In this document: one piece after another, positions 1-64,000 of the stretch
Numbering within the stretch: position 1 is the stretch's first letter
Layout of the letters: the number at the start of each line of letters is the position of its first letter
From: Scolanthus callimorphus
Taxonomy: Eukaryota > Cnidaria > Anthozoa > Actiniaria > Edwardsiidae
Assembly (NCBI GenBank): GCA_033964015.1
Contig: CM066923.1
Location: 7,243,978-7,307,977 of the forward strand
DNA length: 64,000 nucleotides
Direction: 5' to 3'
Program-made: the position numbers and the translations under genes
Notes under the pieces: generated by a model
Told to the model about the DNA's origin: nothing
What the model saw: only the letters and a program-made list of their open reading frames with translations
Database searches by the model: none

Positions 1-214
1 GTTGGTAAAGCTATCATTATCAGTAGATCCACTAACAAGTCCATGTGGCTCATTGGTTGTTGGTATAAAGGAATCCCGTTTTATTGGGTTCCCCTCCACT
101 GATCATGGGAACAGCGGGATCAGACTATGGAGTGTAAATTAATAATGTGATTATTAAAGTTTAATTAGAGTAACCATGTTAATGCTTTGTCAAGAGTTGT
201 TAGGTGATAAGATT

Positions 215-425
215 ATAATGGTAGAGGGACTAAATACTGTAGTACAGCTACGTCAAACCTCTATTTGGTGAAAAGTTAGAATCTTAGCAGCTTTTATAGC
301 TTAAGGAGGAGATTATCTGTGAAAATTAGGTGAAAATTTATGTGGTAGAGGGACCAAATACTGCATTGCACAGCTACGTCACCTCAGCAGTGAAAAGTCA
401 AAGTGATTACTAGCAGTATTTAACA
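215..425 (+). repeat. Internal direct duplication in the unit
   Basis: Two related segments of about 80 bases, near 221 and 341, share GTAGAGGGAC, AAATACTG and CAGCTACGTCA. The pair recurs in every unit. Confidence 0.75.
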
Positions 426-913
426 GCCAACCAGCGACTTTATGCTTCTTTATGCTAAAATTTGTAGAATAGCCAAGTGAAATATAAATGTACACAATGA
501 TTGCAAATTGCAAAAAATATTTTTTATTAAATTTGTAATTAATAACTCTGAGAAGGTAGATAACAGATCAATTAAAATATGACTATCTATAAGAAAAAAG
601 TTAAATAAGAAAATTTCATTGATCTGGTAGATTAAAAATGTACTATTTACAAAATTTCATTAAAAATGTTATAAAAGATCTACTGTAGTCGATAAAAATC
701 ACATGAATACAAATTTCCATAAAAATTGACTGGTTATGATAAAATTCTAAGGAAAGGAAATTACAACAAGCTAGAATTTTGAATCTAATTGTCATGTAAT
801 ATAGAAAACTAAATGTAAATTTCTGGTTGTGACTTGAATAATTATCGTGAAAGTAAAGGTATAGCGAATGTTTAAGTAGAAATTGAAATAAGTAGGTGAA
901 AAAGAAGGTAAAA

Positions 914-1315
914 TTAAGTGTTTCTTGCAGTTCCGTTTAAAAAAAGCCATTTGTTATAATGTAAGTCGAAGTAGAACCAGATGTTAGATTTAGTGTCCAG
1001 GTTGTTGAGTATGAAGTTAATTTGTCGTTCTCTTTTATCAGTCTTTTGCGGTGTAGTCCAGTGTTGAGAAGAGAGAATCCAGGAAGAGATGGTGGAAGGA
1101 GGACAGCCATTGCCGATGAAGAAAAGGAGGAGTTTGAAGGTGTCAGTGTCGCTGGTAGGTTTTTTCCAAAAGAGTAGTCGAATGTTAGAGGGCCAGGTGT
1201 GTAGAGGGTAGAAGATGTCGCCATTGAGGAGGTCGAAGAGGGAGGAGCGTAGATGGTGGATTTGCTGACGGGAAAGTTGCAGGATGTTATGCGCTGTGAG
1301 ATCATAGTTGGCCAT
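914..1315 (-). CDS. Conserved 133-residue ORF of the tandem unit, copy 1
   Basis: This ORF starts at an ATG with reading MANYDLTAHNIL and ends LNGTARNT. I do not recognise the family. It is rich in aromatic residues and contains LLFFIGNGCPP followed by a Lys/Arg stretch and WFYFDL, which reads like a compact folded domain. It is unbroken in all four copies, unlike the longer ORF of the unit, but identical copies cannot show purifying selection. It has no signal peptide or clear membrane span. It could be an accessory ORF of a mobile element or a chance ORF. Confidence 0.4.
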   Translation of the reverse strand: MANYDLTAHNILQLSRQQIHHLRSSLFDLLNGDIFYPLHTWPSNIRLLFWKKPTSDTDTFKLLLFFIGNGCPPSTISSWILSSQHWTTPQKTDKRERQINFILNNLDTKSNIWFYFDLHYNKWLFLNGTARNT

Positions 1316-1418
1316 TGTAGTGTGGATGATAGCTGTAGAAAAATTGATTACCTGATTACCTGTGATGTATCTATCTTTGTAAATAAGGGATTTGTTTATA
1401 GTGTAATTAGATATTAAT

Positions 1419-1445
1419 ATTTATTTATTTATTTATTTATTTATA
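1419..1445 (+). repeat. TATT tetranucleotide microsatellite
   Basis: About six TTTA units, repeated at the same place in each 5.92-kb unit. Confidence 0.85.
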
Positions 1446-1944
1446 GGTACCCAAATCTGATATAGCAGACGGTGGAATAGAAGGAGAAGTAAGATGTGAG
1501 AGCGGATTATCCAACACCAAGGCTCCAATTAGTTGTGAATCTTCAGGGGCAAAGCACAACTGAGCAAGGATGTTTCTAACCTGGTACCAGGTCAATGCCC
1601 GACATCCTTGTGTTGGTTCCACAAGAAGTGAAAGACATGAGCTAAACCTAGGGTTAAATTAAAAGCTATTTTTATTAAATATAGTTAATATTATTTTTAT
1701 TAAATATAGTTAATAGTTTAATCTAGGAACGTATATTTAAGTTAAATGTTTATGCTATTTATGTTGATGCTTTTTATGCTGATAAGTTTAGGTATAAATA
1801 CGTGTATTAATTGTTATCGTACTTTTAAGAAAAGTACGAGATGTATTAAAAACCTACACTGAAACAATTTCGCATAATATATGAAGAGAATTTACCTTAT
1901 GTAGGAGAAGAAAGCGGAGTATTTGAGCAGGAGTACAGGTATAA

Positions 1945-2215
1945 GAGCTGCAAAAAATATATTACTACGGTGAAGGCAAGCTCGTAATTTTAGTGCATAA
2001 TATAACCAAGACCGCGATAATCGTAAGAGCTAAAGAATGAAAATAAATACCTTTAAAATGGAAGTAAGAATGTAGTGGCTTGATGGGTAATAGGAGTTGT
2101 GAGGAATGGGTTTGATGCTGCAAAAAATATATATACAAAATTTTACGGTGAAAATGTAACTCGTAATTTCTTGTTTATAATCTGAAAAAACCGCGATATA
2201 GTAAGAACTGTAAGA
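1945..2215 (+). repeat. Internal direct duplication in the unit
   Basis: Two diverged copies of about 95 bases, near 1947 and 2118, share GCTGCAAAAAATATAT, ACGGTGAA, CTCGTAATTT and ACCGCGATA. The pair recurs in the later units. Confidence 0.75.
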
Positions 2216-3279
2216 AATTATTAGTTTGGATGTAACAATTAGGATGTAACAATTAGGAGTGAAAATAAAATAAAACAAACTATCAACTGTCTAGGTGATG
2301 TAAATCCATCGTATTTGGAAAAAATAGATGCAACAAATTCCTGTAAAAAGGAGTTGTTTTCGCGAAAGAGGAAAAAAGCGTGAAAATAAAACTTCATTTT
2401 AGCGAGCTCTCGCGGTGTAAATATATAGAAAAATTGCAAAAAAGGAGAGCTAAGTCGCTTATAAATGGAACTGAAAGTTTACCTTTTCGATATATATGAA
2501 GTTTGAAGAATGAAGATGGTATTTTCGTAGAAAAAGAAGGAGTGGTTCAGGTGTATGTTTCTGAAATATTACGTGATCAGCGTGACGTCATATTTTTGCA
2601 TGACGCGTAATATGGCGAGTCGGCGGGACAGTGGTCAGCGGTTTTATCGTGGTGCCTGCTTTTAGCTGGTAGAACACGTTTAGTTTTCTGTAAAAAAGTT
2701 GATTTTTGAGATGAAAAGTGGATGACATGACACATTATGATATGGGAACTTGTGTTTGGCTATCAGGAGGGGAAGTTGGACTTGTTTATGGATGAAGACA
2801 GGCCATACAATGTGGGGGATCTTTCGTTCTTTACTTGACTTGAGCTTGTAATGGCGGTTGGGAGAAGGAATGGTGACGACGTATACCAAAAGTCTCGGTA
2901 GAAATCAGAAGGTATGTAATCAAAAAGGTGGACTGTTATATTTATTGCATATTGGTTTTATTGATACTTTTTAATGGGGTCTTGGAGGATGTATACATCA
3001 TAGAACGTCTTGATTTTCTGTTCTTTGTTTTTTTCTCTGCGAAAGCCATGTGGAGACGAAAGTCGGAATGTTGTAGATTATTGTAGGATGGATTATATTG
3101 ACTAAATGGAAGAGTTTAGTAGCAGTAAAATTATGAAATTGATAAATTATAGCGCCATGAGGTTAACATAATATTGCACGAGAATATAGAATTTTCGTTC
3201 TTATAAATTGGGTAATTATTACTCTAAAAATATGGAAAATATAGGAAGGTGAAATGGCAATTTTGTGCTTCCGTAAAAG

Positions 3280-4020
3280 CAATGATAACTTAAGTAGAAT
3301 TTTACGTTCTCTACATATAAGTTATAGTAATTCCGAATTAGAGCAGCTGTAAATTACTGGTACAACAATAAGCAGTAGAACTCTTCATTCTTTGAGAATA
3401 TACAGTGAAATCAAAATAGAAGTATTAAAATCAAGTACAATTTCTTGTTCTCTATGATTATGCAGTAAACTTATATAAATTACATGTAAGACTCTAGTAG
3501 TTTTCCAGGTGAGCTGTAAGTTGCAGAATATACAGGTGTGAAAAGACCATTTTAGAATGAGTAATGAAAATGTTTCGTTCTTAATAGATTTGAAGTAGGA
3601 TCAATATAATGTTTCGTTCTTAATGGATATGTACTAAGATCAAATAGAATTCCTCGTTATTCATTGATATGTAGTAATATCAGATAAAAGTAGTTGCGAG
3701 ATATCATAATAAGAGTAAGTGGAATTCTATGTTCATGCAGTAATATCAATGAGAATTCTGCATACTCTAAGGACGAGTGGAATTCCACGTTCATGCAGTA
3801 ATATCAATTAGAATTCTGGATGTAGAATGTAGCAGCAAGATTCCATAATAAGAATGATAAGTAGAATTCTTCGTTCTCTAAGCATGTGCATCATTTTAAA
3901 ATATAATTATTACGTTCTCTATGGATATGTAGTAGAAGTAGCTGATATAAAGATAAGTAGAATTCTTTGTTCTCTGTTCTCTGTAATAAGTATAATAACT
4001 TGTTCTCTATGGATACGTGT
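3280..4020 (+). repeat. Degenerate short-period repeat block
   Basis: The phrases GTAGAATTCT, CGTTCTCTA, GGATATGTAGTA and GCAGTAATATCA recur every 45-90 bases with much divergence. It looks like an old minisatellite inside the larger unit. The block recurs at about 9205-9950 and 15125-15870. Confidence 0.7.
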
Positions 4021-4164
4021 CGGCAGCAGACCAAAAGGGCTTAAGTGATTGTAAACGACGCTTCCTTCCTTATCTTTACTTATTTATAAGAAGGCTCTAA
4101 AGTGGTATAGGTTATACGGACCATGTCTCGAACATGTTTCTTCTCCAGCACCCCTAGTAGAGCC

Positions 4165-4335
4165 TGATTATCGCCTGAACCATGGTGGGTTCAGGTAATA
4201 GAGGTTATATGAATCATGTCTCAGAGTAATGCATCGATTAGATATTGTGATATTACATTTCCATTGGAACCGAACAACGTCTGGCGAAGCCAACCAACGT
4301 CTGAACCAAGGCGGGTTCAGGTAATGGGGCCTGAA
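4165..4335 (+). repeat. Paired short hairpins CTGAACC/GGTTCAG
   Basis: Two copies, near 4174 and 4300, of a perfect 7-bp stem with a 6-base loop are followed by AGGTAAT. They flank a unique stretch of about 100 bases. Each unit has the same pair. Confidence 0.65.
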
Positions 4336-4549
4336 TAAAAATAAACTAAAAAATGAAACAGAACCAGGACTTCATTTCATCAGATTTATTATAATAAATG
4401 TATTTTATAAAATACATTAATAAATAATGTATATATGACTTGCTAATACTTAAATCCCAGGAGGGATCAAGATCTAATTTCTTGCATGTCAATATTGAAG
4501 TAGATTTATGTGTAAATACCAATACTGTAGATTGATATAAAAATTCTAA

Positions 4550-4735
4550 TTAAGCAGCATAACCATAGAGTTACTTTGTCGGTTATGTAGAAATTTTAAA
4601 GAAGATATGCAATAGCATGTCAATAATAAATTTGAAACTATATCCAATGAAAAATGTAATTATTTATAGAACCTAACTAGTAAGAAGCATAACCATTAAT
4701 AGAAGATAAATTGTCGGTTATGCAGAAATTTTTAA
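4550..4735 (+). repeat. Paired short hairpins CATAACC/GGTTATG
   Basis: Two copies, near 4556 and 4687, of AGCATAACCAT, then TTGTCGGTTATG, then GAAATTTT form weak stems. They lie immediately downstream of the stop of the lysine-rich ORF, which is on the opposite strand. Confidence 0.65.
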
Positions 4736-5629
4736 TTACAAAGGAAAATTGGAAAAGAATCTAAATTTGGATTCTAATAAATTTAAAAAAAAACTAACTA
4801 TATATATTCCATAATAACGACATACTTTACAAAGTGCGGAATTGACTTCAGATTTAATAGTTTCTTTAGCGATGTTAGCATTTAGGTTAAGTGCAGTAGG
4901 AATAAAATTAGTACCTTTATTAAGTAGATCAACTAAGTTAGATGGAAATGTAATGTTAGTGAAGTTATGGATTTTATTAGCGGATTGTAGTTTAATTCTT
5001 TCTTTATGTATTAGTGAGCGACGAGTAAATTCTATTTTAGATTTAAGTTTAGAACTGGTATTAAATTTAATAAGGTTAATTCTATCTTGAATATGGGAAA
5101 TGAAATTATAATGTAAATTATTAATTTTATAAATTCTAGTACGTATATTATAACCTAAATTTGTAGATTTAATTCTAATGTCTCTAATTCTATTCTGATG
5201 TTTATTAGTTGATTCTGTAAGTATATTGTTAATTCTCTTGGTGTATTCTTCATTTTGTTGAGTAAGTTCTTGGATTTGGTTTACGAGGTCAGTGGTAGCA
5301 GAAGAGGTGGTGGTGAGAAGGCCGGAACTGTCTTTTTGAGTGGTAGAAGTGATGCAGGACTGGAGGTTGTGAAGCTTGATGTTGTTGAACTCTGTGTAGG
5401 ATGATAGGTTGTGGATTTTCTTTAGGGATTTCTTTTGTCTTTGGGTGAATGATGAAGAGTGAAGGGTAATGCGTTTCCATGTGGTGAGGTTGCGGATGGG
5501 TTTTCTGTGTATGATAGGTGTTTTCTGTGTCTTATTTTTCTTATTCTGTCTGTAGTTTCTTTTCTTTTTTCTTTTTTTCTCTTTTTTGAGGTTATACGCT
5601 TCATTCTTGTTGATGGTGGTGTCTGGCAT
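4736..5629 (-). CDS. Lysine-rich coiled-coil ORF resembling the pre-RT region of Penelope-like elements, copy 1
   Basis: The frame is open to 5749, but the ATG at 5627-5629 (MPDTTINKNEAY) is a better start because the extra N-terminus is only a hydrophobic run; this gives 297 residues. In order: a very basic stretch (KKEKKRKKKRN), a Ser/Thr-rich linker, a likely coiled coil (LVNQIQELTQQNEEYTKRIN), then a block reading KIHNFTNITFPSNLVDLLNKG and TNFIPT. That block resembles the conserved segment just upstream of the reverse transcriptase in Penelope-like elements (established pattern: NLS, LL.KG, F.PT). The frame stops soon afterwards, so no RT or GIY-YIG endonuclease follows. It may be a truncated or non-autonomous element protein. 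The family call is from motif memory only. Confidence 0.45.
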   Translation of the reverse strand: MPDTTINKNEAYNLKKEKKRKKKRNYRQNKKNKTQKTPIIHRKPIRNLTTWKRITLHSSSFTQRQKKSLKKIHNLSSYTEFNNIKLHNLQSCITSTTQKDSSGLLTTTSSATTDLVNQIQELTQQNEEYTKRINNILTESTNKHQNRIRDIRIKSTNLGYNIRTRIYKINNLHYNFISHIQDRINLIKFNTSSKLKSKIEFTRRSLIHKERIKLQSANKIHNFTNITFPSNLVDLLNKGTNFIPTALNLNANIAKETIKSEVNSALCKVCRYYGIYIVSFFLNLLESKFRFFSNFPL

Positions 5630-6836
5630 AATCTGTAAAGTGATGTTAAACTGGAAATTAATGATTGAAATATATGACTGGAAACTACTGAATATAAAAG
5701 GAAATGCTAGCAATTTGTAAAACATGATTTTATAAAACAGGATAACCATATTTTGCTGTGTAGGGAATAAAGAGCATATATAATTGCTGGTACATGGTAT
5801 ACATCCTGTGTAAATTATGTGTTAGTTTAAATGGGTGTTAAAAGAACAAATGGCAACAACCGTCCATCCAAAGAGTTGCTAGGAATTAAAGTTGTATCCC
5901 TACTGTGGATACAATACAAAGTTGTTGGTAAAGCTATCATTATCAGTAGATCCACTAACAAGTCCATGTGGCTCATTGGTTGTTGGTATAAAGGAATCCC
6001 GTTTTATTGGGTTCCCCTCCACTGATCATGGGAACAGCGGGATCAGACTATGGAGTGTAAATTAATAATGTGATTATTAAAGTTTAATTAGAGTAACCAT
6101 GTTAATGCTTTGTCAAGAGTTGTTAGGTGATAAGATTATAATGGTAGAGGGACTAAATACTGTAGTACAGCTACGTCAAACCTCTATTTGGTGAAAAGTT
6201 AGAATCTTAGCAGCTTTTATAGCTTAAGGAGGAGATTATCTGTGAAAATTAGGTGAAAATTTATGTGGTAGAGGGACCAAATACTGCATTGCACAGCTAC
6301 GTCACCTCAGCAGTGAAAAGTCAAAGTGATTACTAGCAGTATTTAACAGCCAACCAGCGACTTTATGCTTCTTTATGCTAAAATTTGTAGAATAGCCAAG
6401 TGAAATATAAATGTACACAATGATTGCAAATTGCAAAAAATATTTTTTATTAAATTTGTAATTAATAACTCTGAGAAGGTAGATAACAGATCAATTAAAA
6501 TATGACTATCTATAAGAAAAAAGTTAAATAAGAAAATTTCATTGATCTGGTAGATTAAAAATGTACTATTTACAAAATTTCATTAAAAATGTTATAAAAG
6601 ATCTACTGTAGTCGATAAAAATCACATGAATACAAATTTCCATAAAAATTGACTGGTTATGATAAAATTCTAAGGAAAGGAAATTACAACAAGCTAGAAT
6701 TTTGAATCTAATTGTCATGTAATATAGAAAACTAAATGTAAATTTCTGGTTGTGACTTGAATAATTATCGTGAAAGTAAAGGTATAGCGAATGTTTAAGT
6801 AGAAATTGAAATAAGTAGGTGAAAAAGAAGGTAAAA

Positions 6837-7238
6837 TTAAGTGTTTCTTGCAGTTCCGTTTAAAAAAAGCCATTTGTTATAATGTAAGTCGAAGTAGAAC
6901 CAGATGTTAGATTTAGTGTCCAGGTTGTTGAGTATGAAGTTAATTTGTCGTTCTCTTTTATCAGTCTTTTGCGGTGTAGTCCAGTGTTGAGAAGAGAGAA
7001 TCCAGGAAGAGATGGTGGAAGGAGGACAGCCATTGCCGATGAAGAAAAGGAGGAGTTTGAAGGTGTCAGTGTCGCTGGTAGGTTTTTTCCAAAAGAGTAG
7101 TCGAATGTTAGAGGGCCAGGTGTGTAGAGGGTAGAAGATGTCGCCATTGAGGAGGTCGAAGAGGGAGGAGCGTAGATGGTGGATTTGCTGACGGGAAAGT
7201 TGCAGGATGTTATGCGCTGTGAGATCATAGTTGGCCAT
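6837..7238 (-). CDS. Conserved 133-residue ORF, copy 2
   Basis: The translation is identical to the copy at 914-1315, one repeat period downstream, with the same start and stop. Confidence 0.4.
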   Translation of the reverse strand: MANYDLTAHNILQLSRQQIHHLRSSLFDLLNGDIFYPLHTWPSNIRLLFWKKPTSDTDTFKLLLFFIGNGCPPSTISSWILSSQHWTTPQKTDKRERQINFILNNLDTKSNIWFYFDLHYNKWLFLNGTARNT

Positions 7239-10200
7239 TGTAGTGTGGATGATAGCTGTAGAAAAATTGATTACCTGATTACCTGTGATGTATCTATCTT
7301 TGTAAATAAGGGATTTGTTTATAGTGTAATTAGATATTAATATTTATTTATTTATTTATTTATTTATAGGTACCCAAATCTGATATAGCAGACGGTGGGA
7401 ATAGAAGGAGAAGTAAGATGTGAGAGCGGATTATCCAACACCAAGGCTCCAATTAGTTGTGAATCTTCAGGGGCAAAGCACAACTGAGCAAGGATGTTTC
7501 TAACCTGGTACCAGGTCAATGCCCGACATCCTTGTGTTGGTTCCACAAGAAGTGAAAGACATGAGCTAAACCTAGGGTTAAATTAAAAGCTATTTTTATT
7601 AAATATAGTTAATATTATTTTTATTAAATATAGTTAATAGTTTAATCTAGGAACGTATATTTAAGTTAAATGTTTATGCTATTTATGTTGATGCTTTTTA
7701 TGCTGATAAGTTTAGGTATAAATACGTGTATTAATTGTTATCGTACTTTTAAGAAAAGTACGAGATGTATTAAAAACCTACACTGAAACAATTTCGCATA
7801 ATATATGAAGAGAATTTACCTTATGTAGGAGAAGAAAGCGGAGTATTTGAGCAGGAGTACAGGTATAAGAGCTGCAAAAAATATATTACTACGGTGAAGG
7901 CAAGCTCGTAATTTTAGTGCATAAATATAACCAAGACCGCGATAATCGTAAGAGCTAAAGAATGAAAATAAATACCTTTAAAATGGAAGTAAGAATGTAG
8001 TGGCTTGATGGGTAATAGGAGTTGTGAGGAATGGGTTTGATGCTGCAAAAAATATATATACAAAATTTTACGGTGAAAATGTAACTCGTAATTTCTTGTT
8101 TATAATCTGAAAAAACCGCGATATAGTAAGAACTGTAAGAAATTATTAGTTTGGATGTAACAATTAGGATGTAACAATTAGGAGTGAAAATAAAAATAAA
8201 ACAAACTATCAACTGTCTAGGTGATGTAAATCCATCGTATTTGGAAAAAATAGATGCAACAAATTCCTGTAAAAAGGAGTTGTTTTCGCGAAAGAGGAAA
8301 AAAGCGTGAAAATAAAACTTCATTTTAGCGAGCTCTCGCGGTGTAAATATATAGAAAAATTGCAAAAAAGGAGAGCTAAGTCGCTTATAAATGGAACTGA
8401 AAGTTTACCTTTTCGATATATATGAAGTTTGAAGAATGAAGATGGTATTTTCGTAGAAAAAGAAGGAGTGGTTCAGGTGTATGTTTCTGAAATATTACGT
8501 GATCAGCGTGACGTCATATTTTTGCATGACGCGTAATATGGCGAGTCGGCGGGACAGTGGTCAGCGGTTTTATCGTGGTGCCTGCTTTTAGCTGGTAGAA
8601 CACGTTTAGTTTTCTGTAAAAAAGTTGATTTTTGAGATGAAAAGTGGATGACATGACACATTATGATATGGGAACTTGTGTTTGGCTATCAGGAGGGGAA
8701 GTTGGACTTGTTTATGGATGAAGACAGGCCATACAATGTGGGGGATCTTTCGTTCTTTACTTGACTTGAGCTTGTAATGGCGGTTGGGAGAAGGAATGGT
8801 GACGACGTATACCAAAAGTCTCGGTAGAAATCAGAAGGTATGTAATCAAAAAGGTGGACTGTTATATTTATTGCATATTGGTTTTATTGATACTTTTTAA
8901 TGGGGTCTTGGAGGATGTATACATCATAGAACGTCTTGATTTTCTGTTCTTTGTTTTTTTCTCTGCGAAAGCCATGTGGAGACGAAAGTCGGAATGTTGT
9001 AGATTATTGTAGGATGGATTATATTGACTAAATGGAAGAGTTTAGTAGCAGTAAAATTATGAAATTGATAAATTATAGCGCCATGAGGTTAACATAATAT
9101 TGCACGAGAATATAGAATTTTCGTTCTTATAAATTGGGTAATTATTACTCTAAAAATATGGAAAATATAGGAAGGTGAAATGGCAATTTTGTGCTTCCGT
9201 AAAAGCAATGATAACTTAAGTAGAATTTTACGTTCTCTACATATAAGTTATAGTAATTCCGAATTAGAGCAGCTGTAAATTACTGGTACAACAATAAGCA
9301 GTAGAACTCTTCATTCTTTGAGAATATACAGTGAAATCAAAATAGAAGTATTAAAATCAAGTACAATTTCTTGTTCTCTATGATTATGCAGTAAACTTAT
9401 ATAAATTACATGTAAGACTCTAGTAGTTTTCCAGGTGAGCTGTAAGTTGCAGAATATACAGGTGTGAAAAGACCATTTTAGAATGAGTAATGAAAATGTT
9501 TCGTTCTTAATAGATTTGAAGTAGGATCAATATAATGTTTCGTTCTTAATGGATATGTACTAAGATCAAATAGAATTCCTCGTTATTCATTGATATGTAG
9601 TAATATCAGATAAAAGTAGTTGCGAGATATCATAATAAGAGTAAGTGGAATTCTATGTTCATGCAGTAATATCAATGAGAATTCTGCATACTCTAAGGAC
9701 GAGTGGAATTCCACGTTCATGCAGTAATATCAATTAGAATTCTGGATGTAGAATGTAGCAGCAAGATTCCATAATAAGAATGATAAGTAGAATTCTTCGT
9801 TCTCTAAGCATGTGCATCATTTTAAAATATAATTATTACGTTCTCTATGGATATGTAGTAGAAGTAGCTGATATAAAGATAAGTAGAATTCTTTGTTCTC
9901 TGTTCTCTGTAATAAGTATAATAACTTGTTCTCTATGGATACGTGTCGGCAGCAGACCAAAAGGGCTTAAGTGATTGTAAACGACGCTTCCTTCCTTATC
10001 TTTACTTATTTATAAGAAGGCTCTAAAGTGGTATAGGTTATACGGACCATGTCTCGAACATGTTTCTTCTCCAGCACCCCTAGTAGAGCCTGATTATCGC
10101 CTGAACCATGGTGGGTTCAGGTAATAGAGGTTATATGAATCATGTCTCAGAGTAATGCATCGATTAGATATTGTGATATTACATTTCCATTGGAACCGAA

Positions 10201-10656
10201 CAACGTCTGGCGAAGCCAACCAACGTCTGAACCAAGGCGGGTTCAGGTAATGGGGCCTGAATAAAAATAAACTAAAAAATGAAACAGAACCAGGACTTCA
10301 TTTCATCAGATTTATTATAATAAATGTATTTTATAAAATACATTAATAAATAATGTATATATGACTTGCTAATACTTAAATCCCAGGAGGGATCAAGATC
10401 TAATTTCTTGCATGTCAATATTGAAGTAGATTTATGTGTAAATACCAATACTGTAGATTGATATAAAAATTCTAATTAAGCAGCATAACCATAGAGTTAC
10501 TTTGTCGGTTATGTAGAAATTTTAAAGAAGATATGCAATAGCATGTCAATAATAAATTTGAAACTATATCCAATGAAAAATGTAATTATTTATAGAACCT
10601 AACTAGTAAGAAGCATAACCATTAATAGAAGATAAATTGTCGGTTATGCAGAAATT

Positions 10657-11550
10657 TTTAATTACAAAGGAAAATTGGAAAAGAATCTAAATTTGGATTC
10701 TAATAAATTTAAAAAACTAACTATATATATTCCATAATAACGACATACTTTACAAAGTGCGGAATTGACTTCAGATTTAATAGTTTCTTTAGCGATGTTA
10801 GCATTTAGGTTAAGTGCAGTAGGAATAAAATTAGTACCTTTATTAAGTAGATCAACTAAGTTAGATGGAAATGTAATGTTAGTGAAGTTATGGATTTTAT
10901 TAGCGGATTGTAGTTTAATTCTTTCTTTATGTATTAGTGAGCGACGAGTAAATTCTATTTTAGATTTAAGTTTAGAACTGGTATTAAATTTAATAAGGTT
11001 AATTCTATCTTGAATATGGGAAATGAAATTATAATGTAAATTATTAATTTTATAAATTCTAGTACGTATATTATAACCTAAATTTGTAGATTTAATTCTA
11101 ATGTCTCTAATTCTATTCTGATGTTTATTAGTTGATTCTGTAAGTATATTGTTAATTCTCTTGGTGTATTCTTCATTTGTTGAGTAAGTTCTTGGATTTG
11201 GTTTACGAGGTCAGTGGTAGCAGAAGAGGTGGTGGTGAGAAGGCCGGAACTGTCTTTTGAGTGGTAGAAGTGATGCAGGACTGGAGGTTGTGAAGCTTGA
11301 TGTTGTTGAACTCTGTGTAGGATGATAGGTTGTGGATTTTCTTTAGGGATTTCTTTTGTCTTTGGGTGAATGATGAAGAGTGAAGGGTAATGCGTTTCCA
11401 TGTGGTGAGGTTGCGGATGGGTTTTCTGTGTATGATAGGTGTTTTCTGTGTCTTATTTTTCTTATTCTGTCTGTAGTTTCTTTTCTTTTTTCTTTTTTTC
11501 TCTTTTTTGAGGTTATACGCTTCATTCTTGTTGATGGTGGTGTCTGGCAT
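10657..11550 (-). pseudogene. Copy 2 of the Penelope-like-region ORF, frame broken
   Basis: The same DNA as 4736-5629, but one T is missing from each of two T-runs (near 11176 and 11258), which splits the frame after the Ser/Thr-rich part. Because only homopolymer lengths differ, the break may be a consensus error. Confidence 0.5.
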
Positions 11551-12756
11551 AATCTGTAAAGTGATGTTAAACTGGAAATTAATGATTGAAATATATGACT
11601 GGAAACTACTGAATATAAAAGGAAATGCTAGCAATTTGTAAAACATGATTTTATAAAACAGGATAACCATATTTTGCTGTGTAGGGAATAAAGAGCATAT
11701 ATAATTGCTGGTACATGGTATACATCCTGTGTAAATTATGTGTTAGTTTAAATGGGTGTTAAAAGAACAAATGGCAACAACCGTCCATCCAAAGAGTTGC
11801 TAGGAATTAAAGTTGTATCCCTACTGTGGATACAATACAAAGTTGTTGGTAAAGCTATCATTATCAGTAGATCCACTAACAAGTCCATGTGGCTCATTGG
11901 TTGTTGGTATAAAGGAATCCCGTTTTATTGGGTTCCCCTCCACTGATCATGGGAACAGCGGGATCAGACTATGGAGTGTAAATTAATAATGTGATTATTA
12001 AAGTTTAATTAGAGTAACCATGTTAATGCTTTGTCAAGAGTTGTTAGGTGATAAGATTATAATGGTAGAGGGACTAAATACTGTAGTACAGCTACGTCAA
12101 ACCTCTATTTGGTGAAAAGTTAGAATCTTAGCAGCTTTTATAGCTTAAGGAGGAGATTATCTGTGAAAATTAGGTGAAAATTTATGTGGTAGAGGGACCA
12201 AATACTGCATTGCACAGCTACGTCACCTCAGCAGTGAAAAGTCAAAGTGATTACTAGCAGTATTTAACAGCCAACCAGCGACTTTATGCTTCTTTATGCT
12301 AAAATTTGTAGAATAGCCAAGTGAAATATAAATGTACACAATGATTGCAAATTGCAAAAAATATTTTTTATTAAATTTGTAATTAATAACTCTGAGAAGG
12401 TAGATAACAGATCAATTAAAATATGACTATCTATAAGAAAAAAGTTAAATAAGAAAATTTCATTGATCTGGTAGATTAAAAATGTACTATTTACAAAATT
12501 TCATTAAAATGTTATAAAAGATCTACTGTAGTCGATAAAAATCACATGAATACAAATTTCCATAAAAATTGACTGGTTATGATAAAATTCTAAGGAAAGG
12601 AAATTACAACAAGCTAGAATTTTGAATCTAATTGTCATGTAATATAGAAAACTAAATGTAAATTTCTGGTTGTGACTTGAATAATTATCGTGAAAGTAAA
12701 GGTATAGCGAATGTTTAAGTAGAAATTGAAATAAGTAGGTGAAAAAGAAGGTAAAA

Positions 12757-13158
12757 TTAAGTGTTTCTTGCAGTTCCGTTTAAAAAAAGCCATTTGTTAT
12801 AATGTAAGTCGAAGTAGAACCAGATGTTAGATTTAGTGTCCAGGTTGTTGAGTATGAAGTTAATTTGTCGTTCTCTTTTATCAGTCTTTTGCGGTGTAGT
12901 CCAGTGTTGAGAAGAGAGAATCCAGGAAGAGATGGTGGAAGGAGGACAGCCATTGCCGATGAAGAAAAGGAGGAGTTTGAAGGTGTCAGTGTCGCTGGTA
13001 GGTTTTTTCCAAAAGAGTAGTCGAATGTTAGAGGGCCAGGTGTGTAGAGGGTAGAAGATGTCGCCATTGAGGAGGTCGAAGAGGGAGGAGCGTAGATGGT
13101 GGATTTGCTGACGGGAAAGTTGCAGGATGTTATGCGCTGTGAGATCATAGTTGGCCAT
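12757..13158 (-). CDS. Conserved 133-residue ORF, copy 3
   Basis: The translation is identical to the first copy. A shortened A-run nearby at about 12503 lies outside the frame. Confidence 0.4.
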   Translation of the reverse strand: MANYDLTAHNILQLSRQQIHHLRSSLFDLLNGDIFYPLHTWPSNIRLLFWKKPTSDTDTFKLLLFFIGNGCPPSTISSWILSSQHWTTPQKTDKRERQINFILNNLDTKSNIWFYFDLHYNKWLFLNGTARNT

Positions 13159-16100
13159 TGTAGTGTGGATGATAGCTGTAGAAAAATTGATTACCTGATT
13201 ACCTGTGATGTATCTATCTTTGTAAATAAGGGATTTGTTTATAGTGTAATTAGATATTAATATTTATTTATTTATTTATTTATTTATAGGTACCCAAATC
13301 TGATATAGCAGACGGTGGGAATAGAAGGAGAAGTAAGATGTGAGAGCGGATTATCCAACACCAAGGCTCCAATTAGTTGTGAATCTTCAGGGGCAAAGCA
13401 CAACTGAGCAAGGATGTTTCTAACCTGGTACCAGGTCAATGCCCGACATCCTTGTGTTGGTTCCACAAGAAGTGAAAGACATGAGCTAAACCTAGGGTTA
13501 AATTAAAAGCTATTTTTATTAAATATAGTTAATATTATTTTTATTAAATATAGTTAATAGTTTAATCTAGGAACGTATATTTAAGTTAAATGTTTATGCT
13601 ATTTATGTTGATGCTTTTTATGCTGATAAGTTTAGGTATAAATACGTGTATTAATTGTTATCGTACTTTTAAGAAAAGTACGAGATGTATTAAAAACCTA
13701 CACTGAAACAATTTCGCATAATATATGAAGAGAATTTACCTTATGTAGGAGAAGAAAGCGGAGTATTTGAGCAGGAGTACAGGTATAAGAGCTGCAAAAA
13801 ATATATTACTACGGTGAAGGCAAGCTCGTAATTTTAGTGCATAAATATAACCAAGACCGCGATAATCGTAAGAGCTAAAGAATGAAAATAAATACCTTTA
13901 AAATGGAAGTAAGAATGTAGTGGCTTGATGGGTAATAGGAGTTGTGAGGAATGGGTTTGATGCTGCAAAAAATATATATACAAAATTTTACGGTGAAAAT
14001 GTAACTCGTAATTTCTTGTTTATAATCTGAAAAAACCGCGATATAGTAAGAACTGTAAGAAATTATTAGTTTGGATGTAACAATTAGGATGTAACAATTA
14101 GGAGTGAAAATAAAAATAAAACAAACTATCAACTGTCTAGGTGATGTAAATCCATCGTATTTGGAAAAAATAGATGCAACAAATTCCTGTAAAAAGGAGT
14201 TGTTTTCGCGAAAGAGGAAAAAAGCGTGAAAATAAAACTTCATTTTAGCGAGCTCTCGCGGTGTAAATATATAGAAAAATTGCAAAAAAGGAGAGCTAAG
14301 TCGCTTATAAATGGAACTGAAAGTTTACCTTTTCGATATATATGAAGTTTGAAGAATGAAGATGGTATTTTCGTAGAAAAAGAAGGAGTGGTTCAGGTGT
14401 ATGTTTCTGAAATATTACGTGATCAGCGTGACGTCATATTTTTGCATGACGCGTAATATGGCGAGTCGGCGGGACAGTGGTCAGCGGTTTTATCGTGGTG
14501 CCTGCTTTTAGCTGGTAGAACACGTTTAGTTTTCTGTAAAAAAGTTGATTTTTGAGATGAAAAGTGGATGACATGACACATTATGATATGGGAACTTGTG
14601 TTTGGCTATCAGGAGGGGAAGTTGGACTTGTTTATGGATGAAGACAGGCCATACAATGTGGGGGATCTTTCGTTCTTTACTTGACTTGAGCTTGTAATGG
14701 CGGTTGGGAGAAGGAATGGTGACGACGTATACCAAAAGTCTCGGTAGAAATCAGAAGGTATGTAATCAAAAAGGTGGACTGTTATATTTATTGCATATTG
14801 GTTTTATTGATACTTTTTAATGGGGTCTTGGAGGATGTATACATCATAGAACGTCTTGATTTTCTGTTCTTTGTTTTTTTCTCTGCGAAAGCCATGTGGA
14901 GACGAAAGTCGGAATGTTGTAGATTATTGTAGGATGGATTATATTGACTAAATGGAAGAGTTTAGTAGCAGTAAAATTATGAAATTGATAAATTATAGCG
15001 CCATGAGGTTAACATAATATTGCACGAGAATATAGAATTTTCGTTCTTATAAATTGGGTAATTATTACTCTAAAAATATGGAAAATATAGGAAGGTGAAA
15101 TGGCAATTTTGTGCTTCCGTAAAAGCAATGATAACTTAAGTAGAATTTTACGTTCTCTACATATAAGTTATAGTAATTCCGAATTAGAGCAGCTGTAAAT
15201 TACTGGTACAACAATAAGCAGTAGAACTCTTCATTCTTTGAGAATATACAGTGAAATCAAAATAGAAGTATTAAAATCAAGTACAATTTCTTGTTCTCTA
15301 TGATTATGCAGTAAACTTATATAAATTACATGTAAGACTCTAGTAGTTTTCCAGGTGAGCTGTAAGTTGCAGAATATACAGGTGTGAAAAGACCATTTTA
15401 GAATGAGTAATGAAAATGTTTCGTTCTTAATAGATTTGAAGTAGGATCAATATAATGTTTCGTTCTTAATGGATATGTACTAAGATCAAATAGAATTCCT
15501 CGTTATTCATTGATATGTAGTAATATCAGATAAAAGTAGTTGCGAGATATCATAATAAGAGTAAGTGGAATTCTATGTTCATGCAGTAATATCAATGAGA
15601 ATTCTGCATACTCTAAGGACGAGTGGAATTCCACGTTCATGCAGTAATATCAATTAGAATTCTGGATGTAGAATGTAGCAGCAAGATTCCATAATAAGAA
15701 TGATAAGTAGAATTCTTCGTTCTCTAAGCATGTGCATCATTTTAAAATATAATTATTACGTTCTCTATGGATATGTAGTAGAAGTAGCTGATATAAAGAT
15801 AAGTAGAATTCTTTGTTCTCTGTTCTCTGTAATAAGTATAATAACTTGTTCTCTATGGATACGTGTCGGCAGCAGACCAAAAGGGCTTAAGTGATTGTAA
15901 ACGACGCTTCCTTCCTTATCTTTACTTATTTATAAGAAGGCTCTAAAGTGGTATAGGTTATACGGACCATGTCTCGAACATGTTTCTTCTCCAGCACCCC
16001 TAGTAGAGCCTGATTATCGCCTGAACCATGGTGGGTTCAGGTAATAGAGGTTATATGAATCATGTCTCAGAGTAATGCATCGATTAGATATTGTGATATT

Positions 16101-16606
16101 ACATTTCCATTGGAACCGAACAACGTCTGGCGAAGCCAACCAACGTCTGAACCAAGGCGGGTTCAGGTAATGGGGCCTGAATAAAAATAAACTAAAAAAT
16201 GAAACAGAACCAGGACTTCATTTCATCAGATTTATTATAATAAATGTATTTTATAAAATACATTAATAAATAATGTATATATGACTTGCTAATACTTAAA
16301 TCCCAGGAGGGATCAAGATCTAATTTCTTGCATGTCAATATTGAAGTAGATTTATGTGTAAATACCAATACTGTAGATTGATATAAAAATTCTAATTAAG
16401 CAGCATAACCATAGAGTTACTTTGTCGGTTATGTAGAAATTTTAAAGAAGATATGCAATAGCATGTCAATAATAAATTTGAAACTATATCCAATGAAAAA
16501 TGTAATTATTTATAGAACCTAACTAGTAAGAAGCATAACCATTAATAGAAGATAAATTGTCGGTTATGCAGAAATTTTTAATTACAAAGGAAAATTGGAA
16601 AAGAAT

Positions 16607-17474
16607 CTAAATTTGGATTCTAATAAATTTAAAAAAACTAACTATATATATTCCATAATAACGACATACTTTACAAAGTGCGGAATTGACTTCAGATTTA
16701 ATAGTTTCTTTAGCGATGTTAGCATTTAGGTTAAGTGCAGTAGGAATAAAATTAGTACCTTTATTAAGTAGATCAACTAAGTTAGATGGAAATGTAATGT
16801 TAGTGAAGTTATGGATTTTATTAGCGGATTGTAGTTTAATTCTTTCTTTATGTATTAGTGAGCGACGAGTAAATTCTATTTTAGATTTAAGTTTAGAACT
16901 GGTATTAAATTTAATAAGGTTAATTCTATCTTGAATATGGGAAATGAAATTATAATGTAAATTATTAATTTTATAAATTCTAGTACGTATATTATAACCT
17001 AAATTTGTAGATTTAATTCTAATGTCTCTAATTCTATTCTGATGTTTATTAGTTGATTCTGTAAGTATATTGTTAATTCTCTTGGTGTATTCTTCATTTT
17101 GTTGAGTAAGTTCTTGGATTTGGTTTACGAGGTCAGTGGTAGCAGAAGAGGTGGTGGTGAGAAGGCCGGAACTGTCTTTTTGAGTGGTAGAAGTGATGCA
17201 GGACTGGAGGTTGTGAAGCTTGATGTTGTTGAACTCTGTGTAGGATGATAGGTTGTGGATTTTCTTTAGGGATTTCTTTTGTCTTTGGGTGAATGATGAA
17301 GAGTGAAGGGTAATGCGTTTCCATGTGGTGAGGTTGCGGATGGGTTTTCTGTGTATGATAGGTGTTTTCTGTGTCTTATTTTTTCTTATTCTGTCTGTAG
17401 TTTCTTTTCTTTTTTCTTTTTTTCTCTTTTTTGAGGTTATACGCTTCATTCTTGTTGATGGTGGTGTCTGGCAT
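16607..17474 (-). pseudogene. Copy 3 of the Penelope-like-region ORF, frame altered
   Basis: One extra T in the run near 17382 breaks the frame within the basic N-terminus. The downstream frame remains open and can be entered at an internal ATG ending at 17449. The C-terminus also differs (FFKFIRIQI) because the A-run near 16631 is two bases shorter than in copy 1. Confidence 0.5.
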
Positions 17475-18679
17475 AATCTGTAAAGTGATGTTAAACTGGA
17501 AATTAATGATTGAAATATATGACTGGAAACTACTGAATATAAAAGGAAATGCTAGCAATTTGTAAAACATGATTTTATAAAACAGGATAACCATATTTTG
17601 CTGTGTAGGGAATAAAGAGCATATATAATTGCTGGTACATGGTATACATCCTGTGTAAATTATGTGTTAGTTTAAATGGGTGTTAAAAGAACAAATGGCA
17701 ACAACCGTCCATCCAAAGAGTTGCTAGGAATTAAAGTTGTATCCCTACTGTGGATACAATACAAAGTTGTTGGTAAAGCTATCATTATCAGTAGATCCAC
17801 TAACAAGTCCATGTGGCTCATTGGTTGTTGGTATAAAGGAATCCCGTTTTATTGGGTTCCCCTCCACTGATCATGGGAACAGCGGGATCAGACTATGGAG
17901 TGTAAATTAATAATGTGATTATTAAAGTTTAATTAGAGTAACCATGTTAATGCTTTGTCAAGAGTTGTTAGGTGATAAGATTATAATGGTAGAGGGACTA
18001 AATACTGTAGTACAGCTACGTCAAACCTCTATTTGGTGAAAAGTTAGAATCTTAGCAGCTTTTATAGCTTAAGGAGGAGATTATCTGTGAAAATTAGGTG
18101 AAAATTTATGTGGTAGAGGGACCAAATACTGCATTGCACAGCTACGTCACCTCAGCAGTGAAAAGTCAAAGTGATTACTAGCAGTATTTAACAGCCAACC
18201 AGCGACTTTATGCTTCTTTATGCTAAAATTTGTAGAATAGCCAAGTGAAATATAAATGTACACAATGATTGCAAATTGCAAAAAATATTTTTATTAAATT
18301 TGTAATTAATAACTCTGAGAAGGTAGATAACAGATCAATTAAAATATGACTATCTATAAGAAAAAAGTTAAATAAGAAAATTTCATTGATCTGGTAGATT
18401 AAAAATGTACTATTTACAAAATTTCATTAAAAATGTTATAAAAGATCTACTGTAGTCGATAAAATCACATGAATACAAATTTCCATAAAAATTGACTGGT
18501 TATGATAAAATTCTAAGGAAAGGAAATTACAACAAGCTAGAATTTTGAATCTAATTGTCATGTAATATAGAAAACTAAATGTAAATTTCTGGTTGTGACT
18601 TGAATAATTATCGTGAAAGTAAAGGTATAGCGAATGTTTAAGTAGAAATTGAAATAAGTAGGTGAAAAAGAAGGTAAAA

Positions 18680-19081
18680 TTAAGTGTTTCTTGCAGTTCC
18701 GTTTAAAAAAAGCCATTTGTTATAATGTAAGTCGAAGTAGAACCAGATGTTAGATTTAGTGTCCAGGTTGTTGAGTATGAAGTTAATTTGTCGTTCTCTT
18801 TTATCAGTCTTTTGCGGTGTAGTCCAGTGTTGAGAAGAGAGAATCCAGGAAGAGATGGTGGAAGGAGGACAGCCATTGCCGATGAAGAAAAGGAGGAGTT
18901 TGAAGGTGTCAGTGTCGCTGGTAGGTTTTTTCCAAAAGAGTAGTCGAATGTTAGAGGGCCAGGTGTGTAGAGGGTAGAAGATGTCGCCATTGAGGAGGTC
19001 GAAGAGGGAGGAGCGTAGATGGTGGATTTGCTGACGGGAAAGTTGCAGGATGTTATGCGCTGTGAGATCATAGTTGGCCAT
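18680..19081 (-). CDS. Conserved 133-residue ORF, copy 4
   Basis: The translation is identical to the other three. This is the last ORF of the array, about 440 bases before the junction with the FN3 gene. Confidence 0.4.
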   Translation of the reverse strand: MANYDLTAHNILQLSRQQIHHLRSSLFDLLNGDIFYPLHTWPSNIRLLFWKKPTSDTDTFKLLLFFIGNGCPPSTISSWILSSQHWTTPQKTDKRERQINFILNNLDTKSNIWFYFDLHYNKWLFLNGTARNT

Positions 19082-19518
19082 TGTAGTGTGGATGATAGCT
19101 GTAGAAAAATTGATTACCTGATTACCTGTGATGTATCTATCTTTGTAAATAAGGGATTTGTTTATAGTGTAATTAGATATTAATATTTATTTATTTATTT
19201 ATTTATTTATAGGTACCCAAATCTGATATAGCAGACGGTGGGAATAGAAGGAGAAGTAAGATGTGAGAGCGGATTATCCAACACCAAGGCTCCAATTAGT
19301 TGTGAATCTTCAGGGGCAAAGCACAACTGAGCAAGGATGTTTCTAACCTGGTACCAGGTCAATGCCCGACATCCTTGTGTTGGTTCCACAAGAAGTGAAA
19401 GACATGAGCTAAACCTAGGGTTAAATTAAAAGCTATTTTTATTAAATATAGTTAATATTATTTTTATTAAATATAGTTAATAGTTTAATCTAGGAACGTA
19501 TATTTAAGTTAAATGTTT

Positions 19519-19763
19519 ATGCAACGTGTCTTGGGAAGAGATTCCTGAATCCAACCGTCGAGGGATCATCACACATTACACAATCTACCACAAACGCGAA
19601 GACTCAGAAGACATCTGGACACCAACAACGCAACACGAAAGTCGTTCCTTGACCATCACACAACTTCATATTTTTACCCAATATTTGATAATTGTGTCGG
19701 CAAGCACTGTTGCAGGAGAAGGCCCAAATTCAACTTTTCAAGTGTGTCACACAGAACAAGACG
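19519..19763 (+). CDS. Channel exon 1 (truncated): FN3 domain
   Basis: Reads NVSWEEIPESNRRG through STVAGEGPNSTF and ends at donor GTACGT. It is about 80% like exon 3 but lacks the first 52-53 bases and the splice acceptor, which are replaced by array sequence. As assembled this exon cannot be spliced in. Confidence 0.85.
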
Positions 19764-22700
19764 GTACGTATTATGATAAATAAAAAAGTTCTTCAATTAG
19801 ACTTAGGTAGGACGCTGAAAGTTACTATAATCCACACCCACGCTTGCCTCGGTAATCAAATGTAGACTAGAAATAAAGTGTACTAAACTTAAATGTTCCA
19901 TCGGATGTAGCCTTTCAGTACAATTCAAACTGAGACGATGTGAACTTGCATATGTTAAAAAGGAAGGAGCGAATGGATCTGCAGTTCGAAAGCGCTATCC
20001 TTTCTTTCAGAAACTGAAAGCTAATTGATCTATATATTTTCTCCAACGGTTTTCATGTAGGGCTGCACGAGATTTTTTTGACGTCGATATCTTAAATCGT
20101 GCGAGGTCAGGAGATTTGAGAATATCCTTTTATTCAGCTCCAGGACTTCCTCCGCAAAACGTTACCTTAACACTGGCGAAGCCCAAGACGCTAACGTTCC
20201 AATGGTCACGGGTGCCATCCGAGCAACTCAACGGCATTTTATCACAGTATGAGGCAGAATTAGCTCAGGTTTGGAGTACGGCTGAGCCCAATACCGTGGA
20301 AATTAGTCGTGAAGAGCATTCCAAAACTTTCGAAGGTCTCCTTGAATACAGAAACTACAGTTTTAGCGTGCGGGCGAGAACCATCAAACCTGGACCCTGG
20401 AGTTTGCCAGTATTCGCAAAAACTGGTGAAGCAGGTATGGACACTTGGCTATTAAACAACCGTAACACTAACTATTGTATTGTAAAAGTTGTTCCTCTTT
20501 CAGTCTTTACAGACGTAGGTAGGTTACGAGGCATTTATTTCGCATAATCCAAATTTGACAAAACAATTTGTCGACATTGTTTTAGTGATTCGACGTTTAT
20601 ATACAATGGTATAGTGATTTGGAAGGAATTGCGCTTGACATGGAGTTTTCCTGTTATTCAGTACTCCAGGTGGTAAACTTTGAAATTTAATTTCTCCGCT
20701 TTTCGTGCGAATTTCAAGTTATTCCTTATATGTAGTTCGTCCAAAGCAAATCAAAATCAAGTCAAGGGATTCTAAAGTTTTGAGTAGTTTTGGCCACTTT
20801 TTGACAAAATTGCTCGAAATCCTGGTAAAATCTGTCTTAATTCAGGAAGTATATCATCTAACATAGACGTAAATGAAGAAAAAGGTATTCTTGAGAATGA
20901 GAAATAGCGGATTTCAGATCTGTGTCGGAAGTATATCAGATTTCCTTTTGAGTGTTGTCCAATACACTGACAAATTTATGCAAGGCATTGTCTAAAACAA
21001 TGGAGTGCAATGGAGTGTATTATAGAACGAGGCAATACAATGGGGGAGAACAATACCATGCATAAATTTGTCAGAGTATTGGACTAGTATGAACAATTCA
21101 ATCGTTAGTGTTTACTTGGGTCGCGACTAAACGTAAGGAGTAATTACTTCGCCTCCTGGTTGTTTTGTTGCTGAATGGGTTTCGTGTCTGATTGGTTGGT
21201 TGTTGAATGGGTTTCGTTTCTGATTGGTTGGTTGTTGTATGGGTTTCGTTTCTGATTGGATGAGTCTATTTACTTTGCGTTTACTTTTCGACGCTCATCT
21301 GAAATCCGCTCTAAAAATGAGCATGAATCAAGATGTAAATGAAGGCTGAGGCTGTCGATGATAAGAATGATGATGAATATAAGCTTGATGATGATGATGA
21401 TGATGATAGTGATGTTGGTAACAGTAGCTTCTTCCGTAATATATTGTACATTCACCCTGTTGGGCAACTCTCAGAAGGTTTAAGGCAAGGCATTCGCTAG
21501 GATGGTCACAAAACTTAGGGGGTGGTCTATATTCGATACGTTTGAAGATATCATTACGGTAAATATTTCAGCTTGTAGGGAATATCAAAATTAGCATGTT
21601 TATTTTAATGTTTCTATGACAACGTCAAATATGACCTTTGAACTCACAGTTTAAACATTTTCACAAACTGCCACTGTAGACAAGGAAAATGCATAGCTAG
21701 GAACATTTCTCTATTGCGAATAAAGGGACTTACCTAAGGGTTCATTAAGCTAATTGGAATTCGTGCACAGCATTTATAATTACAAAGTTATTAAAATGAT
21801 ATCAAATTTCACTTGTCCTAAAATAGGGTTCCTATTGAGAAAGTCAACATATCCAATTAGATCAATGATGCCTGCCACAACCTGAATCACTTCACGTTTC
21901 AAAATTCTCAGCAATTTTAGCCTTTCCTTGTCCACAAAGGCAGTTTTTAAAAACCGTTGAAATGCAGAGTTCAAAGGTCACATTATATGTTGCCATAGAA
22001 ACGTTACCGAAAATATATCAATTTTGTGAACCTCTACAACTTGAAGTCTGTCCTGCAATGATATTGTTAAGACTTTGGAATATAGACCACCCCCTAAGTT
22101 TTTTCGACCAATTTTTGCGACAACCTTGCCTTAAACATTCTGAGCTGAACTGCTTGCAACATTATTTCTCTCCTTCCAGCGCCAAACGGACCGCCAGTAG
22201 GCGTCACTGCCTCTCCTGCGAGTAGCACATCATGCAACGTGTCTTGGGAAGAGATTCCTGAATCAAACCGTCGAGGGATCATCACACATTACACAATCTA
22301 CCACAGGCTTGAAGACTCAGAAGACGACTGGACGCCAACAACGCAAAACATAGGTCGTAACTTGGTCCTCACAGAACTTAGTATTTATACCCGATATTTG
22401 ATAAATGTGTCGGCAAGCACCGTTGCAGGAGAAGGCCCAAAATCAAAATTTCAAGTCTGTCGCACAGACCAAGATGGTACGTATTATAATATTAAAACAA
22501 ATAAAAATAAATTTCTTCAATTAGACTGACATGTATCAAAGCCCCAACTTCGAGATGCGAATCCTTTAATTGAGAAAACTTTCCTTGGAAATGAAGTGTA
22601 CTGAAAAGTACTATCGCATTCCAGACCACCGTAGCCGGAGGGAGAGGCTCCCTTATTATTTTGTCATTTCGATAGGAATACTGTATCGATTTTATACAGC

Positions 22701-25700
22701 TAATGGTAAATATACCCTCCCCTGGCAATGATTTCCATGTTGCTACTGCGTCAAATTGCAGTTTGTTTCACCGTGATCTTAATATGTAGGCCGTGCACCC
22801 ACTGTCATAGTTTTTCAGGGAACTAGTTATTTGCCATACAAACGACAAAAACCTGAAAGAAAAAACTGTTTACTCAGCTCCAGGACTTTCCCCGCAAAAG
22901 GTTACTCTAGCACTGGCAACGCACAACACGTTGACGTTCCAATGGTCACGGGTACCCTCCGAGCAACTCAACGGCATTTTGTCACAGTATGAGGCAAATC
23001 TAGTTCTGGTTGGGGTCGAGGAGGATGGGATCACCGAAATTATTAGTCATGAGGATCAGTCAAAAAAGTTTGAAGGACTGGTTGAAGACAGGAACTACAG
23101 TTTCAGTGTGCGGGCGAGAACCATCGCGTATGGTCCATGGAGTCTGCCAGTATTCGCACAAACTGGTCAAGCAGGTATGGAAACTTGACTTACAAAAGCA
23201 GTAGCTGTTAGAGCGGTTTTCACATGACTGTCGTGAAAGCAATAGACCGAATTCTTCAGCTTTTCGTGACGAAATATAAAACCCATATACTATGAGCAAA
23301 CTTCTAACACTTTCCTGCAATCGGTGTAATTTTCCATGCTCTATGCCAAAGTGAAATTTTGGCTTTTCCGACGTAGCAACAGTAACTAGGGAGTAGAACA
23401 ATAAAGCGGGATCGGTCAATTCATGAGTAATTCACTATCCAATCAAATGCGATAATAATTCCACAACAAGCCAATCGAGAGCGGGGAGATTCACAACCTC
23501 TCCTTTTCGCGAGCGAAGAATAAGTGAAGTAGTCACAAGTTATTGTGTAATTGGTTTCTCTACGCGATTTGATTGGCTGAAGGATCAAATATCATGCTCT
23601 CGACCAATCACAACCCCAAGCAATCGCACTGAGTTACCGAGTAATTTGTAATTACTCACGACAGTCATGTGAAAACTGCTCTATTAGTAAAACATGTTAC
23701 TCATTCCGCATTTACAAACTGTGTAGGTAAGTAACCGCGGCTTTATGAAAAAATACGAGCATTTTCGTTGCGCATAATCCAAATTCGCACAAACAGTTTA
23801 AGGAATTATAAAATGACTTGAAATAGTGTTGAAAACACTAACAGCGGTGTGAATCCAAAATGAATGGCAATGTCCCAATAAAATCGAAGACAAATCTTGG
23901 TCTGTTTTGTCCTTCCTCTCTATTTGTAGCTATTTGTCAATTTATTAATTATAAAATGTAACGTTAGAAGCACTTGAAGGAATAGTTATTCTAGCGCAAA
24001 ATTCTTGTTTGGCGGCATTTTGTCTTCGCCAGTCAGAAACAAAACCTGCTTGCTGGATGATCACTAGCCCTGCCGACTTCTAAAACTTTAGCAAATTAGA
24101 AAGCGAGTACTCAAAAAGAGAGTAAATAGGTTTCTAAATTTTGGAGTAGTATTTGATTGAGCTATTAAACCGTCTTTTTCTTTTCTTTTGAATCTCTCTT
24201 CAATAGCGCCAGGCGTCTCCCCGTCCAATGTGACTGCCAAAACACCAGCATCTCCAGCATTCGAGTAGAGTGGTCAGCACTCTCCCCGGACGCCGTGTCC
24301 GGAACTCTTCAAGGCTACCAACTGAGTTACATAAACACGAACGTGTCTGGATCACCAGAGGTGAACGTAACTGTTGATCACACCGTGCTTTCGTATGATA
24401 TAACTGGTCTCCTGTTATACACTCTCTACTGTTTCAAAGTGAGGGCCCTCACTGTTGACTATGGACCTTGGAGCGACCCTGTGTGTTCTTTCACCACCCT
24501 TAAATATCTACCGCGTAAGTTAATCAAAGAAACATATTACGTTTTGTACGTTGATATTATATCAGATATTTGTTACGTAGCTAGTCCAAACTATATCCTC
24601 GGTACCAGAGTCTCCAAGCTCTACTCCCACCTGTCATTAGAATATTTTGACTGAGCTCAGCGTAAAGTTTCGAGACTGTGATGTCTTGGCTGAGCGCGTG
24701 TTATAAAATGAGTAATGCTTCGAGACCGCGGCGTCTTTACTGAGTTGTCACCAAGTGAGTAAAGCTTAGAGACTCTGGTACCCAAGGTACCTAGACGTGT
24801 CAGTGCTCCTGTGCTATTGTCGGCTTGCTGGCTGAATGAGCTGCCACTACTGTCGATTTGTAGCTGCAGTAACAAGCACGAGCATTGTTCTAATATCGAA
24901 CGAAAACAATTTGGTAAATCAAATCTTGATCTTTGTTTTTAGATGTTGATTTAGGGATTTCTACACGTAATTTGTCTAATACCGAATGAAAACAATAACA
25001 AAGGAGTGGCTGACACGGGCTCTTTACATATGACCTTTTCAGTTCCCACATCGCTCTTTTTCTTCACAGCACCTGAAGTCATCCCAGTAGAGCTTGGTTT
25101 ATCCAACGTCTCATCGACTATGACAATTCTAACCTGGGTCTCACTACCAACCAGCCACAAAGACCCGGACGCTAACATCACTGGATACCGCATTTATTAC
25201 AAAATCAAGGGTACTGATAAGGAACAAAACATCAGTGTTGATGGCCAATCTGCGGATCGATTTGAACTTACTGGCTTGAGGAAGTTCAGAGTGTATGAAG
25301 TTCGTATAGTAGCGGTGAATCCGTTTGGAGAAGGCAACAGTACGCAGACACTTACATTCAAGACTGCAGAAGATGGTAAATTGAACATGAAAGGTTTCTT
25401 TCATATATCAAGCAATCCCTGTACGAAAATTGTCGTTTTTCAACACCTTACGGCCAAAACCATATTTGAAATCATTTACCTTATAAGGAAGTGACATAAG
25501 ACCATCTTTTGATTAGAATTCCGGCAAATGTAGCAAGAAAACGGTGAAATTTTGAATGAAAACTTGCAGGAATTACAGTTACAGAGACTCGAGTTCCCGA
25601 TCTGTCCACCATTGATTTTGGCTTGGTAACCACGCCTGAATAGCCTACAGCTAGCCCGCGCGCGACTCTACCCAGTCCTCCCAACTGCACTCAGCAAAAA

Positions 25701-28700
25701 CGACTAGAGCTCCCCGGTTCATCACCTCGCGGGAAGGCTCTGGTGACAGCCACCTGATGCATGGTATACAAATTGATCTATTTAGGCCTCAAAATTACTT
25801 GTAGAGCGAAGATATATTGTTGTTTTATTTAGCCAGTTGTATTCGCTGCACTCACTCGTGAGATACATTTTCAACACTCGAAGATAAAATTCGTATCTCC
25901 TCGCGGCCATTTAACATCCTGCATATTTTATTATTATTTCAGATTGTCTCATCAGAATGACGTGAGTCTGCACATGAGTAGGCTTAGTTGCTCGGCAACT
26001 TTTGACAAAAAAGGCAACTTTTCTTTAGCATCGAGCAACACTAGCTCGGGACTTCTTCGTGTTCCTCAAAAACCTTCGAACTAGCTCTGATTTCGATCGG
26101 TCTAAAACCAAAATACGGCAAATTTTAGAATAAATTTAGGTAACTTTTGGGCAACTTTACGAGAAAAACAGCAACGTTTTTGAGCAATGTTTAAGGAATA
26201 TTGTGGCGATTTGTGGCTAGGCCTAAACAGAAGAAATAACAGGTCTGATTTCTACACACGAAATAGGCTGCTAGCAGGCGTTGGTTGACTAATTTTAGGT
26301 CATTTTATGGCAATAATCGAGCGAGAACCCCGTTGCGGGTGCCATCTTGGACGGATCAAAATCGCCCCAGTCACTCGTCCCAGACCGAATTTTGACCCGT
26401 CCAAGATGGCAACCGCATCGGGATTCTCGCTCAATTCTCGCCATAAAACGACCTAAAATCAGCTAATCAGCCAATCAACGCCTGCTAGCAGGCTACAAAC
26501 GATCTGAGATTAAGCCATTATCTCTTCTTTTAGTACCATCAGCCCCACCGCAAAACGTGACAGCAGCAGCTACAACTTCAACTACGGCCACCCTTGATTG
26601 GAACTCAATCCCTCCGGACCAGCTGAATGGGATAATTCGCGAAATACTTATCAAAATCTGGGAAGTCTTGCTCGGAGAAGGCTCCGCTCTATATATCAGA
26701 GTGAACATCATAAAAGCGCGGAGAAGGAAAAGGGCGGTGGAATATGATCCAGACACGAAACAGCTTACCGGTTTGAAGAAGAACACTCAGTATGCTGTAC
26801 AAGTAGCTGGGGTTACTATTGGAGATGGCGTGTTAAGTCCAGTTATATATATCAACACAACTGAGGACCGTGAGTATGCCTAGGACAACAGACAAGTTCG
26901 CGCTCTAGTGAAACCTCGTCACCTACACAGGAAATTTCTGCAGAAACCCATCCATGGGAAAAGCTGAATTTCCCAAGGCGCACGCATGGGAAGTGTTCGG
27001 AATTCACATGGATAGCCATGGGAAATACGAACACTTCCCATTCTACCATGGGATATTCAGCTTTTCCCATGCATAGGTTCCTGCAGAAGTTCCCTGTACT
27101 AGTAAAGAACTCCTAAATAATGTAACAATTAACAAATGTCCTCTGATTTTCCGTGGTATGTCCTCTTATATACCACAGAATGACGTAATAAAGTGGTCAA
27201 AATGTTGTAAACTCACGTGATTCCGTGGTATATAAGAGGACATACCACGGAAAATCAGAGGACATTTGTTTTATGCCACAACAAAAAGGCAAAAATACAA
27301 AACAAAAACAGCGCGCGCGCGCAGCCAAACGGTGTTTTCGTTGGTTCTTTTTAGCGCGCGCGCCGATGATGGCGCGTATAGTATATACTTTTATGTACCC
27401 ACGGCTGAGAGCCAATCAGAATTCTAGAAATGCGCGCATTGTTGTATAAAACACAGCCCACATCAAACACTCACGTGTACCTTTTCACAGGTCCCGATGC
27501 ACCCCCTACCAATATTCATGCCGTCAATACAAGCGCCACCAGTCTGCAAGTCACGTGGTCCAATGTTCCCGAATCACAGCGAAATGGTGTTGTGAGGACA
27601 TTCGTCCTCAAGTACTGGGAAACAGGGCACGTTGGTTACCATAGCAACATGACGCTTCCTGTTGACAATCTAACTGTGACGTCAGAGGGGTTGTATATCG
27701 TAAATATTACTGGCTTGAGGATATGGACTTTATACACCTTACAGGTAGGCTATTGGGATGGCAGCTGAGTCAAAATTGCAGTTTAGGAGTCATTGTTATT
27801 TCAACCCGGAACAAAAGAAAAGAGTGCCAATTCAATTACAAATTCATGACGGCTTGTTTTTTTCTTGGATTTCTCTACAGATCCTTGCATATACAGTCGG
27901 TGATGGCCCGTTCAATGCGCCGCTAACTGTTCGTACTGACGAATTTAGTAAGTTGATTCGCTGTTATCTTTTGGTTGTTTGGATGATAAAGGTGTGGCTA
28001 GCCTGCGTAGCTGGCGGTTTTGTGTGTTTTCCGAGACGATTTTATCGGCGAGAGCGATAAAAATATTCGAATGCTAGGGGTGACCGTCGTATTTTTTAGG
28101 GGTTGAAATCGGCGATCTGGTATTTTTTAGGGGTTCGAAAATAAAAAATAACAGTATGGTAAGCTACGCAGGCTAAGGTGTGGCCGCAATGCAAATGTCA
28201 ATAAAGTAACATGCACTTTCAGGCAAAAACAAAGGCGACGTTGTTACTTGTGTCGAAAGTTTTTAGGGAGTTCCGCTACGTTAAATTAATTTTCTAGGGA
28301 GCTCCGCTTGTGAGCGATGCGTAAAGATCAGATTTTAGGGAGCCCCGGTTTTAGACAGTGCCTTATGATTCACACAGAAAAGTGCTTGAAAATGAAAGCT
28401 GTCATTGAAAAATATTTGAATTTCAACATTTCGGTTTCCTTAAAAGTGCTTGAGTTTTGATTGTATTAGGAGTCCTTGAGTGTCCTGTAGATTGGTGCTT
28501 TGTCCACTTCTTCCTTTGAACATTGTGTTATTTTACATTGTGGGTATCTTACATTATACACATTTGAGGAACCTGTAGCAGCCATTGCGCATTTTTTAAA
28601 CTTCGTGGTACTTATTTATACAGCTATTTCAAAAAACGTCGAAAGCCATACGCGCCCAGACCGCAAAGTTGTCTGGGTAGGAGGTCGTCAATCGGCCCGC

Positions 28701-31700
28701 TACTTGAGTATGACGCTTTTGAACTACTCGAGACATTACTAATTTTAAAAAAGCTCTCTTTCGTAGAATTTTGCACTCAGACCAGCGAGGTATCATCAAA
28801 ATAGGATATTTAGTTTCTACCCGTACTGCTTTTCGGTCCGGGCGCGTAGGTTTAGCACTCACAAGACCGACAACCTTTATTGAAATAGCTGCATACTGTC
28901 CTCCAAACGTCCTTGCAAACCCCTGGAGCTTGATCATGAATTTTTTTTTATGAACCATGTGCCTAAAGGTAAGATTCTAGCAGCTCCAATTATTAAACAA
29001 CAGTAAATCAAAGTAAGTGGTGCCTAAAGTAGGTAAACTTAGTATTTTAGGAAGCTCCATTTTTAGGCAGTGCCTAAATTCCATATTCCTTTCAACAGAT
29101 CCTTGTTTCCCGCCTGCAAATGTGAGATTCGATGTCCCAAACCCCTGGGATGTCATAGTGCTCTGGTCACCAGTTCCCGAGCATTGCCGGAATGGTATCA
29201 TTCTAGGTTACAGGGTGTCCCATTTCAAACGCGTTGATAACCAGTCGACCCCTTTGCCCGTAAAAACCATACCCGTGGGTACACACACTACTACTCTCCA
29301 TGACCTGGACTTGGTCAGTCAGTACATTATCGGGGTAGTGGCTTTCAACAGCAAAGGAGAGGGACCCAACTCGACTGATATCATTTACCCTGATGTGACA
29401 GGTTTGTCTACTTAACAAATCAAATGAGGCTCAGCGTTGTCTGGAATTACGTCGTCATTGTCGTCAATGCGGCTTGTGGACTCACGAGCCGCATTTCAAA
29501 CTCGGTTTTGTTGGCTTGCAGCAAAAGCCGTATACACAGTTGAATGCCGTATTACACAGTAGCAAGCCGGTTCATTCTCGTATCCAGAGCTCCCCGGCTC
29601 GTTTTCTCGCAGGGGAGGCTGTGGTGACATCCATTTTAGGACCTTTGCTGATTGGCTGGTTTTGAACGTTGGTACATGCGCAGAAAGATATTTCTCTGCA
29701 CAGCTCTGTATCCAATCTCGTACCCAGAGCCCGTCATCGTTTGGCCAGCGGCAAGATTCAGGGCTCTGGGGAAATCCGATTTGTGAGCATGCGTGGTAGG
29801 TCAAAAACGTAACGAACTTTCATACAACCTTCAAACCGGAAACCCAGAATCTGGGTTTTAAAAAAGTCGTTTCCCCCAGAGCCCTGAATCTTGCCGCGGG
29901 CTCTGGGTACGAGATTGCTCTGTATCAAGTCTCGCGCATGCGTCAGTCCAATCCTATCCAATCACTCAAGATCTTCCGAGAAGCTGTATTCACTCCTGAA
30001 TTAGGTGAAGCATTTGGTTACCATAAATCACCATGCATTCCTTCAGAAACGTATTTGTTCTGTTGTGTTTTTCGTAGTTTTGTCTTGAAGCGTTTCAATG
30101 AACTCCAGTGGCCCCATGTTATCTTTTCCAGGTTTAAGTCTCTCCCCACAAAATGTAACAGTCCAAAGCATCGTCTCCACAACTTCAGTGATCGTGCAAT
30201 GGAAACCCATCCCAAAGGAGGACTTCATGCTTAAACTAGTGGGTTTCCGCATCACGTATTCCAACCTAGAACTCGGCGGTGAAACAGTCTTCAAAACAAC
30301 GCCAAAGTCATTCACTGTCCGTAAGGACAGATTTGAACTGGAGCTTGGGGATTTGGAGAGTTATGGGAAGTATAAAGTTGAGGTGGCAGGGTTTTCTCGC
30401 AGAGGAGATGGACCTTCGAGCTCGAGTATTGGTGGTCAGTATAATACAACAACAAACTACTATAAACAAGCTTCTTTAAGCCGACTCTTTTTTCTTCTTT
30501 TTTCGTACACAATCTGGAGCCTCTGTGCGCATATTATTATTACCATGAAATCGACCTACTGTTGTTCAATCGGTAATTGGCTCCGTTTTTCATGACCACA
30601 AAGGTTCCTGGTTACATTATGCCTTTAGAAAGACCCGGGCAGCCGTGCTCCTTTGTTATTGCTTGCAAAATGGTGACTAACATGGTGCGGAAGGGAATTG
30701 GGGATACACAATTCCTTTCTTCGTTCTTGTAGTATTGTAAAACGCCATAGAGCAGTTAATGTACATGGCGCTATATAAATCTATTTTTATCATATTATTA
30801 TTATCTTCATAATGATAAGAGTCCGCGCTGAGCTTTTAAATGGTATTCATTTTTTCAGAAACCTGCCGCTGCAACAAACATGTTTACACGAACTATCGTA
30901 GTTTCCCGCCCTACGTCGGTGAGAGTCGAGGCTCCGGTATCATCACTCCGATCCTAGACGAGATGATAGTCCAGTGCTGTGAAACGTGTAAATCCCACGG
31001 GGTCTCATACCTCGACTTTGACAATAACGCGATCGGAGAACCAGCGAAGCAAAATAGTGCGATCGCAGTTAAAAATTTGATCGGCAATGAGAGTGACTTG
31101 AGTTTTCCCATATATGGGTCCAAGTGGCAGACAACCTATGATGATGTGTTCCGCTATATACCTCTAATAGGTAAGATCAGATTTCGAGTGACTGTGAAAA
31201 GGTACGGACCACGGCACGGTCACGGCACGGTCACGGCACGGTCACGGCACGGTCACGGCACGGTCACGGCACGGTCACGGCACGGTCACGGTCACGGTCA
31301 CGGTCACGGTCACGGTCACGGTCACGGTCACGGTCACGGTCACGGTCACGGTCACGGTCACGGTCACGGTCACGGTCACGGTCACGGTCACGGTCACGGT
31401 CACGGTCACGGTCACGGTCACGGTCACGGTCACGGTCACGGTCACGGTCACGGTCACGGTCACGGTCACGGTCACGGTCACGGTCACGGTCACGGTCACG
31501 GTCACGGTCACGGTCACGGTCACGGTCACGGTCACGGTCACGTCACGGCACGGTACGCAGCCTTGCATTGTCGCGAACATTCAGAAAACCGAACAGAAAT
31601 TACATAAATGGCTACTTGTCATATGAGCATGTTAGTGCGCTGGTTGGCTCTGCGAAACCTTTTACAAGGACAGTACATTGAAAAACGATAGAAAACCGTG

Positions 31701-34700
31701 TACTATTTTAGGTTCTGCACTGGAAATGTCATTTGCGGGTGTTCTATTTAACAATTAGTCGCCGTAGGCAACGTGCTTATTGGCGAATAGTCACCGAGAC
31801 GAAGTCGATATTCGCCGATAATCACGGAGCCTGAGGCGACTAATTGTTTTAGTAATAATTTCTCAAGTGATTCATAAGGTTTTTAAACAAAAAAAGTCTT
31901 GTTTTGGGGGATTCTTTCACGATCATAACACAACTCGCGCGCAAACTCACAATTCACTTTCAATATTATAGAGAGAAAACAAACCTCTCGACCAACCAGG
32001 GGTCGGATATTCTTATAATCACTTGAGTAATTATAATAAATTGATATGTGGGTAATTTAACTGCGCACCTTGATTGAGGTCTCTACATTTTTGTGTGTGT
32101 AGAGTCGCCGGGTTTTGCTTACATCGTGAAGGAACCCGATAATAACATCGCTGAGAAGGTCTTCTCGTCTGTCCTCTCCACATGGCCCTACATACTGCTG
32201 ACTTTGCTGATCAGTTTAGCGGCTGGTATTATCATATGGTTCCTGGTAGGCTGTTATCTCTTTAAAGCATAGCTATGTGTAGTGGCTAACCCTTTGGAAT
32301 TGGTAGGGCCCCTGTTATCTTTAAAATACATGATCATTTCACTGACGTACTGTAATGTTTCATAGGTGGCCGTGATATTCATATGGTTACTGGTAGGCTG
32401 TTATCTCTTTAAAGCATAGCTATGTGTAATGGCTTACCCTTTGGAATTGGTAGGGCCCCTGTTATCTTTAAAATACATGATCATTTCACTGACGTACTGT
32501 AATGTTTCATAGTTGGCCGTGATATTCCTCAAATCTGTTCAGTTTTCGTCATGAAAACCCAAAACAAAGAAGAATTTAAAATACAAACTTTCCTCTTTTA
32601 ACAAAGAGTAACAATGTGTGTAACTAATGTGATGCACAGCCTTTCAATTGGTCGTTGTTGTCGAGCGCCATTATTTGGTGGTCACTTAAGCAAAAACAGA
32701 TCCCATTATAGACATTATACCAGAAAATACAAGTGACGCGTGGGGTATTCTGCAGTATGCCACTCGAAAGCATTGTAGAACCAGTATTTATTCTAATAAC
32801 ACAGTGTTTATGATCGTTTTGGTAAAAGTATTTGCTTCCATGACACCTCTCCAGTTGTGCAGGTGCAATCTTTTCTGGAATTAGTGTACGTAGACCTGAT
32901 AATGGTGAGCTCCAGAAGGGCTGATCGACTAAAGCATCCTTAGATGTTTATGACGTAGGGTACAGCGCATGCCGGGGTTATATGCTATTCAGGCCGCGAT
33001 GAAAACTAATATATAGATTTAGGCAAAGCCTAAAAGCGGAGCTCCAAAAACGTAACATCACAACCTGGCGGGGTTCAGCAACGCCATAGCGAAATATGTA
33101 CAAGCCATTATTTTAGGATTGATGTAACTATAATAAGTGGAACAGACTTCGCGTTTGTGGCAAGTGAGAAGGCCTGACGTTGATGATTTTGATTCCTCTC
33201 TTCAGGATACATCTTCCAATCCAGAGGAATTCCCGCACTCCTTTGTTGCCGGGTGTTGGAACGGTTTCTGGTGGGCCTTTATCAGTATGACTACTCTAGG
33301 GTAAGTATGATAAAAAGGCAGGCACCATAGATATTAGCAAAGAGATGGAACTTGAAAACCAGATTCGAAGGACTACAGACAAGCAGGCAGGCAGAAGCAA
33401 ACACAGAGACAGTAATAATAAGGGGTCCACAGAGTCATGATAAAGCTCTCGAAGATCTAAACATGTTGTACGCATTCCCTCGGTGCAAAACAATAGAGTC
33501 ATGCTATAGAACGAGAAAACAATAAAATGTTTTGCTCTGCTCAATCAATTACGCAAGGTCTTCGAGGAGCTGTTTCCTTCCTCGGCTAACAGACAGTGAC
33601 AAACAAACCATGCTGCGAAACAAACCAACAAAAGAAGCAGCTACTAGACTGACACTTAGGCAATGAGGCACATAGTCAGGCAATGAGGAGTGAACAGGAA
33701 CCGAACAAGTAAATCGGGCCGTAAATGCATACATGTATATGTAATTATTTCATTTTTTGTTTAATTCTATTTACTTACAGGTGCACAAAACGGATCTGTT
33801 CCGCAAAATATCTGTTCCGCAGCCCTTTCTCTTGCTGGCTGGGAAATGTTGACAAAGAGATCTCCTGGGAAAAATTTTTCTGACAATTATCTGCTGGGAA
33901 ACATTTTTTCAAGTTTTTTTGAAGAAACAATTGTGTGTGGCGATAATTTTCTTCTATTTCCTCATTGCTGGGAAACAATGCTATCTTTCTTCCTTTTTTT
34001 CGTGGTTATTTTCATCAAATGACGATCTACAATCCAGATTTTAATATCCTGGCTGGCAACAACGTTGCTGGCTGGGAAAAAGTTGAGCTGTTGTTCTGCT
34101 GGGAAAAATGTCACTGAAGGTGCCTCCTGGGAAAGAGGAACAGATAAAGTTTTCCCAGTAACTTTTAAAAACTCATTTTTATTAAACAGAAAAACCTGCA
34201 AACCCCAAAATAAGCCATTTAAACACATTTAAGGAGGGGGTGCTCGTTGTGTGCCCTCGTACTTAGAATGCAAAAATGCTTATATGAAGGACAAAACATC
34301 TTTTGTCTGGTAATCAATAACCATGTCTACTCCATAGAAATTAAGAACCTAATTAACAACCTACTTAGCCTAAACTGCCAATAACTACCCCAAAATATAA
34401 GAACCTGTTTTGGCAAACTTTGAAAAATGTAGGTTCTTGGTTCTTACACGCGGGGTTTTACTGTACTGCTAATTGCTTCCCCCCTTTGACATCCTTGACT
34501 TCAGGTATGGAGACCGCGTCCCACGAAGCTACCAGGGCAAGTTTTTCGCGGTTTGGTGGGTTCTTCTTGGCTTGGTAGTGTGGGGAATTCTAAATGGTTC
34601 CATAAGTTCGGCGCTCACTATCATCGTTGTGAAAACCAGCACATCTCTCTATGGGAGCAAGGTAAACTGCCGCACAATCCTGAACACAAACTCTAGTCCT

Positions 34701-37700
34701 TTGGTAATTGGTATTCTCTTGGCCTCACGCTCGGTCTTCCAGACTGATGTTTTTCGCCTGTGAAGAGAATTGCCATGAAGATTTCAAATCCACTGCTTCG
34801 AGAAGGGTTTAGAATGTGTTAAGCATACGACTTTATAGGATTATTAAAAGCTTCAGGAGGCTAGATTCCGCTAAGTAAATAGCACGAAAAAAGCGATATC
34901 GCACGAGTCGCGCAGCGACGAGGGCGATAGCGCCTTTTTGAGTGCTATTCTCACTGGGTCCCAGTGGTGCATATATAAGAGATCAACTCATTAACATAAT
35001 ATCATTCAGTTGCTTTGAGAACGAGAGCCTTAATGGCGTCTATGGAAGATGTCATGTATTAGTGGTGGGTGGTGGGTCTCATTGTGCTTTCCCTGGGACC
35101 TGGTGGTGCCTTTTATATTCTTTCCCGCCCTCCCTCCCTTTACCCGCCATTGCCATCGTCGTCTCCGCCAGGTCTCCTCTCCCCATATCTTATATATAGC
35201 ACAATGTGCCCAGTGAGAATATATAACTATTTTCGGCGGAATCTACCGACTGAACGCTTTGAATAGACTTGAATCCTTTGATATCTCGTCCTCAATTTAC
35301 ACAAAAAAGAGATATCATAGGATTCTATTGCTTATAGTCGGAGAAGTGCTGTGTAAGCTTTTACGGTATTCATTTTCTGGTTATGGTCTGGTATCTTATA
35401 CAATATATATCCACGATGGTTAAAGTTTTTATGTGTCTAACGTTCATCGGTATCATATTTATATCAGTATAATTGGTATGCAGGTTGGCGCCGTACAAGG
35501 TACACCGGAATATCGATTTGCTGTGCGGAAAAATGCGAGAGTTAATGAAGGTATTAATCATCACTGTTAACAATCATACGAAATCTGCTCTATTGACATT
35601 ACATCCTAATAAGTGATAATAACAATAAATAATAAATAATAATAAACTTATTTACCCCACGATAATCTCATCAGGTATATATACATTATCATACGCGCTG
35701 TGTGATTGTATAGACGTAAACGTGCGCTGATGTCTAGTCTTATTATCGCCAGGCTTTACTAAAAGTGGAATCTCGACTTTACAGCTAAAGTAGCTGCAAA
35801 AACATCGATTTGTTTTTGGCTTTATGGCTGTTCTGCCAGTCAAATATTATGAGCCAATCAGATTCTTGTCCTGTTTCGTCTAGTGCAGTCGCCTGGCTTT
35901 CCGTCGCGACGTTGTCTGGTTTTAGTTCAGAGGGAAGCCAGTTGATTGCACTAGGCGAAACACTGCAAGCCAGTTTCAGTGGCTCAGAAAGTTTGATAGG
36001 CGAAACAGCAAAGTCAAAATCAAAACATAATTTGATGTTTTTGAAAACATGGGTCGTGATGTAACGGTTTTAGCTGTAAAAAAGGGTCTGTGAACACGCC
36101 TCTGGATACTCTCTGAGATCAGGGGATTTCTCCTGCTTTATTAGAGCTGCACAAACCGACCGTTTCAGAAACTTTGTAACTTCAAAGTACTGCTTGGAAT
36201 TTATTGTAACTTGTCTTCCGTCCTGGCGTGTGTATTTATTATAATATTTTCGATGTAAGTATTAATGTTTGACCTATTCCTGTAATTCAGTCCTAACTGC
36301 AAGAGGAATAATAAACAATTATTATTATTATTAAATAACGCAATTATGATTTTGCTCCTTCCAGCGAACAATTACTCTAATTTTGACGAAGTGTTGACCG
36401 CCGTAGCGTCTGGCCAAATCTCAGGTATGATAATCGACGCTTACGAAGCTGGCACTCGAAAGCAAAGGTTAAAGTCTCTTGGTCCAAGCCTAGAGGTACA
36501 ACAGGTGTACGACTTCAAGTCTACATATGGCGTCGTACTATCGAGGAACTCGACAAAGCTTTACACTTGCGCGAGGGGATATATGCAGCAGAATAGGGCG
36601 AAGATGTTTGCACGCGTGAGAAATCTGACAGACTTTATTGAGGTGAGCTGATTAGTTTTTATCGTTTTTATCCCTTCCGACTGTGATTGAGGGCCCCTCC
36701 CTAGGTTCCAATTCGGGATAACTTTTTGGGACAAAATCGTGAGATCTGGTACATTTAGAGCTTTCAAAGCGCGCTACACTGGCCCAAGGCTAATTCACCG
36801 AAAAACGTAACCGAAAGGCAAATTATTCTCTTTGTCTAGAAAATCACAACATTTCAGATGTGTATTATTTTGAATTATAATTATTTATAGAAGAAAGCTG
36901 TGGGCGTTAAAAGTTGCGACAGAATTGTACCATAAAAATAAAAATGTCTAACATTAGGCAAATAGGATGATTTGGTTTTAGTTTGTGTTTTTCAGTGAAC
37001 AAGCCATGGGGCCAAAACAGGACATTTATATATGACAATTTCCCTCAGGCTATCCCACCTCTGACACCATTACCATGACAGTATTACGCAGCCAGTTTGA
37101 CTGTTTGATATTCAATTTTTATAGCATACAAAGCATTTTATAGTAAGGTATTCAAATAAGACGAAAAAAGATGCAACAAAGTTAAAATGGCCACGTAATT
37201 CTTCTGACCAGATCTGGATCAGAATACATCATCAGTATGGAATGTTTGGCTTGAGCGCGCAGACGCCTCTTTGCGAGAGTCTCTTTCGACGAGCGCTAAG
37301 TGGCGTCGGCTTTCGGAGGCTAGCAGGATTATGAAAACTGCCGTAAATGACGTTCCAACAAAATTCTTTGGAATTTATTTTCAGAATCAGCGTCCAACGT
37401 CCATCCAGGATGCTGTCATCAAACAGTCTACTGGTTTGTTCGACGCGAGATCTCCCTTGTTCATGGGCGTTGTGTTCTATTGCCTCATTGTTTTGGGTGT
37501 CTTTACATTTTTTGGCGTCACCTGGGAGCTGGTGCGTTGCTATGGAGATAGGGGTCCACAACATAGAGGTTAGAAAGCGATTATAATGCGTTGCATGTCA
37601 CGTGGTTGTTGTTTGGCTACAAAGTGATTGCCCTAGTATTCCAGATGCTTGCGACCTAGGTAGTTACTAACATATTACATCTAACATCGATGCATCGCGA

Positions 37701-39700
37701 CCCGCGTTTTCAAAACATCGATTTGTTTTTGGCTTTGCTGTTTCGCCAATCAAAAAAGTGTAAATGTAAAATGTAAATTCATGTTTATAGTGGTAGTGCG
37801 CTTAGCTACACCCAGCCATTTCACAGAAACTCCATTCAAATTGAAACCAGATATCTAATGAAATCTTTTGGGCCAATCAGATTCTTGCCCTGTTTCGCCT
37901 AGCAGTCGCGACGTTGACTGCACTAAGGCAAGAGTATCATTGGCTCAGATACTTTGATTGGCGGAACAGTTACAGCAGTTTCAGGTAGCACGCGAATTCG
38001 CCGTTGTCAGATTCTTGGAGTTTGGCAGTTGGGGTTTTCTGTGTTTTCCATCAATGCAATCCGTGTGAGCCAATCACATCCTTGCCCAGTGCATTTGTTT
38101 GGCTTCCCTTGCGAGACATGATGACCTGATTGGCTCACGTGGTTTGATTGACTTCGCAGAAAAACCCAACTGCCTAAAATGTTTTGAACGCGCTGGGTTG
38201 CGTGTTACCTGAAACAGCTGTAAGTCAAAAATCAAAACATTATTTAAAGCTTTTGGAAACGTGGGTCGTGATGCAACGGTTTTAGTGTAAAAGCACAATT
38301 AAGGCTTTCTCTAACATTTCCCTCACCAAATGTTCCTTCATTGTTTGTTTTTACCGGCAATAGATGTTCGAAAGAAGCGTCAATGCCCCAATTGATCACT
38401 CCTTAAGAGTGATTTTCTATACTTATTGCCTCGTTCTTAAAAAAATATGGAGCACAGAAAGTTCGTTTGATGTTTCATTAAACATAACCGTGATACTCTT
38501 GTCGTCCGATCACCGACGGGAACGTGCATATCATTATGGGCATCATTATATTCCACAGCAAGTTTGTTATTCAATTTTCCTCGTTCTTTAATAGACTCTT
38601 AAATAGATGTTAGAAAGAAACGGTAATGATCGCCATGCATAAGTGCCCATAATGATATGCGCGTTTCCGTCAGACATTACGCGTTTTCCGTAGGAGTCTG
38701 ATGGTCCATCGGACGATCGGCCTAGCTCCCCATATCGCCATGTATACGGTGGGATACAGCCGATTGCGTTTGAGCGTTTTACCCTAAAGGGCCGTTCACA
38801 CGGCGCGATTTCAGCTGCGATTTGAGGTGCGATTATTGCAGCGATCGTCCACGGCATATCGCGGTGGTGTGAACGGGCGGCGATTTGGCCCTGCGATATT
38901 TGCCAGTTCGTTGGCGATCTGAAGAAATCGCACACGCATCGCAGTGAAATTTGAACATGTTCAAAACGCCTGCGACGTCGCGGCGACATCGCCGTTGAAA
39001 TCGCACTGAAATCGCCGGCCGTTCACACCGCGCGATTTTACATCGCCGTTAGATCGCCACAGAAATCGCACCTCAGATCGCCGCTGAAATCGCGCCGTGT
39101 GAACGGCCCTTAACAGTTCGCACGTTATGTTTGAACGTTTGAAAGTTGCGTTTCTAGGATGAAACGAGACGTTTCTATGGCGAAATAAAGAGTTCTGTCC
39201 TCTCTGATTGGTGATTGGTCAGTGAAAAATACACATGGCGGTTGCCCTTGGAAACGTCCGACTTTTTGTCTCACAACGCAACTTTCAAACGTTCAAACGT
39301 AACTTGCGAACTGTTAGGGTAAAACGCTCAAACGCAATCGGCTGTATGTGGTATCCTTTCGTAGTACGTGGTTCACATTCCCTATCTATTTGCATCTATC
39401 CGATGAAACACCATCAGACTGTTTTTACTGGCGCAACTAAGGCTTTCTCAAGCATTTCCCTCACCAAATGTTCCTTCATTCTTTGTTTTTACAGCAAAAA
39501 TGGCAGCTCAGAAGGAAAGAAAAGAAATGGTAAAAGACCTGCGTCTCTTTTTGCTTGAGTTTTACCAGGATTTCCGCAAAATAAACAAAGAACTTTCTAA
39601 AAGACACAAAATAGAAAGGCAAGTGATGCTGGAGTACAGACGTCAAGAAAAGAAGGAAAAGATTTCTGACATGGCCCTGGATTACGCACGGTTTAATTAA
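19519..39700 (+). CDS. FN3-repeat, K+-filter ionotropic-glutamate-receptor-like channel gene (5' end missing), 18 exons
   Basis: The exons from 19519 to 39700 join in phase into about 1,480 residues once one homopolymer base in exon 5 is allowed for. The N-terminal thousand residues are ten fibronectin type III domains with several N-x-S/T sites, so they are presumably extracellular. Then comes the order S1 (exon 11), M1 (exon 12), P-loop (13-14), M3 (14), S2 (15-16), M4 (17) and a charged cytosolic tail (18), which is the topology of ionotropic glutamate receptors. The pore reads MTTLGYGDRVP, the canonical potassium filter, also known from cyanobacterial GluR0 and a rotifer GluR. I infer a K+-selective channel with an adhesion-type ectodomain; ligand and gating are unknown. 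The 5' exons and promoter are absent because the tandem array cuts into the first visible FN3 exon. Confidence 0.85.
19764..20137 (+). other. Intron between channel exons 1 and 2
   Basis: 374 bases with nothing recognisable apart from the splice sites. It corresponds to the 401-base intron 22477-22877 of the duplicated exon pair. Confidence 0.7.
20138..20434 (+). CDS. Channel exon 2: FN3 domain
   Basis: A phase 1-1 exon of 297 bases between acceptor TTATTCAG and donor GTATGG. It shows the FN3 B-strand Trp (LTFQWSRVPSEQLNG) and the tyrosine corner (YRNYSFSVRART). It is a near copy of exon 4. Confidence 0.88.
20955..21087. mobile_element. Foldback element (about 133 bp)
   Basis: The arms GTCCAATACACTGACAAATT and its near reverse complement near 21065-21084 bracket a short centre. 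Intronic. Confidence 0.65.
21174..21270 (+). repeat. 32-bp minisatellite, about 3 copies
   Basis: GAATGGGTTTCGT followed by CTGATTGGTTGGTTGTT repeats at 32-base spacing from about 21174. Confidence 0.8.
21471..22143. mobile_element. MITE-like element with inverted termini
   Basis: The left end TCAGAAGGTTTAAGGCAAGG is matched inverted at 22124-22143. An inner pair, CTTAGGGGGTGGTCTATATT near 21511, is inverted near 22080-22101. It sits about 36 bases upstream of exon 3. No coding sequence is seen. Confidence 0.75.
22180..22476 (+). CDS. Channel exon 3: FN3 domain
   Basis: A phase 1-1 exon of 297 bases between acceptor CCTTCCAG and donor GTACGT. It reads PNGPPVGVTASPASS, then NVSWEEIPESNRRG, ending VCRTDQDG. 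It is the intact paralogue of truncated exon 1. Confidence 0.92.
22878..23174 (+). CDS. Channel exon 4: FN3 domain
   Basis: A phase 1-1 exon of 297 bases after acceptor TTTACTCAG. It reads LTFQWSRVPSEQLNG and RNYSFSVRARTIAYGPWS. Exons 3-4 duplicate exons 1-2 as a pair. Confidence 0.92.
23210..23682. mobile_element. MITE-like element flanked by TA
   Basis: The left end GAGCGGTTTTCACATGACTG and the right end are inverted repeats of about 27 bp with one or two mismatches, and TA lies at both outer edges. The interior of about 420 bases is non-coding. The rest of the intron (23683-24206) shows nothing. Confidence 0.75.
24207..24514 (+). CDS. Channel exon 5: FN3 domain with a one-base frameshift
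   Basis: The acceptor is CAATAG and the donor GTAAGT. The first 35 bases read PGVSPSNVTAK in one frame; the rest reads NTSISSIRVEWSALSPD onward in another. One extra A in the AAAA run near 24239 restores a 309-base phase 1-1 exon with a normal FN3 pattern (VDHTVLSYDITGLLLYTLY). Confidence 0.85.
24600..24782. mobile_element. Foldback element (about 183 bp)
   Basis: GGTACCAGAGTCTC and AAGCTCTACTC on the left are inverted at 24749-24782. It lies in the intron between exons 5 and 6. Confidence 0.65.
25070..25375 (+). CDS. Channel exon 6: FN3 domain
   Basis: A phase 1-1 exon of 306 bases. It reads PVELGLSNVSSTMTILTWVS and ends NPFGEGNSTQTLTFKTAEDG, with several N-glycosylation sequons (NVS, NIT, NIS, NST). 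The acceptor is TTCACAG and the donor GTAAAT. Confidence 0.92.
26264..26495. mobile_element. MITE with long inverted arms
   Basis: The left arm TAGGCTGCTAGCAGGCGTTG, then TTTTAGGTCATTTTATGGC, is inverted with few mismatches at 26440-26495. A second inner pair includes GCCATCTTGGACGG. It ends 38 bases before exon 7 starts. Confidence 0.8.
26534..26869 (+). CDS. Channel exon 7: FN3 domain with a polybasic insert
   Basis: A phase 1-1 exon of 336 bases, about 35 longer than its neighbours. The extra length is a mid-domain insertion containing IKARRRKRAVEYD, a match to the furin consensus R-x-K/R-R. The frame starts at PSAPPQNVTAAATTS; the donor is GTGAGT. Confidence 0.9.
26926..27097. mobile_element. 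Foldback element (about 170 bp)
   Basis: The arms contain TTCTGCAGAAACCCATCC and CATGGGAAAAGCTGAAT, inverted around 27054-27097. Confidence 0.7.
27131..27272. mobile_element. Foldback element (about 142 bp)
   Basis: AACAAATGTCCTCTGATTTT and CCGTGGTATGTCCTCTTATA are repeated inverted and almost perfectly at 27226-27272. A CG-alternating tract follows at 27311-27362. Confidence 0.8.
27491..27744 (+). CDS. Channel exon 8: FN3 domain, first part
   Basis: Starts in phase 1 (PDAPPTNIHAVNTSAT), contains LQVTWSNVPESQRNG, and ends in phase 0 at WTLYTLQ before donor GTAGGC. This is the only FN3 domain here split by an intron, just before its F strand. Confidence 0.9.
27881..27947 (+). CDS. Channel exon 9: end of the split FN3 domain
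   Basis: A 67-base exon reading ILAYTVGDGPFNAP then LTVRTDEF, with acceptor CTCTACAG and donor GTAAGT. The phase runs 0 to 1, completing the domain begun in exon 8. Confidence 0.85.
27999..28175. mobile_element. MITE with TIR TAGCCTGCGTAGCT and a 9-bp target duplication
   Basis: The termini TAGCCTGCGTAGCT and AAGCTACGCAGGCTA are inverted. The flanks AGGTGTGGC at 27990-27998 and 28176-28184 are a perfect 9-bp duplication, as made by Mutator-like transposases. The rest of the intron (28185-29098) holds three copies of a GGGAGYYCCG phrase and nothing else clear. Confidence 0.88.
29099..29401 (+). CDS. Channel exon 10a: FN3 domain
   Basis: A phase 1-1 exon of 303 bases. It reads PCFPPANVRFDVPNPWD, VIVLWSPVPEHCRNG and FNSKGEGPNSTDI. 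The acceptor is TTCAACAG and the donor GTTTGT. Confidence 0.9.
29610..29950. mobile_element. Dispersed repeat with a nested foldback element at 29714-29916
   Basis: The outer sequence (CTGATTGGCTG, TTTTGAACGTTGG, ATGCGCAGAAAG and, further on, CTCGCGCATGCGTC) matches 52450-52760. The inserted foldback has ends AATCTCGTACCCAGAGCCC and its inverse, and is flanked by GCTCTGTATC on both sides. Confidence 0.75.
30132..30434 (+). CDS. Channel exon 10b: last FN3 domain
   Basis: A phase 1-1 exon of 303 bases. It reads LSLSPQNVTVQSIVS, VIVQWKPIPKEDF and GFSRRGDGPSSSS. It is immediately followed by the S1-like exon, so the FN3 stack joins directly to the channel module. Confidence 0.9.
30859..31170 (+). 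CDS. Channel exon 11: short cysteine-rich S1-like segment
   Basis: 312 bases, phase 1 to 1. It starts ETCRCNKHVY, has FPPYVGESRGSG resembling the start of an S1 ligand-binding lobe, then DEMIVQCCETCKSHG and DLSFPIYGSKW. At 104 residues it is at the short end for an S1 lobe. I cannot see the usual T-x-x-R ligand-contact motif. A hexanucleotide repeat starts about 35 bases after the donor GTAAGA. Confidence 0.8.
31207..31550 (+). repeat. GGTCAC hexanucleotide satellite
   Basis: Starts with about six 11-base units GGCACGGTCAC, then about 40 perfect GGTCAC hexamers. It lies wholly in the intron after exon 11. The repeat has no stop codons in several frames, so a false (Gly-His)n reading runs out of exon 11 through it. 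Confidence 0.97.
31745..32045. mobile_element. Two adjacent or nested palindromes
   Basis: ACAATTAGTCGCC near 31752 is inverted at 31836-31848, and TTTCTCAAGTGATT near 31859 is inverted near 32018-32032. The arms are short and diverged, so the boundaries are approximate. It ends about 60 bases before exon 12. Confidence 0.5.
32103..32245 (+). CDS. Channel exon 12: end of S1 and M1 helix
   Basis: 143 bases reading ESPGFAYIVKEPDNN and then the membrane span WPYILLTLLISLAAGIIIW, ending in phase 0 at donor GTAGGC. ESPG-A-I is typical of the end of S1 before M1 in this superfamily. Confidence 0.85.
32230..32530 (+). repeat. 147-bp tandem duplication that includes the 3' end of exon 12
   Basis: TGGTAGGCTGTTATCTCTTT occurs at 32244 and 32391, and the similarity continues to GGCCGTGATATTC in each copy. 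The second copy carries the last bases of exon 12 and the donor GTAGGC. The remainder to 33205 shows nothing I can name. Confidence 0.9.
33206..33300 (+). CDS. Channel exon 13: pore helix and first half of the K+ filter
   Basis: 95 bases reading EFPHSFVAGCWNGFWWAFIS then MTTL and the first two bases of Gly, phase 2, donor GTAAGT. The aromatic WNGFWWAF pore helix and TTL agree with K+-channel P-loops. Confidence 0.93.
33301..34504 (+). other. Intron that interrupts the selectivity-filter codon
   Basis: About 1.2 kb. Between 33835 and 34135 the phrase CTGGGAAA recurs about seven times at irregular spacing, which may be a decayed repeat. No coding exon was found. Confidence 0.6.
34505..34661 (+). 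CDS. Channel exon 14: filter GYGD and M3 helix
   Basis: 157 bases. The joined Gly codon gives GYGDRVPRSYQGK, then the span FFAVWWVLLGLVVWGILNGS and SALTIIVV, ending LYGSK in phase 0. The acceptor is ACTTCAG and the donor GTAAAC. TTLGYGD is the potassium selectivity signature. Confidence 0.93.
34945..35225. mobile_element. Foldback element
   Basis: ATTCTCACTGGG and GCATATATAAG near 34947-34979 are matched inverted by TATATATAGCAC and CCCAGTGAGAAT near 35191-35219. Confidence 0.55.
35484..35550 (+). CDS. Channel exon 15: 22-codon start of S2
   Basis: A small exon found by hand, between acceptor GGTATGCAG and donor GTATTA. It reads VGAVQGTPEYRFAVRKNARV then NE and leaves one base, which pairs with CG at the start of exon 16 to give Ala. 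Phase 0 to 1 matches both neighbours. Confidence 0.8.
35778..36081. mobile_element. MITE-like element, copy A
   Basis: The ends TTTACAGCTAAA and TTTAGCTGTAAA are inverted. Inner phrases AAACATCGATTTG, GTTTTTGGCTTT and GGGTCGTGAT are shared with the larger element at 37674-38290. It lies in the intron between exons 15 and 16. Confidence 0.7.
36365..36642 (+). CDS. Channel exon 16: S2 ligand-binding-like lobe
   Basis: 278 bases reading NNYSNFDEVLTAVASGQISG, then MIIDAYEAGTRKQ and STYGVVLSRNSTKL, ending LTDFIE at donor GTGAGC. The G-x-I-x-G-x-x-I-D pattern with YGVVL is that of the periplasmic-binding-like S2 lobe; the Asp of IIDAY falls where iGluRs place their acidic ligand contact. Confidence 0.9.
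37080..37327. mobile_element. Partial copy of the 46-kb foldback element
   Basis: GCAGCCAGTTTGACTGTTTG, then ATGGAATGTTTGGCTTGAGC and CAGACGCCTCTTTG, match one arm of 46042-46463. It ends GGCTTTCGGAGGCTAGCAGG, 58 bases before exon 17. Confidence 0.75.
37385..37568 (+). CDS. Channel exon 17: M4 helix
   Basis: 184 bases, phase 0 to 1. It reads NQRPTSIQDAVIKQSTG, then FMGVVFYCLIVLGVFTFFGV and TWELVRCYGDRG. One hydrophobic span preceded by the end of S2 fits M4. The donor is GTTAGA. Confidence 0.9.
37674..38290. mobile_element. MITE-like element, copy B (about 617 bp)
   Basis: The left end has GATGCATCGCGACCCGCG and TTTTCAAAACATCG; the right end carries GGGTCGTGATGCAACGG inverted to it. Several GCCAATCA/TGATTGGC pairs lie inside. 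Confidence 0.72.
38510..38672. mobile_element. Foldback element
   Basis: GTGCATATCATTATGGGCA near 38524 is inverted as TGCCCATAATGATATGCGC at 38644-38662. Confidence 0.65.
38754..39347. mobile_element. Outer foldback element (70-bp arms) split by an inner MITE
   Basis: The left arm starts ATACAGCCGATTGCGTTTGA and ends ACCCTAA at 38787; it resumes after the insertion with CAGTTCGCACG and GTTTGAACG. The full arm appears inverted and uninterrupted at 39278-39347. Confidence 0.88.
38788..39110. mobile_element. Inner MITE with TIR AGGGCCGTTCACACGG and TAA target duplication
   Basis: A 323-bp element with inverted ends AGGGCCGTTCACACGGCGCG, flanked on both sides by TAA. A 3-bp TWA duplication is typical of PIF/Harbinger insertion. 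The interior is made of GCGATTT-rich subrepeats. Confidence 0.88.
39495..39700 (+). CDS. Channel exon 18: charged cytoplasmic tail and stop
   Basis: Starts AKMAAQKERKEMVKDL, continues EFYQDFRKINKELSKR and RRQEKKEKISD, and ends DYARFN before TAA at 39698-39700. It is strongly charged and helical, probably a coiled coil. The acceptor TTTTTACAG and the phase fit exon 17. The 67-residue tail has no motif I recognise. Confidence 0.82.
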
Positions 39701-39814
39701 TTTAGTCCGGCAGAAAAGTATGGTTTTTCGCTTGGACCTTGCACTTTGGTCTATGGTAGATTTTGTTTGCTCTAACCTATTTCCTAGGCAGGGGCATAGC
39801 CAGGATTTGAGAAA

Positions 39815-39831
39815 GTGTGTGTGTGTGGTGT

Positions 39832-39862
<31 letters not shown>

Positions 39863-39863
39863 T
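39815..39863 (+). repeat. GT/G-rich microsatellite
   Basis: GT dinucleotides followed by about 20 consecutive Gs, just beyond the channel stop codon. Confidence 0.9.
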
Positions 39864-39964
39864 CACATCTGTACAAATGTATGGTGCCCTTTTCTAGCTT
39901 ACCGATATTTTCCTTAATGTTTTAAACGTTTGTGCGACCGACTCCCAAACTCGCAGCTCGTAAG

Positions 39965-40113
39965 CTGAATTATGCTGGGTCTCAACGGCGCCACTGGCAG
40001 CCATGCGGTCATAAGCCCAGACACTGAGGGTGGTCACTGCCAGAGGGTTTATTACGTCCCCAGTGGTTCTTTAACGTCCCCCCTGGAACTGGGAAGGGTA
40101 GAAAGGCGAGACG

Positions 40114-40145
<32 letters not shown>

Positions 40146-40310
40146 TGAAACACAGTAGAACAAAGTTCAACTCACAATATGAACCAGTTTCGACCGAGAC
40201 CCGAACAGAAAGAAAATTTCCTCTGTCCCGGCCAGGAATCGAACCCGGATCACAGCGGTGAGAGACCCAACGCCGTAACGCTGGACCAACCGTGCTTCCC
40301 GTGCTTCCCA
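39965..40310 (-). mobile_element. tRNA-derived SINE-like element
   Basis: On the minus strand, GGTTGGTCCAGCG resembles a weak A box and GGGTTCGATTCC is a good polymerase III B box about 50 bases later. The tRNA-like head is followed by a body with CAGTGACCACCCTCAG and related phrases. The stems are too degenerate for a working tRNA. Confidence 0.6.
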
Positions 40311-41056
40311 ATGTTTACTGTATTTTTCTTTCTAAAAAGGGGGGTCACATGCACCCCAGGATCCCTATCCCCTGATTACGCCCCTGTTAGGTATCCTAGA
40401 ATAATGATCTGTCAACTGCCCCTCAAATACTGAATTAATCAACGTGTCTGGGCATTGTTTCAATAAGATGGAAACCTTCAATATTTTCCGTTTTAGTGCT
40501 ACACTAGTCTTTATAGAATACAAGATGGCGGACGGGGCCTCTATTCAGCGAATTCCCCAAAACAATTGAGCGAGCCTCAGTTGATGGATATCGGTGAACT
40601 AGGATATTATGCAAACTGCCAGATCAATGAAATCTACTATAGACCTCGATGCGAACCTAGAGTCCTATTCTGCCGGATTAATATCCTCTTGTTAGCCGGT
40701 TCTATATTTCACCTCCACTCACACCTTGGACTTTAATTGTGAAGGTAGCCGCTACGTTAGCTCTCACCGAAAGACACTATACATATAAGGCCTTATGACG
40801 CGCGCTAGTCGAAGCACTTGATAGATCAAAACTCAAAACGCAACAAATCACAATTCACGAATTGTAAAATCTATTGTAAAATCTCTGTCACGGAGGCCAT
40901 ACAACTGTTTTAGAAAAGATTCCACCCGGCATGATACATCACGGAGGCGGGAGCACTCCCTGTGGACCCCTTGCCTCGATAGAGGACAAATGGAAAGGGA
41001 GTAACTTTACACGCAGTGGCTTAGTGTATATGAATAGAAAATAGTGTTTTCACTAA

Positions 41057-41289
41057 TACCACATTCACACCGGCACTTAAACCATTTTAAACGTGGTTTA
41101 ATTAAACTGGTTTAAATCCTTATCTCCCAAGGGGAGACAGTTACAAGGACAGAACTGAATAGACTGTACTGTACATGTTACTAAGTGATCATTTAGCTAG
41201 TTAGAGTTTATCGCAGTAAGAAACTTGGCATGGTGTAAGGCGAAGAAAAACCTTGTTTAACTAAACATGGTTTTGGTGTGAATAGGGTA
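41057..41289. mobile_element. MITE-like element (about 233 bp)
   Basis: The ends TACCACATTCACACC and GGTGTGAATAGGGTA are inverted, with GTTTAATTAAAC-type inner arms (AAACGTGGTTTAATTAAAC against GTTTAACTAAACATGG). Confidence 0.72.
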
Positions 41290-43457
41290 TAAGTTAGTCA
41301 CGCAGAAAGGGAAAGTGTACAAAACGTTAAGCGAAGGGTATTAGGGAAATTTGAAATTGAGTAGCGTTAAAATTTATTTTCGCTCAAAATACCGCATTCA
41401 TCAAGCTAGTTTCAGAGAATGACGAGAGAAATTCGATTATCCAGAAGAAGTAACCTGTTGAATCGTGTACTATGTGACGGAATCATCACTCCGCGCCCCA
41501 CAGCTAGCATGGTACCTTTTCTTCTTCCGTGTGGCTAACGTTATTATAATATAGCTACGATATAACGCGCGCTCTGATTGGTCCAAATCTATGCTCTATT
41601 TTCTATTACTTTATCGGTGCAATGAGCACGCGTGATGTTGGGAGAGACACGAGAACATTGTTAAATCACGAGTCGCAGGCGAGGCAAAAGTTGTACTCTA
41701 ATGCTTAATGAAAACACCCTATAATAATACGACTCTATGCTGTCCAATGGATTGTGTAGAAAGCCTATCATACACTGTAGAAGCAGGCAGGCCACACCCA
41801 ATGTAACAAATTAACCGTGTACACAGAAAAATAAAGCAAATGACACCTTTAATAGGAGTGTTTGTTTCTTTTCTTATTTGACTCGAGATGCTGATGTTAA
41901 TTTGGTTGCCCGGGGGGAGGGGGGGACTCCCATATTTGGGATGATCGTCGTATCTTTTAGGGGTTAAAATCACGTTGGTTTGGTCTCTTTTAGGGGTGAT
42001 CTTGATCTTCAATAAATTTTAGGCAGATTGGTATCTTTTCAGGGCCGAAACTGTGTCCAAATTGCTTTTTCTCATGATGGTGCTTCTAAAAACCGTGTAA
42101 GAAAGAGAGATTATTCGATGAGAAGACGATGAATTAGAAACAAACACGGAAATGTCTTCATGGGTATTTCCCCCCTGTTACCTGTGTCCTTCGCGCCTAC
42201 TTGGCACATAAGACCACATCTTTTAGGGTAATATTTTTTTTGAGCCACGCTATGGCCCCCGGGTTTGGTTGGCTGAATGGTCAAAACTGGAGTTCTTATC
42301 GATACTTAGCCGTATACGTCTCATCGTTTTACGATTCTAGTGAATTATAACTATTATTATATTTTTCTTTTGTTTTTGTTCATGAGCAAATGTGGACCCT
42401 GTTTATGGAACTGAGAATACGTCATAAATTTGCTATGCGCATGCGTAAATAAGAAACACGAAAAAAGTGAAAAGACTAAACAAAACAAGGTTTTATGAGG
42501 AAATGGATAAACTTTTGAACTCGCAGCCATAAATTTGCAAGATGAGGGGGAAAAAAGGCCCCACATGCCGTACGTTATGTTTGAACGTTGGAGCGTTTAC
42601 GTCCTTATGGCTCTTAAAAATGAGCCGAGGAGCTCTGGGTACGAGAATGGGAATGAAATGAAGCCAAATGGGAATCCTGTGGTACATTCAAAATGGCGCC
42701 TTCACTGGCCTTGAACCACGGAAGCTCGACTTCTCAACACAATGAGAAAACGCATTGATTTAAGAACACAGAAAGACTAGTACTGAGCAAGTAAGATATA
42801 ATTCCCTTTATTAGATACGTAAAAGCGAGCTCTAATCTGACGTCGTAAGATTTAATCTAGCTTTTACAGCGAGTCAGAAAACTTTCCTCCAGTTTGTCTA
42901 TTGTTTCAATTCAAGCTTCATCAGTTTCTTGTCAGTATTCACAACTTTTTCGACTTCAGATTGAGGCTCCTGCTGTATTTATGCACCATTGATGCCTATT
43001 CAGTAGTGGTAGAGCAGAGAATTATTCGAAACATTAACATTTTCCAGCCTTGTCTGAAATTAGAGTAAAAAACTCCCTTAGATAGACCTAGTGGGCTACC
43101 TGTGTGCCATGTGAGATCCAGTTAGAGTAACTTTACTGGAAGCCCCCCTTTTGGCACTTTGTTTCCCAGGGCCAAAAGTTCTACTGTAGCAATGCCAGCT
43201 CACTCAAAGCCCTAACTGTAGCGTTTCAGCACTTTCAGAACCAAATTGAGATCCATTTCAGCTAAAAATGCCGTTGACAAGATGTGGACAGAGCACAAAA
43301 TGGTACTAGCTAAACCACAATTTTTGAGTTAACTGGCCTCATAGCTGAGGCTTTATTCATTTGCAGCCAAGTTCTGATACTGAATGGTACATTTGTATCT
43401 AAGGTTCCCTAATTAGTTATAGCCATGTGTTAATCCCATTCCAAGGGATGAAGATGC

Positions 43458-43683
43458 TTTAAAGAGCCCGTGTCAGCCACTCCTTTGTTATTGTTTTCGT
43501 TCGATATGAGAAGACGAATTACGTGTAGAAATCTCTTAATAAACATCTAAAAACAAAGTTTCACATTTGATTTACCAAAATTGCTCTATATTCTCTAAAA
43601 TCAGCCGATGGAAATGGATGCTATCTCCGACTTGGATTTGTTGCTATGCTGTCAAAATGGCAGCTGACACAGGCTCTTTAAAC
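43458..43683. mobile_element. MITE with TIR AAAGAGCCCGTGTCAGC
   Basis: TTTAAAGAGCCCGTGTCAGC is matched inverted at 43660-43683. A related copy lies at 62053-62284, and a right-end fragment next to exon 6 of the channel gene at about 24940-25026. Confidence 0.8.
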
Positions 43684-44439
43684 CCTAGTTCTGTGTTCCC
43701 ATTCTTGGTCATTCATTTTGGAATATCATTTTTTATTATTACACAGATTAGGAGAGGCCATAGTCACAGGAAACTGGAACATTTCTCTCAGGTAACTAGC
43801 ACACCTCAAAACATTCATGAGTAAACATCGATCCACATCTGTAATTTTATTGTGAACAGAGATTACTGGATAATTTAATTTAGTCAAATCATACTAGTGG
43901 TCTATAGTCAATGCTGGTTGGTTAAGCTAATAGTAGGCTATAACTTATAGCTATAACTATAACTTATTAGTAGCGAAAACTCAGATTTGAAAGCCAGAAA
44001 ATGGCAAATATATAACCAGACCAGAAAACTTTTTGGCTACAAATTGACCTACTAGTGTGATTTGACTAAAACAATTATCCTCTCGCCAATTGACTGAGCC
44101 CATTCAAGCTTGAGGAATAATTATTATTAAAATAATGACACTTTCTCCATTTCAAGGAAGATGTAAGAGAGTGCAAGTAACAACTAAGTACACGTCATAA
44201 AAGTCAAAAACGTTAAGGTAAGCTGGCTATGCAATTTCATTGTAGTCAGAACACCCGGCCACTGACTTGAATCAAACTGATAATCTAGCATTCTTAGTAT
44301 TCAGGTAAATTAACCCAAAACACTGTTATTGATGTTTCTGTACATGATAAAGTTCATTTGTCAGGGTACTTTCAGCAGAAAAAAATAATTAAAAAAAGAA
44401 CAAAAATTTGGGATATTCAATTGATTGGCAGGGTGTTCC

Positions 44440-44660
44440 AACATTGCTCCACATAGGAATTCTTCAATTTATTGCCTGTAGGGCTGCTAATGGATAAAAC
44501 AATGTGGGTGTTCTGCCGTGTACGAACCATTCCCAGAGGACACCTTGGTGTTCAGCTATCCTTTCATCATGATTCTACCAAGCAAAGGAAGCTTTTGTGG
44601 TGCAGATTGTGAGTTTCAGGTTCATGCATGGGAAAACAGCCAACAATGTTTCTCCTTTAT
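44440..44660 (+). repeat. Outer arm of a roughly 7-kb inverted-repeat nest, left
   Basis: GAACCATTCCCAGAGGACAC, CTTGGTGTTCAGCTATCC and TTTCATCATGATTCTAC are found inverted at 51245-51385 with a few mismatches and small gaps. Confidence 0.8.
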
Positions 44661-46041
44661 TGTATAATTTGTTTCTCCTTTATTGTATAATTCCAGAAAT
44701 TATCCCCACCACAGAGGGATTTAACCTTAGGATCCCCACCCTCTTGAAATTTACATTGAAAATATTATTATAAACGCTAGCAGCGATTGGGTATGGGAAA
44801 TCTGTGGTGAGGGTATGGATCTCTTCAGCTGGAATTATGCTATTTATTATAACCAATGTCTCAGGGGCGTACAGGGGGTATATGCTGCAACAATCACGAC
44901 TGCAAAAAGTGAAAATCGAAAGTAAGCTTTCACGGATCATGAATTGAAAATGGTCAATAGACTGATTTAAAAACAGGCCTGATAGTTTGTCGTGGCACGA
45001 TTTAACGCTATGAGTATCTGAACGAAGCATCCTCAAGATCAAAATGTGTGTGACTTTGACAAACGATGTGACCATTGATATTTTGATATTGACCAGGTGC
45101 TATCACTCGCCACACTGCATGATGAGGGGTGACAAACTCAACTTGAATACCACAGACAATTCGCTGCATGCATAATCTCAGCTGGGACAAAAAAATCACA
45201 AATCATGATTAAGCATTTCAAAATGACTTTCACGGGTCACGCCACGATTCTTGTGCACAAATCACGAAGTAAGATTTGCCATTTACACGGATTTACGAAA
45301 ATGGGTCAGTCATGGTTCATGAAAATACCCTGTATGCCCCTGATGTCTGGGTGTCATCTAGTTATAGAGAAACATGAGAAACAAGCAAAGGGCTCTGTGA
45401 GATCCAATGTTGTCAGACCCCAATTAACGTTGTAGGACTTCTTGTGGGCATTTAGTGGAGGGGGACTCTCTCTACTAACTTACTATAATGGTGGGGTAGG
45501 GATTGTGCTAAATTTGGAAGAGAAAACAAAGTGAGAAAATGTTAGTTGGATATTTTAGTTATTTTTAGGGGTTTTATGCACACTTTCAGTACTCAACTTG
45601 TTGTGTGCCTGAACTACTAACACCGATGCTCAAGATAGCTGGATCTCAACATAGCCTTTTGCCTCATGGCCCGAACAACACGGCAAATGCATTTGCCATG
45701 CGTTTGAAATGAAAACAAAAGAAATAATCTACATAACAAAAAATATCTTGTGCTGTCTTGGAAATTTGGAAAACGTAAGCTCCAGATACAAAACGTACAT
45801 AAGGCCAAAAATTGCAGATCATATCTTTCTCTGAACTTTTGCACCTCACACTTTAAGGCTTGCACCCGAGGCAAAAATTATGGTTTAAAGTCAAAATTTC
45901 TTGTTAGCTGTTGTTATGCAGATTTTTTCAATTGTCTTCATTTCACAGGCCAGTCTTTAGCACATGGGAACATGATGGGGGTCCAACATATTATTTTTGG
46001 GGCATGGATTGGGATTAAAAAAATTGTTGGCAGGCATTTTT

Positions 46042-46463
46042 TAGCCTGCGAAAGCCAACTCCACTCAGCGCTTGCCAAAAGAGACTCCCACAAAGAGGCG
46101 TCTGCACGCTGAAGCCAAACGTTCTATACTGATGACGTATGTAATTTGACTCAAAATCTGGTCAAAAGACTATTATGCAGCCAATTTGACTATTTGATTT
46201 TTATAGCACACAAAGTATATTATAGTAATGAAATCAAATAAGATGAACAACTATGCAACAATGTTTTGTTACTATAATATACTTTGTGTGCTATAAAAGT
46301 TAAATATCAAATATTCAAATTGGCTGCAAAATAGTCTTTTGACCAGATTTTGGGTCAAAATATATCATCAGATGAGTATGGAACGTTTGGCTTGAGCTCG
46401 CAGATGCCTCTTTGTGGGAGTCTCCTAAGGCGAGCACTAAGTGGTGTCAGCTTTCGCAGCCTA
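46042..46463. mobile_element. Large foldback element, TIR TAGCCTGCGAAAGC
   Basis: The arms of about 200 bp are nearly complete inverses: TAGCCTGCGAAAGCCAAC against CAGCTTTCGCAGCCTA, and ATAGCACACAAAGTATATTA against TATAATATACTTTGTGTGCT. The flanks GGCATTTTT and GGCAATTTTT suggest a 9-bp target duplication. Confidence 0.85.
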
Positions 46464-46599
46464 GGCAATTTTTGAAGTAGAAACAAAGTTGTCATCCTAA
46501 GTTGTCTCATGCTTAGTTACTGTATTGGAAGTTTATGATTTTGAAATAAAAGGAAGTTGAAAGTGTGACTAGTTTTTATTCCAACTCTATATGGTATGT

Positions 46600-46900
46600 A
46601 AGTACCTTTTTCAAATAAAAAAGCCCCACAAGGCCCCCTAGACCCCAGCTGTTGATGCCCCTGTCAGGACTAGTGGTGTGTCAGCTCACTACACTCAGTA
46701 CGGAGACTCCAAGCTCCAGACTGCTCATCAGACAGTATCTCCTCAACTCTCAAGGCTGCAACTCTAGGGCTACAGGGTATTACCTTCACACACACCAAGT
46801 TTCTCACAGGATTGGTGTTGCCATGGTGATACATACAAATACATGCAGTACATGCTAATTTGACCGTCTGATAACATTCTGCTATTAAGGAACATGCCAC
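46600..46900 (-). repeat. Inner arm of the inverted-repeat nest, left
   Basis: The reverse complement reads GGAGATACTGTCTGATGAGC, GAGTGTAGTGAGCTGACACA and CCCACAAGGCC-type phrases that match 48720-48990 in order. Confidence 0.8.
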
Positions 46901-48105
46901 AAATAACTCATATTTTCCACCCCCTGTGGGATTATTCAACTTTTGAAACAGACATCCTAACTTCCCCCACAATTAGGGCTGGAATGTTTATGACTCTGCT
47001 TTCAGGAAAGCCAATCTGCACACTATTTTATTTTGTATTGTTTTTTTTGTATTGTTTTTTTTTAAGTGCATTTTTGTAATGTTGATAGAAGTTAGAAGAA
47101 TTTTAATATTCTCAGTTTTGTTTCAGGGATGCCAACTTTCCTGCATTATAATTATAGTGCTGTAAATTAAATTGTGTTGGTACAAAACAACTCTAATGTT
47201 TATTAAATTTTTAGAGAAGTTTTATTCTGACTCAAACTTTAAGAAAGAAAGTAATAATGTCCTACAAAACTAGACAATATTTTGCAGTTTACTGACAGTT
47301 TTTGATCAAAACTTAAATTAATTATGGTTTACATTTTGAAAGCTCATATTAATTTTTTATTTAGCAATTTGCAAAGGTTTCTGGAGTTTGTTACTAATAT
47401 TTTTGTCATTTGGCTTTATGTAAGTGACTTTTTGAAATTAGGTTTATTTGCTAATTAATACTAGGTGTTACACGTAAGAATACATGAGCCTTGTCTAAAG
47501 GTTAATTATTTTGCTTCATTTCACGCATATTTTTATACTCTATTTTCTCCCACATAACATTCTTGGACATTTTCTTACATATTTGCTGCATTTTCTACAA
47601 CATCAAAATAATTTCTGTGCTCTGGGGTTGACCGAGAATAAAGACAATCAGCTTTATCAAGTGATCCAAATGAATTATTTTTATTATCAAAGCATGTTAT
47701 GTGAAGCTAGCAGTTGACTTTTGAGAGTTTATGTGGTATTTGATCATCAGCATCCAGTATCTAGTACTAAAACATTAACAGCTGGTTTATTTTTAAGAAA
47801 CATGCATGTACTGTAGGTGTGGCAAATGGTTATTAATATCATCTTGTATGTGTTTATTCCAATCTAAATTTCGAAGATCTAAATTTCCAAGATTGCGAGG
47901 TTGACATTCATGTTTGTTAAAGAAAATTCTCAAATACTTACATGTATATGTATAATAATAACAAATCCACGCACCATTTGCCCCACCTTATAGAAGAATG
48001 CTTACTTTACAGACACTAATCAATTGAATTGCTGCTTTAAATTTAGTTCCTGGTTTCATTGGAACTAGAGATCTGTCTTAATTATGATTGTTGTCAACTC
48101 ATGCT

Positions 48106-48305
48106 GTTTAGAAAATCTGTGATTCCAGAAAAAATCCATACCCTCCCCAAGGGAGGGATTGAAAATTCCAAAAGGGTGGGGGCTCAATTTTTCTTTTATT
48201 TCCCATAACAATCATTGTATTTTTCACTGGAAATTCCAGAGAGGTGGGGGCCATTTCTAAAACCCCTTCGATGGGATGGGTAATCTCTGAAATCACAGAA
48301 TATTC
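48106..48305. mobile_element. MITE family with TIR TGTGATTCCAGAAAA, copy 1
   Basis: CTGTGATTCCAGAAAA on the left is inverted as TCTGAAATCACAG on the right. The interior has GGAAATTCCAGAGAGGTGGG-type phrases shared with the other copies. Confidence 0.7.
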
Positions 48306-48719
48306 ATTTTAGGTGATCAGTCTTTATAATGAGGATGAGTATCACGTCATATTTTATATTTTTCTTATATTATTCTTTTCTGTCAAATGCAGATTTAAAC
48401 CATGCCATGTTCCCATGTACCATGTTCCGTTTTAGCCAAACTATTAGCCTTAAAAACTTTAAAAAATAATTATTGGTGTTTCTAAACAGATTATCTTAAA
48501 TTTATTGGTTATGTTTTATCACCGAAAGTCAGTGTGCAATATTTTTGTTACGAGAATTAATTTGAAACTACCGTAATTAATCATTTTAGTAGCAGAGCTT
48601 CTCATCCGAGCCCGCCAAGGACTTAGATCATATTAGGATGCCTTACAATTGTTTCAAAAGTATTTGAATAATTTGTATTGCCCACCGTCGCACAAATATG
48701 CAGTTTGATTTGCTGGCAT

Positions 48720-48990
48720 GTTACCTTAATCTGAATGTGATCAGTCATGTACTACATGTATTTGTACCTACCATCATGACAACATCAATCATGTGAGACA
48801 CCTGGTAAGTGTGAATGGCATCACCCTGTTGCACTAGAGCTGTGGCCTTGGGAGCTTAGGAGATACTGCCTGGTGAGCAGGAGGAGCTGGAAGCCTCAGT
48901 GCTGAGTGTAGTGAGATGACACACCTACCAGTTTTGACATTTGGAGCATCTTTTCCAGCAAGGGCCATCAGGGCCTTGTGGGACTTTGTT
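48720..48990 (+). repeat. Inner arm of the inverted-repeat nest, right
   Basis: GTACTACATGTATTTGTA, GGAGATACTGCCTGGTGAGC and AGTGTAGTGAGATGACACAC match the inverse of 46600-46900, roughly concentric with the outer arms. Confidence 0.8.
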
Positions 48991-49051
48991 TGCTTTACAA
49001 TGCACATATAAAATGGCCATGTCCTAACAATAAAGAGAAGGAAAATTAATG

Positions 49052-49208
49052 TGTGATTCCAGAAAAAAATTCAGAGGGATATGTAATTGGGGAGGGAGTT
49101 AATTTGCCTTTTATTTGCCATGCAATCACCTGTGTATCACTTGAAATTTCAACTCCCCCTCCCCTCTGTGTCTAAGGGCCATGGGTATTTTCTGTTATCA
49201 CACATTCC
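49052..49208. mobile_element. MITE family with TIR TGTGATTCCAGAAAA, copy 2
   Basis: TGTGTGATTCCAGAAAAA is inverted as TTTTCTGTTATCACACA. It has the same CT-rich interior. Confidence 0.68.
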
Positions 49209-49835
49209 AAAAATTAATGTTGCACATCAGTAGTTGAGCCAGTTGCCTGCCAAAACAAGTTACGAGTTGTATTTTGTGTCAATCACTCTGGTAAAATGGG
49301 CCGACACACTGAAACAACAAAATAAGACTCGGAACATGATTAACATGGAAATATGATAGGCACGCCTGTCAGTTCTCAGCCACCAAAATCGATACCCTAT
49401 GGCTTATGTTTCTCAATTAGAAGAAATGTCTGGCTCAACCACTGAAGCCCAAAACAAAATGTTGGTTTGCAAATTAACATGAAAAGGCTCTAGCTTGAGG
49501 CAAAAATAAAATGAAACTCTGACATTAATATGAAAACCTGAGGCAGCTATAAGGGCCTGTGTTTCCCTTAATTTGGAAATCAAGCAATTAATTATTAGTC
49601 TGGTCAAGCTGTAAAAATGTAAAATGTAATTATCAAGAAAATTGCAAGCCAGTGCCTGTTAGCAAGTTAGAGCCTTTCAAATGAAAAACTTTTCAGTTAC
49701 CAGTGCCATACCTTTTGACATTTTTTGTTAAGGATACAATGAAGCCACCAAAAATGTGTTGGAATAAGTACAAATGGTCACCTCCCTTGGGAAACACACA
49801 TTGATTGTGTTGTCCTCCCCCCTAGGTATGGCCCT

Positions 49836-50049
49836 GGTTATATAATGGTGTGGTTACTGAAAATATCCATTCCCCCCTCCCTATGCAGAAGGGTGTTGAA
49901 AACAGAACTCCCCCTCCCCTCTCTGGAATTTCCAAAAGAAAATACAGTATTTATATGGAAAAAATCAGGTAAACTGACACCTCCACCCCTCTGGAATTTC
50001 CAATCCCTTCCATAGGGGATGTATAATATTTTCTGGAACCACACAATTA
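49836..50049. mobile_element. MITE family with TIR TGTGGTTMCWGAAAATAT, copy 3
   Basis: TGGTGTGGTTACTGAAAATA on the left and TATTTTCTGGAACCACACAA on the right are inverse. It contains two TCTGGAATTTCCAA phrases. Confidence 0.75.
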
Positions 50050-50788
50050 TGAAAACAAGGTTTTACAACCACATCTTTTTGTATCCATGAAGTGTGACTA
50101 ATTTTTACATTTTCTGTAATGGTTGTCTGGATCTGGGCCATTTTGTGCTCAATATGCTTGATTTCAGAAATGGGAAATGGCAAATGGGCTTTAAAGTATA
50201 TTACTGTAATTAAAAATGAATTGAAGATATCAAGCATATAAAAAATGAATTTTCATGCTGACCAGAATCAATTGGTTGTGAAAATTCTATAAACGTCTAG
50301 CGCAAAAATTATTTCTGTTGTGGATGAAACCAATGATTTCATTGGTCAAAAGGGAGGTACGCTTCGGGAGTGTTGCGTGACTCCGATCCGGGTGGTTGAG
50401 AATATGTGAAAACATTAACACACTTCATGGATGCATAATTGCTGTCAAAAAAAAATAACTCACACACCCCTGTTAAGGACCAAGTTTCAGCTAAAACCCT
50501 GGAAAGTTTTGGTTGTCCCCACCCTAAAATGACATGGAATATGTTTACCCAGCCTGGAATTCCATATTATCAGGATCCCCACCCCTGAATTTCACTCCTG
50601 TAGCAGGTTACCCATCCCTGAATTCCAGACTGCTCTTGGACCACCCACCCTGGAATTCTTGTGGTCCTCAACAGGGAGGTGCAAATTACTTTTGGGAGAC
50701 TGCCCAATGGTAGTGAGCATATCATGTCACCAATGACAGCACCATGAAGGAAGATTATTTGTGACTGATCTGGGCGATTGTGTTCTGT

Positions 50789-51088
50789 TATCACTGGTTT
50801 GGCTGATGGTCTGAGGGGGTAACTGTGGTTTGGCTGATGGTCTGAGGGGGGTCACTGTGGTTTGGCTGATGGTCTGAGGGGTCACAGTGGTTTGGCTGAT
50901 GGTCTGTGTAGGAAACTGTGGCTGGCCAATGGTCTGAGGGGGTAACTGTTGTCTGGCTGATAGTTTGTAGGGGTCACTGTGGTTTGGCTGTTGGTGTGAA
51001 GGGCTCACTGTGGTATGGCTGATGGTCTTACATTCTCATTGTGGTCTGGTTCTTGACTGAATAGCTTGCTGTGGTCTGGCTGAGTGGC
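50789..51088 (+). repeat. 31-bp minisatellite, about 10 copies
   Basis: Variants of TGGTTTGGCTGATGGTCTGA followed by GGGGGTMACTG repeat every 30-32 bases with increasing divergence towards 51088. A single related unit lies near 51560-51590. Confidence 0.92.
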
Positions 51089-51244
51089 TGGATTGTGGAC
51101 AATAGTCAGGGGTACTCCAATTTTCTGTTGAATACTGACATAACCAGATTAGAGTGCATAAGAATCCCTGAATGTCAAGCTAAAATGGGCAGCCACATGA
51201 TAACTACATTGAGCTACCAAACCATCAGAATTTCCAGTTGTTGG

Positions 51245-51385
51245 AATTTGGCTGTTCTCCCATGTAAAAACCTGGAACAACTCACCAGCTGCGTCACTAA
51301 AGGTTCCTTTGTTTAGTAGAACAAATCATGATGAAAGGATAGCTGAACACAAAGGTGTCCTCAGGGAATGGTTCTTAAACGGGGG
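51245..51385 (-). repeat. Outer arm of the inverted-repeat nest, right
   Basis: ATCATGATGAAAGGATAGCT, GAACACAAAGGTGTCCTC and GGGAATGGTTC are the inverse of 44510-44580; TTGGCTGTTCTCCCATG extends the match. Confidence 0.8.
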
Positions 51386-52439
51386 ATTACCCTGGAATTT
51401 CTACCACAACATATTCTGCCCCTCTGAGCCCTGATCCAGGTCATATTTTAGGCTTTGATTCATGTGTTACAGCCTGCCCACTGATAGGAATCATCACCAC
51501 CACAGCAAACGTACACCCCCCCCCCCCCCCCTCTTTCCTCCCTGCTCCACACACACCTACCACTGGTCTGGCGATAGTCTGAAAGGCTTGTGTTCTAGGA
51601 GCCAGGAGGCTGTTGTCTTGTTGGTAAATTGCCCTCTTGGTTGGTTCTTGCCGATATTCTAGAGTACTGGAATGTAATGAAATGTAGTGCACTTGAGCTT
51701 AACTTGAAAATAAACTATTTTTCCACAAATAAATTGTTTAGAGCTCTATAAGAATTTAACAGGTTTAATATTAAACCTGTTTAGCGTGTATAACGGGCTA
51801 TCATGCGGCGATTGATATACATAAAAAAATAAAATGGCCTCAAGCTTGACCTCCATGAAAATTTGATACAAATTGACTCTTGAATTTAAGGGTAAAAAGC
51901 AGCTAATCGGTGATTGAATAACACGTATACTTACCTATATCACTGTCCAAAATTCTAGGGAGCTAATAGTGTTTCTGTCAGTTAAGGGGAGCGCAGTTTT
52001 GTCCTTGTTTCTTGGCCAAGAGAATCGAGCACGTGGCCGCCATTTCTATTTCAGGTTCAAAGCGAATAATTTGCATTTTAAATTTCGCGCTATTAGTGTC
52101 AGTCTCCCGCGCAGCCTGTCCTTTATGTCGGTTACGCAACGCGGGAGACTGTAACTGTAGATACACCTATTTCATAAAAGGTTACATCGTATAATACTCA
52201 AGTATTAAAATAGCATTCTTGCTTGGACCTGTTTTAGTGGGATATCCACGGACGAAAAAACATAATGGGCTTCTATTTTTAGACAAGAACACGACCTGCA
52301 TTTTGTCGGTTGGGATTTTCTGCGAAGAATCCGAAACCTCTTAAAAAGATCAAAAATCATTATGGCTTATTTTTTGTAGGTTGCTCTCAAGCATGCGCAG
52401 TCTCCGAAAATGAGCATCCCACGTTTCATTCTCGTACCC

Positions 52440-52800
52440 AGGCCCTGGGGACACCCATTTGAGGGCCTTCGCTGATTGGCTGATTTTGAACGTTGGAGCA
52501 TGCGCAGAAAGTTATTTCTCTCAACGGCTCTGTCAACCTCGGTTCCCAGGGTCTTGTGGGTAAGTTTCAAGATGGCGGCTGGTCGAGCACCGTTTCGAAA
52601 CAAAGGACAACCTCGTTCCCATGTCCTCAAACAGTGATCATATGACTCCGCCTCCTCCAGGGTATTGTGCTCGATCAACCGCCATCTTGAAAATTACCCA
52701 CAAGACCCTGGGAACGAGGTTGCGGCTGTGTATCAAATCTCGCGCATGCGTCAATGGCTGTCACCAGAGCCTCCCCCGCGAAGTAACGAGGAGCCGTGGA
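52440..52800. mobile_element. Dispersed repeat with a nested foldback element at 52535-52721
   Basis: The outer sequence matches 29610-29950. The insert has arms of about 55 bp starting AACCTCGGTTCCCAGGGTCT and containing CAAGATGGCGG, inverted at 52668-52721. It sits at the same site of the host repeat (CGGCTSTGT on both sides) as the insert in the 29-kb copy. Confidence 0.75.
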
Positions 52801-54987
52801 GCCGTGGAGCGCTCGAGAATGGCCACGTTTTGGTTTTCGTCTCGTTTTAAATAGCCATTCTATTAAATAGCAATTCCAGTCGTGCGACATAAACAGTTTC
52901 ACGCATGGCCATCGAGACAAGCTATTGGTATGCACCGCACACTTGGGTGTCTTAGGCACTACAGAGGTAACGATTCTAAGAGTAGTGGTCGATGGCGTCG
53001 AAATCCCGCTGATGGCTTTCAAAGTTCAGAAAACTGGAACCATGTTTCCAAAATCATGAAAATAAAATAAAATGCAAAAATAATACAGACTTATTTTTAT
53101 CGTTGGTCCACTGATCTTTTTTCCAAACCTTGAGGGAAGGTAACGCAGAGATAAAATCTAGTTGCCTTGCCGACCCTTTCACGGTCTTTCCCTGAAACGT
53201 TTGGTGTTGTCCGAAAAAGGGGTTGTCTCAATGTATTTCAATTCTCACAATTAACAGTTATTCATTCGATGGAGTAGAAGCAAACCTTCTTCTTCTTCCT
53301 TGGAAGCCCACCTCCTTCAGTTAGAATATTCTTGTGAGCGTGCAATTGTGCAGGTGCAAGTGTCAAAATAAAAAGTCCATCCGTGATATGATATACGGGA
53401 CGATGGGACTTCGTAGCTTAGGTAGTTCAGGTGTCTAGAGGGTGTCCTCAAAAGTTGTAATGTTACTTGATTACCCAGGTCCACCAAGCTATGCAATACC
53501 TTTGTAGGCAATATTATTTCTATTAGATTGTATGCAGAGGAACTTATTTTCTCGACTTTTTCCCCTTTTCAGTGAAGCAGAAGTTAGAACCAAAGCAAAC
53601 ACAAAACAAACATACTGGTAAAATCAATAAAAATGTATTTTTAAAATAACTAAAGGTACATACAATTGATAAATCATAATTACTTTAAACATTTAAAACG
53701 ATTAACCGAATAAAAAACAACGGCATATTAGACACACACCGTTGTAGTCAGTTGTTACCACTCCTACGCGGTTGGAGTTCTCAAAAGACGAAAGCATTAT
53801 GGGAAATAATGAGTGCATGTTCAGAAAAATAAATGGAATTCTTTGGTTAAAGTCGTAAAATGAAATTCTTCAATTGAATAGTTTGCCAATAGCGGGACTT
53901 AAAACACAGAAAGCATCAGATTTTTCAAGAACTCTAACCGGAAGGGCAACCCGTTTACAAATAAACCCCAATAATTTGTAGCATAAAACACCATATAAAC
54001 AATGCAGTATATAAAAAATTATAAGAAAACTACTATATTAATCGAGCATTACTACTTCTCATATTAAAATATTTTATATACCGTGCTATAAAATGACCTA
54101 AGTACTACCTTTTTTCAATTATTTTTGATAAGCTTTTTATTGGCACTTTCACTTTTGAAATTATATACTGTAACATTATCTCGAGAAAAGGAATAATTTG
54201 TTTGAAAGCCTTAAAAATTGCTGAGTGGAATTTTTGAATGGCTCGATAAGAGGAATAATTTAGTGACTTTGGCCCAGTACAAACGCCGTACTAATCGCGA
54301 GCCGGTGCTAATGCAACTGGGTTTAGAAAATATAAAGTTTCCTAATTTGCAATAGGAACGGCTCATGATAAGAACAGCTTTTAAACTAGGTTTAAAAGTT
54401 GATAAAATAAAATATTGTTTAACTAAACCGGCATGTCCGTATTTTTTATTTTTTTCCACTTTTTTTTTACAGTACAATTCGTTTTGGAGTGCAGTCCACA
54501 ATGGCGGATAGTACCGGCGAACGAGAATGCACAACAAGTGCAGTCAGTGAAATGGCGGTAAAATGTGAGCGCGCGCGACGGGTTCAATGAAATTGGCGGG
54601 AAAATTTGCTGAGCGTCCCCATGAAAAGGGCCAATAGGCCCAAAACATTTCATACAAAGGCAAAACGCGCGTTTTATATAGCAAAAATGTCTATCCCATT
54701 TAATTTGTTCCCCAAAACTTTATAATATAGCGAGACAGTTAAGATCCTTGTCGAAGTCCTTGTTTAGCTGACGCCAGATGTTGGTTTTGATTTACTGGTG
54801 CAGCTCGGCTAAGGCGTTGATTCCTGAAGGGCGGGAGGGGTTCGGCTGCTTGGCGGCGCTTCTTACGAGACAATCTTATACAGACCTGTTGAACAAGGAC
54901 ACCAGTCATTAGAAAATCTCTTGCCACAGACACTGCTGCTAGATTGACTAAGCCAGTCAGTAACGGAGTTCAGTTTCCAAGTAGAAC

Positions 54988-54993
54988 TTTTAT
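54988..54993 (-). terminator. Candidate collagen polyadenylation signal AATAAA
   Basis: TTTATT on the + strand gives AATAAA on the gene's strand, 476 bases past the collagen stop. Such hexamers are common in AT-rich DNA, so this is only a candidate. Confidence 0.3.
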
Positions 54994-55468
54994 TAACATC
55001 GTTCACATGATTAACAATCATTGCGGATATCAAATGCAATATTAGCAAATCAGGAACCCATTCATGAAAGTCGGAAGTGAATGAGACGTGAAATTATGTC
55101 CATGTAAAACCCATATTGCTATGTGCGTCTAAGCGAGACAGAAAAGAAAGAATGTTTTCAAAATGCTACGATTTGATTGGCGGAGACTAGCGTTTTAGCA
55201 CGTGCTTATTCAAAGAAACGCAGCGTTCGTGCCTTCTGAACATAACCTCGCAGCGCCCAAAACACCATCAACTCCCCACTACTTTGAACTGCATTTTTCT
55301 ATTATTTTGCAATCTCAGACGAGCCTTCAGTACCTTCAAAACTAAACCTTGGTTGAGTCCGTCTACAAAAATCATGTTTTCGTTGCGCGAGAAGCTCATC
55401 ATTTTTCTGCATTTAGGGCAAACGCGACTAACAAATTTAGTCCTTGCAAATGTACTTGCATTATCGTT

Positions 55469-55729
55469 TCAAGTGCAAACGGGACATTTTGAAATACAAA
55501 CCTGGCAACGACTGACGCGCGAGAGTAGATTACCCGCCTTCAAGGTCTCGGGTTCCTGTCTGACGAACTGGCGATTGACTGTGGCTAGCCAGAAGCTGTA
55601 TTTGTTGGCATAGTAATGGCAGGTTCCACGTCCGTGACACTCGATGAATGGGTTGGGGCGGAAGGATTCAAGACAAGATCCCGAGGAACCGAGGGACTGG
55701 CCACTACCACTACCACCAGCACCGGTATG
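55469..55729 (-). CDS. Collagen IV NC1: end of the second C4 subdomain and stop
   Basis: 261 bases reading [20 protein letters not shown], then [54 protein letters not shown] and TGA at 55469-55471. The last eight residues add an unusual CPVC tail after the usual CQVC end. Confidence 0.96.
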
Positions 55730-58700
55730 CTGCAGAGAAAAAAGGATTACAATTAAAGCGAAAGTGTCGCGATTTTAGGGTTCATCGTTAGCTTAAATGC
55801 AGTCTTATTTACAAAGTTGTTCAACAAAGTTGTTCTGCGACAGTTGCGACTGCTGTAACGATACGGAAACCTGCGGCGTTCGCGACTTCTGTAACACGCT
55901 GCGACACTTGCGACTGCTGCAACTCGTGTTACAGGAATCGCCCGTGTTCTATCTCTGCGACAGCAACTGGAGTTTCGCGACTGCTGCGACACGAAATTTG
56001 AGTGGAAACCTGGGCCACCAATTTGGTTACGACCGCTGCTATTTATATGAAAACCAGTGTGTTGCAGCTGTAACTATGTGGAAACTGGGCTTAAAGAGAT
56101 AACGATAAGACACGTGACATAGGGACCGACTTTTCAAGCCAATACGATTTTAAAATGTTAGCCGACCGTCTTACTCTGTATATATGTTCTTTCGCCTTAA
56201 ACAGTTGTCCACGCAACATTCTACCAACCATGGCCCTATCCCCCGTTAAGTCCCCCTTCTGACCCCCTTCCAGGGCTTCATTTCCCTCCCCCTTCTTGGA
56301 GGTATCGCAATTCACCCTGCCACTCCGTGTTGTTGTTTCGCACGAATTTGTGTTTCATTTCATTGTCAATAGTTAGAATTAACGTTTAGCTATATTAATT
56401 TCAGCAAAATCTAATGACAGAAAGAGATTTTTTTCGCCAAAAAAAGATGGAAAAATGTGAACAAGAAAGTGCTCGACCTCGTGCGAAAAGGCGTTGTGAT
56501 TGTGTAAGAGCGCGCGCTTGTAAGGAGAATTAAAATTTCAATCGACGAAAATAATCCATTTCTCTCGAAAATAATCAATAATCGTGTTGGAAGAAAATAT
56601 TTTCACGTATTTGGTGGAGTCGCGCATTTTCTCCCAACTAGCCGTCAATATTTTATGGTATTGCCGTCTCAAACTCGTAATCAGTTTATAGTATCATCAA
56701 CGTACCATGAGGAAGCTGTACCCACTCCAGAGGCTGCTCCAGCCAGCAGGGCATCGCGGTAGGTTGACGCTCTGACTGTGAACGGCTACAACAGGTCCAT
56801 CCGACTCACAAACAGTACACCTGGAAAATGTGCACAGTTATAACAGTTATATAGTTTGCAGGCAAGAGCATAAGAGCGACCCAGCAATAGGCCATCAGGC
56901 TGCCAATGGTTCTTGTCGCGACACGGCTCGGTTGTGGTCGCGGTACGAAACCTGGCCTGCTGTAGATACGGAATGAAATCGCGTAGTCGCGATTTCGAGA
57001 TAAATGTAGCCTGCTTGCAGGCGGTACTGAGTGTTTTTATCGCGGAAAACCCGGTCCGTTCGATGATCGGGCGCCATCTTGGAATTTCCGCGATAAAAAC
57101 ACTCAGTACCGCCTGCAAGCAGGCTAAGATAAATGGAGAGCTCACATTATTTCTCTGATATTAGTATTCTCAGTTGTCACCGCAACTTAAACAGAGAAAA
57201 CGAAACGCGATTGACCGGATATTATGATCGGCCAAATCACAATTTTGGTTGGACATTTGGCGATTTTGCTCGGACAATGTCTGATGACCGGCAGTAATTT
57301 CCAGCTCTGCGACACGGAATGCGCCATAGCGTGTTCACAGTCATACGAAATCTTTCCCTGCTAGCACAGGCCTCTTGTCCTGTCAGCTGTCGGTGTGAAA
57401 ACAACGGAAGAGGCCTCTGCTAGCAGGGTAGCAGATAAAAACGAAATCTGCTCTATCAACTACGTTCGATTCCGTACCTGCTGATGTAGGGTTCTACAGC
57501 CGATTGTGTAATAGGCATCATTGGTATCTGATTATCAGTAGAGAGCCAATAGCTGTAGTCATTTCTCGAGGCGTAGTTACACTTGCCAAAGATGTTGCAA
57601 TACAAGTACGGCATGGTGGTGAATCGGCGGAGGCACGAGCCAGCGGACCCGAGGTCTTGCCCATGTGACGTGTCGTGTCCTTGTACGTACAGTAAACTGT
57701 AGCCGTCCCATAGTTTGTTATAGTTGGGTGGACAGACAGGCGGGGTGGTGGACTGGCTGTGTTTGACGATGTAGAAACCAACCTGCACGCGAAAAAAATA
57801 TGGAGAGTTCAGGTCTAGACCTCTAAGGGTGGAGGAGTCATGTCTGAAAAATAGGCATGCTAAGCATGCATGTAGCTACTGGAAAACTGACATGATCTTT
57901 CGCCCCGAATATTTGTTACCTTGAAAATGTGTCATACTCAAGGAATTTGTGATATAGTAACGATTACATTAGTTGTGCCTGTTGCTGCAGCTCGGAGTAA
58001 ATAGAGAAACACAACTTGTGGGCCAAGTATTGTTTGTTTTGTGATTGTGAAACGCTTAGACTCAGTGAATGGCAGGATTGAGGAATACCGTCGAATATAC
58101 AACGGCTTTCCTGCCTTCTGATTGGCTGTATATGCTGAGGTATAAACAATAACCCACCTTTGTGATTCCTGTACCGGGTTCCCCGATGGCACCTTTGGGC
58201 CCGGCTCTCCTGCGTCTCCTGGTAAACCAGGCTCGCCCTTCCGTCCGGGATTTCCTTCTAAACCAGGCGGCCCTCGTTCGTTAGACGGGACACCCACCTG
58301 GCCTTTGGGTCCCCTGCGGCCCGGTTGCTTTCCGGGAGGTCCTGGGGGGAATTCGGGGGTTTCATTAATTTTTGAATTAGCAGGCTAAGTTTTGGTAGTA
58401 GGCGGAGGCCGCAAGGCCTTGGCCTGCTATGGAGGTACGGGAGCATCCCCCCACCTCCCGCGAAATTTGGTAGCAGAACAGGCGTTTTCCTGTGTTTTGA
58501 GGGCAAGATAATTGGCATATTCATGTATTCTATTGCTTTGATATTGAAGTTCGACGGCGATCAGCAGTGAAGTAGAAGGCGGTTCACCCCTTCTTTCGGA
58601 AGAATTCCTTTTAGCTCACATTTAAAACTACGGCAACTATTGGTCATCAAGCCTCGAACGCACTGACATAAAATGTACAAACATTGATAAGCCCTTGTTG

Positions 58701-61700
58701 CAACTTGTAACGTTTTTTCTCTGAAACGTGGCCGTTTCACTCATTTGTAGGTCCCTTTACAGCTGTGTTGATGAATTTTCCTTCCGTGGGTAAATTTGCA
58801 AAAACGAAAAACCTCGACAAGGTCTGTTGAATCCATATCTAGTGTGTGTGTGTGTTGGGGGGGGGGGGGGGGGGGTACGGAGGCATCCCCCCACCTCCCG
58901 CGGGGGGGGGGGGGGGGCAGTGGAGTTGACTTAATTTTAAAACGATATCGCAGCGCAATATCGCGTTACTATATATCAGCGTTACTGATATACAGTATCA
59001 GTAACTCAGAAATGCTGAGTCAGTAACTTAGAAACTGAACGAGTACCAACCTTGTGGGCCGCGTTCACCCGGAGGACCATATAAGCCGTCAATTCCTCTT
59101 ACACCAGGTTCTCCCTTGTTACCGCGCTTGCCGGGAAAGATTGAGTCCTCGCCAGGTATACCTTTCGGTCCGACCAGACCCGTATCTCCAAAGCGACCCT
59201 TGGAACCAAACGCACCGGTACGCCCTTAGGATACGAGGGGAAAGTGAAATAAATTCTACAGACAGAAACTAAATGAGTAGATTCAAATCAGGAAGTGGCC
59301 ATATCAAAGCCAAATAACTACACGTCTTCCCCCAAACATCGAAACGATTTCCCCCCAAAAAATGGATTCTCCTCTACAGGGATCTCTCTCAATACAACGA
59401 AACGAAACGAGAAAGCACTATCTTGGGCTTCCTGAGTTATGGCATAGCAACCAAATTACTCAGTGTTACAGAAAGCTTTGTTTTTGGTGATCGCGGTTTT
59501 TTGTACTCCCTTTCATTGTCTCGTTCTAAGGTCTTTGTTCTTGGTTTTGCTTCCATTGTTTTCATGCGTCTGGTGCTCCGTAACTTCACGAAATTTAGTA
59601 TGGGCAATTCGGTATATGGAACACAATACAATGCTTTGCCTGAGCGATCGATAAAGAATGAGTTCTATAGGCCTAATGCTCAGATGAATTAGGTGAACAC
59701 TTAGGCCGTTACATACACACGTTAAATACCTTTAGGGCCCGGTGCCCCTGTTGGCCCGGGGGGTCCAGGAGGACCGGCATCACCCTCGCTGCCCTTCGGT
59801 CCAAAGAAGCCGTCATCCCCACTCGGCCCTCTACGCCCTCGGCGACCTGAGCCTCCCGGTTGTCCTTGAGGTCCACGAGATCCTAGCGCTCCTCGTTCGC
59901 CGTACTGCCCTGGTCTACCAGGTCGCCCCTGTCTACCAGCGAAGCCAGCAAAACCTGAAGTACAAGGAGAACTAGGTAGTGAGACTTTCCGAGGTGCTCT
60001 TAAAATACTGGTGCTAAAATGATTAGAGTTACGAGTTCGAGTTCGAGTTACGAGTTCGGGTTACGAGTTCGAGATACGAGTTCAGGTTACGAGTTCTAGT
60101 TACTAGTTCGAGGTACGAGTTTGGGTTACGAGTTTCGAGTTCGAGCTGTGCGAGTTCAGGTTACCTTGTGAGCCTTGATCTCCTACGATCCCTTTAGGAC
60201 CATCATTGCCTGCACCACCACGAGCTCCAGGTGAACCAGGGAGTCCTGGGCGACCATCTCTACCATGGAAGCCCTCGTCACCAGGGAGGCCTGGAGGTCC
60301 CGGAGGTCCATCAGCGCCAAGGGGCCCTGGGCCCCCACGGGGTCCTGGAGGGCCATCTTCTCCTTTGGGGCCATTTACACCATCCAAACCTCTCCCACCA
60401 TTAACACCTACAAAGATGATTAATTTATAATGCTTTATGTTTATGTTTTCATAATTTATAATGTTTTCATCTGTACACATCATATATTAGTTTAAAGCGG
60501 TTTAAAAAGAGCATTTGTTAAGTGTGATATCTGTAGGGCTGCTAAAATCGAAAATAGGAATATAAGAAAAACGGATAATAACTATAAATCGATTTCCGGC
60601 AAACAGGAAGAAAATATGCGACGCAGCAGTGCTTTTGGACATGGAAAATGGGAAAGAGTTGATCTTATTCGTACGTGCCCTGCTAAATATAGGTAGAATC
60701 CAGTATAGGATCCAGGAGTTTTCGAGGGATGGGGAACATTATCTGGAGTTTACAATGTGTTACGGCACAAATCTTGTCTGTTTTGTCCTTTCTCTCTATT
60801 TGTTTTTAATGCGAATTACATACAAATATAACAGATCAATAGATAAAGCATTTCAATGGTATTGCGTACAATATTGAGTACAATATCAAAACGACAAATA
60901 TATCTCATCAATTGTCGGGCAGTCCTGATCACAACAACACTTTGCAAACTTTTAGGTAACCATCCGTCTGCATGATGACATGCGGCCACCAAAACTCCAG
61001 AGTACACCGCCTTTCCCACTCCTCCTCCCCCGAATTTATAAGAAATTTCAAGGGTCTTGCGGGTGGCGCTGGTCGTCCGCTGATCGTCCGCTGCGGCCAC
61101 CAAGAGTTCAGAGTACATCCCCTTACCCCCTCCCCCGGTTTATAAATTTCAATGGTCTTACCGGGTGGCCCTGGTCGTCCGATAGCGCCAGTTTCTCCTC
61201 TGTTACCAGAGTCCCCAGTTGCTCCAGGTTTTCCAGGCATTCCTGACATCCCGTCGACACCACGCCCTCCCTTCTTGCCAGGGGGTAGCGGAGTTTCTCC
61301 ATCCCATTCTGCGCGAGCGCCCTTTACACCTTTCACACCCTTAAAGCCTAGTAGGGAAATGGAAGAATTAATTCTGAATAGACAAAAACTTGTCACTGCT
61401 TAAATCGTGCATGTTCAATACGGAGAAATCGTTTACGTGAAAACTCGAAGAAACAATGACTTTTTCGAATCGGAATGGAAGCTGAAGAATCGGACTTAAT
61501 TACGTACACTAGAGCAAGATTGATTATGTTATTTATGCTATATTATTTTCTAATCTGTTTGTAAATAAACCGAGCCATAATTTACCCCGTGTGTGTTGTG
61601 TTGATTTGTGGCGACAATTGTATAGCACAGATTATAAAAAACCTAAGATAGTACGCGCGCTCTGAATGGTCGAGCGCTGTGCATTCTCACATTATAAACG

Positions 61701-63642
61701 CACGGCAGATGCAATGCTATTTTATAAAAGCAATACAAATCGGATTTCAGTGGTGTATGATGTGATAAACGCACTTTGGATGCTGGAAAAACATCTCTCG
61801 TGCTTTTATCACATTATAAACCACCGAAACCGGCTTTTTAATGCTTAAATAACGTCTTAAAAGGAGCCTGTAATGATAAGCGCATGCTCCAGGAGCGATC
61901 ACTGAATGATCAGCAAAACTAATAAGACCATCCTATCAGATAACTATTTAAGAATATGAGAAGTAGCGCGATTATATACGATTTTGGTTTCGAGGTTTTT
62001 AGCCTTCGGTGGCCATCGTTACGGGAAAATTCTTCTTTGAATTGAGATGCGCAGAAAGAGCCTCTGTCAGCCTCCATTTTATCATCCTACCAACATACCG
62101 AGACAGACAAAGCATCCATTTCCATCGGCTGATTTTGGGATGTAGTGCAATATTTTCGATAGAATTCGATAAATGAATAATAAAACTTTGTTTTAAGAAG
62201 ACTATTTCAAGATTTCTACACGTAATTCGTTGTCTGATATCGACTGAAAACAATAACAAAGGAGTGGCTGACTAGGTCTCTTTAAGTCTATCTATACTAG
62301 ACTAGCTCAAGCTTCCAAGGGTAGCATACCTCGCTGTCCTTTGGGTCCAGGTGGGGCCACCCCTGGGGGTCCAGGGGGGCCTTGCGACCCCCTCTCCCCT
62401 TCCGGTCCGCTATTACCCTCCCGACCAGTCTACCTATACTAGACTAGCTCAAGCTTCCAAGGGTAGCATACCTCGCTGTCCTTTTGGTCCAGGTGGGGCC
62501 ACCCCTGGGGGTCCAGGGGGGCCTTGCGACCCCCTCTCCCCTTCCGGTCCGCTATTACCCTCCCGACCAGTCTACCTATACTAGACTAGCTCAAGCTTCC
62601 AAGGGTAGCATACCTCGCTGTCCTTTGGGTCCAGGTGGGGCCACCCCTGGGGGTCCAGGGGGGCCTTGCGACCCCCTCTCCCCTTCCGGTCCGCTATTAC
62701 CCTCCCGACCAGTTCCTCCGGGATACCGGGGAGACCTGGCGGTCCGACACCCGGATCTCCATCCTCTCCAGGTGCGCCTGTATACCGGAAAGAACGAGTT
62801 AGACAATGCAGCGGGGTTTGAACACCAAATCTCCCGCACAAAAGCCCGGCGCACTACCACTGAGCCAGCCGATGGGCGGAAGCCGGATACTAGTAATCAA
62901 ATTTAAGCAACCAGAGCAAAGGTTTGCATATATGGAAACAGCAGGAGAACTGACCGATCCCCGCAATTGAGCAGCTAGGCAATGATTTGATATTCCCGCT
63001 AATTTTTCTATGCTCTAGCTAATGATTGATGATTTTGAAGCATTGCAATAATTACGAGCAAAGTTATAGGCCGTTAAAATTCCCTATTTTTAGAGACGTT
63101 GTATGAGCCTCGGACACAATCTGTCTGACCTCCATACAAACACTATAAAAATATGCAACCTTAGAGGCCTTATATAACTTCGCTCCAAATTATCGTATTA
63201 CTCCCAAACTTTCAGAATATTTTAGTTTTGAGCTATTCTAACTATAGCACAAGAGACTCGAAAAGAACACCGATCATTGTCCAGCTGCTAACATGCGGGG
63301 ATCGATCAATTGATATGTGACTCCATACATGATGTACTTCAGAGACGCATTAATGAAGCCGAAGGCTGATGCAAATAACACAGGCACGAGGTTTTGCTAA
63401 CTCACGCTCGACTTTTCATTAATTATTTTATTATAAATTTTAAAGAAGACAAATTGATACGATGCCAAATGATTTTATTCAAAATGGCATTGTTCAAATT
63501 CCCCCCATGTATTATTACGACTCACCTCGCCTTCCTGTTCGTCCAGCACGACCTGCCAGGCCTGGAGCACCATCAAGACCCTCTCGCCCTGATTCTCCTT
63601 TCGTACCAGGGAATCCTGGGAGACCATCACCACCGGGCTCGC
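55469..63642 (-). CDS. Type IV collagen alpha-chain gene, 3' part (10 exons; continues right)
   Basis: Seven exons of Gly-X-Y triplets with short interruptions lead into three exons encoding two C4 subdomains (NC1), the network-forming C-terminal domain found in type IV and related basement-membrane collagens. All triple-helix exons begin and end within a Gly codon (phase 1), as is usual for type IV genes. Both C4 halves keep all six cysteines and the WDGYSLLY / WSGYSFLM and SYWLST / SFWLAT signatures. The product would be secreted and assembled into basement-membrane networks. Two exons carry single-base homopolymer deletions, probably consensus errors. The N-terminal 7S region and most of the helix lie outside the window. 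I cannot say which alpha chain of the animal this is. Confidence 0.93.
56706..56820 (-). CDS. Collagen IV NC1: junction of the two C4 subdomains
   Basis: 115 bases. With AG from the previous exon it gives R, then [19 protein letters not shown], then [17 protein letters not shown]. It ends in phase 0 at donor GTACGT. Confidence 0.95.
57007..57126. mobile_element. 120-bp MITE with 9-bp target duplication
   Basis: Near-perfect arms TAGCCTGCTTGCAGGCGGTA and CTGAGTGTTTTTATCGCGG. AGATAAATG flanks both sides (56998-57006 and 57127-57135). It lies in the intron within NC1. Confidence 0.9.
57354..57440. mobile_element. Short MITE-like element with 9-bp flanks
   Basis: CCCTGCTAGCACAGGCCTC is inverted as GAGGCCTCTGCTAGCAGGG. 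ACGAAATCT lies at 57345-57353 and 57441-57449. It sits about 30 bases from the NC1 exon. Confidence 0.65.
57478..57782 (-). CDS. Collagen IV NC1: first C4 subdomain
   Basis: 305 bases reading [71 protein letters not shown] and ending PYISR. Four C4 cysteines are here; the last two are in the next exon. The acceptor is GCGTGCAG and the donor GTACGG. Confidence 0.97.
58158..58341 (-). CDS. Collagen exon: last Gly-X-Y exon, frameshift at a G-run
   Basis: Reads [17 protein letters not shown], then [19 protein letters not shown], then, after restoring one base in the G/C run at 58198-58203, [14 protein letters not shown], which joins NC1 in phase 0. With the extra base the length is 185. The donor is GTGGGT. 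Confidence 0.87.
58841..58918 (+). repeat. G-homopolymer and GT microsatellite tracts
   Basis: Two runs of 18 or more Gs separated by a short C-rich segment, within a collagen intron. Confidence 0.9.
59051..59224 (-). CDS. Collagen exon: Gly-X-Y
   Basis: 174 bases, phase 1-1. It reads [35 protein letters not shown] and [16 protein letters not shown]. The acceptor is ATCCTAAG and the donor GTTGGT. EDSIFP is a short interruption. Confidence 0.9.
59730..59954 (-). CDS. Collagen exon: Gly-X-Y
   Basis: 225 bases, phase 1-1. It reads [19 protein letters not shown], then [20 protein letters not shown] and [16 protein letters not shown]. The acceptor is TACTTCAG and the donor GTATTT. Confidence 0.92.
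60018..60163 (+). repeat. GAGTTACGAGTTC minisatellite
   Basis: Irregular 6-, 13- and 19-base units built from GTTCGA and GTTACGA run up to the donor of the neighbouring collagen exon. Confidence 0.85.
60165..60407 (-). CDS. Collagen exon: Gly-X-Y
   Basis: 243 bases, phase 1-1. It reads [37 protein letters not shown] and [15 protein letters not shown] with no interruption. The acceptor is TTTGTAG and the donor GTAACC. Confidence 0.92.
60978..61186 (-). repeat. Duplication of a collagen exon end and its intron start
   Basis: GCGGCCACCAA, CAGAGTACA, TTTATAA and GGGTGG-CTGGTCGTCCG occur at 60980-61081 and again at 61091-61186. In the downstream copy the donor GT has become GC and the triplets have drifted. 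Confidence 0.8.
61162..61347 (-). CDS. Collagen exon: Gly-X-Y
   Basis: 186 bases, phase 1-1. It reads [39 protein letters not shown] and [12 protein letters not shown]. The acceptor is CCCTACTAG and the donor [19 protein letters not shown] is an interruption of the triplet pattern. Confidence 0.9.
62053..62284. mobile_element. Related copy of the AAAGAGCC MITE
   Basis: AAAGAGCCTCTGTCAGCC on the left is inverted as GGCTGACTAGGTCTCTTT on the right. CATCCATTTCCATCGGCTGA matches 43600-43625 inverted. Confidence 0.78.
62288..62713 (-). repeat. 142-bp tandem triplication of the 3' part of a collagen exon and its donor
   Basis: GCTTCCAAGGGTAGCATACC occurs at 62311, 62453 and 62595. Each copy contains about 100 bases of the Gly-X-Y exon plus the donor GTATGC. 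Only the copy at the right (62614-62713) connects to the rest of the exon. Confidence 0.95.
62614..62777 (-). CDS. Collagen exon: Gly-X-Y, frameshift at a C-run
   Basis: Reads [20 protein letters not shown], then [19 protein letters not shown] and [11 protein letters not shown]. At 62720-62722 the plus-strand GGG must be GGGG to keep the frame, which gives 165 bases. The acceptor is GTATACAG and the donor GTATGC. Its 3' part is repeated twice more downstream. Confidence 0.85.
62806..62872 (-). mobile_element. tRNA-like sequence (probable SINE head)
   Basis: On the minus strand, TGGCTCAGTGGTAGTGCG matches a polymerase III A box and GTGTTCAAACCCC a B box about 33 bases further on. The stems pair poorly, so a functional tRNA is unlikely. 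Confidence 0.55.
63526..63642 (-). CDS. Collagen exon: Gly-X-Y
   Basis: 117 bases, phase 1-1. It reads [19 protein letters not shown] then [18 protein letters not shown]. The acceptor is TTGCTAG and the donor GTGAGT. It is the most 5' collagen exon in the window. Confidence 0.9.
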
Positions 63643-64000
63643 CTAGCAAGATAGATTCACTTGTTAGATACAAAGTTCTCTAATCTTCATTGTGGAGTTA
63701 AACATTCCACGCAAGTGTCCTTTGACCAGGTCACGTTACTTTGACCGAGTATTGTGTTACTTTGACCAGATGTTGCGTTACTTTCATCAAGTGTTGCGTT
63801 ACACTAGCCGGCTAGTTTACACTTGAACGCAATAATAATCATAATACAAGCGGAAGCGCCAGAAGACCAAGCATTCCCTTGTGTTTGTGTCTAGTGTGAA
63901 TCACGAGGACACGAGGCTGTCGCCAGCTAGCGACCAAGTGCACAAAACTGGTCGCCTTTTGATCGCCAGGTGGCATCAAACTTGAGCAACAAAACATTTG
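63643..64000. other. Collagen intron running off the window
   Basis: A short tandem of about 20-base units, GTTACTTTGACCAGGTGTTGC-like in structure (units contain GTTACTTT and GACCA), spans about 63718-63810. Nothing else is recognisable. Confidence 0.6.

Follow-up and report, generated by a model that had tools for sequence, protein, structure and literature searches.

The window, that is, the whole stretch of 64,000 nucleotides of Scolanthus callimorphus DNA analyzed here, probably holds the 3' portion of a large gene that, judging from its sequence and from a structure model of a relative, would encode a membrane channel with the fold of ionotropic glutamate receptors (iGluRs) and a K+ filter. 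The predicted protein would belong to a family, anthozoan among its named sources, in which a GluR0-type core together with M4 and a helical C-terminus is fused to long ectodomains made of FN3 and other recognition domains. The gene structure, the family, the filter, and the fold are supported by sequence and model taken together.

The window shows 19 exons of the channel gene on the + strand, extending from 19520 to a stop codon, TAA, at 39698–39700. As read from genomic DNA, 17 of the 19 join in phase; all intron boundaries from FN3 unit 2 onward are AG/GT, and the phases fit once unit 5 is omitted. The original prediction had FN3 exons splicing in phase into channel exons, and this holds for these 17 but fails for unit 1, which has no acceptor, and for unit 5, which is frameshifted. 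Ten FN3 units are found in 19520–30434, encoded by 11 exons since unit 8 spans two, and they are followed at 30859–39700 by eight channel exons, all open. The junction between the two parts, 30434/30859, is in phase. The exons are as follows.

19520..19763, + strand: FN3 unit 1, 5'-truncated and without acceptor
20138..20434, + strand: FN3 unit 2, a phase 1-1 exon
22180..22476, + strand: FN3 unit 3
22878..23174, + strand: FN3 unit 4
24207..24514, + strand: FN3 unit 5, 308 nt with a frameshift (309 nt and open in the upstream copy)
25070..25375, + strand: FN3 unit 6
26534..26869, + strand: FN3 unit 7
27491..27744, + strand: FN3 unit 8, first exon
27881..27947, + strand: FN3 unit 8, second exon
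29099..29401, + strand: FN3 unit 9
30132..30434, + strand: FN3 unit 10, with an in-phase splice to 30859
30859..31170, + strand: S1 exon, in which conserved cysteines (TCRC, CETC) precede the first part of the ligand-binding domain (LBD) fold as predicted from the model of the relative P0012
32103..32245, + strand: end of S1 and M1 helix
33206..33300, + strand: P-loop exon, ending in TTLG
34505..34661, + strand: exon beginning with YGD, end of the K+ filter and M3 helix
35484..35550, + strand: S2, first exon
36365..36642, + strand: S2, second exon, with a conserved Asp (residue 288 of the window sequence in the family alignment)
37385..37568, + strand: M4 helix exon
39495..39700, + strand: C-terminal exon and stop TAA, helical in the model of P0012

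Splicing without units 1 and 5 gives a protein of 1300 residues, with eight FN3 domains preceding a channel of 480 residues. Pfam matched fn3 in eight stretches of this protein (E 6.9e-77) and Ion_trans_2 in its channel part (E 5.9e-11), and the two omitted units were also recognized as fn3, unit 1 alone with an E value of 4.6e-8 and unit 5, in its second frame, with one of 3.3e-10. Lig_chan (PF00060) scored 16.4 bits on the window protein, below the gathering cut-off of 30.8; among the relatives, 11 of the 12 alignment members matched it at E ≤ 0.1 (best, 1e-7), and P0009 lay above the cut-off with 33.9 bits. M4 was placed at a hydrophobic segment of about spliced residues 1189–1207, and appears as a helix (439–475) in the structure model, which was made for P0012, a relative with 41% identity. 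No ANF_receptor match was found in the spliced protein (E ≤ 1), in 11 relatives (E ≤ 0.001), or in eight ORFs with which the upstream part was spot-tested, in keeping with the earlier suggestion that an FN3 stack stands where an amino-terminal domain would be expected.

The filter motif TTLGYGD could be read in the pore, as predicted, though an intron separates TTLG from YGD (33300/34505). Paralogs share this arrangement: at 16 of the 17 loci with both exons, the P exon ended in TT(V/L)G and the next one started with YGD, while one locus had FGD instead; the survey covered 20 fetched loci, three of them incomplete and several near-identical to one another. Because the intron divides the motif, a genome search with an unbroken pattern is blind to the window gene. 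The only unbroken TTLGYGD-coding match in the genome, for the pattern used, was L001 (C6:7786695-7786715). As S1 and M1 lay inside one tblastn match at 17 of the 20 fetched paralog loci, the intron between them may be new in the window copy. Within this intron lies a (CACGGT)n minisatellite (31210–31554), and a 147-bp direct repeat (32232–32527) spans the last part of the M1 exon together with the donor, with the second M1-end/donor copy located in the intron. A paralog on C4 (L029, about 1512–3590) has eight M1-like matches in a row at intervals that are multiples of 168 bp, which looks like a minisatellite with an exon inside it.

The ectodomain extends beyond the window. Upstream coordinates are given here as 0 for the base preceding window base 1, then -1, -2, and so on, and 50 kb upstream were examined. 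Fifteen FN3 exons, all open and in AG/GT context, were found between about -29840 and -148; their splice sites were sought in phase 1, so that the phase was imposed but the AG/GT context was not. In addition, eight upstream ORFs selected by eye yielded matches to F5/8C (E 7.9e-6) and LamG (E 5.8e-5), both farther up than the FN3 exons and narrowly short of the Pfam cut-off, and to FN3 (E 0.0071), also below it; five of the eight had no Pfam match. Since FN3 exons go on upstream, the gene probably encodes over ten FN3 domains and starts outside the window, and a complete ten-FN3 protein was rejected as a reading. The count of ten FN3 domains in the original prediction is thus correct for the units in 19520–30434, two of which are truncated or frameshifted, but it undercounts the gene. 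The FN3 exons reach 30 kb upstream, and the membership of all of them in the channel gene is a candidate assignment from the sequence. If the two following repeats are disregarded, about 18–19 FN3 domains would be expected.

1..19522, no strand: tandem array of a 5.92-kb repeat, about 3.3 copies, starting at upstream coordinate -3, outside the coding gene and truncating the first FN3 exon
19519..27015, + strand: copy of -7500..-2 (the 7.5-kb repeat), with 0 mismatches and four single-base indels, all in homopolymers

The 5.92-kb repeat is AT-rich (GC 0.33) with a GC skew of about +0.3; its three full copies differ by indels only, with zero substitutions, and three ORFs derived from it matched no Pfam family. 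Related arrays and fragments are dispersed over other parts of the genome, one of them a tandem array on C3 (spacing mostly 4.26 kb), which indicates that the repeat is a genuine genomic element. The copy at 19519–27015 may have arisen in assembly or through a genuine duplication of very recent date. Of its four homopolymer differences, one is the frameshift in unit 5 (exon 24207–24514), with four A versus five in the upstream copy. A second and more diverged 3.3-kb duplication holding FN3 exons (-25617..-22316 versus -10248..-6946, 98.9% identical) suggests that the ectodomain grows via tandem duplication.

The combination of FN3 and a GYGD pore turned out to be common to a family. With the channel part as query and the best 7999 candidates by shared words scored, all 11 matches among proteins of comparable full length carried both FN3 and Ion_trans_2 and ran through the FN3/channel join; their named sources were Oculina, Nematostella, Porites, Acropora, Dendronephthya, and Montipora. 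No characterized close homolog was found, and family members go by such names as "sidekick" or "uncharacterized protein". The window protein aligned with 11 relatives without gaps over the FN3/S1, S1/M1, M1/P, and filter junctions and with small gaps at later ones, the largest being a 4-residue insertion of the window protein just past S2/M4. After two further searches (the second homolog search scored the best 7998 candidates by shared words), the family comprised 26 database proteins and the window, 27 in all, with FN3 listed in 24 of the 26; three channels without an S1/S2 match (P0017, P0018, and P0045) were set aside. GYGD is present in all 27, and other members add TSP1, EGF, F5/8C, SEA, LamG, or C-type lectin domains to FN3. 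All the named sources are Anthozoa, including corals, anemones, and an octocoral; the lineage was looked up for Dendronephthya, Oculina, and Nematostella, and the remaining genera belong there as well. A search of the species' own genome (597-Mb assembly) with the channel protein gave at least 89 exon matches, among which a hand count placed S1 at no fewer than 33 sites, the window included. Two C38 sites resemble alternative copies of loci on C4, and a C95 site may be a further one; the family can thus fairly be put at about 30 loci in this genome, some of them recent duplicates.

The channel core resembles bacterial receptors. In the model of P0012, S1 and S2 form one Venus flytrap, for which GluR0 ligand-binding cores ranked first, tied with periplasmic binding proteins; this flytrap and the match of the S2 profile to bacterial receptors bear out the iGluR-like body that had been predicted. 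Searches with family profiles retrieved receptors with SBP and Lig_chan domains, of which P0014–P0016 are termed bacterial-type by their domains alone and three of P0032–P0044 bear cyanobacterial names; P0032 and P0014 in turn matched the GluR0 cores 2pyy and 1ii5 as well as animal and plant iGluRs in the PDB. The 27-member profile scored 113–133 bits with 13 GYGD receptors and 81–88 bits with the three bacterial-type receptors lacking GYGD, so that the filter by itself does not account for the bacterial similarity. A 12-row profile scored at most 55 bits with solved structures (the best 60 of 396 rows, which were K+ channels) and 84 with P0014. K+-filter GluR0-type receptors are widespread in bacteria, with record titles naming Bacteroidetes, Chlorobi, Myxococcota, and Proteobacteria: at least 593 stretches matched a GYGD pattern, at least 442 were confirmed, and 80 were kept (L050–L129). 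The filter of these loci counts as no evidence, because they were chosen via the GYGD pattern; their 80 ORFs scored 91–152 bits with the 27-member profile, and 69 of them aligned up to the S2 Asp.

The same profile gave 15.7 bits at most, and otherwise no more than 4.5, with the ORFs of 11 conventional iGluR loci of the same genome, the longest of which (L039, 648 aa) scored 3.9; these loci were hand-picked from 76 exon matches, and most of their ORFs are exon-sized, which lowers the attainable score. The window locus was not among the 76 matches of that conventional iGluR search. A profile of the bacterial receptors scored 113.8 with the NMDA-like ORF L039 over the whole LBD, 14.5–36.0 with the top-scoring ORF of each remaining locus (n = 10), and 53–104 with the family, which indicates that the bacterial receptors are related to both, while the profile of the family core is specifically bacterial-like. 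By these sequence scores, the family core stands far nearer to the GluR0-type channels of bacteria than to the 11 compared iGluR loci of its own genome.

When S2 was compared without the pore, family and bacterial profiles scored 52.2 versus a shuffle maximum of 18.7 (n = 30) and, in a second test, 43.3 versus 17.8 (n = 100), with crossed controls of 10.6 and 10.2 in the first test and 8.6 in the second. The crossed control of family S2 with bacterial S1 gave 27.9 over 20 columns, perhaps owing to a helix motif that the two lobes share. S1 scored 17.4 versus 16.3 for shuffles and 18.8 versus 19.7; the second alignment, which pairs PPYV with PPYA, is in the register expected for the first strand, whereas the first is not, and a global alignment was off register (score 3.3). 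The kinship of S1 is therefore at best marginal by sequence, and its only clear support comes from the structure model. In a FastTree phylogeny of 123 cores (27 family, 80 bacterial, 13 cyanobacterial-type, and 3 without GYGD), the family formed one clade with a support of 1.0 and a branch of 1.55, a length at which the tree cannot tell horizontal transfer from old descent. Animal iGluRs were left off the tree, since the family profile could not be aligned to a core in them.

SYTANLAAF is the M3 motif of animal iGluRs, and the NMDA-like ORF L039 contains a STYTANLAAF stretch. The family has no SYTANLAAF-like motif in M3, and it also differs from animal iGluRs (AKDF, NMDA, epsilon) in its K+ filter and in having FN3 instead of an ANF-type domain, whereas the topology, the LBD fold, and M4 are common to both, as far as the relevant parts of PMC6307864 and PMC12226733 describe them. 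A passage of PMC12332018 names bacterial GluR0 and AvGluR1 of the rotifer Adineta vaga as the K+-filter glutamate receptors described, the former prokaryotic with two transmembrane domains and the latter with a eukaryotic iGluR architecture; AvGluR1 was compared here by its LBD fold alone. According to a section of PMC2950845, the combination of a K+ filter with glutamate binding was then known only in bacteria. GluR0 (Synechocystis Slr1257; Nostoc 2pyy) and the prokaryotic K+-filter iGluRs treated there as Group 1 share with the family the K+ filter within an S1-M1-P-M3-S2 body, but GluR0, as presented in these sources, has no M4, FN3, or C-terminal helix, and the S1 arginine is not conserved in the family. 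No description of an FN3-bearing iGluR with a K+ filter was found in the open PMC literature, and a word count in the main texts of the iGluR phylogenies found no "fibronectin" in either, no "GYG" in PMC6307864, and no "GYGD" in PMC12226733. This does not prove novelty, and the channel is one of a family, not a single oddity. KCNQ, KvAP, and K2P channels have the pore helix and TT(L/V)GYGD in common with it, with similarity confined to M1-pore-M3 among the matches listed; unlike them, the family has no voltage sensor and carries S1/S2 on either side of the pore. Because the similarity covers the pore among the matches listed, the reading as a simple voltage-gated K+ channel was rejected. With Sidekick-type adhesion proteins the family shares the tandem FN3 stack, and the name, given to P0002 and P0022, misses the channel part.

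In iGluRs, an arginine of S1 normally holds the α-carboxylate of glutamate, and an acidic residue of S2 the amine of the ligand. Over the FP-PG interval of S1, the sequence alignment of the family shows Arg in at most 7 of 27 members at any column; the column nearest to the usual arginine site, chosen by eye, has Q in nine and R in six. At the acidic position of S2, 26 members have Asp and one has Glu, the equivalence resting on the profile alignment. As the S1 arginine is not conserved, the mode of ligand binding probably differs from that of glutamate in ordinary receptors; the flytrap may still bind some ligand.

K+ selectivity, a tetrameric state, the orientation in the membrane, gating by ligand or by adhesion, and inhibition are what we infer for this protein. 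Four subunits would build a K+ pore, and its P-loop, by analogy with iGluR topology, would enter from the cytoplasmic side. The S1/S2 flytrap above the membrane would close on a ligand, or the FN3 stack would pull the flytrap, and the pore would open; K+ would then exit the cell, and the chemical or contact cue would thereby elicit hyperpolarization and inhibition.

The same architecture might also work with the flytrap as a silent scaffold, the channel being a constitutive or mechanically gated K+ leak under the control of the FN3 stack. The unconserved S1 arginine across 27 members and the adhesion-like, variable ectodomains would fit such a leak, while the retention of the fold and of the S2 Asp in 26 of 27 members suggests that the flytrap still does something, and we regard this version as possible but rather unlikely. 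We find it improbable that the protein is an ordinary animal iGluR in which a K+ filter re-evolved by convergence and FN3 was swapped for the amino-terminal domain, given that the family profile reached no more than 15.7 bits on the 11 iGluR loci of its own genome and 81–88 bits on bacterial-type receptors that lack GYGD.

Two doubts concern the gene itself. The truncated exon at 19520 and the frameshifted one at 24207 could mark a pseudogene, a non-functional copy; yet both lie in the 19519–27015 segment, whose upstream counterpart is intact and departs from it solely in homopolymer indels, all eight channel exons are open, and a symmetric phase-1 exon could be skipped, which makes loss of function a very improbable explanation. 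As the window was read from genomic DNA alone, a wrong gene model might have merged two neighbors, an FN3 adhesion protein and a channel. We give almost no weight to such a merger, which is largely refuted by homologs spanning the FN3/channel join: the join is in phase and is also present in predicted proteins of other species.

More broadly, and with somewhat less than even confidence, we propose that Anthozoa may hold a second lineage of the glutamate-receptor fold beside the animal iGluRs, with a GluR0-type K+ core that would be either deep-ancestral or bacterially acquired. In the species studied here it would number about 30 genes, and across the family the core would be combined with FN3, TSP1, LamG/pentraxin, EGF, F5/8C, SEA, and C-type lectin ectodomains into contact- or cue-gated inhibitory K+ receptors. 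If so, these might serve, for example, in the recognition of self, neighbor, prey, or symbiont. An animal family that pairs a K+ pore with large, variable recognition ectodomains and has lost the amino-acid anchor would bear on the relationship between iGluRs and K+ channels, as well as on inhibitory signaling in simple nervous systems and on contact and chemical sensing in corals.

Downstream of the channel gene, at about 55469–61399 on the - strand, the window also contains exons resembling type IV collagen, with two C4 domains (PF01413, E 7.6e-36 and 3.8e-27) and collagen repeats.
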